Shown here: piece by piece, positions 1 to 59,313 of the stretch | Layout of the letters: every line of letters starts with the position of its first letter | Position numbering within the stretch: the first letter of the stretch is position 1 | Virus record (IMG/VR): IMGVR_UViG_3300037558_001138 | Location: 1-59,313 of that record | DNA: 59,313 bases | Reading direction: 5' to 3' (one strand) | Origin: a virus | Notes under the pieces: model-generated | Seen by the model: the letters and a program-made list of their open reading frames with translations, nothing else | Told to the model about the DNA's origin: nothing | Database searches by the model: none | Made by a program: the position numbers and the translations under genes

Positions 1-92
1 TCTGCTTGTTCGGGTGTCATGCCATTGACAGGGTCAGGCAATGCATCCCAGTTAAGCTTATGCAATGGGACACTACGTGTTTCTTTACTCAT
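1..92 (-). CDS. partial leftward CDS, N-terminal 30 residues only
   Basis: An open leftward frame begins with ATG at 92 and runs off the left edge without a stop. The visible protein starts MSKETRSVPLHKLNWDALPD and continues to an MTPEQA segment. Its ATG overlaps the stop codon of the small lipoprotein gene in an ATGA arrangement, which implies translational coupling and supports the start. Too little is visible to name a function; no signal peptide or recognisable motif is present in this fragment. Confidence 0.5.
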   Translation of the reverse strand, partial: MSKETRSVPLHKLNWDALPDPVNGMTPEQA

Positions 93-247
93 GGTGCAGG
101 TGTTTGATAGGCAGCACATGTGCCGTGATTATGATGACGGTATGTGCTAGACGTATAGGTTGTGGAAGCACAAGAAGAAAAGAATGCTACTGCAAAGAGC
201 AGGGCAATGCTGAGCCAAAGAAGGCGCGAGTTTAACTTATAGTTCAT
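89..247 (-). CDS. small lipoprotein
   Basis: A 52-residue protein. After MNYKLNSR comes a hydrophobic stretch (LLWLSIALLFAVAFF) and then SSC, a typical signal-peptidase-II lipobox with the acylated Cys near residue 25. The mature part is short and rich in Thr, Ser and His. An upstream in-frame GTG at 328 would add 27 residues ahead of the hydrophobic core and ruin the signal, so the ATG at 247 is chosen. It is the third leftward gene and is stop/start-coupled to the partial gene on its left. Expected location is a membrane of the host envelope. Function is unknown; small phage lipoproteins can act in superinfection exclusion or lysis, but nothing here decides between these. Confidence 0.55.
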   Translation of the reverse strand: MNYKLNSRLLWLSIALLFAVAFFSSCASTTYTSSTYRHHNHGTCAAYQTPAP

Positions 248-328
248 GATACAGGGATTAAATAAAGGATTATGGAATTCGGATTCATCTCTACCACATA
301 TAGGAGAGAGAGAAGAGCATACCCCCAC

Positions 329-589
329 TCAAGCGTTGTAAGCTTGAATGAGAGTATACACTAATGCCTTCTGTGAGATGTAGTCATTGGTATCGTCAGT
401 AGACATACACTTGGCTATCTCGTCACGTATCTCTTCGAGCTTGGTAAGACGCTCAAGGAGTGCAGCACGAGACTTTACACAGTCAGTTAGGTCACGGTCG
501 AAGTCAGCTTCAATGATGAAGGCTTCTTTGTCAGAGATGATGTCTTGCTTTGTAGCAATCATCTCGTTTACGATGTCAAGATTCCACAT
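329..589 (-). CDS. small helical protein, unknown function
   Basis: An 86-residue protein starting MWNLDIVNEMIATKQDII. The central part is heptad-like and charged (SRAALLERLTKLEEIRDEIA), suggesting a short coiled coil. There is no signal peptide and no recognised family. The ATG at 589 is the only good start. It lies upstream of the lipoprotein gene in the same leftward block and probably shares its transcript. The composition looks like a real phage gene rather than a chance frame, and no competing rightward gene covers it. Confidence 0.5.
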   Translation of the reverse strand: MWNLDIVNEMIATKQDIISDKEAFIIEADFDRDLTDCVKSRAALLERLTKLEEIRDEIAKCMSTDDTNDYISQKALVYTLIQAYNA

Positions 590-666
590 GGGTAATAAAT
601 TAAGAATGGATGAAAAGGATTATAGTCTGTAGTACAGGTGATGTAGTAAGCCCCAAACAAAGGGTA

Positions 667-710
667 AATAGCTATGCACACGTCCTGGTAGGCACATGCA
701 CATAGCTGTT
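667..710. repeat. imperfect inverted repeat in the gene-free gap 590-742
   Basis: Arms AATAGCTATG (667-676) and CATAGCTGTT (701-710) pair over 10 bp with one T-G wobble around a 24-base loop. The gap between leftward genes holds no convincing frame. The repeat lies upstream of the 86-residue gene and could be an operator or weak terminator. There is no T-run next to it, so its role is undecided. Confidence 0.25.
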
Positions 711-742
711 AGTAGCGTCGAGCTGATGATAGTGTAACGTAA

Positions 743-758
743 GGGCACCGAAGTGCCC
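743..758 (-). terminator. UUCG-tetraloop hairpin after the 105-residue gene
   Basis: On the leftward transcript this reads GGGCACTTCGGTGCCC: a perfect 6-bp stem closing a C(UUCG)G loop, which is exceptionally stable. It lies 7 bases past the stop codon at 765. The following bases (TTACGTTACACT) are only moderately T-rich, so it may be a weak terminator, a 3'-end stabiliser or an RNA-processing boundary. Confidence 0.5.
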
Positions 759-764
759 CACAGG

Positions 765-1082
765 TCAGTCGCGTACGATGCCGTACCACTGCTTACCGTC
801 TTCGGTTAGCCATGGTTCGTTAGTTTCGCGGTCCATGTATGGCACGAGCTTCACACCTTCGAGGGCTACAGCTTCCTTGCTGCAGAACTCTGGGTATGAA
901 CCACCGTCTTCACGGCACTCAACCCAAGTGCTTGTGACCTGCTCAGCAAGTCCAAAGTGAGACGCCCTAAGAGCATCCACAAACACCAGGTGTGTACCGT
1001 TCAACGTTGTGTCATCGAACGACTGAAGAACCAGGTTACCGTTCTCGGTCCTGTTCATAGGGAATAAGGTTAGCTTATCCAT
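765..1082 (-). CDS. hypothetical protein, 105 residues
   Basis: Starts MDKLTLFPMNRTENGNLVLQ and ends DGKQWYGIVRD. A frame extending upstream to 1229 would add 49 residues that run through the divergent control region and overlap the first rightward gene, so the ATG at 1082 is preferred. There is no signal peptide or membrane segment. It has two cysteines near the middle and acidic, aromatic C-terminal segments. I do not recognise the family. It is the promoter-proximal gene of the leftward block and ends just before a stable UUCG hairpin. Confidence 0.5.
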   Translation of the reverse strand: MDKLTLFPMNRTENGNLVLQSFDDTTLNGTHLVFVDALRASHFGLAEQVTSTWVECREDGGSYPEFCSKEAVALEGVKLVPYMDRETNEPWLTEDGKQWYGIVRD

Positions 1083-1216
1083 GAGTTTGGGGTTTACGTT
1101 TGTGCAGGGCAGAATTACCTTGCACAGAGCGGTTGGATAGTTGTATTGGGGGGTATTCAAAGTGCAAGCGAAGGCGGGGAGTAATAATGGGGGTGGTACT
1201 CGAACGCATATTTCCG

Positions 1217-1224
1217 TAACTTTG
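1217..1224 (+). promoter_or_regulatory. Bacteroidota-type -7 promoter motif in the divergent region
   Basis: TAACTTTG matches the Bacteroidota -7 consensus TAnnTTTG. It lies in the 145-base divergent gap (1083-1227) just before the first rightward ATG (1228), leaving only three bases between motif and start codon. Transcription would therefore start close to the ATG, giving an almost leaderless mRNA. No clear TTTG -33 element is visible upstream. No equally good motif was seen for the leftward genes. Confidence 0.45.
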
Positions 1225-1227
1225 AGC

Positions 1228-1410
1228 ATGTTAGAGTTCTACCCTAGAAACATACAGCTGCTTGAGCCGTATATTTTTACATTCTACGAGCAGGGTGGGG
1301 GTGACTTAGTAGTCATTACAACGACCGGGGGTGTTTATATAACCAGTGACCTAGTGGGGGATGATGCTAACACTATAGCTTTAGACTTACTTAAACAGCA
1401 CACTAATTAA
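1228..1410 (+). CDS. small hypothetical protein, first rightward gene
   Basis: A 60-residue protein starting MLEFYPRNIQLLEPYIFTFY and followed by a GGG turn and beta-strand-like residues. A TTG at 1141 could extend it by 29 residues, but that part is Gly- and Lys-rich and overlaps the promoter-like motif, so the ATG at 1228 is chosen. It sits 6 bases before the next gene, as expected for an operon leader gene. No family is recognised. Confidence 0.5.
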   Translation: MLEFYPRNIQLLEPYIFTFYEQGGGDLVVITTTGGVYITSDLVGDDANTIALDLLKQHTN

Positions 1411-1416
1411 TCTATT

Positions 1417-1695
1417 ATGGAAGGCAAGTACTACACAGATCCTAAGACACGTAAGGCTATTGATTCCTTACTACAGATGAATGCAGCTATTCAAGCGAAC
1501 ATTGGTACTAATAGCAAGTTGGATATTCGTAATCCGGCGGCCGCTGAGCAGCTATGGCATCAGTGGTTAGTTGAGATTAGAGCAATGGACCCCTTTTTCT
1601 ATAAAGACATTTCGACCACAGAGGAGAAGGAGATGGTGACCAAGAAAATCTATAGTAAGCAACGATTTCGTCAGCAGCAAGCTGGTTCTGTATAA
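1417..1695 (+). CDS. small hypothetical protein, 92 residues
   Basis: Starts MEGKYYTDPKTRKAIDSLLQ and is mostly predicted helix, with a basic C-terminus (TKKIYSKQRFRQQQAGSV). There is no membrane segment. It follows the first rightward gene by 6 bases and belongs to the set of small genes that precede terminase. No function can be assigned. The basic tail would allow nucleic-acid contact, but that is only inference. Confidence 0.55.
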   Translation: MEGKYYTDPKTRKAIDSLLQMNAAIQANIGTNSKLDIRNPAAAEQLWHQWLVEIRAMDPFFYKDISTTEEKEMVTKKIYSKQRFRQQQAGSV

Positions 1696-1725
1696 TATTC
1701 TTATATTTCGGGTAAATATATTGTT

Positions 1726-2031
1726 ATGGAAATTGTCAAGCCCGGGATAGAGTATCGGCTACACAACTTCAAGTCAGAAACTGAGTATCAAACAGTACGC
1801 TTCACCGAGAAGACACCTGTTGGTTTCAACCCAGGAACGACCAATGAGGAAGTGGTGTCAATGTTTATCGATCGTCTGTATGCATTACAGGCAAAAAACT
1901 TCTCTGTAGAAAACCAATGTTGTATCATCTTACTTAAGCAGGTGAGGGTGCTCTTAAAGAAGCGCTTGAACCGTAAGATTGATCGAGTAAATAAATACCA
2001 GGAGAATGCAACTGGAGATTCAAACAAGTAA
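1726..2031 (+). CDS. small hypothetical protein, 101 residues
   Basis: Starts MEIVKPGIEYRLHNFKSETE, a fold-like beta-rich N-terminus. The second half is helical and carries a basic stretch (LLKKRLNRKIDRVNKYQ). The 30-base gap upstream is AT-rich and contains TATATTTC, one mismatch from TAnnTTTG, so a weak promoter is possible. Its 3' end overlaps the next gene by 26 bases in another frame. The family is not recognised. Confidence 0.55.
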   Translation: MEIVKPGIEYRLHNFKSETEYQTVRFTEKTPVGFNPGTTNEEVVSMFIDRLYALQAKNFSVENQCCIILLKQVRVLLKKRLNRKIDRVNKYQENATGDSNK

Positions 2032-2359
2032 GAAAAGTTTTATCCGTCATTACCTAGAACTTTTAAATGGTATCTTGAAGCTGACTCCACGTGAGTTGGA
2101 TTCATTGTTATTGTTCCTAGAGTTCGATGCGGAAGTAGCATGTAGTATGCAGGCACGAAAACATGTGGCAGATGCCATGAGTTTTAAGAGTGTTAGCGTA
2201 CTCAACAACTATGTAAAGAGTTTAAAAGACAAGCAGGTCATCTACAAAGACGACCACGGAGTGTATCGGTACAATGACATTGTAAAACCCAATGGAAACC
2301 TTGACACGCTTAGCTTCAAATTCGTCGTCTCCGAATCCTCTATTCCGCCTGGAATATGA
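2006..2359 (+). CDS. winged-helix-like small protein, possible DNA-binding factor
   Basis: A 117-residue protein starting MQLEIQTSKKSFIRHYLELL. Residues about 30-90 contain three helices and then KSVSVLNNYVKSLKDKQVIY, which reads like a recognition helix followed by a wing. The remembered pattern of this protein (TPRELDSLLLFL, AEVACSMQARKHVADAM) recurs in Bacteroidota phages next to packaging genes. It could be a transcription regulator or a small-terminase-like DNA recognition protein. The start ATG lies inside the previous gene; this overlap is typical of the block. Confidence 0.5.
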   Translation: MQLEIQTSKKSFIRHYLELLNGILKLTPRELDSLLLFLEFDAEVACSMQARKHVADAMSFKSVSVLNNYVKSLKDKQVIYKDDHGVYRYNDIVKPNGNLDTLSFKFVVSESSIPPGI

Positions 2360-2360
2360 G

Positions 2361-2504
2361 ATGGATTCGCTTGACGTATTGTTTGCCTTTGAGCTTTCTA
2401 TGGCTGCAGAGCTTGAAGACCAGACTGTCTCGTACAGTACTGAGATTTCTATTGGCGACCACACTTACTCACTTACCTACCTGATATATGCCACGCCCGA
2501 GTAA
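2361..2504 (+). CDS. small hypothetical protein, 47 residues
   Basis: Starts MDSLDVLFAFELSMAAELED and ends in a beta-like stretch (HTYSLTYLIYATPE). The ATG at 2361 comes 1 base after the previous stop, and the last 17 bases overlap the next gene, so it fills the operon exactly. An upstream in-frame ATG at 2292 would overlap the previous gene by 68 bases and is less likely. It is acidic, has no motif and its function is unknown. Confidence 0.5.
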   Translation: MDSLDVLFAFELSMAAELEDQTVSYSTEISIGDHTYSLTYLIYATPE

Positions 2505-2721
2505 ACTGATGGATGAGATTATCCTTGAAATAATTCAAGAGGACGGAGGGACGTACGAGGAAGTATCAGAGGTAGTCATGAGCCAGTTTTCGTTTTTGCG
2601 TAAGCACATGGAACACGGAGCATTCAGCACTGTACGGCTACCATATCTCGGCAAGTTTTACGTTAAACCAGGACGACTATCAAGATTAAACCATGCGGTT
2701 ATTCAGGGAAGAAAGCTTTAA
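2488..2721 (+). CDS. HU/IHF-like small DNA-bending protein candidate
   Basis: A 77-residue protein starting MPRPSKLMDEIILEIIQEDG. The order is helical N-terminus, EVVMSQFSFLRKHMEHG, then VRLPYLGKFYVKPGRL. This resembles the HU/IHF fold, in which a helix pair leads to a beta arm with a G(F/L)GxF turn before the basic arm. It is shorter than full HU (about 90 residues), so the arm may be reduced. IHF-type proteins are known from crAss-like phages. Position just ahead of terminase fits a role in DNA architecture or packaging. The similarity is suggestive only. Confidence 0.4.
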   Translation: MPRPSKLMDEIILEIIQEDGGTYEEVSEVVMSQFSFLRKHMEHGAFSTVRLPYLGKFYVKPGRLSRLNHAVIQGRKL

Positions 2722-3256
2722 GGTTGTAGTGGATACGGAACTTAGGCTAATACCTGAGTTTAAAGCGTTGCTCAGTAGAGATCGCACCGCAGATAAGAAA
2801 CAGGCTGTAAAAGAGTTGAGCTTTATCTACTTTTTCCACGACCACAAGTCGCCATATTTTATCTACCCGGAAGACGAGCGGCGCTTACGAGTATCTAATG
2901 ATACCGGTTTGGGTAAAGATTACAAGCCCGATGAAAAAGTTACTGCTGCTATTGCGAAGTACTTGGAGTTGTCTAAGACTCCGACTATCCAGTCTCTTAC
3001 ATCTATACGTGAGGGTCTGCTTACTAGCAGTAGGCTCATTGATACTTTGCGGGAGCGTATTGAGTCTGCTCTGGCTGATCCTTTGCTGGAAGACATTGAC
3101 CCTGTTGTTCGGTCCGTTACCCGAATGCTCGAGATTTCTGAAAAGCTCCCAAAGGCGATTGAGAACATCACGTCGCTGGAGGAGAAGGTTAAGAAAGAAG
3201 AGTCAAACGAGACGCGGATAAAAGGTGGAGGTAAAAAAGGAATGTTCGAAGACTAA
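2693..3256 (+). CDS. putative small terminase or packaging accessory protein
   Basis: A 187-residue protein starting MRLFREESFKVVVDTELRLI. It overlaps the preceding gene by 29 bases and its stop overlaps the TerL ATG (TAATG), so the two are translated together. Residues 1-85 look globular (FKALLSRDRTADKKQAVKEL, FIYFFHDHKSPYF). Residues about 90-175 are helical with a coiled-coil-like end, then a Gly- and Lys-rich tail. I remember this N-terminal pattern as conserved in phages of Bacteroidota. Small-terminase identity rests mainly on position. Confidence 0.45.
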   Translation: MRLFREESFKVVVDTELRLIPEFKALLSRDRTADKKQAVKELSFIYFFHDHKSPYFIYPEDERRLRVSNDTGLGKDYKPDEKVTAAIAKYLELSKTPTIQSLTSIREGLLTSSRLIDTLRERIESALADPLLEDIDPVVRSVTRMLEISEKLPKAIENITSLEEKVKKEESNETRIKGGGKKGMFED

Positions 3257-5265
3257 TGTTAGCTAATACTCGAGAGTTCAGCCGCAGCGGTCAGCATTTT
3301 TTAGAGCACGGGTTCTATTGTGGCGACCCATCGGGCAGTGCTGCATACTTTGAGTACTGGGCAGAGGAGTTACGTCGTTGTAAAAACGGGCACACGGTAG
3401 GTGATGTTACCATTACCGGACACCACTACTTCTACTTGAACTACGTACAGATAAAGCTGACTGACAAGGGAAACAAAAAAATTGTGAGCTTCCCTAATTT
3501 CTGGGATGGCGATTATGAATACTTCTGGTTGCAGGACATAGCCCGTAACGGGATCAAACCAGAGGATTACAAAAAGCTGAACCTGTCGACTTTCGTAGAC
3601 CAGGCCCACATGGATGGGAGTCGTCATATGATTGTAGGTAAGGCACGACGTAAGGGATTCTCTTATAAGAATGCTGCACTAGTGACCAACACGTTCAACA
3701 CGGAACGTAATAGCTATACCCTTCTTTGCGCGTTTGACAAGAAGTATCTATACCCTAAAGGTATCATGGCAATGGTTACTGATAACATGAACTTCATCAA
3801 CGAGCACACCGGCTGGGCAAAACGTCGGCAGGTAGTAGACAAGCAAAACCACCGCCGCGCTAGTTACATGGAATACATGTCTGGGCAGCAGGTAGAGAAA
3901 GGCTACAAGTCTGAGGTTGAGGCGATTACGTTTAAAGACAACCCAGATGCAGCGCGTGGTAAAGATGCAAGCATTGTAATCTTTGAGGAGTGCGGGGCAT
4001 TTGATAATCTCAAAGCGTCTTACCTAGCTACTAAGCCTACTGTAGAAGATGGAGGTATTACTACGGGACAGATGATTCTGTTTGGTACTGGTGGTGATAT
4101 GGCTGGAGGCACGATTGACTTCGAGTCTATGTTCTACAACCCAGAGGCATACAATCTTCTACCTATCTCGAACATTTGGGACGAAGGCGCAGACCATACC
4201 AACTGCGGTTACTTCTTTCCTTCATTCATTAACAAAATTGGGCACATGGATGCTAGCGGCAATAGCGATGTTGCTGGAGCTAAACAGTCTGAGGAGGCAA
4301 AGCGAGAGCAAATTAAACGGGATGCTAAAGATGCAGGCGTACTAGATAAGCATATTACCGAGTATCCATTTACACCTAAGGAGGCTTTCTTACAGCACTC
4401 TAGTAATATCTTCCCTACTGCTACTCTAATGGATTGGCGCAACGAGCTTATGCGTAGCGGTATGTACAAGTCTCTAGCTGTAGCAGGACACTTAGTGCAA
4501 ACTAAAGATGGCGTCAAGCTTAAACCAGACGATCGGTTACGCCCTGTACTTAAATTCCCTACACAACGCGGGGATGATACTACAGGATGTGTAGTTATGT
4601 ACCAATCGCCTTACCAAGAAAACGGAGAGGTTCCCCGAGATTTGTACATTATTGCGCACGACCCCTATGCCCAAGATGGGAAGGGGCAATCTTTAGGCGC
4701 AGCATATGTCCTAAAGCGTGTTAATCCGTACAGCCAACCAGACGATATGATCGTTGCTAGTTATATAGGAAGACCAGATACGCAGGATGAATACAACAAT
4801 ACCCTATTTTTGTTGTCAAAGTATTATAATGCTCGTATAGGATTTGAGAATGACCGAGGTGAAATTATTCCCTTTGCCAAACGTCATAAATTAATGCAGC
4901 AACTATTACCAGAGGTGGAAATCTTTGATAAGACAGATAACGTTCGGATACGTAAGCTAGGCCGCAGTTACGGCATGAGCATGGGTAGTAAAGAGCGCAA
5001 AGGGCAAGCAGAAATATACTTACGGGACTGGCTAAAAACCCCTAGAGGTCGTGGCGAGTCGGGAGAAATCAAGCTAAATCTACACCAAATATACGATATT
5101 GCGTTAATAGATGAGCTAGTAAAGTACAACCGCCGGGGCAACTTTGACCGGGTGTCAGCACTTATGGTAGGCATGTTCCACTTAAAGGACTTGCATTCTA
5201 GAGAAGTTAAGGTAGTAGAGCAAGCATCTAATAACACATTCTTCGACCGAGCCTTCTTTTCATAA
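3256..5265 (+). CDS. terL: terminase large subunit (packaging ATPase and nuclease)
   Basis: The 669-residue motor that pumps DNA into the prohead and cuts it. The ATPase half has an Arg/Lys-rich deviant Walker A (GKARRKGFS, 128-136), Walker B ending in a Glu pair (SIVIFEE, 239-245) and a coupling motif (LFGTGGD, 275-281). The nuclease half carries the expected acidic triad of an RNase-H fold: D469 in IIAHDPY, E531 with D533 in FENDRGE, and D631 in NFDRVSAL. Length is normal for Bacteroidota podophage TerL. It starts by TAATG overlap with the upstream gene and is followed 11 bases later by the portal gene, the classical packaging order. Confidence 0.93.
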   Translation: MLANTREFSRSGQHFLEHGFYCGDPSGSAAYFEYWAEELRRCKNGHTVGDVTITGHHYFYLNYVQIKLTDKGNKKIVSFPNFWDGDYEYFWLQDIARNGIKPEDYKKLNLSTFVDQAHMDGSRHMIVGKARRKGFSYKNAALVTNTFNTERNSYTLLCAFDKKYLYPKGIMAMVTDNMNFINEHTGWAKRRQVVDKQNHRRASYMEYMSGQQVEKGYKSEVEAITFKDNPDAARGKDASIVIFEECGAFDNLKASYLATKPTVEDGGITTGQMILFGTGGDMAGGTIDFESMFYNPEAYNLLPISNIWDEGADHTNCGYFFPSFINKIGHMDASGNSDVAGAKQSEEAKREQIKRDAKDAGVLDKHITEYPFTPKEAFLQHSSNIFPTATLMDWRNELMRSGMYKSLAVAGHLVQTKDGVKLKPDDRLRPVLKFPTQRGDDTTGCVVMYQSPYQENGEVPRDLYIIAHDPYAQDGKGQSLGAAYVLKRVNPYSQPDDMIVASYIGRPDTQDEYNNTLFLLSKYYNARIGFENDRGEIIPFAKRHKLMQQLLPEVEIFDKTDNVRIRKLGRSYGMSMGSKERKGQAEIYLRDWLKTPRGRGESGEIKLNLHQIYDIALIDELVKYNRRGNFDRVSALMVGMFHLKDLHSREVKVVEQASNNTFFDRAFFS

Positions 5266-5276
5266 AATAATATCTG

Positions 5277-7475
5277 ATGACCCAGATCCCTAAACAAAAA
5301 ATTGCTAGATCACGCAAGTCTAAAGACTGGGCACAGGATTGTATCCGCGCGTTTATCAATCGCTCTTCCTTCAGTACTAGCACAAAACATACGCTACAAA
5401 CGTATTACGAAGCTTACAATGGTAATCTACGAGAAGCCGACTATAACTATGTAACTAATCCTTATAATAGTGAAGCGTGGGCAAAGAAAAACTTTCCTGC
5501 GCGTCTGCGTAATTACAATATCTTAAAACCTATTGTAGATCTGCTGCTTGGAGAAAAAGCAAAACGCCCTCTTGCGTATCAAGTCGTGGTTCGTAATAGC
5601 GATATCGAATCCCGCTTTGATAAGTTTAGGCAGGGGGAATTTAAAAAGTATTTAGAACAAATTTTTGTAAATGCTGCAAATGAGGCAGGCATGCCGACAG
5701 GACAGGAGTCAGCAGAAATGCCTGCACCCGAGGAGTACATGGAAGAAGTATTTGCAAACTATAGAGATTCCCGCGCTATTATAGGTCAAGAGGTTTTAAA
5801 CTACTTATTTGACTGGCTTGGTATGGAAGACCAGATTCAAAAAATGTTTTTTGATTGGCTTGTTGCTGGCGAGTGTTACTCTTACAAAGATGTTTGCATG
5901 AACGACGTTAGTTATGACGTTGTATCTCCTTTAGACATTGATTTTGAAAAAGGTCCAGATGTAGAATATATTGAAGATGCCGATTGGGTAGTTCGACGTC
6001 AGGTAATGAGTGTCAACCAAGTCGTTGATAGGTTTTACGATGTTTTAAGCCCAAAGGATATTGACCGCTTGGAAGCCCCTCATGGAAAATATCGAGATAG
6101 TTATGGCGGCGCCCAAAGTATGTTTATTAATAAACCTGAGGATGACGAGTCTGATCGTATGCTCGAAGTACTACACGTTTGCTGGAAGTCTTTTTCCCGT
6201 GTAGGTATTCTAAGCTATACAGATGACTTGGGGCAATCTCAAGAGATGGTTGTAGACGAGACTTACAAGACATCAGAAAATGAGGAGATTAAATATTACT
6301 GGGTAAACGAGGTTTGGGAAGGTTACCAAATTGACAAAGACATTTATGTATCTCACCAACCACACCCGGTGCAGAGAAATGAAATGAATAATTTGTCGGT
6401 ATGCAAGCTGCCTTATAATGGGAGAGTTTACAGTAACCGGCATAGCGATAACATAAGTGTTATTAGCATGGGACTGCCGTACCAAGTCCTGTACAACGTT
6501 TTTCACTACCGCCTAGAACTGTCTATTGCTAAAAACAAAGACAAGATTATGCTTATGGAGATGAACACAATCCCAAAGCGTCATGGCTGGGACGAAGAAA
6601 AGTTTATGTATTACGCAGATGCAATGGGGTACGCATTTATTGACTCTACTGCAGAAGGCAAGAACAACGAACGTGTAACATTTAATCAATACCAGGTACT
6701 TGACATGTCTTTGGGTCAGTACATCGCTGCACAGTTTCAGTTGTTACAGGCTATTAAGGCTGAGTGGGAGGAAAATATTGGAGTTTCACGTCAACGTAAG
6801 GGGCAAGTAAAAACCTCTGATGGGGTGGGGGCTACTGAACGCGCTGTTTTCCAGTCATCCGTTATTTCAGAAGAAATATTTAGACGTTTTGAAACTTTCT
6901 TGGAGCGGGAATATGCAGGACTTATAGACACTAGTAAGATTGCTTGGCGGGAGGGCAAGAAGATGTCCTATGTAACCAGCGATTTACGTACGGCCCTAGT
7001 TAGCATTGACCCCGAAGAGTACCAGGAAGCGGAATACGGGGTGTTTGTCAAAAACAACAGCCGCGAACAAGACAAGCTAAATCAAATTAAGTCTTTGACT
7101 ATGGCATTTGCGCAAAATGGTCAGCAACCGTCTACGATTGCAGAGATTTTAGACAGCAATAACTTTAGCCAGATTAAAAAGTTGATGTCGGAAGTAGATC
7201 AAAAGCAAAAGGAAATGCAAGAGCAGGCTAGCCAAATGCAGCAGCAGCAGGTTCAAGGGCAAATGCAAGCACAAGCTCAAATGAAGCAGGAAGAGCAAGC
7301 ATTCGAAGCTGATCAGAATGAAAAAGACCGTTTAGTAAAGCTTGAAATAAAGAAGATGGAAGTTGCTTCAAAACTTACTACTGACGCAGATGGAAACGGT
7401 CGTAGGGATGAAATTGACAAGGCTCGGTTAGATGTAGAAAAGGAAAAAATCAACCTGCAGAGGCAAAAAGGTTGA
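5277..7475 (+). CDS. portal protein
   Basis: A 732-residue protein expected to form the dodecameric DNA gateway at one capsid vertex and to bind TerL. The signature NYNILKPIVDLLLGEK near residue 90, followed by KRP, is typical of crAss-like portals. The middle alternates helix and beta as in portal clip and stem regions. From about residue 620 the chain becomes a Gln-rich helix (QMQQQQVQGQMQAQAQMK), then a stretch with a TTDADGNGRRDE loop resembling a calcium loop, ending in a charged helix. This tail could form the barrel or contact scaffold. Location directly after TerL supports the call. Confidence 0.88.
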   Translation: MTQIPKQKIARSRKSKDWAQDCIRAFINRSSFSTSTKHTLQTYYEAYNGNLREADYNYVTNPYNSEAWAKKNFPARLRNYNILKPIVDLLLGEKAKRPLAYQVVVRNSDIESRFDKFRQGEFKKYLEQIFVNAANEAGMPTGQESAEMPAPEEYMEEVFANYRDSRAIIGQEVLNYLFDWLGMEDQIQKMFFDWLVAGECYSYKDVCMNDVSYDVVSPLDIDFEKGPDVEYIEDADWVVRRQVMSVNQVVDRFYDVLSPKDIDRLEAPHGKYRDSYGGAQSMFINKPEDDESDRMLEVLHVCWKSFSRVGILSYTDDLGQSQEMVVDETYKTSENEEIKYYWVNEVWEGYQIDKDIYVSHQPHPVQRNEMNNLSVCKLPYNGRVYSNRHSDNISVISMGLPYQVLYNVFHYRLELSIAKNKDKIMLMEMNTIPKRHGWDEEKFMYYADAMGYAFIDSTAEGKNNERVTFNQYQVLDMSLGQYIAAQFQLLQAIKAEWEENIGVSRQRKGQVKTSDGVGATERAVFQSSVISEEIFRRFETFLEREYAGLIDTSKIAWREGKKMSYVTSDLRTALVSIDPEEYQEAEYGVFVKNNSREQDKLNQIKSLTMAFAQNGQQPSTIAEILDSNNFSQIKKLMSEVDQKQKEMQEQASQMQQQQVQGQMQAQAQMKQEEQAFEADQNEKDRLVKLEIKKMEVASKLTTDADGNGRRDEIDKARLDVEKEKINLQRQKG

Positions 7476-7532
7476 TATTAATAAAACCAAAGAATATTAA
7501 TTAGAATCCGTCATATAATTCGGTATATAAAA

Positions 7533-7540
7533 TACTTTTG
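7533..7540 (+). promoter_or_regulatory. Bacteroidota-type -7 promoter motif before scaffold and capsid genes
   Basis: TACTTTTG matches TAnnTTTG and ends five bases before the scaffold ATG at 7546. It lies in a 70-base AT-rich gap, one of the few real gaps in the rightward operon. A promoter here would boost the scaffold and major capsid genes specifically, and the terminator after the capsid gene would then close that unit. No clear -33 TTTG is seen. Confidence 0.45.
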
Positions 7541-7545
7541 TAAAG

Positions 7546-8628
7546 ATGAGTGAAGAAAAATCATTAGACCTGAGCCAAGTAAGCGTAGCAAACTTGCTCA
7601 ACAACGAGGCCCCCACAGCTATCCCGGAGCCTGAAGTAGAAGAAGCCCCAGAAACTGTTGAAGAAGACCCTGCTGCTGAAGTTGCAGAAGAGGTTGTGGC
7701 TGAAGCAGAAGAAAGCTCTGTAGAAGAAGCAGAAACGCCTGATGCGGTAGAATCTGCTCAGGAAGAACCTGCAGATACTGAAGATGACCCAAGTGTTATA
7801 GAGGTATTGCGTTCTAAGATGGGATACGAAGTGGAAGGCGAGTTTGCAGAGGACTACGACGGTGTAGCAAAATTTGCTGGTGCTGTTGCAGAAGAAATTG
7901 CAAAAGAACAGCTGGACACAGTGTTTTCACAGTTCCCAGATGTAGAACAGTACTTGCAGTATCGCTATAATGGTGGAGACCCTAAACAGTATTTTCAAGC
8001 CACAGCACCTGTAGTAGATTACAGTGCGGTAGAAATTACAGATGAAAACGTTTCTATTCAAAGAGCTGTTGTACAAGAGTTTTTGCAACGCTCTGGCTAT
8101 ACCGGAGAGGAGGTAACTGAAACTGTACAAGAGTATCTAGATGCGGGCATTCTACAGCGTCAGGCAAATAGAAGCTTGGGAAAGCTGCAGCAAATGCAGG
8201 AAAAGGAAGCTGTTGAAGTTGTTGCTAAACAAAAAGCAGAAGCTGAACAACATCGAGAGCAAGTTCAAAATCAATGGACCTCTATTAAAGGGACTATTGA
8301 TAAAGGAAGTGTAAAAGGATTTGAAATTCCTACCTCTGATCGCAAGAAATTTTATTCTTGGATGAGTGAGGCTGTAGATAAACAAGGACGTACACAACGT
8401 CTTGTAGATAGAGAGCAAATGGACATGGAGACCCAAGTTGCTATGGAGTACTTGTTGTGGAAGAAATTCGACCTCAACAAGCTAGTATCCTCTACTAAGA
8501 ATACTAAGAAGGCACAGAATCTTAAGCAAAAGTTGCAACAGAAACAACCCGCTTCACAGCGGATGAAAGGAGGTAAGTCTTCTTTCAAAGCACCAAAGAA
8601 ATTACCCTCGTTGAAAGATCTTTTGTAA
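7546..8628 (+). CDS. capsid scaffolding protein
   Basis: A 360-residue protein between portal and major capsid genes, the usual place of scaffold. Residues about 20-85 are extremely acidic (runs of Glu with Ala, Val and Pro). Residues about 190-245 form a Gln/Glu/Lys coiled coil (LGKLQQMQEKEAVEVVAKQK). The C-terminus is strongly basic (KAQNLKQKLQQKQ, then SSFKAPKKLPSLKDLL). An acidic, coiled-coil protein with a basic C-terminal capsid-binding helix is the standard scaffold design. No protease motif is visible in it. The start is the first ATG, just after the TAnnTTTG motif. Confidence 0.72.
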   Translation: MSEEKSLDLSQVSVANLLNNEAPTAIPEPEVEEAPETVEEDPAAEVAEEVVAEAEESSVEEAETPDAVESAQEEPADTEDDPSVIEVLRSKMGYEVEGEFAEDYDGVAKFAGAVAEEIAKEQLDTVFSQFPDVEQYLQYRYNGGDPKQYFQATAPVVDYSAVEITDENVSIQRAVVQEFLQRSGYTGEEVTETVQEYLDAGILQRQANRSLGKLQQMQEKEAVEVVAKQKAEAEQHREQVQNQWTSIKGTIDKGSVKGFEIPTSDRKKFYSWMSEAVDKQGRTQRLVDREQMDMETQVAMEYLLWKKFDLNKLVSSTKNTKKAQNLKQKLQQKQPASQRMKGGKSSFKAPKKLPSLKDLL

Positions 8629-8650
8629 CCCTTAATAATTAGTTTAAATC

Positions 8651-10078
8651 ATGTCTGCTGACAACATTAAAAAGCTTCGTTTATACGAAGACACGTTCAA
8701 CAGTTCCTCGATGACTGATGAGAATAGCCTTGCTGCTGCTCTCCTCACTCAACCCGACGTGCTGTCCCCTGTAATTACTCATCTCTCCGGCCAGGAAGAC
8801 AAGCGATTCCCGCTTTCTTACTTGACTGAGGGCATGGGTGCAACTAAGTACATCAACGATATTGAGTACGATTACCCAGTGATGGGCCGTATGAACAAAG
8901 CGTTAGAATGCTTGGATCAAACTGGTACTGGTGCTAACCACACGCGTATTAAGTTAGTGTTTAACGAGCGATGGTTCGTTCGCCAATACATCCTTGAGGC
9001 TCCAGATGGAACTCAAGTACGTGTAATGGACGATCCTACTCCTGTAGCTAATGGCTATGAGTATAGCGTCCAACTCGTTGCATCTGACGGTGTTGGTGTA
9101 ACCGCTACTGCTTTTGAAAACAAGATGTTTGTTCAATTGTACGCTCCGGCTGCAATGAGCGGATCTCGTGGAAACGAAAGCCACTGGGTTGCTCCATCTA
9201 AAATGCGTAATCAAATCAGCTTGATTCGTAAGTCTTACGCATACGAAGGCAACATGCCTGACCGTGTAGTGAACTTCGAATTCAATGTTGGTGGACGCTC
9301 TACTAACCTTTGGTATGACTTTGAGGAGTACCAGCACATGTTGCGTTGGAAGGAAGAGACTGAATATGCATTGTGGTATAGCCAGTACAACCGTGACGCT
9401 AACGGACTCATCCACATGAAGGATGATAACGGTAAGCCGATCTCTCTTGGTTCTGGTGTATTCGAGCAGATTCCTAACGTGGATACCTACTCTGAGTTGA
9501 CTACTGCTAAGATTAAGTCTGTTGTACGGGATGCTTTGTATGGAGCAACTGATGCACAGCAGATGAACATCGTATTGTTCACTGGTATTGGTGGAATGGA
9601 AGAGTTTGATAATGCTATGAAGTCTGAGATTACTGCAGGCTCTTACATTAAGAACACTGACCCAGCTAGCTTTATCAGCGGTTCTGGTAGCAACTTGCAG
9701 TTGGGTGGATACTTCACTTCATACCAGCACATTGATGGGCATACAATCACTGTTCGCCACTTGCCTCTGTTTGACCACGGAGCACGTGCTATGAATAGCG
9801 ATCGTCACCCAGTGACTGGTCTTCCTTTGGAATCTTACCGCATGTGTTTCCTCGATATGAGCACATATGATGGTGAGGCTAATGTTCAGTACATTTCTCG
9901 TAAGGGACGTGAGTTGATGCGTTGGGCTGTTGCAGGTGCTTCTGTACCTCCAGGGTTCGGCGGAAACGCTCTCCGTGCTACTGACGTTGACGGTTCTTCT
10001 GTACACTTCATGAAGGAGTGTGGCATTGCGATCCGTCGTGCTACGAATTGCTTGCTCTTGGACTGCACCAAGTCGTAA
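8651..10078 (+). CDS. major capsid protein
   Basis: A 475-residue protein with HK97-type shell-protein position and crAss-like signatures. N-terminal MSADNIKKLRLYEDTF is followed by LTQPDVLSPVITHLSG. The C-terminal end RATDVDGSSVHFMKECGI, then RRATNCLLLDCTKS, matches the way crAss-like capsid proteins end. Codons look biased toward C-ending Asn and Phe and toward CGT and GGT compared with the flanking genes, as expected for the most abundant protein. It follows scaffold by 22 bases and is closed by a strong terminator. Confidence 0.9.
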   Translation: MSADNIKKLRLYEDTFNSSSMTDENSLAAALLTQPDVLSPVITHLSGQEDKRFPLSYLTEGMGATKYINDIEYDYPVMGRMNKALECLDQTGTGANHTRIKLVFNERWFVRQYILEAPDGTQVRVMDDPTPVANGYEYSVQLVASDGVGVTATAFENKMFVQLYAPAAMSGSRGNESHWVAPSKMRNQISLIRKSYAYEGNMPDRVVNFEFNVGGRSTNLWYDFEEYQHMLRWKEETEYALWYSQYNRDANGLIHMKDDNGKPISLGSGVFEQIPNVDTYSELTTAKIKSVVRDALYGATDAQQMNIVLFTGIGGMEEFDNAMKSEITAGSYIKNTDPASFISGSGSNLQLGGYFTSYQHIDGHTITVRHLPLFDHGARAMNSDRHPVTGLPLESYRMCFLDMSTYDGEANVQYISRKGRELMRWAVAGASVPPGFGGNALRATDVDGSSVHFMKECGIAIRRATNCLLLDCTKS

Positions 10079-10098
10079 GTGGTATTTTGGTTAGGATT

Positions 10099-10132
10099 GG
10101 GGGAGGTGTGTTGCCTCCCCCTTTTCTTTTTT
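10099..10132 (+). terminator. Rho-independent terminator after the major capsid gene
   Basis: Stem GGGGGAGG (10099-10106) pairs perfectly with CCTCCCCC (10114-10121) around a 7-base loop and is followed by TTTTCTTTTTT. It is the only textbook terminator in the 58-kb rightward run before 59129. It would limit transcription past the capsid gene, keeping capsid mRNA in excess over tail mRNA. Confidence 0.9.
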
Positions 10133-10160
10133 AATTAGAAACTCAATAGATAAAATAGAT

Positions 10161-10970
10161 ATGTCTTCACACCTCATCACAATTAACCGTCGACCTAACT
10201 CGACAAACCTGCCCAATGAAATTTATACCGAGTCCAAGCGTAAGATTGGCTCAGTATTTACTAGCGGCGGAGATATTATTAGAGGATTGACTTTTGCTGA
10301 GCAGAAGCAATACCTCCCTGAAATTTTAGGCCTTAGTCCGGCAGATCCAGAATTTAGCCGTAAGTGCCGAGAGTACTACCTGAATCTTACGGTAGATATT
10401 CCTATGGCAGGACTAGACCTTGAAGTAGGACTTGACGAAGAGGGTCACCCTCTGAACGTTCTAGACTTTATTAAATACAAGTTTGCTCTTGCTCACCCTT
10501 TTGTCGTGTCTGACGAAGAACAGGTAAACGGCAGCAAGCGTATTCAGTACTTTATTAGCGACGGTCGCAAGGAGTTAGAAGAAGCCAGCGCAAACTTAGT
10601 TATCCGCAAAGACGCGTATAAGGAGTTTATCAAGCTTACTGATAACGAAGACCGAATGAATATGGTTCTTCATGTGTACTCTTACAATCCTGGTAAAATG
10701 ACCAAGGATGAGAAAGAATTGCAATTAGAAGAACTTCAAGAAGATAATCCTCTTTATTTTCTCGATATTTGCAAAGACAAGAATTTGGCACTTACAGCCC
10801 TCATCAACGAGGCTCTTAGTGCAGAGGCCCTTCGTAAAGTAGGCAACAGTATTCTAGACGGTGATATCACCTTAGGAGATTCTATGGAAGCTGCTGTTAT
10901 CTTCCTGAAGGATAAGAAAAATTCAAACGTTTTGACGGCAATTAAAGCCAAGCTAAAGGCTTTCGCATGA
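10161..10970 (+). CDS. conserved virion protein downstream of capsid gene
   Basis: A 269-residue protein starting MSSHLITINRRPNSTNLPNE and continuing with FTSGGDIIRGLTFAEQKQYL. I remember this beginning from many Bacteroidota phages, always near the capsid gene, without assigned function. It is mixed alpha/beta, soluble, and ends in a helical Lys-rich segment (DKKNSNVLTAIKAKLKAF). It is the first gene after the capsid terminator and sits one base before the ring-type gene, so a head-completion or connector role is the best guess. Confidence 0.6.
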   Translation: MSSHLITINRRPNSTNLPNEIYTESKRKIGSVFTSGGDIIRGLTFAEQKQYLPEILGLSPADPEFSRKCREYYLNLTVDIPMAGLDLEVGLDEEGHPLNVLDFIKYKFALAHPFVVSDEEQVNGSKRIQYFISDGRKELEEASANLVIRKDAYKEFIKLTDNEDRMNMVLHVYSYNPGKMTKDEKELQLEELQEDNPLYFLDICKDKNLALTALINEALSAEALRKVGNSILDGDITLGDSMEAAVIFLKDKKNSNVLTAIKAKLKAFA

Positions 10971-10971
10971 C

Positions 10972-11679
10972 ATGACTGTTCAAGAGATGCACTATGCTGT
11001 GGACCAGGGGTTACAAAAAGTAGCCTCTTCGGTTTATGATTACTTCTTACCTGAAGAGGTTGACTTCTGGTTAAACCGGGCGCAGGAAAGATATATTAAG
11101 CAGCGTCTCTACAAACAGACTGATCCGAAGAAAGTAGGCTTTGAAGGCAACGTAAAGCGTATGGACGACTTACGTATGCTTATTACAGTAGACTATGAAG
11201 ATGGGGTAGTACCAAGTGCTGGTACTACTGACAACCCCATAGACTTTGTAAACTTTGACTTGCCAATCGACTATATGTTCCTCGTCAATGCTCGCGTGCA
11301 ATTTCACGTGAACCATTGCGGGGTTCAAGTCGGTACTGCAGACCCTTTGGTTGTCAGGGATTTAAGAATTGTTGAGCAAGACAAAGTATACCAGCAGCTT
11401 CAAAATCCCTTTGGTAAAACCAAAGCAGAGGCACCTGTAGCAGTTGTCTTTGATGATAACGTTAGGGTCTTCCAAGAGCGAGAAAAGTTTATATTAAAAA
11501 CACTGCGACTAGATTACTTGCGGGTACCTGTTGACATTACCCTCTCAACTAGCGTAGATTGCGAGCTAGCAGAGCACACGCACCACGAGATTGTAGATCT
11601 CACGGTGAAAAGCATCATCGAGGCCATAGAGTCGCCACGATACCAGACTACTTCTATCGAACAACAACAATCCGAGTAA
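10972..11679 (+). CDS. head-tail connector or ring protein
   Basis: A 235-residue protein starting MTVQEMHYAVDQGLQKVASS. After it comes LPEEVDFWLNRAQERYIKQR, a pattern typical of crAss-like ring or connector proteins: helical N-terminus, then a beta-rich core. The middle alternates strands and loops with two Cys-containing segments, and the C-terminus is helical and Gln-rich. The stop overlaps the next ATG as TAATG. A second protein of the same general type is encoded at 28134, so the tail probably stacks several such rings. Confidence 0.55.
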   Translation: MTVQEMHYAVDQGLQKVASSVYDYFLPEEVDFWLNRAQERYIKQRLYKQTDPKKVGFEGNVKRMDDLRMLITVDYEDGVVPSAGTTDNPIDFVNFDLPIDYMFLVNARVQFHVNHCGVQVGTADPLVVRDLRIVEQDKVYQQLQNPFGKTKAEAPVAVVFDDNVRVFQEREKFILKTLRLDYLRVPVDITLSTSVDCELAEHTHHEIVDLTVKSIIEAIESPRYQTTSIEQQQSE

Positions 11680-12899
11680 TGAATAATCTTATCTCTACGC
11701 TTGTAGTAGAAGCCCTTGATTCGGGTACTGCCCAAGCCGCTATCCATGCTACTTCAGTAGCGAACTCTGCTTCCACAGGAAAGCTTGCTATTCAAGTTGA
11801 CGGTGCTTTTGCAGCTGGTAATGCTTCTGCAGCCGGTGCTAATGCTTTAATCAAGCTCAGTGCTGCTACTGTAATGTCTAACGGTACTACTTCAGTAGTT
11901 TCTTCTTCTGAGTTTAAGAAAGGCGACATCCTTTCTTCTAACTATTCTGCTGCTGTTGCTCCGGCTGATGCTACTTCTAGCATTGACTTTAGCGCAGTAT
12001 CTGCTGCAAATAAGTTGGGAGGACAGATTTTCGTACGCTTCGAGCGTAAGGATGGTAAAGGAATTAATGACTCTGAAACCTTTTCTGGCGAAACTGTAGC
12101 TCAAGTGGTTGCAGCTTTTGCAGCTCGAAAAGGTAACCGAACTACCGAGTTCGACAACTTGACTCTTTCCGATGCAGGATCAGATGTCTTAAACATTGTT
12201 GTTGACGCACGAGCTGCAGAGAGCGCTTTGCACATTAGTGCAAATGATGGTGCTGCGGTCACTCGCTCTTTCCCAGCAAATGATCAAGGTTCTTTGACTA
12301 TTGCAAAAGGCTTAGAGAAGTCTGGTTTTATTTCTATGGGTGCATACAATCAGTATGGCTTTCCTATCGTAGTTCCAGAAAGCTCTACTGTAGCTGGTCA
12401 GGACTACGGAATCTACACTATCGAACTTCGCAAGAAAGTAGGAGGTCGTTTTGTATTTGAAACGATTAAAGTCTTGATTCAAGACGATGAGGCTAGCGTA
12501 CAAAAGACTGTTACGTTTATTGAAAACGTTCTCGGGTTGTCTGCTGCTGATTTGACTGTACCTACAGCGTTGACTAGCATTACATATGTTGTTTCTCTTG
12601 CTGATGGTACAGCAGTTACTGCAGCGGATGTCAGTGACGCCGATCCATTCTTCGTCAAGATTGTTGGCGCAGAAGTAGGAACAACACTTGTTGTTACACT
12701 GGCTTCAGGTGGAGCTGAAGCAACGGTTACAGAAGAATTTGCTGTAACCGCTACCACTCAATCTTTTGCTATCACTGCTGCTAATGCTGGCGACTATGCC
12801 GCAGGCGTGACTCTTACTCTTGATGGCAAGTTGAGAGACTCTAATAATAACTTAAGCGCTACTGCTTCTACTGGCGATACGCTTCTTACCGCTGAATAA
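11679..12899 (+). CDS. beta-rich virion protein with Ig-like C-terminus
   Basis: A 406-residue protein starting MNNLISTLVVEALDSGTAQA. The ATG at 11679 overlaps the previous stop; an upstream frame reaching back to 11559 would run through the connector gene and is rejected. The composition is Ala/Ser/Thr/Val-rich. Residues about 110-200 share the order FS, ETF, G-TV, AQVVAAF, TLSDAGSD, ISANDGA with the next gene, so the two look paralogous. Residues about 290-406 read like an immunoglobulin-type sandwich (VGTTLVVTLASGGAEATVTE). Probably a head or tail decoration protein; no enzymatic motif. Confidence 0.55.
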   Translation: MNNLISTLVVEALDSGTAQAAIHATSVANSASTGKLAIQVDGAFAAGNASAAGANALIKLSAATVMSNGTTSVVSSSEFKKGDILSSNYSAAVAPADATSSIDFSAVSAANKLGGQIFVRFERKDGKGINDSETFSGETVAQVVAAFAARKGNRTTEFDNLTLSDAGSDVLNIVVDARAAESALHISANDGAAVTRSFPANDQGSLTIAKGLEKSGFISMGAYNQYGFPIVVPESSTVAGQDYGIYTIELRKKVGGRFVFETIKVLIQDDEASVQKTVTFIENVLGLSAADLTVPTALTSITYVVSLADGTAVTAADVSDADPFFVKIVGAEVGTTLVVTLASGGAEATVTEEFAVTATTQSFAITAANAGDYAAGVTLTLDGKLRDSNNNLSATASTGDTLLTAE

Positions 12900-12919
12900 T
12901 ACCCTTAATTTTTCTTACC

Positions 12920-13726
12920 ATGTCTCATACTAAACACGTATTTGTCGTCAATAATGCAGACGGCACTGGAATGCAAACTACCGAAGCCTCTCTTGGTGCT
13001 AATGACCTCGGAGTGTACGATAACGATGCGTTTCAAACAAGTATCGCAGCTTTGGACGCTGGCGATACTTTCCAACTGGCTAACTCCCAGTACTCTTCTC
13101 CTCGGTTGAAGTTCAACGATATCGTTAAAGTCGTTGATATTGACGGTACTAATGGTACTGCTCAAGTCAACACTGTGACTGTTGCTTTGGATAGCGGCCG
13201 TGCAGAGATTAAGCTCATCGATGTAACTGACGGACGCGAAAAGTTCTCTATTGCTACTTTCGAAGCTTCTGGCACTGTTGTAAATGATGTAGCTACTGCT
13301 TTGCGGGCTGCAATCAATGGTTCTACTCGGGATGTCTTTAAAGACGTAGAAGCTACTGGTTCAACTAACTCTGTAGTTATTACTGCTCCAAAGAATGTAG
13401 TATTGCGTGTGGCATGTAATGATGCTAGCTCTACTGCTCAGACAACTGCTCCAGTTCTTTCTGTTGGTACTGTAGCTGACGTAAACGCTGAGTTCGAAGA
13501 TGCTCTTCCATTCCAGGGAGTGACTAACATCGCAGGACCAAACGTTGTCAAGCCTGCAAGCAATGCTGCTGGTCAATACGATCGTTTGAGCATCTATGTT
13601 GAAGCTGAAGTTGGCGCACGTTCTGATATGCACGAAATTGCAGTCTACTTTAAGTCAGACAACAATGAAATCGCAGCAAACTTGGCGACAGTCTTTGGAT
13701 TCACTACTGCTACTACTCAATCGTAA
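12920..13726 (+). CDS. beta-rich virion protein, paralogue of the preceding gene
   Basis: A 268-residue protein starting MSHTKHVFVVNNADGTGMQT. Residues about 85-165 (KLIDVTDGREKFSIATFEAS, VVNDVATALRAAI, NSVVITAPKNVVLRVACNDA) align in order with a segment of the preceding protein, pointing to duplication followed by divergence. It lacks the Ig-like end and finishes with a compact domain (VYFKSDNNEIAANLATVFGF). Probably a structural protein of head or tail. The element CCCTTAAT lies upstream at 12902, as it does upstream of the capsid gene. Confidence 0.55.
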   Translation: MSHTKHVFVVNNADGTGMQTTEASLGANDLGVYDNDAFQTSIAALDAGDTFQLANSQYSSPRLKFNDIVKVVDIDGTNGTAQVNTVTVALDSGRAEIKLIDVTDGREKFSIATFEASGTVVNDVATALRAAINGSTRDVFKDVEATGSTNSVVITAPKNVVLRVACNDASSTAQTTAPVLSVGTVADVNAEFEDALPFQGVTNIAGPNVVKPASNAAGQYDRLSIYVEAEVGARSDMHEIAVYFKSDNNEIAANLATVFGFTTATTQS

Positions 13727-13736
13727 TAGCTAACCT

Positions 13737-14312
13737 ATGGCTGCTAAAACTGGATACTGGAGAATTACTACAAAGGCTATTGCAGGCGCAGTAAACTTTG
13801 TATTGTACGATCACTTACCTAATGGAACTGCACGAACAAACTTAGATGTCAAAGTGCAGATTCCTGGTAAGACGGCTTACTTGGATTTGACAGAAGCAGA
13901 CCTTGGCAGTTATGATGCGGCTAATCCGCATTCCTTTACTTTAGATATCGCACCGGGGGATGTTGCAGATGAAACTGCAGCATCCTTCCGGGACGGTATT
14001 TACAAATTTAAAATCGTGTACGAAATCGGTGCTGATACCTACACGTTCGAGGAATACTTCCTACACATTCCTGTAATTGATAAGTGCATTAGCGACAAAC
14101 TTGATACATATCTTAAGAGTATGTGCAACTTGTGCAAAGAGCAAAAGCAATTACAGACCCTTCAAGAGCTTGTAACCATCCGGCAAGGGGTTCTGCTTGA
14201 CATTGGCCTTGCGACTCCACCAGATGCTAGGGTTACAAGCGCTAACGAAAAGATTACCTTGCTAGACAATATCTGCAAGGGCAATGGCTGCACTTGCGTA
14301 TGCGGCTGTTAA
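13737..14312 (+). CDS. tail-associated protein with Cys-rich C-terminus
   Basis: A 191-residue protein starting MAAKTGYWRITTKAIAGAVN. Residues 1-115 are beta-rich. A helical part then begins with DKCISDKLDTYLKSMCNLCK, and the chain ends NICKGNGCTCVCGC. At least seven cysteines thus fall within the last 75 residues, four of them in the final eight. This suggests metal binding or a disulphide knot on an otherwise ordinary tail protein. The two-part plan (beta sandwich plus Cys-bearing helix) recurs among tail proteins of Bacteroidota phages. Exact role unknown. Confidence 0.55.
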   Translation: MAAKTGYWRITTKAIAGAVNFVLYDHLPNGTARTNLDVKVQIPGKTAYLDLTEADLGSYDAANPHSFTLDIAPGDVADETAASFRDGIYKFKIVYEIGADTYTFEEYFLHIPVIDKCISDKLDTYLKSMCNLCKEQKQLQTLQELVTIRQGVLLDIGLATPPDARVTSANEKITLLDNICKGNGCTCVCGC

Positions 14313-14313
14313 A

Positions 14314-15255
14314 ATGAAAATCAATCCAAAAGACTACCTAAGCAATTTTGCTCGAAAGACTGCTCTCAATGAAATATGGGAGTTTGGACGAGAGTTAAAG
14401 GTTTATCTCAAAAGAGTTCTTTTTGGGTTAGATCGTGATTGCGCACGTCGGGATTATTTTATTGGAACGCAGATTTACCAAGCTGAGGATCTCGCTATCG
14501 TCCAAGAAGATGGCTACTCAGGTTTTGAAAATTATGACGATGATATGCCAGGGGCTTCCTATTCTATTGCAGGATTGCGTCAAATTGCGGGCATTAAATT
14601 TTCAGGAACTGCCGGTATGCAATACCAAGTTGGCGGCAACTGGTCGCAACCATTTGCAGTAATAGATGAAACTACTGATGGGCACCAAAATGCGGTGTAT
14701 GCAGATGGCACCGCGCTTATTGCAAAGTATTATGGAACGTCAGACTACACGGGTTCTTCTGTTGTAGGCACTAATCCAATTACCTTAACAAGTAATGCGG
14801 CTAGTGCGACTACACTTGTTGCGCCAGCGGGCATGACTTTTAATCCGGCTTATGTAGATATGACTCCTGTCACACGGGCAAGAAACGGAGTTCTGTACCG
14901 TGCTCCTGGGACAACAGACTCGACACTTTTTGCTGCAATCTTTAATACTTCTCCTTTAACGCCTAATATCAAACCTTTCTTTGCTTATTACGATGATGGG
15001 GCGGCACAGAATGCGAGTATTACAATTCAGTTTGTGTTTAACTCGGGTATTACAGCTTCAGATTACACTGCAAAGATTCAAGTGATACAAGCGGTAAGCA
15101 ACAGCGTTCCTTTAAGCATGGACTTAAATGCTACTCATACTGTACAGGCCCAAGGTACTGAGTTGCCTACAAGCATTACGTTTACTAAAGATAACGTAAG
15201 TTCAAATGTGCAGCATCCTCTATTTATTGAGATTTCTAATATCACTTTAGTATAA
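14314..15255 (+). CDS. virion protein, unknown function
   Basis: A 313-residue protein starting MKINPKDYLSNFARKTALNE. The ATG at 14314 comes one base after the previous stop; an in-frame ATG at 14284 would overlap the Cys-rich tail of the upstream gene and is less likely. Residues 1-60 are helical and basic. From about 90 the chain is beta-rich with Ser/Thr/Ala (GTAGMQYQVGGNWSQPFAVI; TFNPAYVDMTPVTRARNGVL), like a jelly-roll or baseplate domain. A structural baseplate or fibre-attachment role is inferred from the neighbours. Confidence 0.5.
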   Translation: MKINPKDYLSNFARKTALNEIWEFGRELKVYLKRVLFGLDRDCARRDYFIGTQIYQAEDLAIVQEDGYSGFENYDDDMPGASYSIAGLRQIAGIKFSGTAGMQYQVGGNWSQPFAVIDETTDGHQNAVYADGTALIAKYYGTSDYTGSSVVGTNPITLTSNAASATTLVAPAGMTFNPAYVDMTPVTRARNGVLYRAPGTTDSTLFAAIFNTSPLTPNIKPFFAYYDDGAAQNASITIQFVFNSGITASDYTAKIQVIQAVSNSVPLSMDLNATHTVQAQGTELPTSITFTKDNVSSNVQHPLFIEISNITLV

Positions 15256-15256
15256 T

Positions 15257-16483
15257 ATGGACATTCTTGCATTAGTTAAACAGTATTGCAAGAATCACCG
15301 AAATGAGACACACGCACGTATCGCTTCGCTGATTCTTGAAGAGAATCCGAAAGTTGAATACAGCCATAGGCATATCCGCCGTTTAGTTTCAGAAGAGCGG
15401 AAACCCAAAGCTTCGGTATCTCAAGACATTACTCCAGACCAAGCGTGCTACACGTATAAAGGAGAGGAGCCTATCCATTCTTTAGAAGAGGCTTTGAAAT
15501 ACTTCCAAGTAGATCTTTCTAAATGGGAGGTATCTCGGTATACCTGCAACAGCTGGGAAGCTCAGACGAAGCAAGGTCCGGTTACCATGCATCAGGTCAA
15601 GATGCATTTAGATAAGAAAAAGGAAGAGGTCGACTTAACAGGGCTTATTGATGATTTGAGGGAGACTCTTGACGGGTTTCAAATCAATCGAGGACCTGGA
15701 AGCAATACAGCTGTTCTCGCTCTCTCAGACTTCCATATAGGCGCTAAAGTGGAGGCTATGGGCAATACCCCTGTATTTGATGTAAAGACGGTTATAAGCC
15801 GCTTACAAGAAGTCGCTACTCAAGTAAACCAGAAACAGTATGAAGACGTTTATGTCTGCTTGCTAGGAGACTTCATTGAATCATTTACCGGGTTGAATCA
15901 CCAATCGACCTGGCACGAGTTAGAGGAGAAAGGCCACGGCACTAACGTAATCATCCTAGCCTACAACATTATCCGCAGATTCCTAACTAGCCTTGATAAT
16001 GTAGCAGGGGTCTATATCGTTAGTGGTAACCATGATAGGGTTACAATGAAGATGGAAGGAGACCCTTATGGTTCAGTAGCAGGACTGCTTGCTTTTATGC
16101 TGCAGGAAAACACACCGTTGGATATAAGGCACAATGCCGTACTTTTGGGAGTAGAGATAGATAGTATCTATTACATCCTTACACACAACCATCTGGGTGT
16201 TTCTAAGGGTGATTTAGGAAAGGCTTTTTGGGAGCATGGACAGCAAGGCGTATACAACGTTATGCTAGGCGGTCACTGGCACTCACGGAAAGGAAAGCGG
16301 GTCTATACCACTATAGACGAGAAACAAGTTGATCAAGCAAACTACCGGCAGCTAGCAGTTGCTCCTTTGTTTACGGGTAATTTTTACTCAGAAAGCAACG
16401 GGTGGAATAGCTCTGCAGGTTATACTGTAATTGTAAATAACGGACAGGGGAAACCCAATGTCTTTGAATATGTACTATCGTAA
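15257..16483 (+). CDS. calcineurin-type metallophosphoesterase
   Basis: A 408-residue protein with the complete two-metal phosphoesterase set: LSDFHIG (D158, H160), LLGDFIE (D205), SGNHD (N258, H259, D260), THNH (H310 region) and GGHWH (H340, H342). Such enzymes hydrolyse phosphodiesters or phosphomonoesters, and phage members can be nucleases. Residues 1-60 form a helix-turn-helix-like domain (ARIASLILEENPKVEYSHRH), and about 75-110 contains a WEVSRYTCNSWE motif, so it may bind nucleic acid. It is embedded among virion genes, with TAATG coupling to a baseplate-like gene. Substrate cannot be read from sequence. Confidence 0.85.
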   Translation: MDILALVKQYCKNHRNETHARIASLILEENPKVEYSHRHIRRLVSEERKPKASVSQDITPDQACYTYKGEEPIHSLEEALKYFQVDLSKWEVSRYTCNSWEAQTKQGPVTMHQVKMHLDKKKEEVDLTGLIDDLRETLDGFQINRGPGSNTAVLALSDFHIGAKVEAMGNTPVFDVKTVISRLQEVATQVNQKQYEDVYVCLLGDFIESFTGLNHQSTWHELEEKGHGTNVIILAYNIIRRFLTSLDNVAGVYIVSGNHDRVTMKMEGDPYGSVAGLLAFMLQENTPLDIRHNAVLLGVEIDSIYYILTHNHLGVSKGDLGKAFWEHGQQGVYNVMLGGHWHSRKGKRVYTTIDEKQVDQANYRQLAVAPLFTGNFYSESNGWNSSAGYTVIVNNGQGKPNVFEYVLS

Positions 16484-16878
16484 TGGCTGCAGGCAGATAC
16501 AACTTTATCGTGGAGCAAGGCACTCAGCATGAGGTGACCTTTCGTTACAAAAACACTGCCGGAGCAGGGATTGCTCTTACTGGGTATAGGGCACGTATGT
16601 CTGTTAAAGATCACATTACAGATACCGACTTTGTCTACCGCGCTACTAGCAACACAACTGCGGATGATGAGACTGGGTTTGTACAACACTTCGCTATAGG
16701 CGGAGCGCAAGGAACTCCAACAACGGCAGGGTTTTTCACTCTGACTATTCCTACTGGAACTACTACTGCTTTTTCATTCGGGCAAGGAGTATACGATTTA
16801 GAGCTTGTAGATACTAATGGAGTCGTTACTCGGCTTTTAGAAGGCAAGTTTAAGGTTAAGCCTCAAGTTTCTACCTGA
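16483..16878 (+). CDS. baseplate or fibre adaptor, BppU-N-like domain
   Basis: A 131-residue protein starting MAAGRYNFIVEQGTQHEVTF. The plan is a Y-F-I-EQG opening, an LTGYRARMSVKD strand pair, a loop, FSFGQGVYDLELVDTNGVVT, then LLEGKFKVKPQVST. This matches the common phage baseplate-upper or fibre N-terminal domain, whose members end in a DLE..G.V.RLLEG.. strand pair. Length fits a single domain. It is stop-start coupled to both neighbours and opens the fibre cluster, so it probably anchors the fibres that follow. Confidence 0.6.
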   Translation: MAAGRYNFIVEQGTQHEVTFRYKNTAGAGIALTGYRARMSVKDHITDTDFVYRATSNTTADDETGFVQHFAIGGAQGTPTTAGFFTLTIPTGTTTAFSFGQGVYDLELVDTNGVVTRLLEGKFKVKPQVST

Positions 16879-17897
16879 TGCCTAATACTGTTGAAATATA
16901 TACTCAAGGCACAACTACTGTTGAAGTAACATCATCGCCATTATCAGTAAACATTACTGAGACAGCTCACACTGTAGAGGTGGCAGCTTTAACACGTGCT
17001 GTAGGTAACGCTACTCTTACAGGAGCGATTGATGTAACGAATACTATCGGTGATGCTTTAGCTGGGGGTACCTACGCAGCTGGTACGACTCTAGAAGCGG
17101 TAGTAAGAGATCTTATTTCACCTTTCTTGGAACCGGCTTTTGCAAGCTTTAGTTGGTCTGCTACAGGAACTCACCAGGCAAATGGAGAGCAGCTTCTAGT
17201 CGAGTGCGGTTTAGCTGCATCGGTTACAGGAGTGACTCTTACATTGACTAATCCAGAGAATTTAAAAAACGGTTCTACTATAAGTGTGACAAATACTAGC
17301 ACAATACCAAATGCGTCTTTTGTTTCAAGCACGAATATAAATCCTGCGAGTCTTTCCAATCCTTTGACACTTTCTACTTCTTACGTAGTACCTATTCAAC
17401 CTACTCCTATTGCAAGTACGATAAGTGCCGCAGGGACGTATCTTGGAAACGATGGTTCTGGCTCAGATGTCGCGATTACAAGAAGCACAACTATTGCAGC
17501 TCGCAATAGATTGTACGTTATTACCTCTACGGCTACTAACGTGTCAAGTATTTCTTCTCTTTTATCTGGGGCACAGGCTACAGTTCTTTCTACTTTAATT
17601 GTAGACCCATCAACTGCAAAACAAAATTTATCAGTAGATTGCACTGCTTCTACTGCAAATTCGAGTAACTTTACATACATTATTATTGCTGGCGCCGGAA
17701 CTCTTGGCGAGGTAGCGGCAGAAGTAAATGGAAGGGGTGTAGCAGACTACACCGATAGCTGGGTAGCAGACAACAACAGTGGTAGTGGTTTTACCCACAC
17801 TGTTGGTACAGCAAGTCCCTCATACAAAGTTTATAGAAGCATTCAACCCGGGGCATTCGACTCGGACATTACTTTGAACATCGAAATCTTACATTGA
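16878..17897 (+). CDS. tail fibre or spike protein A
   Basis: A 339-residue, almost entirely beta protein rich in Thr, Ser and Ala, starting MPNTVEIYTQGTTTVEVTSS. Around residue 58 it carries IGDALAGGTYAAGTTLEAVV followed by RDLISPFLEP, a motif partly repeated in the next protein. Its C-terminus (YKVYRSIQPGAFDSDITLNI) resembles the end of the next protein (YLVYRSLSPTAFNGSVVYTI). The shared C-terminal module suggests a common receptor-binding or trimerisation domain. No enzymatic motif. TGATG overlap couples it to the adaptor gene upstream. Confidence 0.55.
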   Translation: MPNTVEIYTQGTTTVEVTSSPLSVNITETAHTVEVAALTRAVGNATLTGAIDVTNTIGDALAGGTYAAGTTLEAVVRDLISPFLEPAFASFSWSATGTHQANGEQLLVECGLAASVTGVTLTLTNPENLKNGSTISVTNTSTIPNASFVSSTNINPASLSNPLTLSTSYVVPIQPTPIASTISAAGTYLGNDGSGSDVAITRSTTIAARNRLYVITSTATNVSSISSLLSGAQATVLSTLIVDPSTAKQNLSVDCTASTANSSNFTYIIIAGAGTLGEVAAEVNGRGVADYTDSWVADNNSGSGFTHTVGTASPSYKVYRSIQPGAFDSDITLNIEILH

Positions 17898-17898
17898 T

Positions 17899-19635
17899 AT
17901 GGCAATTAAATTTGGCGATACGTTAGAAAATCAAAACTCAGACTTTCCTATTGTAGATCTTACAGGAGGTCATGCTGCGGGTATTGTTTTCCACACCACG
18001 TTTAATAATACGGATCTTGGCAACCTTCCTTTAAATAAACGTAAAGACGGGATGCTAGTAGTTGATAAAACTAGTGGCAAGATTTATGTTTGGAAAGGAG
18101 GGGATGGCATTACAAACGGTAATGGCTTTGACGATATTACGGACTCAGATTGGGTTATTATCGGTTCTACCCCTGTTGTAACAGCGAACTTAGATGTTCA
18201 GCTACCCGCAGGCGCTTCTTTTGGTAGGTTTACAAACGGAGATGAAATTACTGTCAATGCGGATGGAACAAACGCATTGCAGATTATCCAAGATGCTATT
18301 ACTGGGTTTGTAACTCCCCAAGGTACCATTACATCTAGTGCAAGTACTTTTGCTTTTAGCGAGGTTGCTAGGCCAAACGAAAGCCACACGTTGACTTTCA
18401 CAGTCAAAAATATGAATCAGAATAGTGTTGCTGGTATAGGTGCAGGTGACGCATTTGCTATTCGCACTATTAATATCCAGCGTAGACAAGGTTCAGCGAG
18501 TTTTACTACCATTCAGTCCATTGCTGCGGGAAGTACTGCTTACGGCACCTTTAACAACTTAAATTCTTCAGGAACTCCAACGAATGTATCTTTTTCCTAC
18601 CCGGATAATGATGTAGATATCGATGCTTCAGAAGGATCAGTAGCCGGTAACTATGATTACCGAATCAGTGTCGTCGCTAATGACAGCGCGGGATCTGCTA
18701 CTGCAGCGGTATCTGTAGATGAGGAAAGCAACCAAGTTAGTATCACTGATTACGCACCGCCTACCTCTTCAGATACCATCACACGTAATAGTGCTTACTC
18801 TGCTCCAACTGGATTCAAGGCTTCCTTAGGAACGACTGACGTTACTTTTGCAGGCACTGGTAACAACTCGAGTAATGCAAACATTCTAGTAGGCGACAAC
18901 AATCTCGGGGCAAGCTTCACCGTAACGCGTAACAGCCCATTGATTGACCTAGTCTCTTATACAGTCCACCGAGTTGTTGCTGGTGTCGAAACACAAATTA
19001 CGAACTCTACTAGCAATGTGTCTATTAGCGGAACTGTGTCAGCGGCATCATTTACTGTAACCATTACAGATAACCAGCCAGCTAGTCAGCGAAGTACCGT
19101 TAAGTACCGAATCAAAGTAACAGATCAAGAGCAGACTACTCCACTTGACAGCCCACTTTTTACTTACAGGCACTTAGGCTTCCTTGGTTTTAGTGCTAAA
19201 GACAACTTGCCTACTGCTAGTGCTAATACTGCTGGAGTTGTTTCAGCAGTGGGTGGGAACGCTGCGTCTTTAGGTTCTACAGGCATTACGGGTCTTAGCA
19301 CAAGAAAGATTGCAGCCGTTTTAGGAGATGTTCATAATTTTACAAATGCTGGAAACAGTCGGATTGCTTTGAACGCTCCGTCTAATCAATTTTTGTTTAT
19401 TGCATACCCGGACACTAGCGATTTGTTAACGACGTTCCAAGCAGATGGCGCTTCCCCCACATTAGATTCAGATTTGGCTTGTAGTGAAGCTAACTCGAAC
19501 ACCGCGTTTAGTGAGGCGTTTACTAGTTCAAATATTTCGGTCACGAATGACGCCGGTTTTACTCAAAATTATCTTGTCTACCGCAGCCTTAGCCCTACGG
19601 CCTTTAACGGTTCTGTAGTATATACAATCAAATAA
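17899..19635 (+). CDS. tail fibre protein B
   Basis: A 578-residue beta-rich protein. The N-terminus MAIKFGDTLENQNSDFPI recurs in the fibre gene at 21844 and may be the shared virion attachment tag. A GMLVVDKTSGKIYVWKGGDG segment (about residues 50-70) is a typical fibre-adaptor hairpin. The middle has Ig or fibronectin-like sandwiches (HTLTFTVKNMNQNSV; NYDYRISVVANDSAGSATAA; LVSYTVHRVVAGVETQITNS). The C-terminal module is shared with fibre A. It probably projects from the baseplate and contacts host surface glycans. Confidence 0.6.
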   Translation: MAIKFGDTLENQNSDFPIVDLTGGHAAGIVFHTTFNNTDLGNLPLNKRKDGMLVVDKTSGKIYVWKGGDGITNGNGFDDITDSDWVIIGSTPVVTANLDVQLPAGASFGRFTNGDEITVNADGTNALQIIQDAITGFVTPQGTITSSASTFAFSEVARPNESHTLTFTVKNMNQNSVAGIGAGDAFAIRTINIQRRQGSASFTTIQSIAAGSTAYGTFNNLNSSGTPTNVSFSYPDNDVDIDASEGSVAGNYDYRISVVANDSAGSATAAVSVDEESNQVSITDYAPPTSSDTITRNSAYSAPTGFKASLGTTDVTFAGTGNNSSNANILVGDNNLGASFTVTRNSPLIDLVSYTVHRVVAGVETQITNSTSNVSISGTVSAASFTVTITDNQPASQRSTVKYRIKVTDQEQTTPLDSPLFTYRHLGFLGFSAKDNLPTASANTAGVVSAVGGNAASLGSTGITGLSTRKIAAVLGDVHNFTNAGNSRIALNAPSNQFLFIAYPDTSDLLTTFQADGASPTLDSDLACSEANSNTAFSEAFTSSNISVTNDAGFTQNYLVYRSLSPTAFNGSVVYTIK

Positions 19636-19638
19636 GCC

Positions 19639-21444
19639 ATGCCAAAAATTGCATCGATTCTCGCGCATAACAACGCGTTTGCCCCTTCTGTAGATTCGGA
19701 TACTATTCGGGGTGGTTTCTTAAATGTCCGCGCTACAGCATCAGGCCTAGCGGGTGAATTTGATACTACTGCCGCTCTGCAGGCCGACGGCAACAAACAA
19801 GACCTTGTAAAAGAAAAAGGTACTATTGTATATGTTAGTGATCAGACGGACTATTTTATCTTGAATAACAAGTCTGCGTCAGATGTTGCTCCTGGTTCTC
19901 CGGGTTCTGGATGGATCTCTTTACGTTCTGCAATTGGTGCAGGTACTGGTTCAAGTAACTTGGCATTGAGTGACTTGAGTGTCGGATCAGATGCGGCAGC
20001 TAGTGGTGGTGGGGGCCTTGCCTATAATAATTCTAGTGGCGTTTTTACTTATACTCCACCTGTTTTAACTTCATTTCTAACGAGCAGTGATATTTCTACT
20101 TTCATTGCTCTCGGTGATATCAGTGTAGGTAGTGATGCAGCAGCTTCCGGTAGTGGAGGATTATCATATAACAACTCAAGCGGGGTATTTACTTTTACAC
20201 CTCCAGTTCTATCCAGCTTCCTTACCAGTTCGGACATTTCTACTTTTATTGCGCTTGGCGATATCAGTGTTGGCTCAGACGCGGCCGCTTCCGGCTCCGG
20301 CGGATTAGCTTATAACAATTCTAGTGGGGTATTTACTTATACGCCCCCGTCTTTGTCTAGCTTCCTGACAAGCTCAGATATCTCGACATTTATTGCTTTA
20401 GGCGATATTTCTGTTGGATCTCCTGCAGCAGCTTCTGGTAGTGGTGGCCTGGCGTACAACAACTCTTCCGGGGTCTTCACATATACCCCGCCATCTTTGA
20501 CCTCGTTCTTGACAAGCAGCGACATTTCAACCTTTATTGCACTTGGTGATATTAGTGTTGGTTCAAATGCAGCGGCTAGTGGTTCTGGAGGATTAGCGTA
20601 CAATAATTCGAGTGGTGTCTTTACGTACACCCCACCAAATTTATCGACATTTTTGACATCTTCAGATCTTAGTGGGTATGCTGCGCTTAGTGGTGCTACG
20701 TTTACTGGTGCTATTAGTGGTACAAGCTTAACGCTTAGCGGTAACTTGACTGTTGCTGGTACGGTAACACAGTCGAATAGCCAGGAGGTCAACTTCAACG
20801 ATACACGTCTGCGGTTGAATATTCCAACAGATTTGCTAGATGGCAGCATTGAAAACGTTGGTGCACCGGCTACCGATACAAACGTGGGTATCGAAATCTT
20901 CAATGGATCTACTGGTGGCGCATTTTCAAACGGTCCTCTGTGGGTATATAACTACAGCACAGATCACTGGGGCGCAAGTATCCAAGGCAGTGTGACGACA
21001 TTGGATAATGTAAAAGCGTTTAAGTTCAATGTTACTACATCAAGCTTAGGTGCAGAAGCAGACGCAACAAACGACGTTGCAGACTTGTATGCTACTGCGA
21101 ATACTGCTCGTTCTAACAATACGAATGTTCGTTCTGTTGGTGCAGTATCTAAGTGTACTATCGATATTACTACTGACTCAAGTGATGACGGCTCTAACTT
21201 TGCTCCTGTAGCTGCAGCGGCAAATGGGTATCCTATTCAACATGACTTGGATACGTCTAGCGTCTTTGTATTTGCTCTTAAGACACACCAAGCAGGTGTT
21301 GAGGGTACGGGAGGTGTTGCAACCTTGATTGCAGAGCCGCAACCAATTTTCTGCAAGTTCAAAGTACTTACTGCAGGTATTGTCGAGGTAAGTGTGGGGA
21401 TTACTAAAGAGAACGAGAAGTACGATATTATCGTAATCGGATAA
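19639..21444 (+). CDS. repeat-containing tail fibre protein C
   Basis: A 601-residue protein starting MPKIASILAHNNAFAPSVDS. Residues about 50-105 form an adaptor-like beta part (GTIVYVSDQTDYFILNNKSA). Residues 109-348 are five tandem 48-residue repeats of the type ALGDISVGSDAAASGSGG, AYNNSSGVFTYTPP, SFLTSSDISTFI, known from marine phage (notably cyanophage) fibres. A GATFTGAISGTSLTLSGNLT stretch and a compact C-terminal beta domain follow. The repeats probably build a triple-stranded shaft. Protein repeats are nearly identical while codons differ strongly. Confidence 0.7.
   Translation: MPKIASILAHNNAFAPSVDSDTIRGGFLNVRATASGLAGEFDTTAALQADGNKQDLVKEKGTIVYVSDQTDYFILNNKSASDVAPGSPGSGWISLRSAIGAGTGSSNLALSDLSVGSDAAASGGGGLAYNNSSGVFTYTPPVLTSFLTSSDISTFIALGDISVGSDAAASGSGGLSYNNSSGVFTFTPPVLSSFLTSSDISTFIALGDISVGSDAAASGSGGLAYNNSSGVFTYTPPSLSSFLTSSDISTFIALGDISVGSPAAASGSGGLAYNNSSGVFTYTPPSLTSFLTSSDISTFIALGDISVGSNAAASGSGGLAYNNSSGVFTYTPPNLSTFLTSSDLSGYAALSGATFTGAISGTSLTLSGNLTVAGTVTQSNSQEVNFNDTRLRLNIPTDLLDGSIENVGAPATDTNVGIEIFNGSTGGAFSNGPLWVYNYSTDHWGASIQGSVTTLDNVKAFKFNVTTSSLGAEADATNDVADLYATANTARSNNTNVRSVGAVSKCTIDITTDSSDDGSNFAPVAAAANGYPIQHDLDTSSVFVFALKTHQAGVEGTGGVATLIAEPQPIFCKFKVLTAGIVEVSVGITKENEKYDIIVIG
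19963..20682 (+). repeat. five in-frame 144-base tandem repeats in the fibre gene
   Basis: Units start at 19963, 20107, 20251, 20395 and 20539, each 48 codons. Protein identity between the units is very high, but Ser, Leu, Gly, Ala and Thr codons differ widely. Examples are GATATCAGTGTAGGTAGT against GATATTTCTGTTGGATCT for the same DISVGS. Length is perfectly conserved. Confidence 0.95.
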
Positions 21445-21448
21445 AGCA

Positions 21449-21456
21449 TATATTTG
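21449..21456 (+). promoter_or_regulatory. possible -7 promoter motif before the second fibre group
   Basis: TATATTTG fits TAnnTTTG, 23 bases before the ATG at 21480 in a 35-base gap, one of the few gaps in the fibre cluster. No -33 TTTG was seen at the right distance. The short dyad TACGATA/TATCGTA (21421-21435) lies just upstream inside the coding region. Confidence 0.35.
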
Positions 21457-21479
21457 TACCAGTACCAAAAACTTATAGC

Positions 21480-21863
21480 ATGTTACTAAAAGACTGTATT
21501 AACGTCTACCAGGCGTTTCAAAAACTTAGCGACAACACCCTTCCACTGAAGACTAGTTGGATGTTAGCGCAAAACATTAACAAGCTCCAGCCGCTTGTAG
21601 AGTCGTTCGAGGATTCTCGGCAAAAGTACGTTGCATCGTTGCGTGAAAAAGCCACGACAGATGCAGACGGACAACCAGAAGTCAGTGACGACCTGGCAAA
21701 TGAGTTTCGCGAAAATGTCGAAGCTCTATTGAATGAGGATCAAAAGGTCCGGCTCAAAAAGGTCACGCTCATTGACGATGGTGAATTGTCGATTGAGCCG
21801 AATGTCCTGCTTGCTGCCATGGACTATTTAATCCTCAAGGAAGATGGCAATAAAGCTAGCTGA
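21480..21863 (+). CDS. small helical phage protein, DUF1617-like
   Basis: A 127-residue mostly helical protein starting MLLKDCINVYQAFQKLSDNT. The order is a short N-terminal helix, LPLKTSWMLAQNINKLQPLV, a charged helix (DSRQKYVASLREKA), then an acidic middle and a strand-helix end. This resembles DUF1617-type small phage proteins, which sit among tail genes and have no proven function. A chaperone-like role is possible. Its last 20 bases overlap the next fibre gene in another frame, so fibre D is likely translated by coupling. Confidence 0.45.
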   Translation: MLLKDCINVYQAFQKLSDNTLPLKTSWMLAQNINKLQPLVESFEDSRQKYVASLREKATTDADGQPEVSDDLANEFRENVEALLNEDQKVRLKKVTLIDDGELSIEPNVLLAAMDYLILKEDGNKAS

Positions 21864-23298
21864 TGTAATTGAACGTTCACACGTTTCTTTTCCCGTAATA
21901 GAAGCTCACGATAAAACTATTGTGGGCTTCTATAATGGAGCATCAGGTAATGCCCAGCAACCTTTACAGCTATACTATAATAGCTCGGTAAAGACAAAGC
22001 TCTCTTCTGACGGCAGTGCGGGTAATACTGTCAAGCTTACGAGCTTACCTTACGGTGGCGACGGGGGGACAGATACTGCTGGTCCAACGGATGCTCTAGT
22101 TATTCCTACCGAGAAGGGCGGCATTCTAACAATGCTGGACGAGAAGCTTCTGACAGATGCTGGAGGTCACCCGTCTCCTACTGACTTTGTATCTGCATAC
22201 CTTGTTAATGTTGCTAATCAAGGGTCTAATGTGGATTCGGCACGAAGCAGTATTGGCCGTTTATCAGAGTTAGCTCAGCAGTTCAACCGCTATCCCATTG
22301 TAACAGGTCAGCAGGCTGTTGCTTTAGGAGACGTTGATGGGGAATCATTTCTTTTTGCGGGATATAGCACAGAGCAAAAATCCTTTAAAGCAATTTCTTT
22401 TGCACAAATGATTGCGGGCATTGGTGCTCAGCTGACAACTGACTTAATCAATAACGGCGTTATAACTGACAGTCAAGCGTCAGGTCAAAGTGGTGGTATT
22501 GGAGACGTAAATGGTGATGGCTCTGTTTCAACAGCGGACTTGCTCGAGTTCTTGACATCCTTTGGTAATAATTCTACAGGGTTTGAGACTGACTATACTA
22601 CACTTGTTGATACACCTAGTGACCAGTCTGTCGATAATATTGCAGTAGGAGTAGCACCTGGTGCTTCTTCTCCTTTTGCCGTATCGGACTTATCAAGCTG
22701 GAATTATGGTGCAAGTGTTAATATAGCGGGAGAAGCCTATGGGTGGGCTAGTGTTTCTTTTCCTACCAGCGCCGCCAACTTTGTGCGGTTCAATACAATG
22801 AACCTTGGCACTGGGAATGAGTTGCTAACGACACATTGGCATGCAAGACGGTTGGTGGTTGATATTTCGACAATGGTAACATTTGATGCGCCGGATGCTA
22901 TTTACATGATAGTACATGTGATTCTAACGGATGATTCTGGAAATGAGAATACCAATGAATTAATGGTAGTAACTTCCGGCTACCAAGATTTCAACAGCAA
23001 TAACAACGGCTTCTTTAGCCAAGGTTACTATGGAGGTACTGCAGGAGCGCCAATAGGAGTGCCCATTCCTTGGACGCCGCAAGTGGATTTTAAGACTGAG
23101 GGTTTTACGGAGCGCTATCCGGTTGCAACAAACTATGAAAATCACACGTCGGCTTTAGGGGAAGGATTTATGATGAACTATGCGTTTAGTAGTAACGATA
23201 ATATTAAGAATATGGAGGTTCGTATACACTTTGCAGGTACGAATGGCTCTACAACAGTAGACATTGAGAGTGTCCGCCACCGAATAATTTCAGTGTAA
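21844..23298 (+). CDS. tail fibre protein D with dockerin-like calcium loop
   Basis: A 484-residue protein. N-terminus MAIKLADVIERSHVSFPV parallels fibre B, so both likely attach to the same virion site. Around residues 219-242 lies GDVNGDGSVSTADLLEFL, a near-perfect dockerin or EF-hand-like calcium loop and helix (D-x-N-x-D-G-x-V-x-x-x-D). Only one such loop is seen, whereas dockerins use a pair. The C-terminal 230 residues form a beta-sandwich-like domain (TTHWHARRLVVDISTMVTFD; MEVRIHFAGTNGSTTVDIES) resembling carbohydrate-binding modules. Host-surface glycan attachment is inferred. Confidence 0.6.
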   Translation: MAIKLADVIERSHVSFPVIEAHDKTIVGFYNGASGNAQQPLQLYYNSSVKTKLSSDGSAGNTVKLTSLPYGGDGGTDTAGPTDALVIPTEKGGILTMLDEKLLTDAGGHPSPTDFVSAYLVNVANQGSNVDSARSSIGRLSELAQQFNRYPIVTGQQAVALGDVDGESFLFAGYSTEQKSFKAISFAQMIAGIGAQLTTDLINNGVITDSQASGQSGGIGDVNGDGSVSTADLLEFLTSFGNNSTGFETDYTTLVDTPSDQSVDNIAVGVAPGASSPFAVSDLSSWNYGASVNIAGEAYGWASVSFPTSAANFVRFNTMNLGTGNELLTTHWHARRLVVDISTMVTFDAPDAIYMIVHVILTDDSGNENTNELMVVTSGYQDFNSNNNGFFSQGYYGGTAGAPIGVPIPWTPQVDFKTEGFTERYPVATNYENHTSALGEGFMMNYAFSSNDNIKNMEVRIHFAGTNGSTTVDIESVRHRIISV

Positions 23299-25853
23299 TG
23301 GAGAACATCAAAATATACGTCGAAAGCGGACAGGTACTTATTCTTAGTGGATCGTCTGCCATTAGTGGCTTGAATACAAGTCTGAGCACGGCCAATCAAC
23401 CAGTCCGGTTTGCAGCTAATGGAGAGCTTACAGCATCTGTTGTCAACACGAACAATATTAAGGTAGTTACATCTACCGGTCAGATTATCTTAAACGATGT
23501 GCCATTTGGAAACGTAAAAGAGAAGAATGGCACTACGGCTATTGGAGCTTCTGCGGTTGCTGTACGGGATAATTTGAACAGCACACACATATTTGGCGCT
23601 GCTACTCTAGAGACCAAGCTGGCTACTGAAACGACGAAGATTACGGCACTGGAGAATGCTACGAAGACAGCAACTAACGATCGTGGCATTTTTATTAATG
23701 ATGCAAAAGGTACTACTCAGAGCCACTTACAGGTTACAGATACGGTAGCAAACCTTCAAGCGGGGGCTACTACGAAAGTAGCGATGACAGATGTTTCGAC
23801 TGGGCAGGGGTCTATCGAGTATGCAGTACGTGCTGGAGCTAATGGGCAGCAAACATCTGTAACCGCATTGTCGATTGCGGGGGACTCCTCATTCAATAAT
23901 GCGCTCGTAACTTTTGGAGAGCCGGTTACATTTAGTAATTCGGTGTCTGGTCTTAGCAGCGCTGCTATTCCAAATTTGGCTGCTAGTAAGATTACCTCAG
24001 GGACTTTTACCACTGCTCGTATTCCTAGCTTGAATGCCAGTAAAATTGGTTCTGGCACACTGGCTGATGCGCGAGTAGCTGCGTCTAATGTAACCCAGCA
24101 TCAGGCTTCTCTGACTATTACTGAGAGTCAGATTAGTGATCTAGCCCACTACACAGATGCAAGTGTTAACACACATCTAAATCAAAGTAGCGCTAGTGCT
24201 GGGCAGTACTTGAAGTGGACTGGAAGCGACTATGCTTGGGGAACAGTTAGTTCAGGCGGACTAGGTAATGTAGTAGAAGACACCTCTCCGCAACTTGGGG
24301 GTCAGCTAGATGCTAACGGGCAGTCCATTGATATGGGCACGAATACTATTACAGACACTAAGGTAGGTCAGTGGGATACAGCCTATGGGTGGGGAGACCA
24401 CAGCTCTGAGGGCTATTTGACCACGCTAGCGTTTTCTGCTCTTACGGGCAAACCTACTACTCTTGCGGGTTACGGAATTACAGACGCATTGGCAAGTCTA
24501 GCGGGAGACACGAGTCCGCAGCTAGGGGGAGCCTTAGATGTTAATGGTAGCATAATCACCAGCAATTCTAATGGTGATGTGACTATAGATCCTGCAGGAA
24601 CTGGAGCTATTGTCCTTAAGTCTAATGATATTAAGTTTGAGGGCGCGGGTACTGTGACTATGTCCAGCCTTAAATTCTACGAAGCATCAGCACTCGAAGG
24701 CAACTATGTGGCTTTAAAGGCACCGCTTTCTATAAGTAGCGATGTCACTTGGACATTACCTGCTGCAGATGGGACAAGCAATCAGGTGATTAAGACTGAT
24801 GGTTCGGGCACCTTGTCATTTACTACAGTTGTAAATACTCAAAACCCGTTGATGCAGGGTACTGTTTCTATACAACAAGTAGCAGGGCTGTCGGCAAAAC
24901 TAAAGATTTTCGATAGCGACACAAGTCATGGTGTTGTGCTTCAAGCGCCTGATCTAACTGCCGATGTAACATTTACTCTTCCGGCTACAGACGGCAGCAG
25001 TGGGCAGGTACTTAAGACAGACGGGAGTGGTAACCTATCTTTTGTTGCTCAGACGTCTGATACGAATACAAATATTGCCAATACTAGTCTAGCTCTTAAT
25101 GCAGACCGTACTGTCGACTCAGATGGTAATACACTAACCTTAGACCCAAATGGTGGTGGAGTACGTATTTTGGAAAGTGGGGCTTCAACTCCTTACATAA
25201 ACTGTGAGCAAGGTAGCCTGGAGCTAAATGGCATTAACTTTCCTGGCTCGGATGGCACGTCCGGACAAGTACTACAGACAAATGGTTCAGGCTCTCTGTC
25301 TTTTGCTACAGCATCAGGTGGGGGTGGCATGACTGAAACGCCTTTTGTTTCAATGTCAGGCAGAGCTACATTTGGTTCTGCTGATGAAGAAGAGAGGGTA
25401 CTAATTGGTACGTCATATGGATGGTCTTTTTATAGTCAAAGTCAAGAGATGGGAGACTGGTCTTCGTCGCAAACAATTGATTCTACTACGCATGGTTTAG
25501 CAGCTTATCTAAGAGGGCAAGCCGCACTGCTAATGCCTTCTGATGCAAAGAAGGTAAGAGTAAAAGTTAGCTATCGGGTTCAGAACGGTAATAGTACTGA
25601 CTTCGGATTCAGCCTATGGTCGGGGCCAGTAGACAATAACTCTACGGCAACCACTAACGTCACCCTGCGCGGGCAATGCGTAACGCAAACTGTAGGCACT
25701 AGCAGCATTACTGCATACAAAAAAGAATTCACCACTACCTCATCAATTACTGATGATGCGGTTTTCATGGTTGTAGAACAGCGAGGAGGAGGAGCTGGAC
25801 TTGCCTCGACTTGTTATGTTTACTACAGCATTCACTTATTTTTAGTTGACTAA
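23298..25853 (+). CDS. long tail fibre protein E
   Basis: An 851-residue protein starting MENIKIYVESGQVLILSGSS. Fibre signatures include GKPTTLAGYGITDALASL, a pair of DTSPQLGG-LD-NG motifs, and three copies of an LP--DG-S-QVL-T-GSG-LSF motif. All are known from shafts of marine phage fibres, notably cyanophages. A coiled-coil-like stretch (ETKLATETTKITALENATKT) lies near residue 105. The last 160 residues after a GGGG linker form a distinct domain (MTETPFVSMSGRATFGSADE) that is a candidate receptor-binding head. It is the largest fibre and closes the adhesion module. Confidence 0.68.
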   Translation: MENIKIYVESGQVLILSGSSAISGLNTSLSTANQPVRFAANGELTASVVNTNNIKVVTSTGQIILNDVPFGNVKEKNGTTAIGASAVAVRDNLNSTHIFGAATLETKLATETTKITALENATKTATNDRGIFINDAKGTTQSHLQVTDTVANLQAGATTKVAMTDVSTGQGSIEYAVRAGANGQQTSVTALSIAGDSSFNNALVTFGEPVTFSNSVSGLSSAAIPNLAASKITSGTFTTARIPSLNASKIGSGTLADARVAASNVTQHQASLTITESQISDLAHYTDASVNTHLNQSSASAGQYLKWTGSDYAWGTVSSGGLGNVVEDTSPQLGGQLDANGQSIDMGTNTITDTKVGQWDTAYGWGDHSSEGYLTTLAFSALTGKPTTLAGYGITDALASLAGDTSPQLGGALDVNGSIITSNSNGDVTIDPAGTGAIVLKSNDIKFEGAGTVTMSSLKFYEASALEGNYVALKAPLSISSDVTWTLPAADGTSNQVIKTDGSGTLSFTTVVNTQNPLMQGTVSIQQVAGLSAKLKIFDSDTSHGVVLQAPDLTADVTFTLPATDGSSGQVLKTDGSGNLSFVAQTSDTNTNIANTSLALNADRTVDSDGNTLTLDPNGGGVRILESGASTPYINCEQGSLELNGINFPGSDGTSGQVLQTNGSGSLSFATASGGGGMTETPFVSMSGRATFGSADEEERVLIGTSYGWSFYSQSQEMGDWSSSQTIDSTTHGLAAYLRGQAALLMPSDAKKVRVKVSYRVQNGNSTDFGFSLWSGPVDNNSTATTNVTLRGQCVTQTVGTSSITAYKKEFTTTSSITDDAVFMVVEQRGGGAGLASTCYVYYSIHLFLVD

Positions 25854-25993
25854 TGGCACACGTACAAGACCCAAGGCCGGTTGAAAAACTGAAATCTAAT
25901 GCTACCGTTGCTGAACGGATTGCAAAAATTAATGAGTTGGTAGACCTCGTGAACAGCATGTGGTTTACTGACGACGCAGATCATACAGAATGA
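25853..25993 (+). CDS. tiny protein, 46 residues, between fibre and lysis genes
   Basis: The ATG at 25853 overlaps the fibre stop (TAATG) and the TGA at 25993 overlaps the next ATG (ATGA), so this short frame fills the space between two genes exactly. The protein starts MAHVQDPRPVEKLKSNATVA and ends VNSMWFTDDADHTE: a helix with a Pro-containing N-terminus and an acidic tail. No membrane segment. Its function is unknown; it could chaperone the fibre or regulate lysis. Confidence 0.6.
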   Translation: MAHVQDPRPVEKLKSNATVAERIAKINELVDLVNSMWFTDDADHTE

Positions 25994-26496
25994 AACGACC
26001 AGAACATATGAAGCTGGAACTGTACCGTATGAGTACGGGCAAAGACAGCACGCTAGGAACTTTGTTTCTTAGTACAGGTAAAGACAAAAGAAAGTATCTT
26101 TGCTTTACATTAGAGGACGAGCATCGTGACGAGAAGGTGATGGCAGAAACGCGCATCCCGGCTGGTGAATACGAGATTAAGCTCAGAGACTTCGGTGGCT
26201 ACCACCAGAAGTATAGCAGACGTTTTAAGGATATTCACAAAGGAATGTTGTGGCTCCAGGACGTTCCAAATTTTAAGTATATACTGATCCACTGTGGCAA
26301 TACAGATGAGGACACTGCTGGTTGCTTGCTTACTGGGTATGGGCCAAAGCGAGTATCTGGCGGAGAGTTTGAGTTATACAATAGCACCCAGGCGTATTTT
26401 GATGTGTACCCGCCTGTAGCAAACCATCTAGCGGATGGAGGTACCGTAACAATTGAAATCAAAGACTTCGATGAAATTCCAGAACGGTTGGGGTAA
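25990..26496 (+). CDS. DUF5675-type protein, probable lysis-associated enzyme
   Basis: A 168-residue protein. The core ETRIPAGEYEIKLRDFGG, then HKGMLWLQDVPNFKYILIH, CGNTDEDTAGCLLTG, is the DUF5675 signature, with a His and Cys arrangement (ILIHCGN, AGCLL) reminiscent of L,D-transpeptidase-like folds. DUF5675 genes often occupy the endolysin slot beside holins in phages of Bacteroidota, as here. No signal peptide. Activity on peptidoglycan is inferred from position and resemblance, not proven for the family as far as I recall. Overlapped on both sides by tiny genes. Confidence 0.7.
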   Translation: MKRPEHMKLELYRMSTGKDSTLGTLFLSTGKDKRKYLCFTLEDEHRDEKVMAETRIPAGEYEIKLRDFGGYHQKYSRRFKDIHKGMLWLQDVPNFKYILIHCGNTDEDTAGCLLTGYGPKRVSGGEFELYNSTQAYFDVYPPVANHLADGGTVTIEIKDFDEIPERLG

Positions 26497-26626
26497 CCCA
26501 AATAAGCATGCAGATAAATTTATCTACAAGCTTCGTATCGGCACTGTTACAGTGTTCGACTTTATTATTGACTTGAGTTCTAAGTTGTACTCAGTTACTT
26601 TTTTCAACTTTACAATTAAGTTCTAA
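26471..26626 (+). CDS. tiny protein, 51 residues, overlapping lysis genes
   Basis: This frame starts with ATG at 26471 inside the end of the DUF5675 gene and stops at 26626, where its TAA overlaps the holin ATG (TAATG). Protein: MKFQNGWGNPNKHADKFIYK followed by a hydrophobic, aromatic beta-like part (VTVFDFIIDLSSKLYSVTFF). The exact fit between neighbours and the coupling to holin support expression. The Phe- and Ile-rich half could associate with a membrane. Possibly a lysis regulator; family not recognised. Confidence 0.6.
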   Translation: MKFQNGWGNPNKHADKFIYKLRIGTVTVFDFIIDLSSKLYSVTFFNFTIKF

Positions 26627-27072
26627 TGGACAAACTCCGCGACACCAAACTAGGGTCGTGGCTAAAAGAAAAAGCGCCTAAGATTTTTGAGACAGTAGCC
26701 GATGCATTACCCGATGCCGGACTCTTAGGTGTAGTAAAGAACCTTGTAAACGCAGACAGTAGCCTTAGCCACGAACAAAAATTAGAGTTCGAACGTCTTG
26801 AGCAACAAGAGCGTATTGCTTTAGAGGAAAACGTTACCAAGCGTTGGACAGCAGATGTAGGATCTAAAAGTTGGCTGGCTAGAAATGTCCGTCCTTTAAT
26901 CGTACTGTCTTTGACATTTATGTTTCTTGTATTCATTCTACTGGATACCCTTGCTCCTGTGGAAGTGCGGGATGCTTGGATTAAGATGTATGAAACTATT
27001 CTAATGACTACAATTGGCGGCTACTTTGTAGTGCGCACTGTAGATAAAAATCAGCTGCCATGGCAACGCTAA
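26626..27072 (+). CDS. holin, GTA/3TM-like
   Basis: A 148-residue protein. The N-terminal 70 residues are amphipathic and charged (WLKEKAPKIFETVADALPDA; HEQKLEFERLEQQERIALEE). Next comes RWTADVGSKSWLARNVRPLI, a hallmark of 3TM-type phage holins, then membrane segments at about 89-109 (LIVLSLTFMFLVFILL) and 122-139 (ETILMTTIGGYFVVRTV). It would permeabilise the inner membrane at lysis time. Neighbours support this: a DUF5675 candidate lysin upstream and tail genes downstream. Its last 13 bases overlap the next gene. Confidence 0.75.
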   Translation: MDKLRDTKLGSWLKEKAPKIFETVADALPDAGLLGVVKNLVNADSSLSHEQKLEFERLEQQERIALEENVTKRWTADVGSKSWLARNVRPLIVLSLTFMFLVFILLDTLAPVEVRDAWIKMYETILMTTIGGYFVVRTVDKNQLPWQR

Positions 27073-27710
27073 ATGAAATTGTCTATAACATTGCTTTACA
27101 AGTAGAGAAAGCAGACGATGCGGTTCTACTTGAGCGGTTGAAGTTTCATGTAGCATATTACCGTGCGCAGTTTATCCGTCAGGATCAAAAGCGTAATCAT
27201 AGTTTGCCAAGCCAGTTCGTCCAAAAGCTAGACTGCTTAGAGATGGAAGAGGCAAATGCTATGGAGTGCTGCACTGTCGAAGATATTGGATGCACAGTAT
27301 GGCGAACGAAAAAGACTATCCCGCGCCCAGTACGTATTTACGATGGTAGCGAGTTTGGGTACGTTGGAACAGTAGATTCTAAACAGCCTTACCAGCGCAC
27401 GACAGGAGTGCAAGCGGAGTATGCAGCCCATAACAAATGGACCTCATCTCAGCCTCGTTACATCTATGCTAACGACCGCATCTATGTTCTTAATACTCGT
27501 CCTTCAAAGATTCTATTGAAGGGCATTTTCGAGCAGCCGCAGGACTTAGCAGGGTATACATGCTGCGACAATACTGCAGCATTCTCAGAAGATAAACAGT
27601 ATCCCATTTCAATGGACATGGTGCAACGCATAACGCAAAGCATTCTTTCTACTGAAATGCAATTAGAAAATAGGCAGAATGACAGCGACGAAGTACAGCT
27701 CAGCGAGTAG
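27060..27710 (+). CDS. tail ring or connector protein
   Basis: A 216-residue protein starting MATLNEIVYNIALQVEKADD. Helices at the N-terminus (LLERLKFHVAYYRAQFIRQD) are followed by a beta-rich core with a CTVEDIGCTVWRTKKTIPRP segment and several Cys. This plan is typical of the connector or ring proteins that extend the portal in crAss-like podoviruses. It stops with TAG at 27708, showing that TAG is read as stop here. It forms an overlapping block with the next three genes that ends in the muzzle. Confidence 0.6.
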   Translation: MATLNEIVYNIALQVEKADDAVLLERLKFHVAYYRAQFIRQDQKRNHSLPSQFVQKLDCLEMEEANAMECCTVEDIGCTVWRTKKTIPRPVRIYDGSEFGYVGTVDSKQPYQRTTGVQAEYAAHNKWTSSQPRYIYANDRIYVLNTRPSKILLKGIFEQPQDLAGYTCCDNTAAFSEDKQYPISMDMVQRITQSILSTEMQLENRQNDSDEVQLSE

Positions 27711-28137
27711 ATATAGCACTAAAGATTCTTATCGCTGGTTTAAAAAGCAGAACCCAGAAACAACGATTACGTATTCGTTGTATAAGCACATTGTTACACG
27801 CTTTAATAAACGAGCGTGTGAAATGATTTTAGAAGGGCAGCTATTTAATATGGGTCAAAGGCTTGGTTCTATAAGAATTAAAAAGATACCTCGTACCTTT
27901 AACAAGCCTACTATTGATTGGGGTGAAACCAATCGCCTGAAGAAACAGGGGATAAAGAAGCTAGTCTATTACACTGATGATTATTATTATCGTTGGAACT
28001 GGGACAAGCATAGGTGTTTGGTAAAAAACAAGAGTGTATACACGTTTGCTCCTACAGCAGGGCAAAGCGGTAATCGGCGTAAGCTAGTACAGAAGCTGAG
28101 GACGGATGAATTTGCACACTTGAATTATAAAACATGA
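27679..28137 (+). CDS. conserved small phage protein in the tail block
   Basis: A 152-residue basic protein starting MTATKYSSASRYSTKDSYRW. It has a set of motifs I remember from many Bacteroidota phages: ILEGQLFNMGQRLGSIRIKK, then FNKPTIDWGETNRLKKQ, YYTDDYYYRWNWDKHRCLVK, and FAPTAGQSGNRRKLVQKL. Its conservation next to ring and muzzle genes implies a virion assembly or tail-hub role, though it could bind DNA given its many Lys, Arg and aromatics. No enzymatic motif. It overlaps both neighbours. Confidence 0.6.
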   Translation: MTATKYSSASRYSTKDSYRWFKKQNPETTITYSLYKHIVTRFNKRACEMILEGQLFNMGQRLGSIRIKKIPRTFNKPTIDWGETNRLKKQGIKKLVYYTDDYYYRWNWDKHRCLVKNKSVYTFAPTAGQSGNRRKLVQKLRTDEFAHLNYKT

Positions 28138-28934
28138 TTTACAAAACGGTCTCTTCGAAAGCTGTAATAGCGAAAGTCTTTCGAGATTTAAAACCTACTA
28201 CGGATACCTGGGTCAACGATTCTGTAGAGTGGATTGGAGAGGCGTTAGAATTTATTGGCTACCATACTGGCTTAGAAAAGAAAGCCTTGGAGCTAACAAT
28301 TAAAGATCATCGTGCGCTACTTCCTTGTGAGCTAGTAGACATTATTCAAGTTGAGTATAACGGAAGTCACTTAGTCTACGGTACAGATACTACTGGGTAC
28401 GATTTACCAAACTCAAAGCGGACCACTAATCCTCAGCCGTATACTCCTTCAGAGATTACAACTGGCGCAGTGTTTCAAACAGTTGCAAATGAGCACCCTA
28501 CTGGTAACGATACTTATAAGCAGCAGAAAACTATCAAAGCTTCTTCTTATGGAGGAGGGGACTACTATGTGATTAACCCGGACTACATACAAACATCGTT
28601 TGAAGAAGGCACTATAAAAGTGCATTTTACTGCATATCCTATATGCGATGATGGGTATCCTAAAGTTCCTGATAACATTTACTACAAACAAGCGCTTGAA
28701 TGGTACATCGTAAGGCAGATGATAATGGGGGGTTACACGCATCCAGTGTTCAACTGGGCGATAGCAGATCAGAAGTGGGGACACTATTGTGTGGCTGCTC
28801 AGAACGATGCAGCGTACCCGAGCATCGACAAGATGGAGAGCTTCAAAAACATGTGGGTACGTATGGTCCCAAATATGAATGCACACTCCGATTTCTTTAT
28901 TGGGAATAACACACAAGAAAGACTGCAGAGATGA
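28134..28934 (+). CDS. tail ring or stabilisation protein
   Basis: A 266-residue protein starting MIYKTVSSKAVIAKVFRDLK. The N-terminal part (WVNDSVEWIGEALEFIGYHT; LLPCELVDIIQVEYNG) is the helix-then-strand pattern of crAss-like ring proteins. The second half (TAYPICDDGYPKVPDNIYYK followed by QALEWYIVRQMIMGGY) is characteristic of tail-tube adaptor folds. It overlaps the muzzle gene by ATGA, and the two are expected to be neighbours in the particle. Confidence 0.6.
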   Translation: MIYKTVSSKAVIAKVFRDLKPTTDTWVNDSVEWIGEALEFIGYHTGLEKKALELTIKDHRALLPCELVDIIQVEYNGSHLVYGTDTTGYDLPNSKRTTNPQPYTPSEITTGAVFQTVANEHPTGNDTYKQQKTIKASSYGGGDYYVINPDYIQTSFEEGTIKVHFTAYPICDDGYPKVPDNIYYKQALEWYIVRQMIMGGYTHPVFNWAIADQKWGHYCVAAQNDAAYPSIDKMESFKNMWVRMVPNMNAHSDFFIGNNTQERLQR

Positions 28935-31900
28935 AGCCGATTAAAGGAATGAATCTGGATGTGTCTCCAGATTCTCAAACGCCCAATACTTATCGTCATG
29001 CTCGTAACTGGGTTTATGATGCGGAGTTTGACGGTTTAATTCAAGAGCCGGGCTATACAAGCATGGCCTCTCTCGCAGAAAAACATGCAGTAGCACAGTA
29101 TGCTTTTGAAAACGGGGATATTGTATTTCTTTGTTTAACTGCTGCGTCAACTACTAGCGGAGACACTATTCAACTTTACTCTGAAGAAGCTAATACGTAC
29201 ACAGAAGTTTACACTAACGCTAGTCTAGCTTTTAATCGTACACGTGTTTATGATTTTGCTTCTTTTACAAATGCGCTTAATCAAAGAATTCTAATTATTT
29301 CTGATGGTGTAGAAAAACCTCTTGCCATCAATATAGATATTGCTTCTAGCGATCAGCCGTCACACGATTTACAAACTCTTTTTCCGACTCGCAAACAGGC
29401 TGATATTCAAATTGATTCTTTGTCAAGCGGCACCTTAGCTAAAGGCTCTTACTTTTTTGCTGTTCGTTACTTAATGGAAGATGAAACAGCCCTTTCTTTT
29501 GGACCTCTTCATGGTCCGTATGTTGTAACAAAATCCGGAGGTGGAATTTCTCTAACATTAGATAATATAGATACAAATTACTCCGGGTTAGAAATAGGTG
29601 TAATCCAGTATGTTGATAATAGTGCGAGAGCTTTTGTAGGGGCGGCTGTACAATCGCTTACTGCGGATATGGTTATTTTTATTGAGGGCACCGAAAGAGC
29701 TGAACTAGTATTAGAAGACATAATTGTTACTCCTAATACTTATGGAAAAGCTGGCTCTGTAGAAATCCATGAAAATAGGCTGTATTTAGGGAATGTCTCT
29801 ACTCCAGAAGATGCAGCCACATTGCAAGGCATTGCAAATAATATTCAACCCATTTGGGTTATGGAGAGGAATGGTGGTGGAGAAGATGGCGTAGAGGCTG
29901 GCACAGAATCAAATCCTACGAATGCGCGTTTTCAGCCTGATGAAGTTTACGCGTTCTATGTTGCTTGGATTCGAGACGATGGTTCTTATACGAGAGCGTA
30001 TCATATCCCAGGGCGCACTCCTCGAACAACTATTACTGTTCCGGTCCATGCAGCTGCTGCTAGTGGGGTAAGCGCTTCAAGTGCACAGTTTGATCCTAGA
30101 ACAACTATAACTTCTTTACTTGCAGATTCTAGTGGCGCTAACCTGAACGGGTGCTTGAACTACCTAAAAAATGATCGTAATATTTTTGACAGTACTGAAA
30201 CAGGGTACAATCAAATAAAGTATTTTCATACTCGAGGAACCGCTAGAGCTTTTACTAATCAGACTGCCTATCACTGGGGAGAGTGCGGGTATTGGGAAAA
30301 TGCAAATGAAGTATACCCCTCAAATTTTCCAGCAGGTGAAACTAAAGTTTGGAATAGTAGCGGTTTAAGTTTAGCAAATACTGTTGATTTAGCTCTTGCA
30401 GGTGAGCCAGTACGACACCATCGTTTACCTTCTTTGGCTTGGATGTTTGAGAACGTCACTGATTTTAATTTTGACGCTAATAAAAATCAGGCATTTAAGA
30501 TGCGCTTTGAGTATTTGCAGATCCCAGCAGGCATGAAGGGGGCTGTAGTTTATCATGCAAAACGTACGAACTCGAATAATTTAGTCATTAGCCATACTCC
30601 AATGCATTTTGGTGCGGCTAATCATTATTCTTTATGGGGCGAAGGAGGAGACGGGTTTAAAGATCACTCTACTGTTTCCCCAATTAATGGTCCTATGCAT
30701 AATAATCTTTTGCATCTATCAGGTGGCATAGGACCAAATATTGCTAGTTCTAGGTTAACAGCCTTACGAGACCAGGCTGGAGACCCTAAAAAGAAAGACG
30801 GATCATCTTTCGCGTCTACTGATTTGTATGAGGGGGGCAGCTCTTCTACGAGTTCTTGGAGTGACTGGGTAAACAGCGAGTTTCAAGATCGTTTAAAAGT
30901 TCATTATAATAAAGGAGTTGCTTTACCACATGATTTATTAGCCACTCGTCCTGTTCTACCTGCAAAGCTTTATACTCGATTTGAGTATATGCTGGTTCAA
31001 ATGGAACATTTCCCTGTAGAAATTGAAGATAATAGAGGTACCAATTCGAGTGTCCCATACATTATGCGTATTGCTGGCCCAGGCGCTGCATACTATTCTA
31101 CTACAGATGATGTGGATGGCGGTAAATGCAGACGAGCTGTTTTTGATTTAAACAGCTTTACAGCAAATGTTACTCGTTCTTTTCCTCAGTCCGAAATCAA
31201 GCCTTTACGCAATCAGCGTTATGTGCCTGCAGGTGTTGTGGATTCTGAGGTAAAGTTTGACAATCGTTTTGGGGCGGAGTGCGTTTATTGGGAATTTAAA
31301 AGCGATACAAACTCCGCTCCATATAATGTAGACGGATACCACGATAGTGGGGAAAGAATGTGGTATAGCGTTTTAAATAATCCGGATACTTTAGCAGATG
31401 ATGGTACAGGTGATACAGATAATTCGGGTTATGATAATACTATAGCTGGTACAAATTATAGTCATTTAAATCGCTTCGGCTATTGGCTACAAAGTCAGTG
31501 GACTACCGCAGGCACTTTAGCTGTACAACGTTTGCCTTTTGTAAACTTGACAGCTCTGCGATTTGACTGCTACTTTGGCTATGATACTCAAGACTTGGTA
31601 GCATGTACTCCAGTGTTAACCGCAGACAACATGTCCCAAGCTCCGAATATTGGAGGTACAGGGTCCGCTGCTAAAACAGCGTCTCAGGATATTATTCATG
31701 GAGACATCCATTTTAGTCGGCGCAGGTATAGAGTTACCTCTTCTACAGGGTTTAATGCAGGTTTAGGTAGCTCAGACGAAGCTGGGTTGATTGCGGCAAA
31801 CCCTACTAGTATACAGGGGAATACTATAAATACTCGCGCTTTAGAAGGTCTAACTACTGGGGGCACAGTAAACAGTCTTATAGGCACGGTTAATGTCCTT

Positions 31901-33391
31901 TGCGAGGTTCCAGTATATAGCCCCTTACACAGTGTTATACACGATACTGATAAACTCCAAACTAAAGCCACTGAACGTAACCGGTTAATTGAGAATACAA
32001 ATCCAATTAACACAAACGATTTTACGTTCAATATTGATCTAACACGTCTTAACGATTTCATCCAACCGATAGTAAATCTTACAGATAAAGATTACCCTGT
32101 AAACTTTACCAATAGAGTAGCTCGAAGTAATAAGCAAGACTTAAACACAGCATCTTTAGCTTTTCGAACTTTTCCTGCTTTAGACTATGTGGAACAACCG
32201 AGGAATCGAGGGGCTATCAGCAATCTACAAGGATTTGGGGATAAGCTTCTCATTCATCATGAGCAAGGTTTATTCATTACAGTAGGTAAGGAAGGGGTAA
32301 GTACATCTGCCGGGCAGCTTGTAATTGGTACTGGAGATATTTTCAGAGTGACGCCTACGGAAATAGCCCCGAGTGAACACGGGTTTGCAGGTACGCAGCA
32401 TAAGCAGTCATGTATGATGACTCCTTTAGGTTACTTTTTTGTAGATGCTGCACAAGCTAAGGTCTTTTTGTATAATGGTAAACTCGAAGAAATAAGTAAT
32501 AGAGGCTTACGTAGTTACTTTCAAGATGCCTTTGACTTTAACAAATCTTTCTTTGCAGGTAGTAATTCCCAAGGTTTCTGTCCTGGTATTCTAGCAGAGT
32601 ATGATCCTAAGAATAATAGGATTCTTATGATGGTTCGAAATAGTGTAAATAACGCAAATTCAAATAGCGGTGTTTACCCTTTAAATATTAAGTCCTACCA
32701 CGGGTCAAACGATTACACAGACTCTACGGATATTTTGAGTTACAGTTTTAATAATAATGCGTGGGTAGCTTTTCACGACTTACGAATGCAAGGCTTTATA
32801 GGAACACCTACAAACTTTTATGGCTGGCATACCGATGTGAATCATTTGCTTTACAGACTAACAGATTTGTCTAATGCAAGTATTACTTACAGCCATCAGA
32901 GCCATACTGAAACTTTAGCTCCTTATATCGATATTGCTTTTCCTGCAAATGAACCCGTTCAATGGCAGTCATTTTCTTGGCATACAAAAGCTGTAGAGCA
33001 TGTGCCAGGAGATTCAAATGCGGGACATATAGATTTAAATAAAACTTTTGTTAAAGCTGCTGTCTACAATGACTATCAATGTAGTGGAGATCAATCCTTT
33101 ATTAAGGCGTCTGATATTGATGTGAGTACCTACCAAAGAGTAACTCTACGTCATAATGGAACGCATTATCAGTTCAATGGTTTCCGAGATTTAGTAAATG
33201 ATCGAGCAGCCCGCTTTATAGATGAAAACCAAGAATTTGTAACTACCAATATAAATTCTAGCTTAGAATGGCATAATCAAAGACGATTTAAAAGTACTTA
33301 TGCAATTGTTCGCTTAATAGTCCCGACTACTACAACGAATCTTTTATATTTGTATGATGTAGATGCTAAGGTGCGTAAGAGTTATAGATAA
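28931..33391 (+). CDS. tail muzzle or stabilisation protein
   Basis: A 1486-residue protein opening with MKPIKGMNLDVSPDSQTP, then YRHARNWVYD and GLIQEPGY. This entry sequence marks the large tail muzzle or stabilisation proteins of crAss-like phages, in which beta-propeller-like domains close the tail tube. Most of the chain is beta-rich. Around residues 1085-1190 come GAISNLQGFGDKLLIHHEQG and LGYFFVDAAQAKVFLYNGKL, propeller-blade-like repeats. The usual length is about 1200-1500 residues, so it is complete. It ends the overlapping tail block; a 59-base gap follows. Confidence 0.75.
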   Translation: MKPIKGMNLDVSPDSQTPNTYRHARNWVYDAEFDGLIQEPGYTSMASLAEKHAVAQYAFENGDIVFLCLTAASTTSGDTIQLYSEEANTYTEVYTNASLAFNRTRVYDFASFTNALNQRILIISDGVEKPLAINIDIASSDQPSHDLQTLFPTRKQADIQIDSLSSGTLAKGSYFFAVRYLMEDETALSFGPLHGPYVVTKSGGGISLTLDNIDTNYSGLEIGVIQYVDNSARAFVGAAVQSLTADMVIFIEGTERAELVLEDIIVTPNTYGKAGSVEIHENRLYLGNVSTPEDAATLQGIANNIQPIWVMERNGGGEDGVEAGTESNPTNARFQPDEVYAFYVAWIRDDGSYTRAYHIPGRTPRTTITVPVHAAAASGVSASSAQFDPRTTITSLLADSSGANLNGCLNYLKNDRNIFDSTETGYNQIKYFHTRGTARAFTNQTAYHWGECGYWENANEVYPSNFPAGETKVWNSSGLSLANTVDLALAGEPVRHHRLPSLAWMFENVTDFNFDANKNQAFKMRFEYLQIPAGMKGAVVYHAKRTNSNNLVISHTPMHFGAANHYSLWGEGGDGFKDHSTVSPINGPMHNNLLHLSGGIGPNIASSRLTALRDQAGDPKKKDGSSFASTDLYEGGSSSTSSWSDWVNSEFQDRLKVHYNKGVALPHDLLATRPVLPAKLYTRFEYMLVQMEHFPVEIEDNRGTNSSVPYIMRIAGPGAAYYSTTDDVDGGKCRRAVFDLNSFTANVTRSFPQSEIKPLRNQRYVPAGVVDSEVKFDNRFGAECVYWEFKSDTNSAPYNVDGYHDSGERMWYSVLNNPDTLADDGTGDTDNSGYDNTIAGTNYSHLNRFGYWLQSQWTTAGTLAVQRLPFVNLTALRFDCYFGYDTQDLVACTPVLTADNMSQAPNIGGTGSAAKTASQDIIHGDIHFSRRRYRVTSSTGFNAGLGSSDEAGLIAANPTSIQGNTINTRALEGLTTGGTVNSLIGTVNVLCEVPVYSPLHSVIHDTDKLQTKATERNRLIENTNPINTNDFTFNIDLTRLNDFIQPIVNLTDKDYPVNFTNRVARSNKQDLNTASLAFRTFPALDYVEQPRNRGAISNLQGFGDKLLIHHEQGLFITVGKEGVSTSAGQLVIGTGDIFRVTPTEIAPSEHGFAGTQHKQSCMMTPLGYFFVDAAQAKVFLYNGKLEEISNRGLRSYFQDAFDFNKSFFAGSNSQGFCPGILAEYDPKNNRILMMVRNSVNNANSNSGVYPLNIKSYHGSNDYTDSTDILSYSFNNNAWVAFHDLRMQGFIGTPTNFYGWHTDVNHLLYRLTDLSNASITYSHQSHTETLAPYIDIAFPANEPVQWQSFSWHTKAVEHVPGDSNAGHIDLNKTFVKAAVYNDYQCSGDQSFIKASDIDVSTYQRVTLRHNGTHYQFNGFRDLVNDRAARFIDENQEFVTTNINSSLEWHNQRRFKSTYAIVRLIVPTTTTNLLYLYDVDAKVRKSYR

Positions 33392-33450
33392 CTCGAGAGT
33401 AGCAATCAAGTGCATAGAAACCAAGTACGCGCTCTCACAACATACTTCCT

Positions 33451-33660
33451 ATGAACTACGGTAAGAAAAAGCCTGTAAAAAAGGCTGCTAAAAAAGTGCC
33501 TGCAATGACTTATGGCGGTGCTATGTCTGCGGCTACACGTCAGATTAAAATGAATAAAGGCGGCAAGACGCCTACTGCTTTGATTAGCGCTCTTAAAGCT
33601 GCGGGACACCTTACCTACGGAGGTCCGGCTGCAATGCCTAAGAAGAAAAAGAAGAAGTAA
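33451..33660 (+). CDS. small very basic protein 1
   Basis: A 69-residue protein with Lys clusters at both ends (MNYGKKKPVKKAAKKV and a C-terminal run of six Lys) around MTYGGAMSAATRQIKMNKGG and TALISALKAAGHLTYGG. The short YGG-bearing segments are repeated. There are very few acidic residues. It is the first of three consecutive small basic genes. It probably binds DNA or another polyanion; a role in compacting genome DNA inside the head is conceivable. It follows the 59-base gap after the muzzle gene. Confidence 0.65.
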   Translation: MNYGKKKPVKKAAKKVPAMTYGGAMSAATRQIKMNKGGKTPTALISALKAAGHLTYGGPAAMPKKKKKK

Positions 33661-33914
33661 TGGGCAAGCTTTGCGCACGAGGCAAGGCAGCTGCTAAACG
33701 CAAATACAAGGTATACCCTTCGGCTTATGCTAATGGGTATGCAGTACAAGTGTGTAAAGGCACGAAGCCTGGCGCTGGAGGCAAGAAGAAAACTGCTTCT
33801 GGCTATAAAAAGGGTAAAAAGAAAAAACTCGGGGGACCTACAGTTACTCGCAAGACTGCTGTAGCCCGTAAACCGGTAACGCGTAAAAAGCGTCGCACAA
33901 CACGCAAGCGATGA
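33660..33914 (+). CDS. small very basic protein 2
   Basis: An 84-residue protein starting MGKLCARGKAAAKRKYKVYP and continuing SAYANGYAVQVCKGTKPG. The CARGKAAAKRK-KVYPSAYANGYA signature recurs in small proteins of many marine phages and large DNA viruses as far as I recall. The rest is a Lys/Arg-rich tail (KKGKKKKLGG; TRKKRRTTRKR), resembling histone tails or protamine. TAATG and ATGA overlaps tie it to genes 1 and 3. Nucleic-acid condensation is inferred from composition only. Confidence 0.7.
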   Translation: MGKLCARGKAAAKRKYKVYPSAYANGYAVQVCKGTKPGAGGKKKTASGYKKGKKKKLGGPTVTRKTAVARKPVTRKKRRTTRKR

Positions 33915-34195
33915 GTTTGCGTAGGTGGTTTAAAGAAGAATGGAAAGATGTCCGTACGGGCAAGGCGTGCGGGCGTAAGTCCGCTAAAGGAGGATCTAAA
34001 CGTCCTTACCCTTATTGCCGACCTACAAAACGGGTAAACTCTAAAACGCCTAAGACTAGAGGCGAGATGTCTAAGTCAGAGAAGCGTAAAAAGGTTAGTG
34101 AAAAGATTCGAAAAGGTAACCCTGGGGGTAAGCCTACACGTGTGTCTGCAGTAAAGCGTCGGAAAAAACGTACTACTACTAAACGTAAACGGTGA
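33911..34195 (+). CDS. small very basic protein 3, DUF5872-like
   Basis: A 94-residue protein starting MSLRRWFKEEWKDVRTGKAC. It continues GRKSAKGGSKRPYPYCRPTK, a signature I associate with the DUF5872-type small viral proteins (WxDVxxGKxCGRxSAK, then YPxCRPxKRV). The C-terminal half is Lys/Arg-rich (KRRKKRTTTKRKR). The two Cys and surrounding residues could bind metal. Its stop TGA overlaps the ATG of the secreted protein gene by one base. Probably virion or nucleoid associated; function unproven. Confidence 0.65.
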   Translation: MSLRRWFKEEWKDVRTGKACGRKSAKGGSKRPYPYCRPTKRVNSKTPKTRGEMSKSEKRKKVSEKIRKGNPGGKPTRVSAVKRRKKRTTTKRKR

Positions 34196-36330
34196 TGAAA
34201 GGCTTTTTACTATTTCTAGGGTTCTTGCTACCAACATTTTTAATGGGGCAAGGTTGGGTTCTTGTATCGCTACAGACTGATTTGTATGCCCCAGAAACTA
34301 GCTGGGTCATTGTGCAAGACAATAATGTTTTAGAAGAGTCGCCTTTGTATCCTACGGAGTCGTACAATGAAAAGCTCGTGTTTTTAGAGCCGGGTAATTA
34401 TGACTTTATTATTTATGATAGCTTTGGAGATGGTATCTGCTGCGCGTTTGGAGAAGGGTACTTTACATTATCTAATGCATGTGGTTTAGATACTACTGTG
34501 TACGACTTTGCTAGCTCAGAGTTGGTTTTACCTTTTGAGGTTTTACCATGCCCACCTCCTATTTTCGGGTGTAGCGATCCTCAAGCCGTTAATTATAATC
34601 CTTGGGCTAACGTGTCACAGCCCTGTGCTTATCCTCCTCAGCCATGTGGAGAGGGAGAAACAACCGTAATTGTTACAGTAACGCCTGACACCTATGCAGG
34701 TGAGATTAGCTGGGGATTACAGTCTAACGGGGTTGAGGTCTTGTCAGGCAGCGAGTACAGTATTGTAGGCTTGCCTATTACATACGATGTATGCGTATCA
34801 GTTGGGGATACTCTTGTTTTAGAGGTAATGGATACTTTCGGCGACGGTATGTGCGGCAGCTGTTATGGGGGTGTAGACGGTAACATTTCAATAACCACTT
34901 TATGCCAAGACACTCTATACTATGTTGGAGATACTTTGCAATACTCTACTATTTCTAGCGGGTTAATTGGGATTGACGAGTGCGTGCTAGAAATTGCCGA
35001 AGGTTGTACTGACTATAATTTTACTGAGTACGATCCTTTAGCGCTAATAGACGATGGGTCTTGTGTTACTGAAGTTATTCTTGGCTGCACTATACCAGGC
35101 TCTTTAAACTTTAATCCAGACGCTAATACTCTAGAGACTAACCCTCTTTGCATGAGCCAGCTAACTCTTACCGATGGGGCAGGAGATGGCTGGTTTGGCA
35201 GCTGGTTAGGCGTCGTTCAAGGCGACGAGATTTTTGGTCCATTCCAGATGGGGCCTAATGATGGCGTAGAAGAATCCTTCTATCTCCCACTCTACTCCGG
35301 CGAACCTATTCAAGTCTACTTTTTTACGGGAGGTAATGCCGAAACTACTGCCGCTCAGTGCGGATTTTTGCTGACTAGTCCTCAAGGCATTTTCATGCAG
35401 GCGGGTACTAACCCCTGGAATGATGCTATTAAGAAGTTTCCCTATACCTATACAGGGGTTCCTTTCTGCAATGATTTGTGTGTCGAAGCGGTAGTTGGAT
35501 GCATGAACCCCCAAGCCTGTGATTACGATTCGCAGTCTAATGTAGAGGGGGACTGTACGCTTCCTATTGAGTTCTACAACTGTTCTAACGAGTGCATTTT
35601 TGATACTGATAATGATGGCGTTTGCGATGAGCTTGAGGTTGTTGGGTGTATGGATGCTACTGCCTTCAACTACAACGAACTTGCTAGTGACCCAGGAGAA
35701 TGTGAGCCATTTATTTTTGGGTGTATCGACCCCACCCAATATAACTATGACCCTGGAGCGAATACGGATAACGGTAGCTGCTTTCCTTTTGTGTACGGAT
35801 GTACTGATGTACTCGCTGTCAACTTTGATGAGGACGCGAATACAGACAACGGAGGATGCATTGAAGCTGTCCTCGGGTGTATGGATCTTAATGCCTATAA
35901 CTTCGAGGTTTCCGCTAATATAGCGAATAACGGTACATGTTTGTACGATGCAGGATGCATTACCGGACCAGGGCAACCTTACTGGGCAAACGACTCTTGT
36001 TATTCTTGGGTTATTGAAGTAGACCCTTTCTGCTGTGACACTGAGTGGGACGGAGCTTGCCAAGAGCTACATAACTACTGCGAGTTAGGCTGGCCTACTG
36101 ACGTTACAGAGATTGAGCATACGATTCGGGTGTACCCTAACCCAGTCCAAGACTACCTTACTATTGCCTGCGCTAATTTGCAGAGTGTTGAAGTGCATAA
36201 CAGTGTAGGACAACGGGTTTACCAAGGCACCGCTAGTACGCTTGACACTAAAGCTTGGTCTTCAGGAGTATACCACTTAACTGTACGTGCATACTTGCGG
36301 TCCTATCACATTAAAATTGTAAAGCCATGA
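34195..36330 (+). CDS. secreted Cys-rich repeat protein with T9SS sorting domain
   Basis: A 711-residue protein with a signal peptide (MKGFLLFLGFLLPTFLMGQG). The ATG at 34195 is chosen over the GTG at 34192. The mature part has three modules with a D-FGDG or GAGDGW core and about eight Cys repeats of the type GC-D--A-NYDP-A-TDNGSC. A calcium-like DTDNDGVCDELEV and an FCCDTEWDGACQELHNYC motif also occur. The last 65 residues (from about 646) fit the type IX secretion sorting domain: VYPNPVQDYLTI, VEVHNSVGQRVYQG, SSGVYHLTVR and a terminal KIVKP. It should cross the inner membrane by Sec and be attached or released at the surface by the host T9SS. Confidence 0.82.
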   Translation: MKGFLLFLGFLLPTFLMGQGWVLVSLQTDLYAPETSWVIVQDNNVLEESPLYPTESYNEKLVFLEPGNYDFIIYDSFGDGICCAFGEGYFTLSNACGLDTTVYDFASSELVLPFEVLPCPPPIFGCSDPQAVNYNPWANVSQPCAYPPQPCGEGETTVIVTVTPDTYAGEISWGLQSNGVEVLSGSEYSIVGLPITYDVCVSVGDTLVLEVMDTFGDGMCGSCYGGVDGNISITTLCQDTLYYVGDTLQYSTISSGLIGIDECVLEIAEGCTDYNFTEYDPLALIDDGSCVTEVILGCTIPGSLNFNPDANTLETNPLCMSQLTLTDGAGDGWFGSWLGVVQGDEIFGPFQMGPNDGVEESFYLPLYSGEPIQVYFFTGGNAETTAAQCGFLLTSPQGIFMQAGTNPWNDAIKKFPYTYTGVPFCNDLCVEAVVGCMNPQACDYDSQSNVEGDCTLPIEFYNCSNECIFDTDNDGVCDELEVVGCMDATAFNYNELASDPGECEPFIFGCIDPTQYNYDPGANTDNGSCFPFVYGCTDVLAVNFDEDANTDNGGCIEAVLGCMDLNAYNFEVSANIANNGTCLYDAGCITGPGQPYWANDSCYSWVIEVDPFCCDTEWDGACQELHNYCELGWPTDVTEIEHTIRVYPNPVQDYLTIACANLQSVEVHNSVGQRVYQGTASTLDTKAWSSGVYHLTVRAYLRSYHIKIVKP

Positions 36331-37367
36331 GATTAGTAACCACTCTACTGCTGATTGCTTTACCTTTTATGGCATCGGCTCAAGTCTTTGATAATTTCTT
36401 TAAGTACTCGACTTTGTATGCAGCAGCTAATGGCAATAACTCTTTAGCTACAACGGAGGCTTACTCTATTGACGGTAACACAGTTCAGTATGATTTGCTT
36501 GAAACACCTTTTGATTACAGCTTTACTTTAGGTATTCGCAAAATTGCTCGTTTTGGATACGAGAATAGGGCTAACGCATTTTATGATGGTACTGAAAAGA
36601 CTTATGGCGATGATGCTACTATTGGAAAGCGCCAAGGTTTTGAGTTTTTATCTGAGATTGATTATCGAAGGCAACAAGGTCGGGCATTTGTAAACCAGCA
36701 TCACTTTCTAAGGTATGTGTCCAAGTGGTGGCTTTCTAAAGTAGAGTACTTAGAGGATGGCTTTGCAGATGTAAAATACGTGGAGGGATCACAACGGTTC
36801 CGTATCAACAGTCAAGGCAAGCTTTCTTTTAACATTGGTATTGCCCAGCGTATTTCAGAAGCATATGGCTACGACCCCATTGGAGAGTGGGTACAAGCAA
36901 ATAATTCTGTGCACTATACAACACTAGCTTTACAAGAAGGCTATACAGTAAACTTTGCTACACTAGAGTTTCTTAATCCTGCGGGAGATGTAGTAGCTAA
37001 TAGCGTAGACGTTTGGCGAGAGGTGGTTATCCCAGAGGTTTTAAGCAATTACGCTTTAAAGCAGCGTTCGGCATTACAAGCGCAGTGGTGTCATAGTGCG
37101 GTATTGGGCTATGACTATTACTACAACAGTAAAGAAATGTGGTTGCATACCTGGGGAAACTTCTATCCTTACCACCTAAATGTCAATAACGAATACTCTT
37201 ACAATAACTTAATTGGTAAAGACACTTGGCTTGATTTATCCGTAGGGGTAGTAAGCGGGTGGCGTATTACTAGAAGCTTAGGAGTATTCCTAGAAGGAAC
37301 CTATAACCGGTATTGGAATCGGTCTTGGCATAACTTTTCTGCGGGTGTAAACTATGTAATTTATTAA
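36327..37367 (+). CDS. outer-membrane beta-barrel protein
   Basis: A 346-residue protein with signal peptide (MRLVTTLLLIALPFMASAQV) and a long chain of alternating hydrophobic/polar strands with aromatic girdle residues. Examples are FDYSFTLGIRKIARFGYENR, HFLRYVSKWWLSKVEYLEDG and RSLGVFLEGTYNRYWNRSWH. It ends FSAGVNYVIY, a C-terminal aromatic beta-strand as used for BAM-dependent insertion. Its ATG overlaps the stop of the T9SS cargo gene (ATGA), so both are made together. I recall similar barrels in marine phages of Bacteroidota. Function may be surface remodelling, receptor masking or a partner for the secreted protein. Confidence 0.75.
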   Translation: MRLVTTLLLIALPFMASAQVFDNFFKYSTLYAAANGNNSLATTEAYSIDGNTVQYDLLETPFDYSFTLGIRKIARFGYENRANAFYDGTEKTYGDDATIGKRQGFEFLSEIDYRRQQGRAFVNQHHFLRYVSKWWLSKVEYLEDGFADVKYVEGSQRFRINSQGKLSFNIGIAQRISEAYGYDPIGEWVQANNSVHYTTLALQEGYTVNFATLEFLNPAGDVVANSVDVWREVVIPEVLSNYALKQRSALQAQWCHSAVLGYDYYYNSKEMWLHTWGNFYPYHLNVNNEYSYNNLIGKDTWLDLSVGVVSGWRITRSLGVFLEGTYNRYWNRSWHNFSAGVNYVIY

Positions 37368-37657
37368 TGATGAGCAAAGTGTTGAATGAGGATACCAGTT
37401 TTTCCATCAGTATAAAAACGCTGCTGGGTATTGGGGCGGGGATGGCTGCTTTAATTAGCGCGTGGTTTGTTTTGCAGGCAGATATTGAAGAGGCAAAGAA
37501 GTTGCCTGTGCCGCCTGATCCGGAAATTACACGCATGGAATTTGACATGAAAGACAAGCTTGTGCGTCAAACAATCATGTCTACCCAAGAAGACGTAACT
37601 GAAATCAAAATGGACATCAAAAGGATAGAAGAAAAAATTGATGACCTAAGAAATTAA
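37367..37657 (+). CDS. membrane-anchored coiled-coil protein
   Basis: A 96-residue protein. After a polar N-terminus comes one membrane segment (LLGIGAGMAALISAWFVLQ, about 19-37), then a Pro-containing hinge (KKLPVPPDPEITRMEF) and a long charged coiled coil (TQEDVTEIKMDIKRIEEKID). This topology fits an inner-membrane spanin-like or lysis accessory protein, or an anchor reaching into the periplasm. It starts by TAATG overlap with the barrel gene. No Cys or lipobox is seen. Confidence 0.6.
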   Translation: MMSKVLNEDTSFSISIKTLLGIGAGMAALISAWFVLQADIEEAKKLPVPPDPEITRMEFDMKDKLVRQTIMSTQEDVTEIKMDIKRIEEKIDDLRN

Positions 37658-37661
37658 TATC

Positions 37662-38027
37662 ATGAAATTCTTTACCGCATTTTTCGCTACATTTGTTATC
37701 GGTGCCGCATTGCTGTCAACGCCAGCAACAGAGTATACCGAAGAATCATATGCTGGGCTGTGTGTTGTCGAGTTCAACGCCCAGTTCAACTCTCAGAATA
37801 GTGTTCCTTGGATTGAGGAACTATCGGACTGCAATGGACGTCGAGTTGATATCGCGGCTAGTCCTGACCAGCAAACAGAATATAAGATTGTAGTAGTACC
37901 TACCATCATCATTTTTAATGAAGGCGCAGAGGTCAAGCGCTATCAGGCTAATATCATGATGGAGCTAGAAGTTCAGAAAGAAACCATTCAACACGATATC
38001 GATGAAATTATAATGAGTGACTTCTAA
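37662..38027 (+). CDS. exported thioredoxin-fold protein lacking CxxC
   Basis: A 121-residue protein with a signal-like N-terminus (MKFFTAFFATFVIGAALLST). Thioredoxin features follow: strand LCVVEFNAQF, then the cis-Pro loop VVVPTIIIFNEGAEVKRYQA (P80). Where thioredoxins have WCxxC this protein reads FNSQN (N43-S44-Q45-N46), so both catalytic Cys are replaced. Two other Cys (34 and 57) remain. The protein cannot perform normal dithiol exchange through that motif. It may act as a binding or scaffold protein in the periplasm. TAATG links it to the basic gene that follows. Confidence 0.7.
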   Translation: MKFFTAFFATFVIGAALLSTPATEYTEESYAGLCVVEFNAQFNSQNSVPWIEELSDCNGRRVDIAASPDQQTEYKIVVVPTIIIFNEGAEVKRYQANIMMELEVQKETIQHDIDEIIMSDF

Positions 38028-38332
38028 TGGCAATCAAAAAGCGCAAATCGAATCCAATCCGAAAAACGACTCGGGGCAAGGGGGCAAACTACCGCTCAAC
38101 AAAGTCGGGTGCGGGAATGACTGCAAAAGGTGTACGTGCGTACCGAAAAGCAAACCCAGGAAGTAAGCTAAAGACAGCTGTTACTGGTAAGGTTAAGAAG
38201 GGAAGCAAAGCATCTAAGCGTCGTAAATCGTATTGCGCCAGGTCATTAGGACAGCTTAAGCGTTCTAGTGCTAAGACAAAAAATGATCCTAACTCACGTA
38301 TCCGTCAAGCTCGACGGCGCTGGAAATGCTAA
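38027..38332 (+). CDS. small very basic protein 4, DUF6321-like
   Basis: A 101-residue protein starting MAIKKRKSNPIRKTTRGKGA. The core GAGMTAKGVRAYRKANPGSK, then LKTAVTGKVKKGSKASKRRK, SYCARS and an RQARRRWKC end match a family I know as DUF6321 from phage genomes. It is extremely rich in Lys and Arg. Together with the three basic genes at 33451-34195 it flanks the exported-protein genes. Probably nucleic-acid binding; packaging into the virion is inferred. Confidence 0.68.
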   Translation: MAIKKRKSNPIRKTTRGKGANYRSTKSGAGMTAKGVRAYRKANPGSKLKTAVTGKVKKGSKASKRRKSYCARSLGQLKRSSAKTKNDPNSRIRQARRRWKC

Positions 38333-38336
38333 TGAT

Positions 38337-38465
38337 ATGGAAGACGAATTTGACATCTCTTTTTTAGATCCTAAGAAACTTAAGGAGTCGGAAGACAAAC
38401 TTAAGAATGGGGAAATTACATGCAACCTGGATGACCCAGAAGATTGCGAAAGCTGTAGCGGATGA
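38337..38465 (+). CDS. small acidic protein, 42 residues
   Basis: Starts MEDEFDISFLDPKKLKESED and ends NLDDPEDCESCSG, a strongly acidic tail with a CxxC-like CESC. An in-frame ATG at 38268 lies inside the basic gene and is less likely. The TGA overlaps the next ATG (ATGA). It sits between a very basic protein and an ejection-type protein, so it could be a charge-matched partner of the basic proteins, but nothing in the sequence proves this. Confidence 0.5.
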   Translation: MEDEFDISFLDPKKLKESEDKLKNGEITCNLDDPEDCESCSG

Positions 38466-40234
38466 GTAAGAAATTTAATGGACATAGGTGTGAGCGACGT
38501 AATCTAACGGACTTAGTACTTGGTACTGGTCCAGAGGGAAACAAGCGTGCCACTCCTAGAGCTAAGAAGCGGGCGAAGAATTATACTACAGAGCCTGCGG
38601 TTAATAAAATGGAAGGAGGTGGCCCGGCTTCTCCTGTAGATTCACTTTTAGGTGTGCTAGGACGCAAAAGCATGCCGGGCAACAGAAGCTCAGGCAATAT
38701 GCCAGCGGACACGCAAGCACTATTGGAGTATTACAATGCTGCACAAGGTCGCATTACTGAAGGTATGTCTCCTCGTGATGCTGCAAATACTAATGCGTAT
38801 CTGATGAGTCAACAAATGGATTATGGGCTGCCTACTACCGTACAAGCAATGTACGGGACTGAACGTAGGCAAATGAATCCTGGCGGCCCTACAATGACAC
38901 CAGGTCAGTTACCTGATTTTATAAAGCAGTACCTAAGTCAACAAGGCAATATGAGCTTAGCAAGCTCTGGAGGGCAAGCTGCTGGGCAATTTATTACAGG
39001 CATGTCAGATACGGCTAATGATCCTACTGCAAAATATGGCGTAGGAGAGGGGCTAGGCGCAGCTGTAAGTGGTGCCTTTAACCCTTTAGCAATGTCCTTA
39101 GGTCCACTTGGTATGGTGGCAGGGGCAGGCATTGGTTTAGCTAAATCGCACTTTGAGCACACCAGGGAAAAGAATGAGTTTTTAGAAGAGCAAGAACGTC
39201 TTAAAGATGAGCGTATTATTTCGAACGAGGCAAATGCAAATGATATGAGCCGTCAGGTTTTAAGCACTTATAATCAGCAAGGTGTTGGCGGAGGATATTA
39301 CGCACGTCATGGGGGACCGGTAGACAAGTTTTATACAGGTGGACCTACTGAACCACCAGCAGTTATGCCTGGCATGGAACAGTATGCGCAGTATGCTAAC
39401 CTAAATCCAGAACTTGCGGCTTCAGTAGCTAATATGCCTCAGCGTAATGACAGGTTGACTAGCTACAGTGATTCACAGCTATCTATGAATAAACAAAATG
39501 CTGCTCTGCGTCAAGAAGATGAACGCTTTCAACCGATTAGGGATGCTTTTAATGATCCTGGAGTAATGATGGATACAGCCCAGTTAGGTCTTGGAGTGCT
39601 TCAGACAAGTGAACTGCCCGTAATTAGTCAGGTGGCCGGCGCTGCAAACGCTTTAGGATATGGTGCTCGCGGTATTTATAGCGGCATGAAAGGTGACATC
39701 CCCCATGCTAGTATGTATGCAGGTTTGTCAGGGCTAAGTGTTGCAGGTATGATTCCTGCTGCAGGTGCCGGTGCGGATGCTGCTGTTGTAGCGAAACAGC
39801 TGCAAGCATTGAATCGAACCGGACGCGGCGCACAAGCTCTGAAGACAGCTCATACCGCAGAACATATAGCTCACCCTCTTGCAACTTTTGATAAGGGTGT
39901 TAACGTGGGTACCGGAGGCAACTTCAAGCCATCGTATGCTATGAAGGCGTTTGAGCAAGGAGGTCCTGTAGACTACGAAACTGAAAAAAGTGAAGTCATT
40001 CTTGCATCACCTAATGATCCGCCTATTGCTGTAGGGCAAGGAAAGTACAACCGAATTTCTGGTAACTTGTACAAAGGGGATGGGCCTAGTCATGCACAAG
40101 GAGGTATCCCAACTCGTGGGGCAACAGAATCTTTTGTAGATAATGCAGGACAACCTGTTGATAGCCCCTACGTATTTAGTGACTCTAAAGACATGAGCTT
40201 CAATGCTGATGAAATTTTATCTATGATTCGATGA
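38462..40234 (+). CDS. internal virion (cargo) protein
   Basis: A 590-residue protein starting MSKKFNGHRCERRNLTDLVL. The N-terminal 60 residues are basic. The middle is Gly/Ala/Met/Gln-rich with amphipathic helices and a glycine-rich hydrophobic stretch near residue 205-230 (LGPLGMVAGAGIGLAKSH). The C-terminus carries KSEVILASPNDPP, GPSHAQGGIPTRGATESFVD and YVFSDS, a pattern typical of capsid-stored proteins in Bacteroidota phages. Placed at the head of the internal-protein block, it is likely ejected with DNA. Confidence 0.58.
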   Translation: MSKKFNGHRCERRNLTDLVLGTGPEGNKRATPRAKKRAKNYTTEPAVNKMEGGGPASPVDSLLGVLGRKSMPGNRSSGNMPADTQALLEYYNAAQGRITEGMSPRDAANTNAYLMSQQMDYGLPTTVQAMYGTERRQMNPGGPTMTPGQLPDFIKQYLSQQGNMSLASSGGQAAGQFITGMSDTANDPTAKYGVGEGLGAAVSGAFNPLAMSLGPLGMVAGAGIGLAKSHFEHTREKNEFLEEQERLKDERIISNEANANDMSRQVLSTYNQQGVGGGYYARHGGPVDKFYTGGPTEPPAVMPGMEQYAQYANLNPELAASVANMPQRNDRLTSYSDSQLSMNKQNAALRQEDERFQPIRDAFNDPGVMMDTAQLGLGVLQTSELPVISQVAGAANALGYGARGIYSGMKGDIPHASMYAGLSGLSVAGMIPAAGAGADAAVVAKQLQALNRTGRGAQALKTAHTAEHIAHPLATFDKGVNVGTGGNFKPSYAMKAFEQGGPVDYETEKSEVILASPNDPPIAVGQGKYNRISGNLYKGDGPSHAQGGIPTRGATESFVDNAGQPVDSPYVFSDSKDMSFNADEILSMIR

Positions 40235-42774
40235 GCAAGAAAAAGATGACACCGGCTCAAGTAGCCGAACAGTTAGGACAGTTTATTTCTAAGCAGGAAG
40301 AAACTCTTAGTCGTTATCCTGTAGGACCACTGGGTAACACAGCACGTCGTAATCTTGAAAAAGGGCGTAAAGCATTAAAAGCTCTTCAAGGTAAGAATGA
40401 GCAGATGCGTATGCAGATGGAGCCTAACCAAGGCGCTACACAACAGATGGCACCGGGAGGGCCAACAGGTGACGAAAGTACGCGTCAATTAGGCTTACGA
40501 AATTTTAACCCGGGCAATTTACGCGTGTGGGGAGAACAGGAAATTAAAGATGGGTTTGCAGTTTTTGACTCGCCTGAAGAGGGGTGGACAGCTTTGCAAA
40601 AACAGCTAGATCGTTACAAGCAGGGCAAGACACCGGGGACTTCGGGTGATATGACATTGCTAGAAGCAATGCAGAAGTATGCGCCGTCTTCGGATAATAA
40701 TAATCCAGATAGCTATGCGCGTAATATTGTCCAGCAAATAAGTCAAAACTTAAGTGGGGCTGGAGTTGCTCCTATACAAATTACAGAGCAAACTCCTATT
40801 AGCGATATCCCGACAGATTTGTGGGCATCGGCTGTAGCGCGGGTTGAAAGCCCACAGATGTATGCAGCACTAGTACAGAGAGACTTGATTCCTGAAAATG
40901 CTATTCTAGAGGTAAGGCCCCAAGATGCTCAGGTAGCTACGGAAGCATTAAAAAGTATTACTAATAGGGCGCCAGATCCTGATACAGAGGAGGCCCGTCG
41001 TGCTGCAGCATTGAAAGAAGCAGATACGCAGGAGACGTTAGCTTTTTTAAATAGCCGACTACCCCAAGAACAGGTACCTCAACAAGCTGCTATGACGGGA
41101 GGTGCTGCGGGAGATGGGCAGTACTTAGGTTACTTAGGAGCTACGTATGGAGCGGAATCTACTAGGCCTGATTTTAACCCCGTACCCCCTCAGGAGATGG
41201 CAGATGCGTCCGCACGAGCGCAAGCCCAGAGTAACTTTAATGCTTTACCAAAAGACGAGCAAAGTACTATTAGAGTAGGGGCTACAATGGATGGCTTAAG
41301 TCCAGATTTCCCCTACGATGAGGTGTTAGAGTGGGGCGAGGAAAATTATGGTGTTAGTGAGGGACGTCAAAACAGTACTAATGAGTCTGGTATTGATAAT
41401 CAAATTATTGGAGCTAATACTTACCAGGCTGGCAAAGGTCATGTTATTTATAGTGGAGACGCTTTAGATCGTTTGGGAGGAGCAGGAGCATCTGTAGATG
41501 AAACTAGAGTTTTACTTCAGTCTTTGGTTTCAAATGGGCTAACAAAAGAACAAGCGTATGAAGCTTTGGCTGAGCCTGATTTTTATAGAAGCATAAAAAA
41601 AGACAATCGGGAAGTAGGTCTTTTTGGTAGGCGATCGATAGAGCGTTTAGAAGAAATGTCCCGTAAAGCAACTCAGTGGGGTAAAGTTACAGAGAACAGA
41701 GAGTCGATGACGACTGCGGTTCCGGACTTGAACACCGATGATCAGTTTACTACAGAACTTGCACCAGGGATAAACCCAGAAGTATCTGTCCGGGATGCTA
41801 TGATTGACGCCGACAGGCAAGCTTTTTGGGAAAGCAAGCGCAGAGATAACTACACGTATCGTCCAGGTATTTACGTGCCTGGTGCTGGAGGTAAAATTCC
41901 TCCAAATGTTCTTGACCCTACAAGTACTACAACACGACAGCTAGCAACAATGCAGGCTCAGCAGCAACGTCCTCTTGATTACCGTGTAATGCCAGACTTT
42001 GGTAATGCTGTAACACCGCAACCTGAGAGATTGGAACAAGTAGGCATGAAGCCAGATACACAAGAGGGTGTTACGACTGTACCAGATGTTGTGTTAAATG
42101 AGCCAAAAACTGAAGAGGTAGCACAATTACCTGTAAAATCTGTAGAAGAGGTTGCGCCTACATTGCCTACAAAAGAACTGCAGGTACCTCAAGCTCCGGA
42201 GATGTTGCAGGTAAATATGCCTAAAATGAACGCTTTACAAGCAGTTCCCGCTATGGCAGCTTTAGGAAGTACAGCTATTCAACGTCGTGCGCTTAATGCT
42301 ATGCAAGGTCCGCAACGACCTGTTGAAACTGCTATTCCTCAGTTTGCTTATGAAAGTAATATCCAAAGCCAGTTGGATAATATTCGTAGCGCTACAACAA
42401 CGGCTTCTCGGGGTAGTAATCTACCTGGACAAGCAGCGGCAGCTAATCAACAAGCGCTTATGGCTGCACGCTTTAGGGCAGAAGGTCAAGCTAGGTCGGC
42501 AGACAATCAAGCTAGGCAGCAGGCAAAAGCTCGGTATGATGCAATGGCGTATCAGGGTCGTTCAGCACAAAATGCTTTGCGGTCTAAATACCAAGATGAT
42601 ATGGTTGCTTTCAACAACCAAAAGGCAATGCTTGATGCTCAAATTAAACAACAGCCGCTTAATGTACTAGCTTCAAGTACACAAGACTACTTAAAGAATA
42701 TTTATGCTCCTAACTTAGCGGCGATGTTTGAGGCCCAAGGACGTCAGTATGATACTACTTATAATCAAGATTAA
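40231..42774 (+). CDS. internal virion protein with peptidoglycan-hydrolase-like domain
   Basis: An 847-residue protein. Residues about 88-210 form a compact domain: LGLRNFNPGNLRVWGEQ, GFAVFDSPEEGWTALQKQLD, LLEAMQKYAPSSDNNNPDSY, resembling the NPGN(L/I)R-type structural lysozyme or transglycosylase domains carried in phage particles. The rest is Gln/Ala/Met-rich and helical, typical of proteins stored in the capsid. It would locally open the peptidoglycan during DNA entry. A long C-terminal helical part (about 690-847) is Gln-rich. ATGA overlap with the upstream gene. Confidence 0.65.
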   Translation: MSKKKMTPAQVAEQLGQFISKQEETLSRYPVGPLGNTARRNLEKGRKALKALQGKNEQMRMQMEPNQGATQQMAPGGPTGDESTRQLGLRNFNPGNLRVWGEQEIKDGFAVFDSPEEGWTALQKQLDRYKQGKTPGTSGDMTLLEAMQKYAPSSDNNNPDSYARNIVQQISQNLSGAGVAPIQITEQTPISDIPTDLWASAVARVESPQMYAALVQRDLIPENAILEVRPQDAQVATEALKSITNRAPDPDTEEARRAAALKEADTQETLAFLNSRLPQEQVPQQAAMTGGAAGDGQYLGYLGATYGAESTRPDFNPVPPQEMADASARAQAQSNFNALPKDEQSTIRVGATMDGLSPDFPYDEVLEWGEENYGVSEGRQNSTNESGIDNQIIGANTYQAGKGHVIYSGDALDRLGGAGASVDETRVLLQSLVSNGLTKEQAYEALAEPDFYRSIKKDNREVGLFGRRSIERLEEMSRKATQWGKVTENRESMTTAVPDLNTDDQFTTELAPGINPEVSVRDAMIDADRQAFWESKRRDNYTYRPGIYVPGAGGKIPPNVLDPTSTTTRQLATMQAQQQRPLDYRVMPDFGNAVTPQPERLEQVGMKPDTQEGVTTVPDVVLNEPKTEEVAQLPVKSVEEVAPTLPTKELQVPQAPEMLQVNMPKMNALQAVPAMAALGSTAIQRRALNAMQGPQRPVETAIPQFAYESNIQSQLDNIRSATTTASRGSNLPGQAAAANQQALMAARFRAEGQARSADNQARQQAKARYDAMAYQGRSAQNALRSKYQDDMVAFNNQKAMLDAQIKQQPLNVLASSTQDYLKNIYAPNLAAMFEAQGRQYDTTYNQD

Positions 42775-42779
42775 GAATA

Positions 42780-44306
42780 ATGGCTGTTAATTTACCTAAG
42801 TCAATGCAGTTTGTAGAGTACAAGCCTTCTATGGTTGGTATTCCTACTCAATCTGCAGCGCGGTATTATGATCGCTTAGATAGAGAAGCTCTTCGTACAG
42901 AAGCGGAATCGAATAAAATTCGTGAAACTCTTGCTAATCACACTGCAATCGCTAGTGAAGGAGATAAACCTTACTTAAACGATTTGCTCGGTAAAGTTGA
43001 GGGCATTGTTGAGCAAGCTTCTACTGAGAAAAACTTGCCCGGATATGCCAAACAGATTCGTAAGCTGGTGGGGGACATTAACGGTTCGCCGGAATATGCT
43101 ACAGTTCGCAATAACGCACGTTTAGCAGAAGAGTATCGTAAAACAGATATGGATTTATCTACAAAGTATGGCAGAGAAAACATTGTACAAAGCGGTGACA
43201 ATCCTAGTAATTTTTCTTCTTTTGGCCCCAATGGTGAGTTGCGTCAGTTCCAAGGATTTGCTACACAGCGACCAGATTACTTAAAAGGTATGGATGATGT
43301 GTATATGAAAAATGTAGACATTGTCGGTTCTCAAGGGGCAATGGAAAAATTTGTTGACGACGGCTTGGCTTTGTCTAACTATCGAGAAACTCCTGAAGGC
43401 CGGGTGCACATAAATGAAATTTCTCAGCAAATGACAGGCATGCCTTTTGATAGGCTACCTGCAGTTCAAAATGAGCAAGGTGAGTATGTGGTAGGTCCTG
43501 AAGGTGTTGCAGTCATGGAAAAAATGAATGACTTGTTAAAGGATGCAGGCTCGCGATATATCAAAACTAAAGCTGTTAAAACTGCTATGGACTCGGGTGG
43601 GCAGTATGAGAACTTAAAGAATAAAGGCATTATTAGTAGTGGTATTGCTAACGTGTCCCTTACAGATGGTACAGATGCAGCAGATCAAACTATTGCTGTT
43701 TTTGACGACCGGGTAAAAAATACAGAGTTAGACGACCAGCTAGTATCATTGGTAGCAAGTGACCCGACAGTGTCCTTGTACGCTAACGCTAGTGGCGGTA
43801 AAGATGGTTTTGAGCGGGGTGCTGGCATACAGTCCAATCAAATTATAGGGTCAAAACTTACAAGTGGTATAGGACCTAATGGTTATCCTCTTATTCAAGT
43901 AGAGTACAACAATAGAGTTGCAGGTAAAGGAAGCGAACAAGGGATAGGGTACTATGAAGCATCTCCAGAAGATGTTCCGTTTATCCAACAAAGCTTGAAT
44001 GGTACGCTTATGCAATTACGTAGTTCTTCTACGACACAAGCGAATCGTATGAGTATGGTACCTGCAATTGCCAATATTTATGACCCTAATTTAAATTCTT
44101 GGATGAAGGGTGAATCAGATGCTGCCCATACTTTTAATAGTCCCAACGGCACAGGGCGAAGCATGGAGGTTAGAAAGGTAGCAACTGGATATGCTGTATA
44201 CGATTCAGAGGGCAATCCGTTGACTAAAAATGGTAAGCCATTTATTGCTACATCGGAAAATACATTACGTAATTTTATCGGGACTTCAATTGTTAACCAG
44301 TTTTAA
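42780..44306 (+). CDS. internal virion (cargo) protein, unknown function
   Basis: A 508-residue protein starting MAVNLPKSMQFVEYKPSMVG. The first 140 residues are helical and charged (YYDRLDREALRTEAESNKIR). The middle is mixed, with a GGQYENLKNKGIISSGIANV segment, and the last 100 residues are beta-rich (MEVRKVATGYAVYDSEGNPL). No catalytic motif is seen. It lies between the hydrolase-like cargo gene and the giant polyprotein gene, 5 bases after one and 11 before the other, so co-packaging and ejection is the likely role. Confidence 0.55.
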   Translation: MAVNLPKSMQFVEYKPSMVGIPTQSAARYYDRLDREALRTEAESNKIRETLANHTAIASEGDKPYLNDLLGKVEGIVEQASTEKNLPGYAKQIRKLVGDINGSPEYATVRNNARLAEEYRKTDMDLSTKYGRENIVQSGDNPSNFSSFGPNGELRQFQGFATQRPDYLKGMDDVYMKNVDIVGSQGAMEKFVDDGLALSNYRETPEGRVHINEISQQMTGMPFDRLPAVQNEQGEYVVGPEGVAVMEKMNDLLKDAGSRYIKTKAVKTAMDSGGQYENLKNKGIISSGIANVSLTDGTDAADQTIAVFDDRVKNTELDDQLVSLVASDPTVSLYANASGGKDGFERGAGIQSNQIIGSKLTSGIGPNGYPLIQVEYNNRVAGKGSEQGIGYYEASPEDVPFIQQSLNGTLMQLRSSSTTQANRMSMVPAIANIYDPNLNSWMKGESDAAHTFNSPNGTGRSMEVRKVATGYAVYDSEGNPLTKNGKPFIATSENTLRNFIGTSIVNQF

Positions 44307-44317
44307 TAAAACATATT

Positions 44318-47300
44318 ATGGCGGAGGAAAACCAAAAGCCGGTCAACCTGGGCGATCTAGGTACGGCATCATCCTCAGACATTCGCAAAGCTTTAGAAGG
44401 ACAGCCTAGTCCTGTGGAGGCGGATGATTCTGTAGATCCTACACCCCCGACGGAAACGTCTGCTTCGACTCCAGCAGTCGCAGGTACTGATGTTGATGAA
44501 ATTCTAGGTGGGAATGCTTTTAACCTGTCAGAAAAAGAAGACGGGACTTATGAGTTTTTCAATCCTTACGACAGTAATCTAGACGTAGACTTAGATCAGT
44601 TTGAAACGCAACGTCGGCGTGTGTCAGAGGATAGCATGCTTTCTGGCATTTTAAATGGGGTAGAGGGGCTTGAAGAAGGGTTTACCTATGGAGGTATCCA
44701 AGACACTGTAAAACGCAGTGAGGAAGCTCAAGGTGTAGTCAATAAAATGAAGAATGGCTTGACTCAGCTTGTAGCTGATACAGGCATTAATGTAGCTCAA
44801 GGGTTTGGGTCGCTGCTGTATGGGGTTCCTAGTGCTATTGTAAATGGGGACATTACTAAACTTTATGATAATTCTTTAGCTAATAACTTAGATAAGGGCA
44901 CAGAGTTTTTAGACGAGTTCTATAAAATTAAACGAGGTGGGGATCAGAGTACTGGTCAAAAAGCGGCTAACTTTTTATTCGATGACGTAGCGGGTGGTGC
45001 AAGTTTTGTTATGGGTGCTATTGCTACAGAAATGGCATTTACAGCACTTAGTGCGGCTACGTTTGGCGCTGCCGCTCCTGCGCAAGCTGCTGCTACAGCC
45101 GGTCTTGTAGCTCGGGGTACACGCTTAGTACACAAAGCTATGCAAGGGGGCAAGGCTTTAATGTCTGGTAGTTTGGTAGATGATGCGCTAAGGGCTAGCC
45201 GAGCTTTAGGAGCTAAAGCTACTAGGGAAGGTGCGTCTGCTGCCTTACAAACTGCGGCTCAAGCTGCTCGTACTCCTATGGCTATGCAGGCAGCTGCTCG
45301 TGTTTCGCGACAACTTATTACAGGCGCTTCGATGGAGTCAGGTATGGAAGCGCGACATATGCTTAATGCCGCAGTCGAGAATCAAAAACATCAGTACGAA
45401 GATCTAAACGGCAAAGGTTCATTTACTGAAGAAATGTCTGGTCAATTTCGCGAGGAAATTAGCGGATACGCAGATGGGGTTTTTGGTACTAACATGGCTT
45501 TAGTTGGAGCATCTAACATGTTAATGTTCCCAAAGCTTTTTGGGGTCGGACTTCGCAAAGGCATGAGTACCGCTAAGTTTATTGACACAAGTAAACTTTC
45601 ACAAAGAGCACGAGCGCGTCTAGCTAAAAATATGGGCGTAGTAGAAGGTAAGTTACCTCGTATGGTAGATGCTGCTAGGGGCAATACTATGGGACGTATT
45701 GTTGGACGAGGAGGTCAGATTGGGCGGGTAACTGCAGCCAATACTAAAAATGCTTTATATGAAGGCTTTATTGAGGAGGGTGGACAAGGAGCTATCAGCC
45801 GCTCTACCGAGGACTATATCTCTAAACGTTATGATCCAAAAGGGGTAGAAGGCACAGTTAGATTTGCCGATAGCTTTTTAGAAGGGCTAAAGGGAAGCTA
45901 CACGACCAAAGACGGCTTTAAGGAAATTGGTATTGGAATGCTTTTAGCGTTTACCGGTGTTCCTATGTATGCGCGTAATCAGAGTACGACTGCTTCATCT
46001 GAAAGCGAAACAGCAGGTAAGCCTGAAAAGAAGTGGAAGTGGCAAATGATGGGGGGCTATGCGGATCAGCGAAATGCGTTGATAGCTCAGGATAAAAATA
46101 TGGATGCCATTATTGCTTTATCTGAAAAGCATGGAGATGTCGGGGGCATACTGAAAGCAGAAATTTCTAATATGAATAGACAGAATGTCTTGCAGTCTGA
46201 GCAAGACGTTTCTATCCAAGAAGGGAGGTTTAAAGAAGCGAAAGATGCAGAAGCTGAAATGATCTTTTCGCATGCTGCAACCAAAGTCGTTACAGGTCGG
46301 TATGAGCAATCTATTGAGGAAGCTCAGCAGGTAATGGATGAGATGACAGATGAGGAGTTGCGCGAGCAGCTAGGGCCTGATGCAAAAAATATGACGGGGG
46401 AAGACCTGCGTACTCACCGTAATAAAGCTATGGAAAGCTACCGTGCTCGGATGGACCGTGCACGCCAGGCATACGAGAGAGCTGGGGAGGTATATCGCGG
46501 TGCTGATCCCGATATCCATACTGGAGTTGCGCACATGCTTTACATGGTTCAAGAGAAGGATGCTCGTGAAAAAAAGATTGCAGAAGAAATGGCGGGGGCT
46601 ATTGAAGGCATGAATGAGGGTCAGATTCTTGATTTTATGCAAGCCACCAGAGACTTGAATAATAGAGATGAAGTACTTGGCGAACTCCTTACTTTAATCA
46701 ATCGTCGTAAAGACATTGATAAACAACTTGCGACTAAAAAGTCACGGGGTATTATTAAAAATATTGACCCTAAAAAGCAAGAGGCACGAGATGCTGAAGT
46801 AGCGATTTTGCAGGAATCTCAGCAGGAGAACTTAGACGCCATGCAACGTCTAATGGATGTCATGTCAACAGCTAATAATGTTGATCGTAATAAGTATGAT
46901 TTTTCTAGTGTAGACTTCTTAGAGGGTTTAGCTCTCTTGCACCAAGAAATCCAGTTGCAACAAACTCAAGGACAGGGTATTCAGAAAGCAGACATTGAAC
47001 AACTGTATGCAGACTTGCAAGCAGTTTCTGCTGACAGAATGGAGCTTATCAATAATTACAATGACTTTATTAGTCCCGGAGGTGTTCAGCGTTTTGAAGC
47101 GCGAATGATTGGGTCTATTGAGCGATTGGCAGATATGTCTCCTGAAGAACGCAAGGAATCTCGTCAAGAGGCTGCTGCAAAAGAAGATGCAGAAGCCACA
47201 ACCCCAGACTCTTCGGATACTCCTCAAGCACCAGCTGAAGAAACTCCAGCAGCTCAAAGTTCTGACCCTACTGTACCGGGTACTCCACCAACTGATGACG

Positions 47301-50300
47301 GATCAGGTTCTTTTGAAGCGCCTCCTGGTTCAGACGTAGGTCCGGATACTGCGGGATTTGGGTTTCCTGACCCAACTCCAGGTAATGTGGGCGTTCCAAA
47401 AGGCGTTCCAGGTAATATGGGACTTGGAGAGCAAGGCACTGTAGCAGCTCCAACTGAGGTTCCTACAACAGAGCCTGCGCAACAACCTGCACGATCGGGT
47501 GTTGGCGAGGTATCTTTTCAATTTACCAACGCTAACAATAGCACTGAATCCAATGGCAAAAGCCCATTAAATGAGAAGTACTTAGCAGGGTTGAAGAAAG
47601 TAATTTCTGGGCTACCTGTAGGGACTGCTCTTGTAGCTTCACAAAATCCAGATGGTAAATTTAGCATTACTGCGGACGGCGTGCTTTTAGCAGAAGTTAA
47701 AACTTTGCCTACTGCAATTAGGAATCTCTTGAAAACAGAGTCTTCTGTGCAGCTGGTTACTACTTCAGAAGTAGGGCGCAAGTTCGTTGGCGGAGAGGCT
47801 GTAAATGAAATTATAGACGGGGAACTTGTTTCGGCAACCCGAAAGAAAGGACAACCAGCTGTAGAAAGTAGAGTTAACAAAGTTCTACCAAACGGTGCTC
47901 AGGATATTAAAGGCATGAATATTATGCCTAATACACACCATGAGTTATTAGACGTGGCAGGTGTAGACCCTATGGGTAATGTGCAGAAGGTTACTCCGGA
48001 TGCTCGATTTGCGGGAAACCTCTTAGTGTCAACTGTAGATTCTGCAAGCAAGCAGGAAGCTTGGCATTCAGTTCAGCTGGATGCTATGGGGTCAAAACGT
48101 GCTAATCAAATAGTAGACTTAATTGATGCTTTCAATCAGTTTGCGGTTAGCAGAGATGCCATGACTCCAGAACAGGTGCAGCTTCTTAAGACATTTGCAG
48201 ATGCTGCTGATATTAATTTAGATAAGCCTACTTCAGAAGTAGCAAAGCGTATGCGAGGCGAGTTGCGTAGTATGTTAGGAGTCCCCTATGTAAGTAATCA
48301 ACGCAAGAAGTTAAAAAAGTCCATTAGCAATCCTAGTGCTCGTAGGCCTTTGCTTGCAATAGAACCGTTAGGCAAAAAGCAAGAGGGTATCCAACTCATG
48401 AGTTTGCATATGGGAGAAGAGAACCATTCCCACGATAAAGCAGGCAACCGTGTTAGTGCTGGTTCTAAGATTGCTGCCATCCACTTAGCCTCGCACCGAT
48501 TAAATGCTTCGACGCAGGGTAACGTACTAGTTGCAGATGGGGATGGCAATTTTGAGGCTGTAGAGATGCGTGACATGGTAGACCGTTTTGGTAGCTTTTC
48601 CTACCGCATGCCCTTTGTAGTAGATGGTAAAATTTATAATACTCAGTTCTCTACTGTAGAGGTAGGTCTAGAGCCTATGGTTCCGGTTCCTACTGACCCT
48701 CGTACAGATAGGGCAGAAGTAGAAGCTCCAACTGCTGATCCAGCTCTTTTTATCGATTTAGATACTCTGCCTACAGACCTATCAAACTTTACTTTAGATA
48801 CAGATGATTATTTACCTTCTTCCTCACAGGATGCTGCTTCTACAGATCCTATGGAACGAGCAGGGGCTTTGTATGAAGTTCCTGGGCTAACATCGCGCCA
48901 GCTAAAAGATGGGTTAAATTTTAGTACTGGGGTAATGGCTCGTGCTTTCTCAACGCACCTGCGTACAAAAAACCGTTACAAGCCTGTATCGCCAGACTAC
49001 TTACGCCGTACGGTAAAGGGGTACTTAGAAGCGCAACTTGCTCATTATAAATCTTTGAAGCAAGAAGGTCCGGTTGTACAGATTGTTGAGGCTCATGAAG
49101 CCTATCTCAGTGATAAGAACTTTAATCCGTTGATGGATTTAGCTATGGTTTCGTTACTGAACCAGGCAGAGGGTAGTGTGCGGTTACGGGGCAAAGGCGG
49201 CTTGGAGGAAGCTTTAAAAAATATTGGTAGTTCAGATCCGTCTGCAGCAGAATTAGATGAGGCTAGTCAAGCAGAAAGGGAGTCGAACCCTATGGCTGCA
49301 TTTGATGAGAATTTTGCTTTTGGAGTGGACCCTAATAGCACTTTGCGTTTAGAGTCAAAGCTCTTACTTATGGGGTTAGTAGATAAATATGGTGTTAGCG
49401 CAAACTCTTTGGGACTTGCAGGTCAGAAGTTTATCAACTCAAAAGATTTACAGTCTAAACTAAGTTCTGTTCTTGCAGGTGTTGACCCTAGCTATGATAA
49501 AGTTAAAGAACGTTTAGAAGAGTATGTAGCTACTTTTCCCCAGTTCCAATCTGTTTTAGATACTCTAAGCGATCAGTATGCGTTAAGTAGTTTACCTCCG
49601 GGTTTAAAAGCAAACTCTACTGCTAAAGAGTACGCTAAAATTCAAAAGCGTGCCTTGTCTGTCCAAGACATGATACGCAATCAGTTTGTTGTCTTTGCAT
49701 CAAAAGAGTCAACAACGTTTGATAGCGCTACTATCGTTAAGGCAAAAGCCCAGAATGACCCTAATGGTACACCTGCTGAGATTAAAATTTGGAATAGCAA
49801 CTCTCGTAATATGCGGGAGCATGTAGGTAATGACATGCGTTCTACATTAATAGAACGAGGGTTTTTTGACTTAGAGGGAAAACCAGTAAAATCTAAGTTT
49901 AAGGCTGCTTATGATCAGCTTATTAAAATTTCTGAATTGCCTAAGCCAGATCAAGCTAAGGCTTTAGCTGCTGTGCTTAAAAAAGAATTTGGCATTGCTG
50001 TTCCAGTAGTTGCTTTAACGAGCGCAAACCTGACAAAGACTAAAAAGGGCGCCCCTGTATTTAAAGGCATTGAGAAAAGTTTAAATAATCCTAAGAGTCA
50101 GGCAGGAGTATTTGGGCGCTTTAGAAATGCTTTGGGAGTACTGTCAAAGAAAGACCTTCCTTTAGAAGATATGATCAGTGATACTGATGGATATGGCAAA
50201 GATTTGATTAATTTCTTTGTAGGGCTAGCAGACTATAGAGAAAACTTTATTCAAAATAGTAGCAAGGATGGTGACAATAAAGTTCGGTACCAGTTTAGTG

Positions 50301-53300
50301 CCCCTAAACTAATTCATCAAATCCTGCGTGATATAAAAGCTGGAGCTGTACAAGACCCTTTAAGCGTTTTGCTTGGTAAGCGGTTTGCTCAGCTAAGTCA
50401 AGAAAACCAGCGGCTGATTGGTTTAACTTATCTCAGCGGCATTAAACAGGATAAAGGCAGAGAACGCAACTTCCACGCAATGCAGGTGGGAGATAACATT
50501 ATGGCTCAGCTTGCTTTTTACGGCAATCGAAATACTTTCACTCAAAAGAACTCTCGCGGTGAAGTAGTTATGGTGTCGAAGTTTTTGATGCCAACACTAG
50601 CAGATAAACAAACAATGCCTATTCTGCAGGCGCCTGCTATGAGCGCAAAACAAGCAGGTATTGTTTTAAATGAGTCTGTGAAAGACAAGGCATGGGAGTC
50701 GCTTAAGTTCAAGGATGTAGTACCCAATGTAAAGGGAGCATATCAAGGAACTTTGAAAGATAGCATTGATCTTGAGGTAGATCGTATTATGAGTATTCAA
50801 TCAGGTAACACTGAGGGAATGACTGCTGCACAACGTGTGGCGGTAGGCTTTGTGATGATGCCCGGTTTAAATGGTTTAGCAGAAGCTTTTGTTGAGGGGA
50901 AGATTAGTCGGGCAGACTTTAGGGATAAAGTTCACAGTAAGGCTGTAGGAATGTTTGAAGAAGCTATGGATGCAGATATCCAGCATATGCTTCGTGAAAC
51001 GAAGGGTACTATTTGGGAGGAAACAACTAAAAGAGATGGCCCTAAAACGATTGGCAAATTAAATCAGTTTAATGCTTCTAAAGGAAGGAGGAATACGCCG
51101 TCAGACTTTGTCAGGATGCATGTTGCTCCTGGTTTAGATTCTGTAAATAAGGGAGGTATGCATAAGGTTGCTTTTGTAGCTTACCTCGCTAAGTATTCTA
51201 TGGATAGCTTAAATGTCCGCACTGGTATCATCATGGATACTATGGGCGATCCGGGGGCCTTTGTAAAAACTGACAAGGACACGGGTAAGATTAAGCAGGC
51301 TAAAACAGCTACTAATTTAGGTAAGCGCTTTGCTTCTCTTATCGCACCAGGTACTTCTATCCCGTTTGTTTCTTTTAACGACCGGAATGGTAATCCAGTA
51401 TCTAATGAAGCGGTGAACTTCTTGGTTATTCCTTCTCGCATAGTATCAAAAGCAACACATTATGACTACCTAGAAAAGATTGGGCAGTCTGCTGATGAGT
51501 TGTCTATGCAAGAGCATTACGATAGTGCAGATGCTGCAGAGTATACAACTGTAGAAGAACACTTAGGTATTCTTTATGCTCAAGGTAAAATTTCAAGCTT
51601 TGAGTTAGAGGGTATCCTAGGTAAGATTGCTAAGGGTAAAAAGCTAGAGAAGGCAGAGCTTGCTTGGTTTCAGCCTATGAAACCTGTAACTACAGCGCGT
51701 GTGGGAAATCACATGTTGTATGTAAAGAGCGCTTCTTTTCCGTTAGTACCCCAATTAACCCAGGGCACAGAGCTAGATAAACTGCGAGTGTTTATGGAAG
51801 GCAACAATGTCCAGCGTGCTGCATACGATAGTGCAGTAAAGTTGGGCAATGAGTGGGCAGATCCAAATGACAAACAAGCTACAGAAGATGAGAAAATGAT
51901 TCCTGTGCATGAAGGTGCTAATGTCGTAATTGATGAAGAGCCTTTACGTATGCGCGTGATTCGTAATGTGAATCGGAAGTATATGCGTATCCAGCAAGAG
52001 GTACCCACAAGCAAGACGAATGAAAAGGTACACGGTTCTCAAGTAGCTAAGCTGCTTCTTGTGGATCTTATTGATGCAAAGTTCGAGTTGAATGGGGAAT
52101 CTTTGACTGGGCGTGATATGCATGGGAAGTACTTGCAAGCACGTAGAGATGAGCAAGATGCTCGCTTGCGGTTATTTTCAGAGCGTTATGGGTTGACTAT
52201 TGATAAGGAAAATAACCTATATCATACCCCAGAATCGAAGCAAAAGTTTGCTGAACGTATTCAAGAAGAAGGCATTAGTAGGGGCTATGGTCCAAATGAA
52301 TTGGCACACCTTTACTTTGACGATAAGCTAAATGCTTTTACAACTCCTTTAGAAGCAGGACCTAGCTCAGAGCGTATTGAGAACCTTATTAAAAGCATTG
52401 TCTTTAGTGAGGTATATGAACCTAGTATTGAAGGCTTTAGCGGCCCTATACGTCCAGAAGTAGGCCTGAAGACGCTTGATGATAAGCTTGTTGACCAAAG
52501 TGATATCATGTGGCTTAAGAAAGGGGGCAAAAAGATTTTCAAGGGTAATAAGCTGAAGGTTGCTAAGAAAGGGCAGCTGGACCAGATCATTATGCCGTGG
52601 AAATACAAGGCATCCCTTGAGAAGTACATGGATGATGACGGTAATATTAATGCAGATGAGTTGCCACCAGAGTTGCTGAAGACTTTCGCCTACCGTATCC
52701 CCGGCCAGCGTAAGAGTTCTTCGGCTGCTTTTGAGATTGTAGGGTTCTTGCCTGCAGAGTATGGAGATACTTTAATTGTAAATGAAGAGTTGGTAGGACG
52801 CGTTGGGCAAGACTATGACATTGATAAAATGTTTGGGTTCTTGTACTCGATTGAGCAGGCAGAAGATGGTATTATTTCTATAAATAGAGGAGACGATACT
52901 ACCAAGAATCGGTTAGCAAAGGCTCGCAATGAGCAGGTTGATATTTATATCGCTTCTATGGAAGCTATCGACATTGCTGTGGAAAGGGCGGTTCATGCTC
53001 CTGTAACCGATGGGTACGCGAATAGTCTTGCGGATCAGATGGACCAGCTTTTGCACGATGATGCTGTTTTAGGATTGCCTATGAGCCAGTCTTATAACTC
53101 TCGTAAAGCAAATGCTGCTCGTAGTGCTAAAAAGTCTATCGGAGTATTTGCTGTTCACAACGTGTTGCATGCGCAGCTTCAGCAATCGTTAGCTGCGAGT
53201 CGCAATGGTGGGATAGAGTATATGCCAGAGGGCTTCGTTACTATTTTATCAAAGCCAGGGGCAGAAAAACCTACAGAGAATACCAATTTCGGGGATATGG

Positions 53301-56300
53301 GTATCCATGATACTTCTTTTATCCTAGATTATAAGAATACACCAGTCGCAGGGAACCGAAGTGATCAGTTTAGCCGTCTTCTAAATCATGCGGTAGACAA
53401 TGAAAACAACGGGTTACTAGACAAGCTAGGTATTACAGAAGATACTTGGTCATTGTGGACAGGTTTAACTCATATGGGCTACAACCAAGAAACAATTGGT
53501 CTTCTTGTAGCCATGCCTGCTGTTCAAGAGTACTTGACTGCTAAGTCACGTAGCCGTCGTTTAGGGGATTCTAAAGAACTAGAAGTAGGAATTTTTATTG
53601 ACCAATATGCCAGACAGCTTGTAGATAGTAAGACTGGTAAGGTAGACTTAGAAAGTATGCCAGCTTTAGACAAAGAGTCTATGCTGGGAATGGCTCAAGG
53701 CGTTTCAGAACTATCTGAAAAAGAGCAATCTATGATGAATTTCCAAGCGTTATTAGCAGTAGACAAGCTTGAAAATCTTAGGAAAGATGTGGCAAAAGTA
53801 CAGAACCATATGCAGCTCGATACTAAGCGTCCAAAAACAATGGTTGCTTTACAGGTAGCTATTGCTAAAATGGAAATGCCTAATAAAACTGAGTCTAATG
53901 GAAATGTGCTGCCTCTGGATGAGGCTATTGGAGCAACAGGTGCGACGGTTAGCGGTCAAGTTTCTGGATTAGTTGCAAATACTGCAATGACTTTGATGAA
54001 TCTGCAGCAAAACATGCTTCCTATGTCGGATGTCATGCAGCTGGTAAAGGACTTCCAAAAAGCAGAGTTATACGATAGCGTTGAGAATAGTATTACCACA
54101 CTTGTAAAGGGGGCAAAAAGTGCTACTTATGCGCTGTTTACTGAAAAGATTTCAGGTAAGACCAGCGAAGAGATTCGTTCTGAAGCTCATGACATTGATA
54201 CAGGCGGCATAGCTACGCGTTTGATTAAAGCTCGTCAGAATAAAGCTGTAGCGAATAACCCCTTTATTAAACAGCTGGTAGCTGTAAATGCGCCTAATAC
54301 TTATCCGCACATAGAATTTCCTGGGGATAGGCAATTGGAGTCAGATCCAATTGAATTACAACGAGCGTTTTTAGATTTACTACGCAGCTCTGATCCGGAA
54401 GTCAAAGCTTTTGCAGAGTATCTAGTATCGTATGCATTAGCTACTAGCGGAGGTCGTTTAAAGGCAAGAGGGTATTTGAAGTATGTACCTGCTGAATACT
54501 TACAGTCAAAAGGTTTAGGAGATACGGTAAATACTGGGGCAATATCAGAAGTCCTTAACAATCCTTCTAAGATTACTGAGATTGTACGCCATAACTCTGA
54601 GTTAGCTCCAAGATTCAATAAATTTTCAGAAGCTGGAATTAAACTAATACAAGGAGTTCCCCATCAACGTGTAGGCAGTGCTTCTTTTAAAGGACATGTA
54701 CGCGTGGGTAATAAGTTATACGCTCCTACAGAAGACCTGCCGGGCCGTGACTTAGATGGTGTAATGGTCCAACAGTTAAAAGTTGTAACTGAGCTAGGGG
54801 ACTATTTAACGGATGAGTACTCTACTCGTTCTCAGCCTAGTGACAAGCTTCCAACTGCGAAACGACCCAAAGGCCCTTCTTTGTCAGAAAGTCCAAATAT
54901 GCCGGTGCAGTACTACGACTCAATTACTGATGCTGTACCGCCAGAAATGGGCAGTTTTCCTGAAGGTGTGACAGGTCCCCCAGCTAATATGGGCTTAGAG
55001 GGGCCTAAGAAAAAAGTGAATGATGAAGTCGTACGATCTGATAACCCAAATAAAATGCCTATGGGCATTAAAGAGTTTTTGGCTATTTCAGAGTTACGTA
55101 ATAACCCTTTCTTACAAGAGTTAGCCAGAACACAGGAAGCGCTGTCTCCTGAAGATCGCGTCACTGTTGTTGTAAGCGACGATTTGCCAGGTAAGGGTAA
55201 GTACAATGCGGGAACAAACACGGTAACTCTGCGCCGTGATATGATAAACGATTCTCGGGCTGTAACGCATGAAATGATTCATGCCTTTACTAGTTTATCT
55301 ATTAAGGTTGTTCAAGGGCAAGCTAAAATTTCTGATCCTAAGAAGAAGGCAGAAATGGAGGCGGCAGTAAACGAGTTGAAGAAACTCTTTAAAATTGTAC
55401 GTAGCCCAGAGTCCATTGCAAAAATGGGGTTGAGCTTTGCAGGTCAGCAACAGGCAATGAGAGGCTATAGAGCTTTCCGTTCTCAAAGAGACGGTAAGAC
55501 TTTAAGTGCCGAAGAGTTGTTGGACGTAGAGTTCTTCAAAGAAAACTTAGATGATTACTACGCTTTTGTAAGCTTAGAGGAGTTTGTAGCAGAGTCGTTT
55601 TCTAACAAAGCTTTTGCTGAAAGAATGTCTAAGCTGTCGTTGAACCGTAATGAAACTTTCATTGACAGGTTTATTGCAGCTGTAAATAAAGCTTTGATGG
55701 CTTTAGGCGTAAACTTTGGTAAAGACACTGAGTTCTTAAGAGAAGTGTATACTGTAAGCATGGGCATAGTAGACATTCAAACAGGCGGTCAGATTGGTTT
55801 GATACCTGGTCAGGATATACCGTCAAGCGATTTGATTGATGGTGTAGCAGCTGCAGACGTTGCCGGACAGAATCTGAGAGGGGTAGATCAGATGCAGGCA
55901 TACAAGGAAAAGCGTATTAGACAGTTTGAGGAATTGAAGAGTCGCTACAATGGTAACAGGGAGTTTGTACGTAGAGTAGAGGCTAGGCTAGTGCAAGAGC
56001 GCAAGGACTTACAAGCGCTTACTGATGATAGTGTAGAGGTAACGCCCGACTATATGCTGTCTGTAGGTCAAAGAGAGCTAGACTTTGCACGTCGCACTAT
56101 TGAGAATGTCGACTCTACTGACCCGCAGATTGACATGGCATTAAGTGCCTTAGAGAATATCTATAGTGTGGTCGAGTTCTACGATAAGAGTAGGGATATA
56201 TTAAGAGACCCTGCGCTGGTGGATGTGGCTACTGCTTTACGTAAAGAAGCATCGGAGTTAAAAGATAACTACTTGGATAAAGCCCGCGATATCTTACGAC

Positions 56301-59104
56301 GTGATGCTATGCAAGAGCTGGGTAAACTTGGTGTTAATGTTAATGCTGATAGTTTCCAGACGTTGGAGCAAACGGGTTGGTTGAAGTCTCGTCTTATGGA
56401 CGCCTCACGTCAGGGTACAACAGAACTTTCTTTCTTGGATAAGATTGTAAGGGATGCTAGTCAGAAACAAAGAGTCGCGTTTAACTCTCGTGCTAAGCGG
56501 TATATGGATTCTAGTAAACTGTTTAAAGAAACGGCTTACTTTAAGAAACACGGTTGGAACGGGATGGTACAGCTAGATGCAAAGGGTAACCCTACTGCTA
56601 ATATGCTGACCATGCTTAGCGGTTCTTATGAGGCTGAGTACGATTTAAAGCGTGCGGAATTGGGTAATACTAAAGCTTTCTACGATTGGAAGAAAAGTGT
56701 AACTGGTCGCATTGATATCGGTGCTATGTTCGATCTAACTGGCACTGAAGTCAAAAGGAAGAACAACCCTAAATACCTGGAGTATTTGACTAAAACCTAT
56801 GGCAAAGCTGGTGCAGCAGAGTTTTTGCAGCAGCAGGAAACAATGCTACAGGAATATTTAGATATGCGAACAAGTGAGTTTGATACGTTGGACATTACTC
56901 TAGGAGAAAATGCGGCGGATGCAAAGGCTTTATGGGATGCAAAGAATAGTCCTATCCAAGCATACAAACGTGCAGAAGGTAAAGGCGGACGTCGTATCAA
57001 GGGTGCTACTGGGAGGTTCTTATTGGACATTCCTTTACGCACTTTGAAAGGTAAAGCCACCGGTTATTATGATGCTAGGTTTGCAGAGCTGCAAGCTGAT
57101 CCTGAAGCACTAGCATTTTATAATGACTACCGTCAGCAGATGAAGGAAATGATGGCTATGCTTCCTGCGCATAAGATGACACGTGAAGCCCACCTGGTAC
57201 GTAATGGACTGTTTATCCCAGCAATTGCGAAATCATTGACGAACGATTTATTTAAATCTGGGGGACTGGCAAATATGATGGAGCAGCTTCCTGATAATAT
57301 TCGAGGCGCTTTCACTATTGACCCTTCCTATAATGTAAATAAACTCATCGACCCTGTTACGGGGCGACCGCGTCAAGAACTGCCTACATACTTTTTAGGG
57401 CAGGTCGATCCTGAAAGTCAGGAGTATGATATGGATAGGACATTCCTTGCTTTTGCTATGATGGCGACTACTTACGATAGTAAGAACGCCATTGAGGATA
57501 AAGTCCGAATGACTAAGAGTGTGATGGGCAATGCACGTATGCGCACTAATAAAAAAGGCCTTACTGAAACACTCTTAAACAAACTAGGGGCGGAGTCACC
57601 TCCTGGGTATGCAGATGAAGCCAGTAGGGAAACTACTATGAAAACTGTAGATACAGTAGTAGATACTTTCTACGGGTACCAAGGTGCAGACGTAACGTAT
57701 GCAGCGGGTAGGAATCTGTGGACAAAGGAGCAGACGGAAAAAATAGATGCTTTGGAAGAAAACAAACTGGCTGCTAAAACAGAGGAAGAAAAAGAGCGGA
57801 TTCAAAATGAAATTGATGAAGCTACTCCACAAGTAAGTGTAGGTAAAGGTGTTCGCGGTATGCAGCAGTTTATTCAAGCAAAGGGTATGGCGTGGAATGT
57901 CCCAGCAGCTGTTGTTAACATGGTGTTTGGTGCTATAAGCGTCTTCAAACATGCAAGCGGTCAACGTGACTTTACTGAAGCAGACACTCGTAAAGCTACA
58001 GGTATCATGCTTAACAGTACCTGGAATAATATGAGTTTGAATACAGGGCTAACACAGAATGCTGCAGCGTTGAAGATTCAGAATATGATGATCAACTTTG
58101 ATGTACTTAAGGACTTTACAGAGATGCGCTATGATGTCCGCAAGTTTGTCAATCAGGCAAGTGAAGCAGGGGTTAACCAAGCAGCACGCCAGGGCTTTAA
58201 TAAACTAAGGATGTACGAGATTCAACGTAGCTCTGAGTATTTTGTATACGGACAGGGTACTATTTCAGTACTGTTGAACGAAAAAGTAGATGGCAAAAGT
58301 TTATGGGAGCATATGAATGCAGACGGTGTTATTGATATTGATGGGTACCGCCCGGGTGAAGAAAAGCATTTGGCTTTGATGAATAAGATTGACCAGATTA
58401 ACAAACGCATTCACGGTAACTATGACCCAGCAAGCCCTATTGCAATTAAGAAAACATTGCTTGGCCCTCTTCTTATGCAGTTCCGTAGCTGGTTGCCTGA
58501 AGCAGTAGCATCTAGATTTGAGAAAGAAAAGTACGATCCGTATCTGCAACGAACTGTAAAGGGTACGTATCAAACAATGTTTTTTAGTAATGCTATGCGT
58601 AAGCATCTAGGCGCAATGCTGCCAATGCTTATGCCTAGTTGGGCACGTACGAAAGGCATGAATGAAATGAGTTCAGAAATTTCTGAAGTAGATCAAGAAA
58701 ACATTAGAAAGTTCGGAGCCAGCTTACGCCAGTATCTTCAAGTAATGATTCTTATTTCTGTCTTACGTGCCTTGAAAGATGATGAAGACGATAAAGAATC
58801 GTTAATGATTCTGAATGCAGGTCTGAATGTAGCGGACAGAGTTGAAAATGACTTAGCTTTGTTCGGTCGTCCTGGGGCATTCTTAGACATGACTCAAGGA
58901 GATTTCTTAGCTGCAATTGGAGCAGCTAGCGACGTTGAGAAATTTGGAGAAGCTGTAGTTAAAACAGCGCAAGGAGATGGAATGATTGAAACCGGCGTTT
59001 ACGCAGGTAAGTCACGAATGTGGCATCACTTCCAGAAACTAGTACCACACTTAGGTTCAGTACAACGTATGTCTAATAACTTGGATCGTGAACTAGGCTC
59101 TTAA
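44318..59104 (+). CDS. giant 4928-residue virion polyprotein with RNA-polymerase and metallopeptidase motifs
   Basis: One uninterrupted frame. N-terminal acidic linker; Ala-rich hydrophobic part near 226-265; helical coiled-coil block about 646-938; Pro/Thr/Glu linker about 948-1065. Around 2793-2845, RIPGQRKSSSAAFEIVGF, a spacer and GQDYDIDKMFG (DYDID at 2832-2836) match the DxDxD catalytic motif of the virion RNA polymerase of crAss-like phages (phi14:2 gp66 type), where the Asp residues hold Mg. A KKSIGVFAVHN stretch follows near 2940. HEMIH (3651-3655) with EEFVAES (Glu 3754-3759) suggests a zinc metallopeptidase. Near 4721, QFRSWLPEAVASRFEKEKYD is another motif of giant phage proteins. 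It likely enters the host with the genome to transcribe early genes. Confidence 0.72.
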   Translation: MAEENQKPVNLGDLGTASSSDIRKALEGQPSPVEADDSVDPTPPTETSASTPAVAGTDVDEILGGNAFNLSEKEDGTYEFFNPYDSNLDVDLDQFETQRRRVSEDSMLSGILNGVEGLEEGFTYGGIQDTVKRSEEAQGVVNKMKNGLTQLVADTGINVAQGFGSLLYGVPSAIVNGDITKLYDNSLANNLDKGTEFLDEFYKIKRGGDQSTGQKAANFLFDDVAGGASFVMGAIATEMAFTALSAATFGAAAPAQAAATAGLVARGTRLVHKAMQGGKALMSGSLVDDALRASRALGAKATREGASAALQTAAQAARTPMAMQAAARVSRQLITGASMESGMEARHMLNAAVENQKHQYEDLNGKGSFTEEMSGQFREEISGYADGVFGTNMALVGASNMLMFPKLFGVGLRKGMSTAKFIDTSKLSQRARARLAKNMGVVEGKLPRMVDAARGNTMGRIVGRGGQIGRVTAANTKNALYEGFIEEGGQGAISRSTEDYISKRYDPKGVEGTVRFADSFLEGLKGSYTTKDGFKEIGIGMLLAFTGVPMYARNQSTTASSESETAGKPEKKWKWQMMGGYADQRNALIAQDKNMDAIIALSEKHGDVGGILKAEISNMNRQNVLQSEQDVSIQEGRFKEAKDAEAEMIFSHAATKVVTGRYEQSIEEAQQVMDEMTDEELREQLGPDAKNMTGEDLRTHRNKAMESYRARMDRARQAYERAGEVYRGADPDIHTGVAHMLYMVQEKDAREKKIAEEMAGAIEGMNEGQILDFMQATRDLNNRDEVLGELLTLINRRKDIDKQLATKKSRGIIKNIDPKKQEARDAEVAILQESQQENLDAMQRLMDVMSTANNVDRNKYDFSSVDFLEGLALLHQEIQLQQTQGQGIQKADIEQLYADLQAVSADRMELINNYNDFISPGGVQRFEARMIGSIERLADMSPEERKESRQEAAAKEDAEATTPDSSDTPQAPAEETPAAQSSDPTVPGTPPTDDGSGSFEAPPGSDVGPDTAGFGFPDPTPGNVGVPKGVPGNMGLGEQGTVAAPTEVPTTEPAQQPARSGVGEVSFQFTNANNSTESNGKSPLNEKYLAGLKKVISGLPVGTALVASQNPDGKFSITADGVLLAEVKTLPTAIRNLLKTESSVQLVTTSEVGRKFVGGEAVNEIIDGELVSATRKKGQPAVESRVNKVLPNGAQDIKGMNIMPNTHHELLDVAGVDPMGNVQKVTPDARFAGNLLVSTVDSASKQEAWHSVQLDAMGSKRANQIVDLIDAFNQFAVSRDAMTPEQVQLLKTFADAADINLDKPTSEVAKRMRGELRSMLGVPYVSNQRKKLKKSISNPSARRPLLAIEPLGKKQEGIQLMSLHMGEENHSHDKAGNRVSAGSKIAAIHLASHRLNASTQGNVLVADGDGNFEAVEMRDMVDRFGSFSYRMPFVVDGKIYNTQFSTVEVGLEPMVPVPTDPRTDRAEVEAPTADPALFIDLDTLPTDLSNFTLDTDDYLPSSSQDAASTDPMERAGALYEVPGLTSRQLKDGLNFSTGVMARAFSTHLRTKNRYKPVSPDYLRRTVKGYLEAQLAHYKSLKQEGPVVQIVEAHEAYLSDKNFNPLMDLAMVSLLNQAEGSVRLRGKGGLEEALKNIGSSDPSAAELDEASQAERESNPMAAFDENFAFGVDPNSTLRLESKLLLMGLVDKYGVSANSLGLAGQKFINSKDLQSKLSSVLAGVDPSYDKVKERLEEYVATFPQFQSVLDTLSDQYALSSLPPGLKANSTAKEYAKIQKRALSVQDMIRNQFVVFASKESTTFDSATIVKAKAQNDPNGTPAEIKIWNSNSRNMREHVGNDMRSTLIERGFFDLEGKPVKSKFKAAYDQLIKISELPKPDQAKALAAVLKKEFGIAVPVVALTSANLTKTKKGAPVFKGIEKSLNNPKSQAGVFGRFRNALGVLSKKDLPLEDMISDTDGYGKDLINFFVGLADYRENFIQNSSKDGDNKVRYQFSAPKLIHQILRDIKAGAVQDPLSVLLGKRFAQLSQENQRLIGLTYLSGIKQDKGRERNFHAMQVGDNIMAQLAFYGNRNTFTQKNSRGEVVMVSKFLMPTLADKQTMPILQAPAMSAKQAGIVLNESVKDKAWESLKFKDVVPNVKGAYQGTLKDSIDLEVDRIMSIQSGNTEGMTAAQRVAVGFVMMPGLNGLAEAFVEGKISRADFRDKVHSKAVGMFEEAMDADIQHMLRETKGTIWEETTKRDGPKTIGKLNQFNASKGRRNTPSDFVRMHVAPGLDSVNKGGMHKVAFVAYLAKYSMDSLNVRTGIIMDTMGDPGAFVKTDKDTGKIKQAKTATNLGKRFASLIAPGTSIPFVSFNDRNGNPVSNEAVNFLVIPSRIVSKATHYDYLEKIGQSADELSMQEHYDSADAAEYTTVEEHLGILYAQGKISSFELEGILGKIAKGKKLEKAELAWFQPMKPVTTARVGNHMLYVKSASFPLVPQLTQGTELDKLRVFMEGNNVQRAAYDSAVKLGNEWADPNDKQATEDEKMIPVHEGANVVIDEEPLRMRVIRNVNRKYMRIQQEVPTSKTNEKVHGSQVAKLLLVDLIDAKFELNGESLTGRDMHGKYLQARRDEQDARLRLFSERYGLTIDKENNLYHTPESKQKFAERIQEEGISRGYGPNELAHLYFDDKLNAFTTPLEAGPSSERIENLIKSIVFSEVYEPSIEGFSGPIRPEVGLKTLDDKLVDQSDIMWLKKGGKKIFKGNKLKVAKKGQLDQIIMPWKYKASLEKYMDDDGNINADELPPELLKTFAYRIPGQRKSSSAAFEIVGFLPAEYGDTLIVNEELVGRVGQDYDIDKMFGFLYSIEQAEDGIISINRGDDTTKNRLAKARNEQVDIYIASMEAIDIAVERAVHAPVTDGYANSLADQMDQLLHDDAVLGLPMSQSYNSRKANAARSAKKSIGVFAVHNVLHAQLQQSLAASRNGGIEYMPEGFVTILSKPGAEKPTENTNFGDMGIHDTSFILDYKNTPVAGNRSDQFSRLLNHAVDNENNGLLDKLGITEDTWSLWTGLTHMGYNQETIGLLVAMPAVQEYLTAKSRSRRLGDSKELEVGIFIDQYARQLVDSKTGKVDLESMPALDKESMLGMAQGVSELSEKEQSMMNFQALLAVDKLENLRKDVAKVQNHMQLDTKRPKTMVALQVAIAKMEMPNKTESNGNVLPLDEAIGATGATVSGQVSGLVANTAMTLMNLQQNMLPMSDVMQLVKDFQKAELYDSVENSITTLVKGAKSATYALFTEKISGKTSEEIRSEAHDIDTGGIATRLIKARQNKAVANNPFIKQLVAVNAPNTYPHIEFPGDRQLESDPIELQRAFLDLLRSSDPEVKAFAEYLVSYALATSGGRLKARGYLKYVPAEYLQSKGLGDTVNTGAISEVLNNPSKITEIVRHNSELAPRFNKFSEAGIKLIQGVPHQRVGSASFKGHVRVGNKLYAPTEDLPGRDLDGVMVQQLKVVTELGDYLTDEYSTRSQPSDKLPTAKRPKGPSLSESPNMPVQYYDSITDAVPPEMGSFPEGVTGPPANMGLEGPKKKVNDEVVRSDNPNKMPMGIKEFLAISELRNNPFLQELARTQEALSPEDRVTVVVSDDLPGKGKYNAGTNTVTLRRDMINDSRAVTHEMIHAFTSLSIKVVQGQAKISDPKKKAEMEAAVNELKKLFKIVRSPESIAKMGLSFAGQQQAMRGYRAFRSQRDGKTLSAEELLDVEFFKENLDDYYAFVSLEEFVAESFSNKAFAERMSKLSLNRNETFIDRFIAAVNKALMALGVNFGKDTEFLREVYTVSMGIVDIQTGGQIGLIPGQDIPSSDLIDGVAAADVAGQNLRGVDQMQAYKEKRIRQFEELKSRYNGNREFVRRVEARLVQERKDLQALTDDSVEVTPDYMLSVGQRELDFARRTIENVDSTDPQIDMALSALENIYSVVEFYDKSRDILRDPALVDVATALRKEASELKDNYLDKARDILRRDAMQELGKLGVNVNADSFQTLEQTGWLKSRLMDASRQGTTELSFLDKIVRDASQKQRVAFNSRAKRYMDSSKLFKETAYFKKHGWNGMVQLDAKGNPTANMLTMLSGSYEAEYDLKRAELGNTKAFYDWKKSVTGRIDIGAMFDLTGTEVKRKNNPKYLEYLTKTYGKAGAAEFLQQQETMLQEYLDMRTSEFDTLDITLGENAADAKALWDAKNSPIQAYKRAEGKGGRRIKGATGRFLLDIPLRTLKGKATGYYDARFAELQADPEALAFYNDYRQQMKEMMAMLPAHKMTREAHLVRNGLFIPAIAKSLTNDLFKSGGLANMMEQLPDNIRGAFTIDPSYNVNKLIDPVTGRPRQELPTYFLGQVDPESQEYDMDRTFLAFAMMATTYDSKNAIEDKVRMTKSVMGNARMRTNKKGLTETLLNKLGAESPPGYADEASRETTMKTVDTVVDTFYGYQGADVTYAAGRNLWTKEQTEKIDALEENKLAAKTEEEKERIQNEIDEATPQVSVGKGVRGMQQFIQAKGMAWNVPAAVVNMVFGAISVFKHASGQRDFTEADTRKATGIMLNSTWNNMSLNTGLTQNAAALKIQNMMINFDVLKDFTEMRYDVRKFVNQASEAGVNQAARQGFNKLRMYEIQRSSEYFVYGQGTISVLLNEKVDGKSLWEHMNADGVIDIDGYRPGEEKHLALMNKIDQINKRIHGNYDPASPIAIKKTLLGPLLMQFRSWLPEAVASRFEKEKYDPYLQRTVKGTYQTMFFSNAMRKHLGAMLPMLMPSWARTKGMNEMSSEISEVDQENIRKFGASLRQYLQVMILISVLRALKDDEDDKESLMILNAGLNVADRVENDLALFGRPGAFLDMTQGDFLAAIGAASDVEKFGEAVVKTAQGDGMIETGVYAGKSRMWHHFQKLVPHLGSVQRMSNNLDRELGS

Positions 59105-59107
59105 CAA

Positions 59108-59313
59108 ATGACACATAAAACAATCTTGAAAACGCTTAGCCTACTCTGGTTAAGCGTTTTTCTTTCGTATAATAATAATGCTCAATGCGACGTGTCTATT
59201 ACGGGAGTCGACGTCAATACCTATGAGGTTACGGTTGAAGTAATTAATTCTACTGGTTGTACAGCAAACGGTCCCGGCGGAGTAGACGGCGCGGTAACTA
59301 TGCTGCAGATAGG
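59108..59313 (+). CDS. partial secreted protein with signal peptide
   Basis: The frame starts at ATG 59108, 3 bases after the giant gene's stop codon, and runs off the right edge. It reads MTHKTILKTLSLLWLSVFLS, then YNNNAQCDVSITGVDV, a Bacteroidota-type signal peptide with cleavage likely near NAQ-C. A beta-rich mature part follows (YEVTVEVINSTGCTANGPGG). It is the second strongly predicted exported phage protein without a lipobox here and may also be a surface or T9SS cargo protein; its C-terminus is not in view. A strong terminator hairpin lies inside its first codons. Confidence 0.6.
   Translation, partial: MTHKTILKTLSLLWLSVFLSYNNNAQCDVSITGVDVNTYEVTVEVINSTGCTANGPGGVDGAVTMLQI
59129..59164 (+). 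terminator. intrinsic terminator inside the start of the last gene
   Basis: Arm AAAACGCTTAGCC (59129-59141) pairs with GGTTAAGCGTTTT (59148-59160), 13 bp with one G-T wobble, around loop TACTCT; TTTTTCTTT follows. It lies 24 bases past the stop of the giant gene, the expected place for an operon terminator, yet overlaps signal-peptide codons of the gene starting at 59108. Confidence 0.85.

Follow-up and report, generated by a model that had tools for sequence, protein, structure and literature searches.

Why would a bacteriophage encode a protein that carries the sorting signals of type IX secretion (T9SS)? The question arises at positions 34195 to 36330 of the window, by which we mean the whole stretch of DNA that was analyzed, 59,313 nucleotides in length, where a preliminary description had recognized a phage gene for a T9SS cargo protein whose product might mask receptors, block superinfection, or coat progeny. 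The open reading frame (ORF) proves to be real, lies on the contig of a marine crAss-like phage, and encodes two signals of a type A substrate. What the preliminary description missed is that the gene belongs to a conserved cassette of four genes, which in many phages lies beside lysis genes, a context that adds release or lysis to the candidate functions.

The contig and its phage

The contig, a virus record of 59.3 kb, encodes a crAss-type major capsid protein (8651..10078, plus strand; PF23898 Crass_capsid, 2.7e-84), along with portal (P22_portal, 4.9e-11), ring (CrAss_Ring_3_4, 1e-6), and further virion proteins. The capsid protein identifies the phage, and because crAss-type capsid, portal, and ring proteins are all present, it is a crAss-like phage (Crassvirales). 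The plus strand also encodes a DUF5675 protein (25990..26496; PF18925, 3.9e-25), which lies near the cassette in relatives and 9.8 kb from the cassette's beta-barrel gene in the window, and a holin with three transmembrane (TM) segments (26626..27072; phrog_3427 holin, 4e-17; GTA_holin_3TM, 0.0046). At 44318-59104 there is an ORF of 4928 amino acids whose two end segments have no Pfam match; giant genes also precede the barrel gene in other cassette phages.

The cargo ORF (34195..36330, plus strand) is intact, beginning with an ATG at 34195 and ending with a stop codon at 36330, and belongs to a run of same-strand genes. Its start overlaps the preceding stop codon by 1 base (TGATG), its stop overlaps the next ATG by 4 bases (ATGA), and its GC content (0.450) is ordinary for the window (0.436). 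A host gene captured by chance, or a chimeric contig, with no role in the phage would be compatible with the presence of the cargo's repeats in marine Flavobacteriales genomes, but the overlaps at both ends, the ordinary GC content, and the recurrence of the gene order in independent contigs make this most improbable. In one such contig (L002), the cargo and the barrel are 85% identical to those of the window and have the same flanking phage genes. Because the gene context recurs in this way, the contig is not a chimera, neither at 34.2-36.3 kb, where by the preliminary description's own account one would refute its reading, nor through host contamination, which the recurring context refutes.

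A cargo protein with two sorting signals

The 711-amino-acid product consists of a signal peptide, three beta-sandwich-like GDG modules, approximately seven Cys-rich repeats, a single CC-WD-C module, and, directly C-terminal of the latter, a type A T9SS C-terminal sorting domain (CTD). The signal peptide (MKGFLLFLGFLLPTFLMG; coding region 34195..34248, plus strand) has a predicted cleavage site before Q19, and the resulting hydrophobic leader (MKGFLLFLGFLLPTFLMG|QGW) is conserved in relatives and fits the signal-peptide Q-rule described for Bacteroidota (PMC10367356). By motif, a Q-rule site is present in 26 of 27 cassette cargos and in 32 of 32 cassette barrels; all signal peptides and TM helices reported here were called by motif and inspection, not with a trained predictor.

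The CTD (residues 646-711; 36130..36327, plus strand) exceeds the curated cut-offs of two profiles, both of which align with residues 646-702/710: PF18962, at 32.3 bits (cut-off of 27; E value of 1.2e-7), and TIGR04183, at 27.8 bits (cut-off of 23; E value of 1.8e-6). A profile constructed from the phage CTDs of the cargo family, moreover, retrieves T9SS CTDs of solved structure, namely 8glk_D, 8glj_D, and the gingipain CTDs 5hfs, 5ag8, and 5ag9. Both signals are thus as the preliminary description had proposed, and the match of the C terminus to sorting-domain profiles, on which that proposal hung, is significant. By virtue of the two signals, the cargo is predicted to be a T9SS type A substrate, whose export is well supported at the level of sequence.

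The body of the protein was said to contain calcium- and Cys-rich repeats, and the second part of this claim holds: there are 40 Cys residues and about seven repeats of the form GC-D-x-x-N-Y...C (also written GC-D-x-A-x-N-Y). The part concerning calcium is only suggestive, with a weak match to TSP3_bac (E value of 0.33 for the cargo and 0.002 for its best relative) and a structural resemblance confined to one module. An AlphaFold2 (AF2) model is weak for the cargo as a whole (pLDDT of 62.9, pTM of 0.32), its better-modeled regions being the beta-sandwiches at residues ~20-120, 155-260, and 318-425 and the CTD. Residues 156-260 resemble the Ca-dependent carbohydrate-binding module CBM60 (2xfd, Z score of 7.7 with an rmsd of 2.9 over 86; 2xhh, Z score of 6.9), a suggestive likeness that we treat as a lead only, the Z scores falling within the range of common arrangements. 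Matches that Foldseek returned for the entire cargo, otoferlin and synaptotagmin among them, were set aside, having query TM-scores of ~0.1 or less. A 285-amino-acid antisense ORF inside the cargo gene (35206-36063, minus strand) is most likely a mechanical mirror of the composition of the repeats.

Marine Flavobacteriales genomes encode proteins with repeats of a similar kind, and in tblastn searches of cultured phages, the repeats were the only part of the cargo to find matches, in S-CAM3 and AG-345-P14. Together with the likeness to CBM60, the repeats in Flavobacteriales would suit a surface adhesin, a Cys-rich and possibly Ca-dependent carbohydrate-binding cargo that sticks infected cells or debris to polysaccharide, algae, or other cells and thereby aids spread; given Z scores of common range and a weak model of the cargo, however, we regard such a role as unlikely.

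A conserved four-gene cassette

The cassette comprises the genes for the T9SS cargo, an outer-membrane beta-barrel, a small protein termed TMcc, and an exported thioredoxin (Trx)-fold protein. Searches recovered relatives of the cargo at 15 loci and relatives of the barrel, the product of the next gene, at 33 loci, in a common neighborhood. Among the 29 viral loci with enough flanking sequence, a tagged cargo is present at 27, TMcc at 28, and the Trx-like protein at all 29, the cargo gene being positioned either upstream of the barrel gene or downstream of the Trx-like gene. There is some redundancy among the loci, which amount to 21 barrels at 90% identity; of these, 15 are accompanied by a type A cargo, 5 by a cargo with a different, compact tag (see below), and 1 by none. 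The viral contigs compared may be incomplete, as is possible for that of a distant phage (L048/L049) that has TMcc, barrel, and Trx-like genes and no tagged ORF, an arrangement suggesting that these three may work without a cargo. When cultured phages were searched by tblastn, neither TMcc, nor the Trx-like protein, nor the barrel (even at an E value of 10) found a match.

Of 20 related records, four besides the window have Crass_capsid; many of the rest are fragments, and two, of 122 and 165 kb, are large contigs without it, so the cassette probably extends beyond the crAss-like phages. Cassette-bearing phage contigs have also been binned into Flavobacteriales metagenome-assembled genomes (MAGs): L102 (G148:C32), L103 (G389:C16), and L050 and L104 (both G021), the last two of which may be one phage, since L050 breaks off within a cargo gene and L104 begins with the barrel.

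In the window, the cassette is located between virion structural genes, and the protein of the Synechococcus phage S-CAM3 that contains similar repeats is annotated as a "virion structural protein." Both observations would be expected if the cargo and barrel were structural parts of the particle, as decoration or at the tail tip, with a CTD that is a mere leftover. Against this, the Q-rule signal peptides route both proteins out of the cytoplasm, the site of virion assembly, and the CTD is kept or swapped for a tag that hosts use rather than lost, so that we hold a virion role to be quite unlikely.

The barrel, TMcc, and Trx-like proteins

The gene following that of the cargo (36327..37367, plus strand) encodes a 346-amino-acid protein with a Q-rule signal peptide. 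Its AF2 model (pLDDT of 73.5, pTM of 0.67) has about 12 strands and aligns with Tsx (1tlw; Z score of 13.9, rmsd of 3.9 over 199) as well as with NalP, NanC, OMPLA, and many further outer-membrane barrels, and, in view of the strands, the signal peptide, and these alignments, an outer-membrane barrel is well supported. Barrels of most cassettes are 48-58% identical to the window's copy, the closest being 85% and the most distant 33% identical. In three of them (L010:116-1213, L011:4165-5262, and L013:3182-4309), the Q site of the leader is preceded by a lipobox-like LASCG/LVACG; these are possibly lipidated variants.

Searches of Pfam and of PDB sequences with the barrel returned nothing above cut-off, and there was no match in NCBIfam at an E value of ≤0.1, although a model of the same library, PorV_fam (NF033709), does detect the PorV of hosts. 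A PorV-like shuttle is thus not supported by the profiles, PorV family included; the absence of PorV from among the top structural matches to the barrel excludes nothing. Nor was there a match in NCBIfam or Pfam to PorP/SprF, a family for which the search had no positive control. The barrel is rare in bacteria: of 396 Flavobacteriales genomes, 2 encode it, as does a Winogradskyella MAG. The contigs in question have a phage-like gene content, with genes for amidase, holin, M15, or ribonucleotide reductase-like proteins, and are phage contigs in the bins.

TMcc (37367..37657, plus strand; 96 amino acids), which is conserved in the cassette, has a single predicted TM helix and, after it, a charged tail resembling a coiled coil, and its only matches to PHROGs are weak and of unknown function. 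The layout resembles that of an i-spanin, and in phage lysis cassettes with spanins, too, late genes for envelope proteins neighbor those for holin and endolysin; for Crassvirales, cell lysis is said to rely on spanins and lysins from late genes (PMC10136315). The present cassette differs in adding an outer-membrane barrel and a predicted T9SS-exported protein, the TMcc tail of ~55 amino acids looks short for bridging the periplasm in the manner of an i-spanin, and inspection of the cassette identified no o-spanin lipoprotein as a partner.

The last gene (37662..38027, plus strand) encodes an exported protein of 121 amino acids whose thioredoxin fold is indicated by alignment and by matches to Pfam Thioredoxin (2.9e-4, below the cut-off) and TIGR01068 (3e-5). 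The catalytic CxxC is absent from the aligned cassette members, and the protein is likely redox-inactive. In this protein and its homologues, the C-terminal end is nearly always SDF or a close variant.

Two C-terminal tags and their exchange

Exactly one tagged cargo occurs in 19 of the 20 related phage records. PF18962 has a single match in 12 records and never more than one, and 7 of the other 8 have, at the end of a homologous cargo, exactly one copy of a compact tag of 38 amino acids (consensus, KKLIAITDLLGRP...KLLFFIYDDGTVEKKLIK). Record G020 has neither a PF18962 match nor the compact tag, and a partial hit to the latter in G004 (E value of 0.0099), inside a frame of 3501 amino acids, was discounted. 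The tag is also seen, as DLLGRETKG...LFYIYDDGTVEKK, in L070-L099 and G022-G171 (e.g., L071:1492-2718 and L093:1099-1614).

The compact tag forms the extreme C terminus of otherwise unrelated proteins of marine Flavobacteriales, many of them with Q-rule signal peptides. It is present in 56 of 148 sampled Flavobacteriales genomes, at 1-48 copies each, and all but one of these genomes are of ≤2.0 Mb. Models of Pfam and NCBIfam do not detect it, and its assignment as a type B or type C CTD was rejected, having no NCBIfam match. Comparison of its profile with that of the type A CTD recovers the expected register at a probability of only 10%, and for this reason we do not claim it as a shortened type A CTD. 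Homologous phage cargos carry it in place of the type A CTD, and genomes of the host type encode SprA, from which we infer that it is a T9SS signal; it is probably an undocumented sorting signal. Our survey of a library of open-access papers found no report of either the compact tag or the four-gene cassette.

Tags have been exchanged between close relatives: L009 and L015 encode barrels that are 94% identical and cargos whose bodies are 54% identical and whose tags differ. On the barrel tree, few changes suffice to account for the tag labels; L009 was left out of this tree as a near-copy of L015, so that the clearest swap is that pair itself.

T9SS of the probable hosts

SprA is encoded in 11 of the 12 Flavobacteriales genomes that hold relatives of the cargo, which are genomes of the host type and may not include the host of the window phage. 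In F. johnsoniae, type A CTDs are handled by PorV (PMC12618676), and this protein is present in all 4 of the host-type genomes tested, 3 of which come from assemblies holding cassette contigs. Use of the host T9SS, as the preliminary description had it, is supported in part: the machinery exists in probable hosts, and what the phage gains from it is a matter of interpretation, to which we now turn.

Probable timing and function

Lysis-type genes occur within ~6 kb of the cassette at 21 of 29 loci. The set, verified with Pfam and PHROGs, comprises 3-TM holin, holin 4, amidase, M15 peptidase, and the associated DUF5675, the last counted by context only. In the window and in L009 such genes lie at 7-10 kb (the window's holin is 9.3 kb from the barrel), and in several relatives the cassette is preceded by a giant gene instead of lysis genes. 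Since the cassette sits with structural genes and, in most of the relatives, near those for holin and endolysin, we think that it acts late. Proximity to lysis genes is not proof, as phage late genes are generally grouped, and it could reflect merely a shared late block.

We propose, with a probability of roughly one-half, that the cargo is exported through the host T9SS and that the cassette acts late in infection in remodeling the outer membrane and surface for lysis or release. The signal peptide would first direct the cargo through Sec to the periplasm, from which the T9SS translocon (SprA), with PorV, would export it by way of its type A CTD, and it would finally reside either on the infected cell's surface or in the medium. 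TMcc is predicted to occupy the inner membrane, the Trx-fold protein the periplasm, and the barrel the outer membrane, with the cargo outside. The remodeling would help lysis and the release of progeny, possibly by weakening the outer membrane or by keeping released virions from sticking to debris. A fuller version, in which the four products may interact as a new kind of envelope module of marine Bacteroidota phages that opens or reshapes the outer membrane late in infection, host secretion places its outermost part, and the tag is exchanged to suit the host, is put forward only tentatively.

The main rival to lysis or release is surface exclusion, in which a displayed cargo that the barrel holds or positions might cover or block the phage receptor and so prevent superinfection, leaving the resources of the cell unshared. 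Export to the surface is likely from the sorting signals, and the bodies of the cargos vary more than the barrel does, as expected of a part that faces the receptor. Superinfection exclusion, however, usually requires early expression, and the cassette genes sit with structural and lysis genes rather than with early genes. We view exclusion, which has already been proposed for the T9SS cargos of Cryophage (PMC7468147), as possible but on the whole doubtful.

Discussion

The preliminary description called phage-borne T9SS cargos little described, which is fair, although they are not undescribed. Type A sorting domains encoded by Cryophage (Bellas et al. 2020, PMC7468147) were likewise proposed to employ the host T9SS; those cargos, an endoglucanase, a GH39 protein, and a PA14 protein, number three per genome and occupy variable islands, whereas the family of the window phage has one Cys-rich cargo per genome, in a conserved cassette. 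The crAss-BACON cluster 2 (PMC6949934) again involves crAss-like phages with T9SS sorting-domain proteins near head genes, but these are gut phages with BACON repeats, and the part of that report that concerns them describes no cassette of barrel, TMcc, and Trx-like proteins.

Like T9SS type A substrates of bacteria (TIGR04183/PF18962; e.g., RgpB and RemA), the cargo combines a Sec signal peptide with a type A CTD; it differs in being phage encoded within a dedicated cassette and in belonging to a family in which 12 of 20 related records have the type A domain and 7 the compact tag. The order of the genes, a cargo followed directly by an outer-membrane barrel, recalls type B substrates with an adjacent PorP/SprF shuttle (PMC12618676), but the tag of the phage cargo is of type A and the phage barrel is without an NCBIfam match.

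Little is known of how phages of Bacteroidota cope with a cell surface that the T9SS builds, or of the ways in which they breach or coat the outer membrane. The conserved cassette, in which a T9SS substrate accompanies an outer-membrane barrel across diverse marine phages, offers four specific genes with which to test the matter, and the exchange of tags between close relatives is a natural experiment on which tags a host accepts. If confirmed, the compact tag would be a sorting signal that existing models overlook and would mark much of what small-genome marine Flavobacteriales secrete.

Follow-up and report, generated by a model that had tools for sequence, protein, structure and literature searches.

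The window analysed here, the whole of IMG/VR virus record IMGVR_UViG_3300037558_001138 (59 313 nt), contains a gene for a predicted outer-membrane (OM) beta-barrel that starts inside the stop codon of a gene for a secreted T9SS protein. Is this barrel a surface partner of the secreted protein, as PorP/SprF proteins are for their substrates, or does it have a function of its own in the infected cell? The first-pass annotation had noted the overlap and offered both readings, an anchor analogous to PorP/SprF and a receptor-masking porin. We confirmed its observation and found its interpretation to be partly supported.

The barrel gene and the adjoining cargo gene

The barrel gene (36327..37367, + strand) encodes a protein of 346 aa between an ATG start and a TAA stop. 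Its ATG (36327-36329) starts one base ahead of the stop codon of the upstream gene and overlaps this TGA (36328-36330), so that four nucleotides (ATGA) are shared; the overlap that had been reported is thus real, and the exact -4 arrangement is seen in 73 out of 119 distinct loci. At the other end, the barrel stop and the start of the next gene (tmcc, see below) share one nucleotide (TAATG). Because homologues are conserved (50-85% identity, 33% for the most distant) and the -4 overlap recurs, this reading frame is beyond what chance would produce. Crude scans identified a putative signal peptide at residues 1-18 (36327..36380, + strand), with a hydrophobic stretch and an ASA/Q cleavage motif (MRLVTTLLLIALPFMASA, followed by QV). 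No family in Pfam, PHROG or NCBIfam covers the barrel; weak Pfam matches to SH3_5 and DUF5382_C were taken as chance.

The upstream gene (34195..36330, + strand; an alternative GTG start is at 34192) encodes a Cys-rich multidomain protein of ~711 aa, referred to here as the cargo. It has the two features of type A T9SS cargo, a Sec signal peptide and a C-terminal sorting domain (CTD; 36130..36306, + strand), the latter matching both Por_Secre_tail (PF18962; E 1e-7 and, in a second search, 2e-10) and TIGR04183 (27.8 bits, cut-off 23). Adjoining cargos in other loci carry the same type A CTD: of seven scanned with TIGR04183, six score above the cut-off and one (L062) just below it. In most whole records, this cargo is the only PF18962 protein.

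Many cargos contain GC..NY..C-type repeats, in 4-14 copies. One cargo (L002:3236-6001) has a weak CBM48-like carbohydrate-binding domain (PF02922, E 0.002), and the L080 cargo contains a stretch that resembles this domain by eye. In-frame fusions of the cargo to a basic protein of ~90-100 aa ending in AAYWANKxKW are found in L062:5344-8004, L070:5296-7977 and L103:5293-7977, and also in L078 and L085; the basic part replaces the start of the cargo signal peptide. A second secreted-protein family begins at 59108-59313 of the window, where it is cut by the end of the record. Its relatives (L128:8286-9554, - strand) have a C-terminal type B T9SS domain (CHU_C, E 6.5e-18); CHU_C was found in seven out of 21 records, none of them with PorP/SprF.

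Predicted structure of the barrel

Two AlphaFold2 models, built with 24 and then 56 homologues, reached pLDDT values of 70 and 77 and pTM values of 0.67 and 0.71, respectively. Each places 12 TM strands in a barrel, and neither has a non-barrel fold. By prediction, the protein combines a signal peptide, an even number of TM strands and PDB matches to OM barrels. Structure comparisons of the models with the PDB retrieved OM barrels from several families, none of which stands out as the closest, and searching PDB sequences with a barrel profile gave no match. Because the structural matches are to assorted OM barrels, the barrel fold is well supported by the models, as had been claimed for this gene, but no function can be derived from it. 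Functions suggested by Tsx, KdgM or OMPLA folds were dropped, since the ranking differed between models: Tsx and KdgM (Z 12-14) are among the solved folds closest to the first model, but in the better model Tsx is down to Z 9.1, level with many barrels. Among predicted viral structures, a single entry looks homologous, the unnamed 342-aa viral protein BFVD A0A516LKJ4 (Foldseek E 1e-25, TM 0.68, 23% identity), which is likely to be a homologue of the barrel.

Two regions between strands stand out. Residues 73-103 (FGYENRANAFYDGTEK; 36543..36635, + strand) form the most conserved long inter-strand region (entropy 0.59 in A5), which would be periplasmic if both barrel ends are periplasmic; pLDDT is low here in both models, and extra strands might hide in this region, which bears on the count of 12 strands versus 14. 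Between strands 7 and 8 there is a 75-aa loop with a helix (residues 178-252; 36858..37082, + strand), predicted to be extracellular. The predicted extracellular loops ext2 and ext3 are ~97% conserved, the long inter-strand loops are conserved too, and the strands contain many invariant Arg, Lys, Glu and Asp residues.

The barrel is not a PorP/SprF protein by sequence

The T9SS of F. johnsoniae has PorP/SprF shuttles for type B substrates, the shuttle gene often following that of the substrate directly, and PorV serves all type A substrates (PMC12618676). PorV and PorP-like proteins are 14-stranded barrels of the FadL family (PMC9143113). The phage barrel has no match to PF11751 (PorP/SprF) at E<=1, and hhalign against seven host PorP/SprF proteins gave a probability of 10%, aligning the signal peptide only; the remark that it lacks an obvious PorP/SprF sequence therefore holds. 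PF11751 was found in none of 21 phage records and in 15 out of 16 Flavobacteriales genomes. The barrel gene does lie directly downstream of its presumed substrate, but this substrate lacks a type B CTD. Since the CTD is type A and there is no sequence relation, the barrel fails membership in PorP/SprF, and membership in PorV was rejected as well on sequence together with the cargo CTD type. For the proposal that it attaches cargo in the PorP/SprF manner, the gene position fits, but the CTD is of the type served by PorV, and PorP/SprF proteins serve type B. In function, the barrel could nevertheless resemble a shuttle or an anchor.

Four genes are inherited together

We collected 33 relatives of the barrel in a first scan and relatives in at least 583 IMG/VR contigs by a profile scan. 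Clustering of the genes around barrel homologues showed that the same partners recur. Besides the cargo, these are two genes immediately downstream of the barrel in the window. The first, tmcc (37367..37657, + strand), encodes 96 aa with a single TM helix in its N-terminal part and a coiled-coil-like tail at its C-terminus (a topology from hydropathy only). The second, trx (37662..38027, + strand), encodes a protein with a signal peptide and a thioredoxin-like fold (PF00085, E 3e-4; PDB profile matches to thioredoxins, E down to 9e-9) that lacks the CxxC active site of thioredoxins: nearly all 97 family members have FNAxFN/WN at this position, none of the aligned copies has CxxC, and any C..C is found in only one out of 97.

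Cargo, barrel, tmcc and trx are all present in 30 out of 32 non-redundant loci (loci with complete flanks, near-identical barrels removed). Among the exceptions, L032/L033 carry barrel, tmcc and trx but have no type A cargo close by, and a type B substrate is encoded at the end of their contig; in L035 the profiles used detected neither tmcc nor trx, though earlier clustering had put a trx-family ORF just upstream. A reciprocal search starting from tmcc, and hence independent of the barrel, found within 4 kb trx in 70/70 loci, the cargo in 69/70 and the barrel in 62/70; five of the eight contigs without a barrel at this distance have one further off, and the remaining contigs are shorter or truncated. 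The order is permuted across loci (cargo-barrel-tmcc-trx, barrel-tmcc-trx-cargo and tmcc-trx-cargo-barrel were all seen) and the membership is kept. As judged from these genome sequences, the counts show that the four genes are a co-inherited, compact late-strand cluster, usually with overlapping genes, in unrelated Bacteroidota phages, and that the coupling of cargo and barrel is close to obligate across lineages. The pairing proposed earlier thus stands as a coupling but is incomplete, the set being one of four genes. One contig of 59.7 kb (IMGVR_UViG_3300030330_003594) has different barrel and cargo copies near its opposite ends (L041 and L118), a case of duplication or of joined assembly.

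Distribution among phages and hosts

The source record is crAss-like (terminase phrog_6681, portal phrog_6547, head phrog_11589 and CrAss_Ring_2). The module is found in several crAss-like (podovirus) genome types and also in contractile-tailed myoviruses (tail sheath phrog_34521, E 5e-126; baseplate wedge phrog_219), and its neighbours in the different genome types are unrelated. The module was found in none of 195 Flavobacteriales genomes, the MAG that was used as centre being set apart (196 genomes in all). In this MAG the module is on a contig with an adjoining amidase gene, and this contig is probably phage. Among cultured phages (INPHARED), three different barrel queries found no relatives, tmcc and trx queries found no true relatives but only ordinary thioredoxin-like matches, and the cargo query gave repeat-only matches. 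Because two phage types with unrelated neighbours carry the module and host genomes nearly lack it, the distribution points to a phage function and to exchange between phage lineages, rather than to a host gene caught once. The first-pass annotation was right to call the barrel gene a phage gene.

Other genes were also noted. The window encodes a DUF5675 protein (25990-26496) and a weak 3TM-holin-like protein (26626-27072), 8-10 kb upstream of the barrel; in many relatives, a holin-like gene directly adjoins the module. After the module region there is an ORF of 4928 aa (44318-59104), like the giant late proteins of crAss-like phages.

Barrel and cargo CTD diverge together

We compared distances between barrels with distances between the partner proteins. 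Barrel distance correlates with that of the cargo CTD (r 0.76), the Cys domain preceding the CTD (0.70), trx (0.67) and tmcc (0.61), and less with that of the cargo N-terminus (0.30). Given trx and tmcc, the partial correlation of barrel and CTD is 0.48 (119 distinct loci), as compared to 0.05 for trx and CTD given barrel and tmcc. The pairs that enter these correlations are not independent of each other, nor do the correlations control for shared host range as a confounder. Physical linkage was considered as the sole cause; this is not supported by the barrel segments or by the non-adjacent loci, although it is not excluded. In the only nine loci with the cargo away from the barrel, the value for barrel and CTD is still 0.57, and the link is not weaker at greater DNA distance but is strongest at barrel residues 130-235, a segment with most of the 75-aa loop. 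The correlation can also stem from shared host range or from inheritance as a block.

Possible roles of the module

Our preferred reading, to which we give a probability of roughly 0.4, is that the four genes are a late-expressed phage module for surface display, with the barrel as the dedicated OM partner or anchor of the cargo. Of the four components of this phage envelope module, the barrel would then be the one in the outer membrane. The cargo would be exported to the cell surface by the Sec and T9SS machinery of the host at a late stage of infection, and there the barrel, as anchor or assembly site, might contact the C-terminal region of the cargo through its large surface loop. The trx protein may be a redox-inactive periplasmic holdase with tmcc as its inner-membrane partner, and their clients may be the disulfide-rich cargo or the barrel. 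The surface of the dying cell could thereby be remodelled, becoming adhesive, for example, or blocking phage re-adsorption. To us the set, with tmcc and trx as two small helper-like envelope proteins, looks like a kit for rebuilding the surface of the infected cell. An analogous anchor, as suggested before, is plausible and indirectly supported by the correlated divergence of barrel and CTD, but the known partner of a type A CTD is PorV; as type A cargo uses this host protein (PMC12618676), an extra barrel should be unneeded. L032/L033, with no type A cargo nearby, also count against a partnership. A bolder version, which we consider rather unlikely, is that of a T9SS branch of the phage's own, for secretion or display: a 12-stranded non-FadL barrel as the shuttle or anchor of one type A cargo, with a redox-dead trx chaperone and tmcc, used late and shared by podoviruses and myoviruses.

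The main rival is lysis. Spanins, of the Rz/Rz1 and unimolecular types, include an inner-membrane coiled-coil protein, and tmcc has an i-spanin-like topology; tmcc, trx and barrel would bridge the envelope in the manner of a spanin and disrupt the outer membrane, and the cargo would weaken the surface. In one myovirus clade, the genes are indeed ordered cargo-barrel-tmcc-trx-amidase endolysin-holin with spacing of 10-14 bp, and a putative 3TM holin (below the Pfam cut-off), DUF5675 or amidase gene is at most two genes away in 23 out of 56 non-redundant loci. Elsewhere, the holin-like gene can be far from the module (as in G016), and it is within 4 kb in 26 out of 70 tmcc loci, roughly as clustering of late genes could give. 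The part of tmcc after the TM helix is only ~60 aa, and the near-constant secreted type A cargo has no role in known spanins. As to the OM lipoprotein subunit, crude scans found none among the conserved module genes, where the OM candidate is the barrel, of signal-peptidase-I type; a crude scan of the window's late strand found no lipoprotein either, which would suit a barrel in this place, but some other contigs hold lipoprotein candidates. Since adjacency to lysis genes is strong in one clade and inconsistent elsewhere, we keep lysis only as a rival, and an improbable one.

The surface-display reading also has to be weighed against a barrel that acts alone. Phage-encoded OM proteins such as lambda Lom and PA-2 Lc act in exclusion or masking, and a late-strand barrel gene could serve as a superinfection-exclusion or receptor-masking porin, the cargo being a separate surface decoy. 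The predicted extracellular loops are, however, conserved, whereas those of a receptor decoy should be diverse, which weakens the receptor-masking alternative, and a stand-alone porin would have no need of a tight tie to tmcc and trx; we regard this reading, which takes in the receptor-masking porin of the first-pass annotation, as distinctly less favoured. There is little support, and in our view very little chance, for a solute-specific channel feeding the infected cell, which the Tsx and KdgM folds of the first model and the invariant charged residues of the strands would suit but which does not explain why the barrel gene is linked to a T9SS cargo gene and lies in a late operon, or, least of all, for module proteins carried in the particle, where the location among virion genes on the late strand is opposed by signal peptides (cargo, barrel and trx) and a T9SS CTD that would route the proteins to the envelope.

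Comparison with known systems

An open-access PMC text search found no report of the four-gene module, which is not proof of absence. T9SS-sorted proteins on phage genomes have been described: Cryophage encodes type A cargo, reported as a unique occurrence (PMC7468147), and crAss-like contigs have T9SS-domain ORFs near BACON proteins or repeats (PMC6949934). The available excerpts of these reports mention no co-encoded barrel, trx or tmcc, and they present the Cryophage cargos as variable enzymes, whereas the cargo of the module is one conserved family.

As compared to spanins, the module would share an inner-membrane coiled-coil protein with an OM partner, sometimes beside endolysin and holin, but this partner would be a barrel instead of a lipoprotein, and trx and a secreted cargo are added. 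OM proteins of phages such as lambda Lom and PA-2 Lc are phage-encoded barrels too; they belong to unrelated families, differ in strand number or host and have no secreted partner.

Known T9SS shuttles offer further parallels. In the SprB/SprF and PorP pairs (PF11751), as in the phage module, an OM barrel gene is directly downstream of a T9SS substrate gene, and substrate and barrel probably act together; these pairs differ in their type B CTD and in having 14 strands rather than the predicted 12, and the phage module differs in its two extra conserved genes, in being phage-encoded and in having no sequence relation to them. PorV, a FadL-family barrel, is likewise an OM protein of Bacteroidota and serves cargo with a type A CTD, as the phage barrel may do, but a single host gene provides it for every type A cargo; the phage barrel has no Pfam match, and its similarity to the T9SS complex chain 8gl6_F (Z 8.6) is at the level of unrelated barrels. 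The set is kept in hundreds of marine virus contigs of unrelated lineages, so it is probably important at the envelope of Bacteroidota, a group with a major part in degrading algal polysaccharide. As a lysis device, the set would have an OM barrel in the place of the lipoprotein spanin; a barrel serving the T9SS cargo would amount to a viral counterpart of SprF and PorV, and to a second solution to surface anchoring.

Follow-up and report, generated by a model that had tools for sequence, protein, structure and literature searches.

The window analysed here, the whole stretch of 59,313 bases, is IMG/VR virus contig IMGVR_UViG_3300037558_001138, which is probably a fragment of a larger genome. 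PHROG profiles matched crAss-type TerL, portal, MCP and stabilisation proteins on the contig, and a tblastn search with TerL gave matches in 165 phage records; the nearest TerL among the matches listed is that of the Fpv phages (39%), which their record assigns to no family within Crassvirales. A 1486-aa protein of the contig resembles p-crAss gp49 (E 6e-181). At 40231..42774 (plus strand) lies an 847-aa homologue of p-crAss gp47 (E 1e-54), a probable cargo/ejection protein in which residues ~59-212 resemble lytic-transglycosylase-like phage proteins, e.g. that of epsilon15, and are perhaps the wall-cutting component of the injection set. It is followed at 42780..44306 (plus strand) by a 508-aa protein with a weak match to p-crAss gp46 (E 9e-4), the probable second cargo protein, and then by one ORF at 44318..59104 (plus strand) that starts with ATG and runs for 4928 codons with zero internal stops. 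Gene order around this giant ORF is syntenic with p-crAss gp49-47-46-45-44 and, by position, the ORF therefore corresponds to gp45 and gp44 in one gene. Elsewhere on the contig, positions 34192-36330 encode a protein of 712 aa that contains 40 cysteines and carries a Por_Secre_tail domain (type IX secretion sorting; Pfam E 1.2e-7), odd content for a phage structural block.

We interpret the ORF, with high confidence, as one gene for a predicted crAss-like cargo chain, in the order N module, RNA polymerase, zincin, C module. The ORF as such was seen in one contig only, and a stop codon lost in assembly could in principle have joined neighbouring genes. That possibility is negligible: the same one-chain ORF is found in relatives (L003, 4910 aa; L006, 4966 aa; L008, 4937 aa), and the recurrence on further contigs of an ORF of 4910-4966 aa, with identities of 71, 51 and 41%, refutes an assembly artefact.

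The sequence-only reading had placed a DYDID motif at residues 2832-2836, with more than 2000 residues on each side, and likened it to the crAss-like virion RNA polymerase, whose cultured example it put at about 2200 residues. All of this was borne out. The motif (52811..52825, plus strand) has 2831 residues before it and 2092 after it, RIPGQRKSSS begins at residue 2793, the phi14:2 protein measures 2180 aa in its record, and its structure, 6VR4, was matched both by sequence and by predicted fold. With phmmer, the virion polymerase of phi14:2 (6vr4_A) matches residues 2395-2844 at E 1e-18, and a tblastn search with positions 50720-53000 matched 118 of 50,697 phage records, including Fpv, phi14:2, crAss001 and p-crAss, so that the motif is not a chance occurrence. 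A profile built from 35 sequences over residues 2385-3185 finds 6vr4_A at E 2e-124; the DxDxD falls in an aligned RIPxQ...GxDxDID block, and DYDID is aligned to DFDID 1361 of phi14:2.

Profile, structure and model together delimit a two-barrel RNA polymerase core at 51470..53872 (plus strand, residues 2385-3185). The AF2 model of these residues (pLDDT 85.2, pTM 0.84) matched 6vr4_A in Foldseek at E 1.1e-27 and in VIA at Z 24.9 over 705 residues (3.7 A, the barrels scored together), with further VIA matches to the QDE-1 family (Z 14.6), plant RDR2 (13.3) and a P74 phage protein (9.2). The outcome that the earlier reading had named as refuting it, a lack of any predicted double-psi barrel, did not arise: the model aligns with 6vr4_A and QDE-1 across the region of both barrels. 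The first-barrel region, with approximate limits at 51713..52072 (plus strand), holds Lys 2508 and Lys 2578, which we take, from QDE-1 and cellular RNAP, to be the catalytic lysines. Neither Lys 2508 nor any of the metal-binding aspartates 2832, 2834 and 2836 varies in the alignment (35/35 rows), and Lys 2578 is present in 33/35. The phi14:2 polymerase (6VR4; gp66 in papers, gp077 in KC821624) shares family, fold and active-site residues with the present core. By collinearity with phi14:2 gp77 we assign 48818..51469 (plus strand, residues 1501-2384) as the N-terminal part of the polymerase; a family profile search detected no direct homology between these residues and gp77 1-948. Judged by alignment and model, the centre of the chain is a genuine two-barrel RNA polymerase and belongs to the crAss-like virion type.

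Might the polymerase have decayed to a surviving motif in a chain that is now a structural or tape-measure-like protein? The activity of the present chain is only predicted, and the available text of PMC10770324 describes, in Thermus phage P23-45, the fusion of a polymerase with a tape measure of 5002 aa. That protein, gp96, resembles the present chain in carrying a two-barrel polymerase within a ~5000-aa virion protein, but differs in that its polymerase sits at the N-terminus of the tape measure protein. We consider decay very improbable: the invariance of the three aspartates and Lys 2508, and the near-invariance of Lys 2578, argue against it, as does core identity to L003, L008 and L006 of 71, 55 and 49%, with third codon positions much less conserved than first and second.

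To judge from family matches, the flanks of this core are homologues of cargo proteins for which crAss phages usually have genes of their own. The N module (44615..46657, plus strand, residues 100-780) is homologous to phi17:2 gp39 (E 5e-38) and to the csAssE-Sib structural protein (E 3e-22). On the N side, crAss001 gp47 matched weakly over residues 122-1083 (full-sequence E 0.0027 or 2e-7, by profile numbering), phi14:2 gp78 appeared at E 0.07-0.12 only, and p-crAss gp45 was unmatched by the family profile; against PDB sequences the best E of the N profile was 0.033. The C module (55868..59101, plus strand, residues 3851-4928) has counterparts in phi14:2 gp76, crAss001 gp49 and the C part of p-crAss gp44, with 105 matching ORFs across the fetched loci; its best PDB match (E 7e-4) is a designed helical protein. 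The family profile lays these proteins out in order along the chain: phi14:2 gp77 at residues 2394-3172 and gp76 at 3740-4917, crAss001 gp50 at 2480-3114 and gp49 at 4302-4824, and p-crAss gp44 at 2400-4918. Phi14:2 gp076, which matches the C module in order, also has HExxH near its start.

Two fast-changing linkers separate the modules. The first (46658..48817, plus strand, residues 781-1500), near the border between the N and polymerase genes of relatives, is 47, 35 and 24% identical to L003, L008 and L006, versus 87, 70 and 51% for the N module; the second (53873..54994, plus strand, residues 3186-3559), near the border between polymerase and C genes, is 53, 44 and 30% identical. Dips in conservation along the chain coincide with the points at which the genes of relatives are split. 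The hydrophobic part that had been noted earlier is present in a moderate form, with a stretch near residues 221-260 of the N module and best 19-residue hydropathy means of 1.36 and 1.35 within residues 1-900, and no clear membrane helix was found; the channel proposed on the same occasion is weakly supported, by this moderate hydrophobicity of the N module.

The part described earlier as protease-like is a zincin-type domain (54995..55867, plus strand, residues 3560-3850) with HEMIH at 3651-3655 and Glu 3755 as candidate third ligand; HExxH is conserved in 35/38 aligned rows and the Glu in 34/38. Among the proteins matched by its profile are 9sfn_G, an internal virion protein (E 6.7e-17), 11fw_A, a chain of a virion polymerase (E 1.7e-7), and 8vb2_A, an ejection protein (E 3.3e-6), and hhalign scored the domain at 98.3% over 158 columns against C1 of nine N4-like polymerases, with reversed and shuffled controls at or below 0.4%. 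In VIA, the best matches of the zincin model were structures of anthrax lethal factor (Z 7.3) and N4 vRNAP (9pnt, Z 6.5), both under the guide value of 8; the sequence profile is the stronger evidence. Foldseek gave no match for the model at E 0.001, Pfam found nothing on the zincin of the present chain, and the Pfam SprT-like family was seen in 14/38 zincin rows at E up to 0.1.

An internal zincin between polymerase and C module, together with linkers at the module borders, raises the question of whether the chain is a polyprotein that is cut, before or after entry, into N, polymerase and C proteins as in phi14:2. The available text of Iyer et al. 2017 (PMC5512222) proposes that zincin-like peptidases process multidomain phage proteins. 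The polyvalent proteins of that work combine unrelated enzymatic domains, often with a zincin peptidase, in one polypeptide delivered by the virion, and the present ORF, with polymerase and zincin domains, may be one of them. The zincin does not track fusion, however, since it is present in 14/19 loci with three genes and in 9/13 one-chain loci (the IMG/VR part being the best 80 of 497 relatives), and in p-crAss, crAss001, cr271 and Dulem 41 HExxH is located in the N protein instead. Moreover, N4 C1 carries HExxH and, in the available text of PMC12633501, this related domain is part of the full-length recombinant chain of a solved structure; according to the portion of PMC5512222 available, nearly all N4-like polymerases carry a fused zincin. 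The processing activity suggested in the sequence-only reading is weakened by the occurrence of the zincin in three-gene loci and in other ejection proteins, and we regard cleavage of the chain as doubtful.

How the same parts are distributed over genes varies widely among relatives. Gene states were scored at 85 loci with a complete polymerase ORF, the IMG/VR loci among them being drawn from the best 80 of 497 relatives and labels L009-L022 and L125-L129 denoting named crAss genomes; incomplete ORFs and L002, L004, L012, L017, L053 and L098 were left out, and N was counted as fused when at least 2200 residues lie ahead of DxDxD. Thirteen loci encode one chain, 31 join N to the polymerase and keep C apart, 14 join the polymerase to C and keep N apart, 19 have three genes, one is partly split and seven are unclear. 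The N profile was detected in 5/13 of the one-chain loci (again with the best 80 of 497 IMG/VR relatives). Three proteins are found in phi14:2, crAss001 and Dulem 41; a separate N with polymerase and C fused in p-crAss and its kin; and N fused to the polymerase with a separate C in Fpv, cr55, cr114 and cr10. In a tree of 97 polymerase cores, the present chain groups with seven others (support 100), and Fpv1 lies outside this clade. At least 18 changes among the four states are required; when one chain is set against split, the minimum is 8. The largest one-chain protein seen, that of L084 (5642 aa), is Cys-free and distant on the tree. Other cuts of the chain occur in the epsilon-type phages L013 (27563-33307, 25660-27213) and L014 (26291-28549): Cys lies close to either terminus of phi17:2 gp38 (517 aa) and csAssE-Sib WOZ57303 (752 aa), as expected of middle pieces.

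The giant chain contains no cysteine in 4928 residues, where 48.7 would be expected at the rate of the 29 other ORFs, or 30.6 without the two Cys-rich ORFs; the 508-aa and 847-aa upstream neighbours have none either. Likewise, 11/13 one-chain proteins of relatives lack Cys (IMG/VR part, best 80 of 497). Where relatives split the chain, cysteines are sparse and stand at the facing ends. Counting a Cys as terminal when it lies within ten residues of an end, taking the first Met of the frame as start, and additionally leaving out L005, L108, L109, L110 and L113, we found in this sample (IMG/VR part, best 80 of 497) that at the border between polymerase and C the polymerase end carries one in 48/49 cases and the C start in 48/49, and at the border between N and polymerase the polymerase start in 31/33 and the N end in 27/29. 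Free termini in this sample carry almost none (starts: 2/47 N-fused ORFs, 0/22 separate N; ends: 0/27 C-fused ORFs, 0/35 separate C), and background ORFs have 24/286 at the start and 46/286 at the end. The two sides go together: in the same sample (IMG/VR part, best 80 of 497), polymerase/C borders have Cys on both sides in 48 cases, on neither in 1 and on a single side in 0, and 26/29 N/polymerase borders have it on both.

Named phages illustrate the arrangement. In phi14:2, the only Cys are the last residue of gp78, residues 3 and 2179 of 2180 in gp77 and residue 3 of gp76; in phi17:2 Cys is the last residue of gp39, residues 4 and 516 of 517 in gp38 and residue 3 of gp36. The sole Cys of Fpv1 gp33 is residue 4400 of 4401, and gp34 has Cys at residues 3 and 1461; p-crAss has Cys at residue 1956 of 1957 in gp45 and at residue 3 in gp44. 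Internal Cys is also present, mostly in gut phages, and the fused polymerase and C protein of cr271 totals 15. Random placement of Cys would give a log10 P of -73, which is not a fair probability, because the rows are related and the calculation ignores kinship. An independent-pair test on starred branches gave 5.6 to 0 (median p 0.03) for the N/polymerase border and 3 to 0 for the polymerase/C border, too few to reach 0.05. For five extra genomes (cr107, cr128, cr8, cr10 and cr11), the prediction was written before they were opened: 11/12 facing ends and 0/9 free ends carried Cys, the single miss (cr10_1) having its Cys 11 residues from the end, one past the limit, and the cr10 C end being left out as its stretch is possibly cut.

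The exceptions are few and of several kinds. That of L016 arises from the choice of start, the annotated start placing the Cys at 35, and in L067 the Cys is 15 from the end. L048 and L070 count as one chain by length, yet have Cys 3 and 5 at the start; this is like their sister L034, and probably they too have a separate N ahead of fused polymerase and C. L024 is split with both sides lacking Cys, its C frame overlapping in another frame with no early Met, and L045 likewise has no Cys at its break. These Cys-free breaks in overlapping frames (L024 13768-13801, L045 9509-9546) may be sequencing errors or real frameshifts, and in L024 a fused chain may have been interrupted by a frameshift. In p-crAss, Cys is the penultimate residue of gp47 even though gp46 is Cys-free.

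We think it likely, though by no means secured, that the cargo proteins of crAss-like phages are joined head to tail by disulfides and that, in the present chain, gene fusion replaced the bonds and every cysteine was lost. The lone Cys near the end of one cargo protein would pair with the lone Cys found at residue 3-6 of its successor. In this way the ejection protein, the polymerase and the C subunit would form one covalent thread, pulled through the tail in order; the reducing host cytoplasm would then cut the bonds and release the parts of the thread. Selection would thereby keep the covalent continuity of the thread rather than the number of genes. Because the Cys ends are paired, border-specific, independent of adjacency and gone on fusion, a tail-to-head disulfide is the simplest mechanism; a metal site common to both proteins, or a thiol link of some other kind, may be an alternative. 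A constraint from gene overlap as the cause of the terminal Cys is rejected, since in crAss001, cr85 and cr128 the N gene is on the opposite strand and still has its Cys 3-4 residues from its end. The available text of PMC10172136 describes disulfides between other proteins of the crAss001 virion, and a text search of that source did not find terminal Cys in crAss cargo proteins; nor was a report of them found in the literature searched, which stops short of the phi14:2 structure paper (Nature 2021) and Yutin 2018. Genes annotated as thioredoxin or thiol-disulfide isomerase lie near the polymerase block in p-crAss (gp39, gp37), Rudgehvirus, cr128_1 and cr8_1 (loci L011, L021, L126 and L127), and their products might help to form or break disulfides of the cargo.

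Among the closest known systems, phi14:2 has three proteins (gp078, gp077 and gp076) with border Cys, in contrast to the present single Cys-free chain. P-crAssphage (BK010471) shares the gene order and already has polymerase and C fused in gp44, annotated 'RNAP catalytic subunit fused to unknown RNAP subunit', but unlike the present chain it has a separate N protein, gp45 ('RNAP associated protein fused to zincin protease'), with HExxH in that protein and border Cys in gp45 and gp44. The Flavobacterium phages Fpv1 and Fpv3 have giant proteins containing the polymerase, like the present one (gp33 and gp32, 4401 and 4287 aa); they differ in that the C module is a separate 1596-aa protein, with Cys penultimate in the first protein and at residue 3 in the second, and they belong to another clade of the polymerase tree. 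A giant polymerase-bearing chain is not itself new, since such proteins of up to ~6000 aa are already described for crAss-like phages in the available text of PMC10136315.

A close parallel in architecture is the N4 virion RNA polymerase (Schitoviridae), a giant protein with the same order of N, polymerase, zincin and C, and no cysteine occurs in 9/9 N4-like polymerases examined. The absence of Cys from these polymerases is also in print, with passage into the cell as suggested reason (PMC3715699, PMC3915230 and PMC2784036, in the portions available). The N4 polymerase, however, is T7-like and the present one two-barrel (hhalign of the polymerase profile against the N4 polymerase, 0.2%), and the C module scored 0.7% against N4 C2. 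A likeness between the N module and the N-terminus of N4 was looked for and not found: local hhalign gave 98.6-99.0% with all N4 segments, even the polymerase, a sign that the tail of the N profile causes an artefact, and the head alone gave 2.5%; global-mode comparisons consisted of one-column alignments and were dropped. N4 gp51 and gp52 have no Cys, and N4 therefore does not use terminal disulfides.

We infer that the chain would be packed in the phage head and threaded unfolded through the tail, N module first, a passage to which the absence of cysteine is suited; the N module would lodge in the cell envelope, and the chain would refold in the cytoplasm and transcribe early genes while tethered. 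That the parts travel together, as had been proposed from the sequence, is supported by inference, since the flanks are crAss cargo homologues and the chain is Cys-free like the N4 virion polymerase. The phi14:2 counterparts bear MS/MS notes in their record, and crAss001 gp47, gp49 and gp50 were found in virions, according to the available text of PMC10172136, which holds that the order of ejection is likely set by packing and mutual interactions.

Placed beside the N4 virion polymerase, the crAss chain agrees with it in the order of its parts and in having a homologous zincin domain, but its polymerase is unrelated. If the disulfide reading is true, a covalent thread, made of peptide bonds in the present chain and of terminal disulfides in its relatives, would answer how several proteins of 150-500 kDa pass in order through a narrow tail, and would explain why gene borders in this block move so freely.
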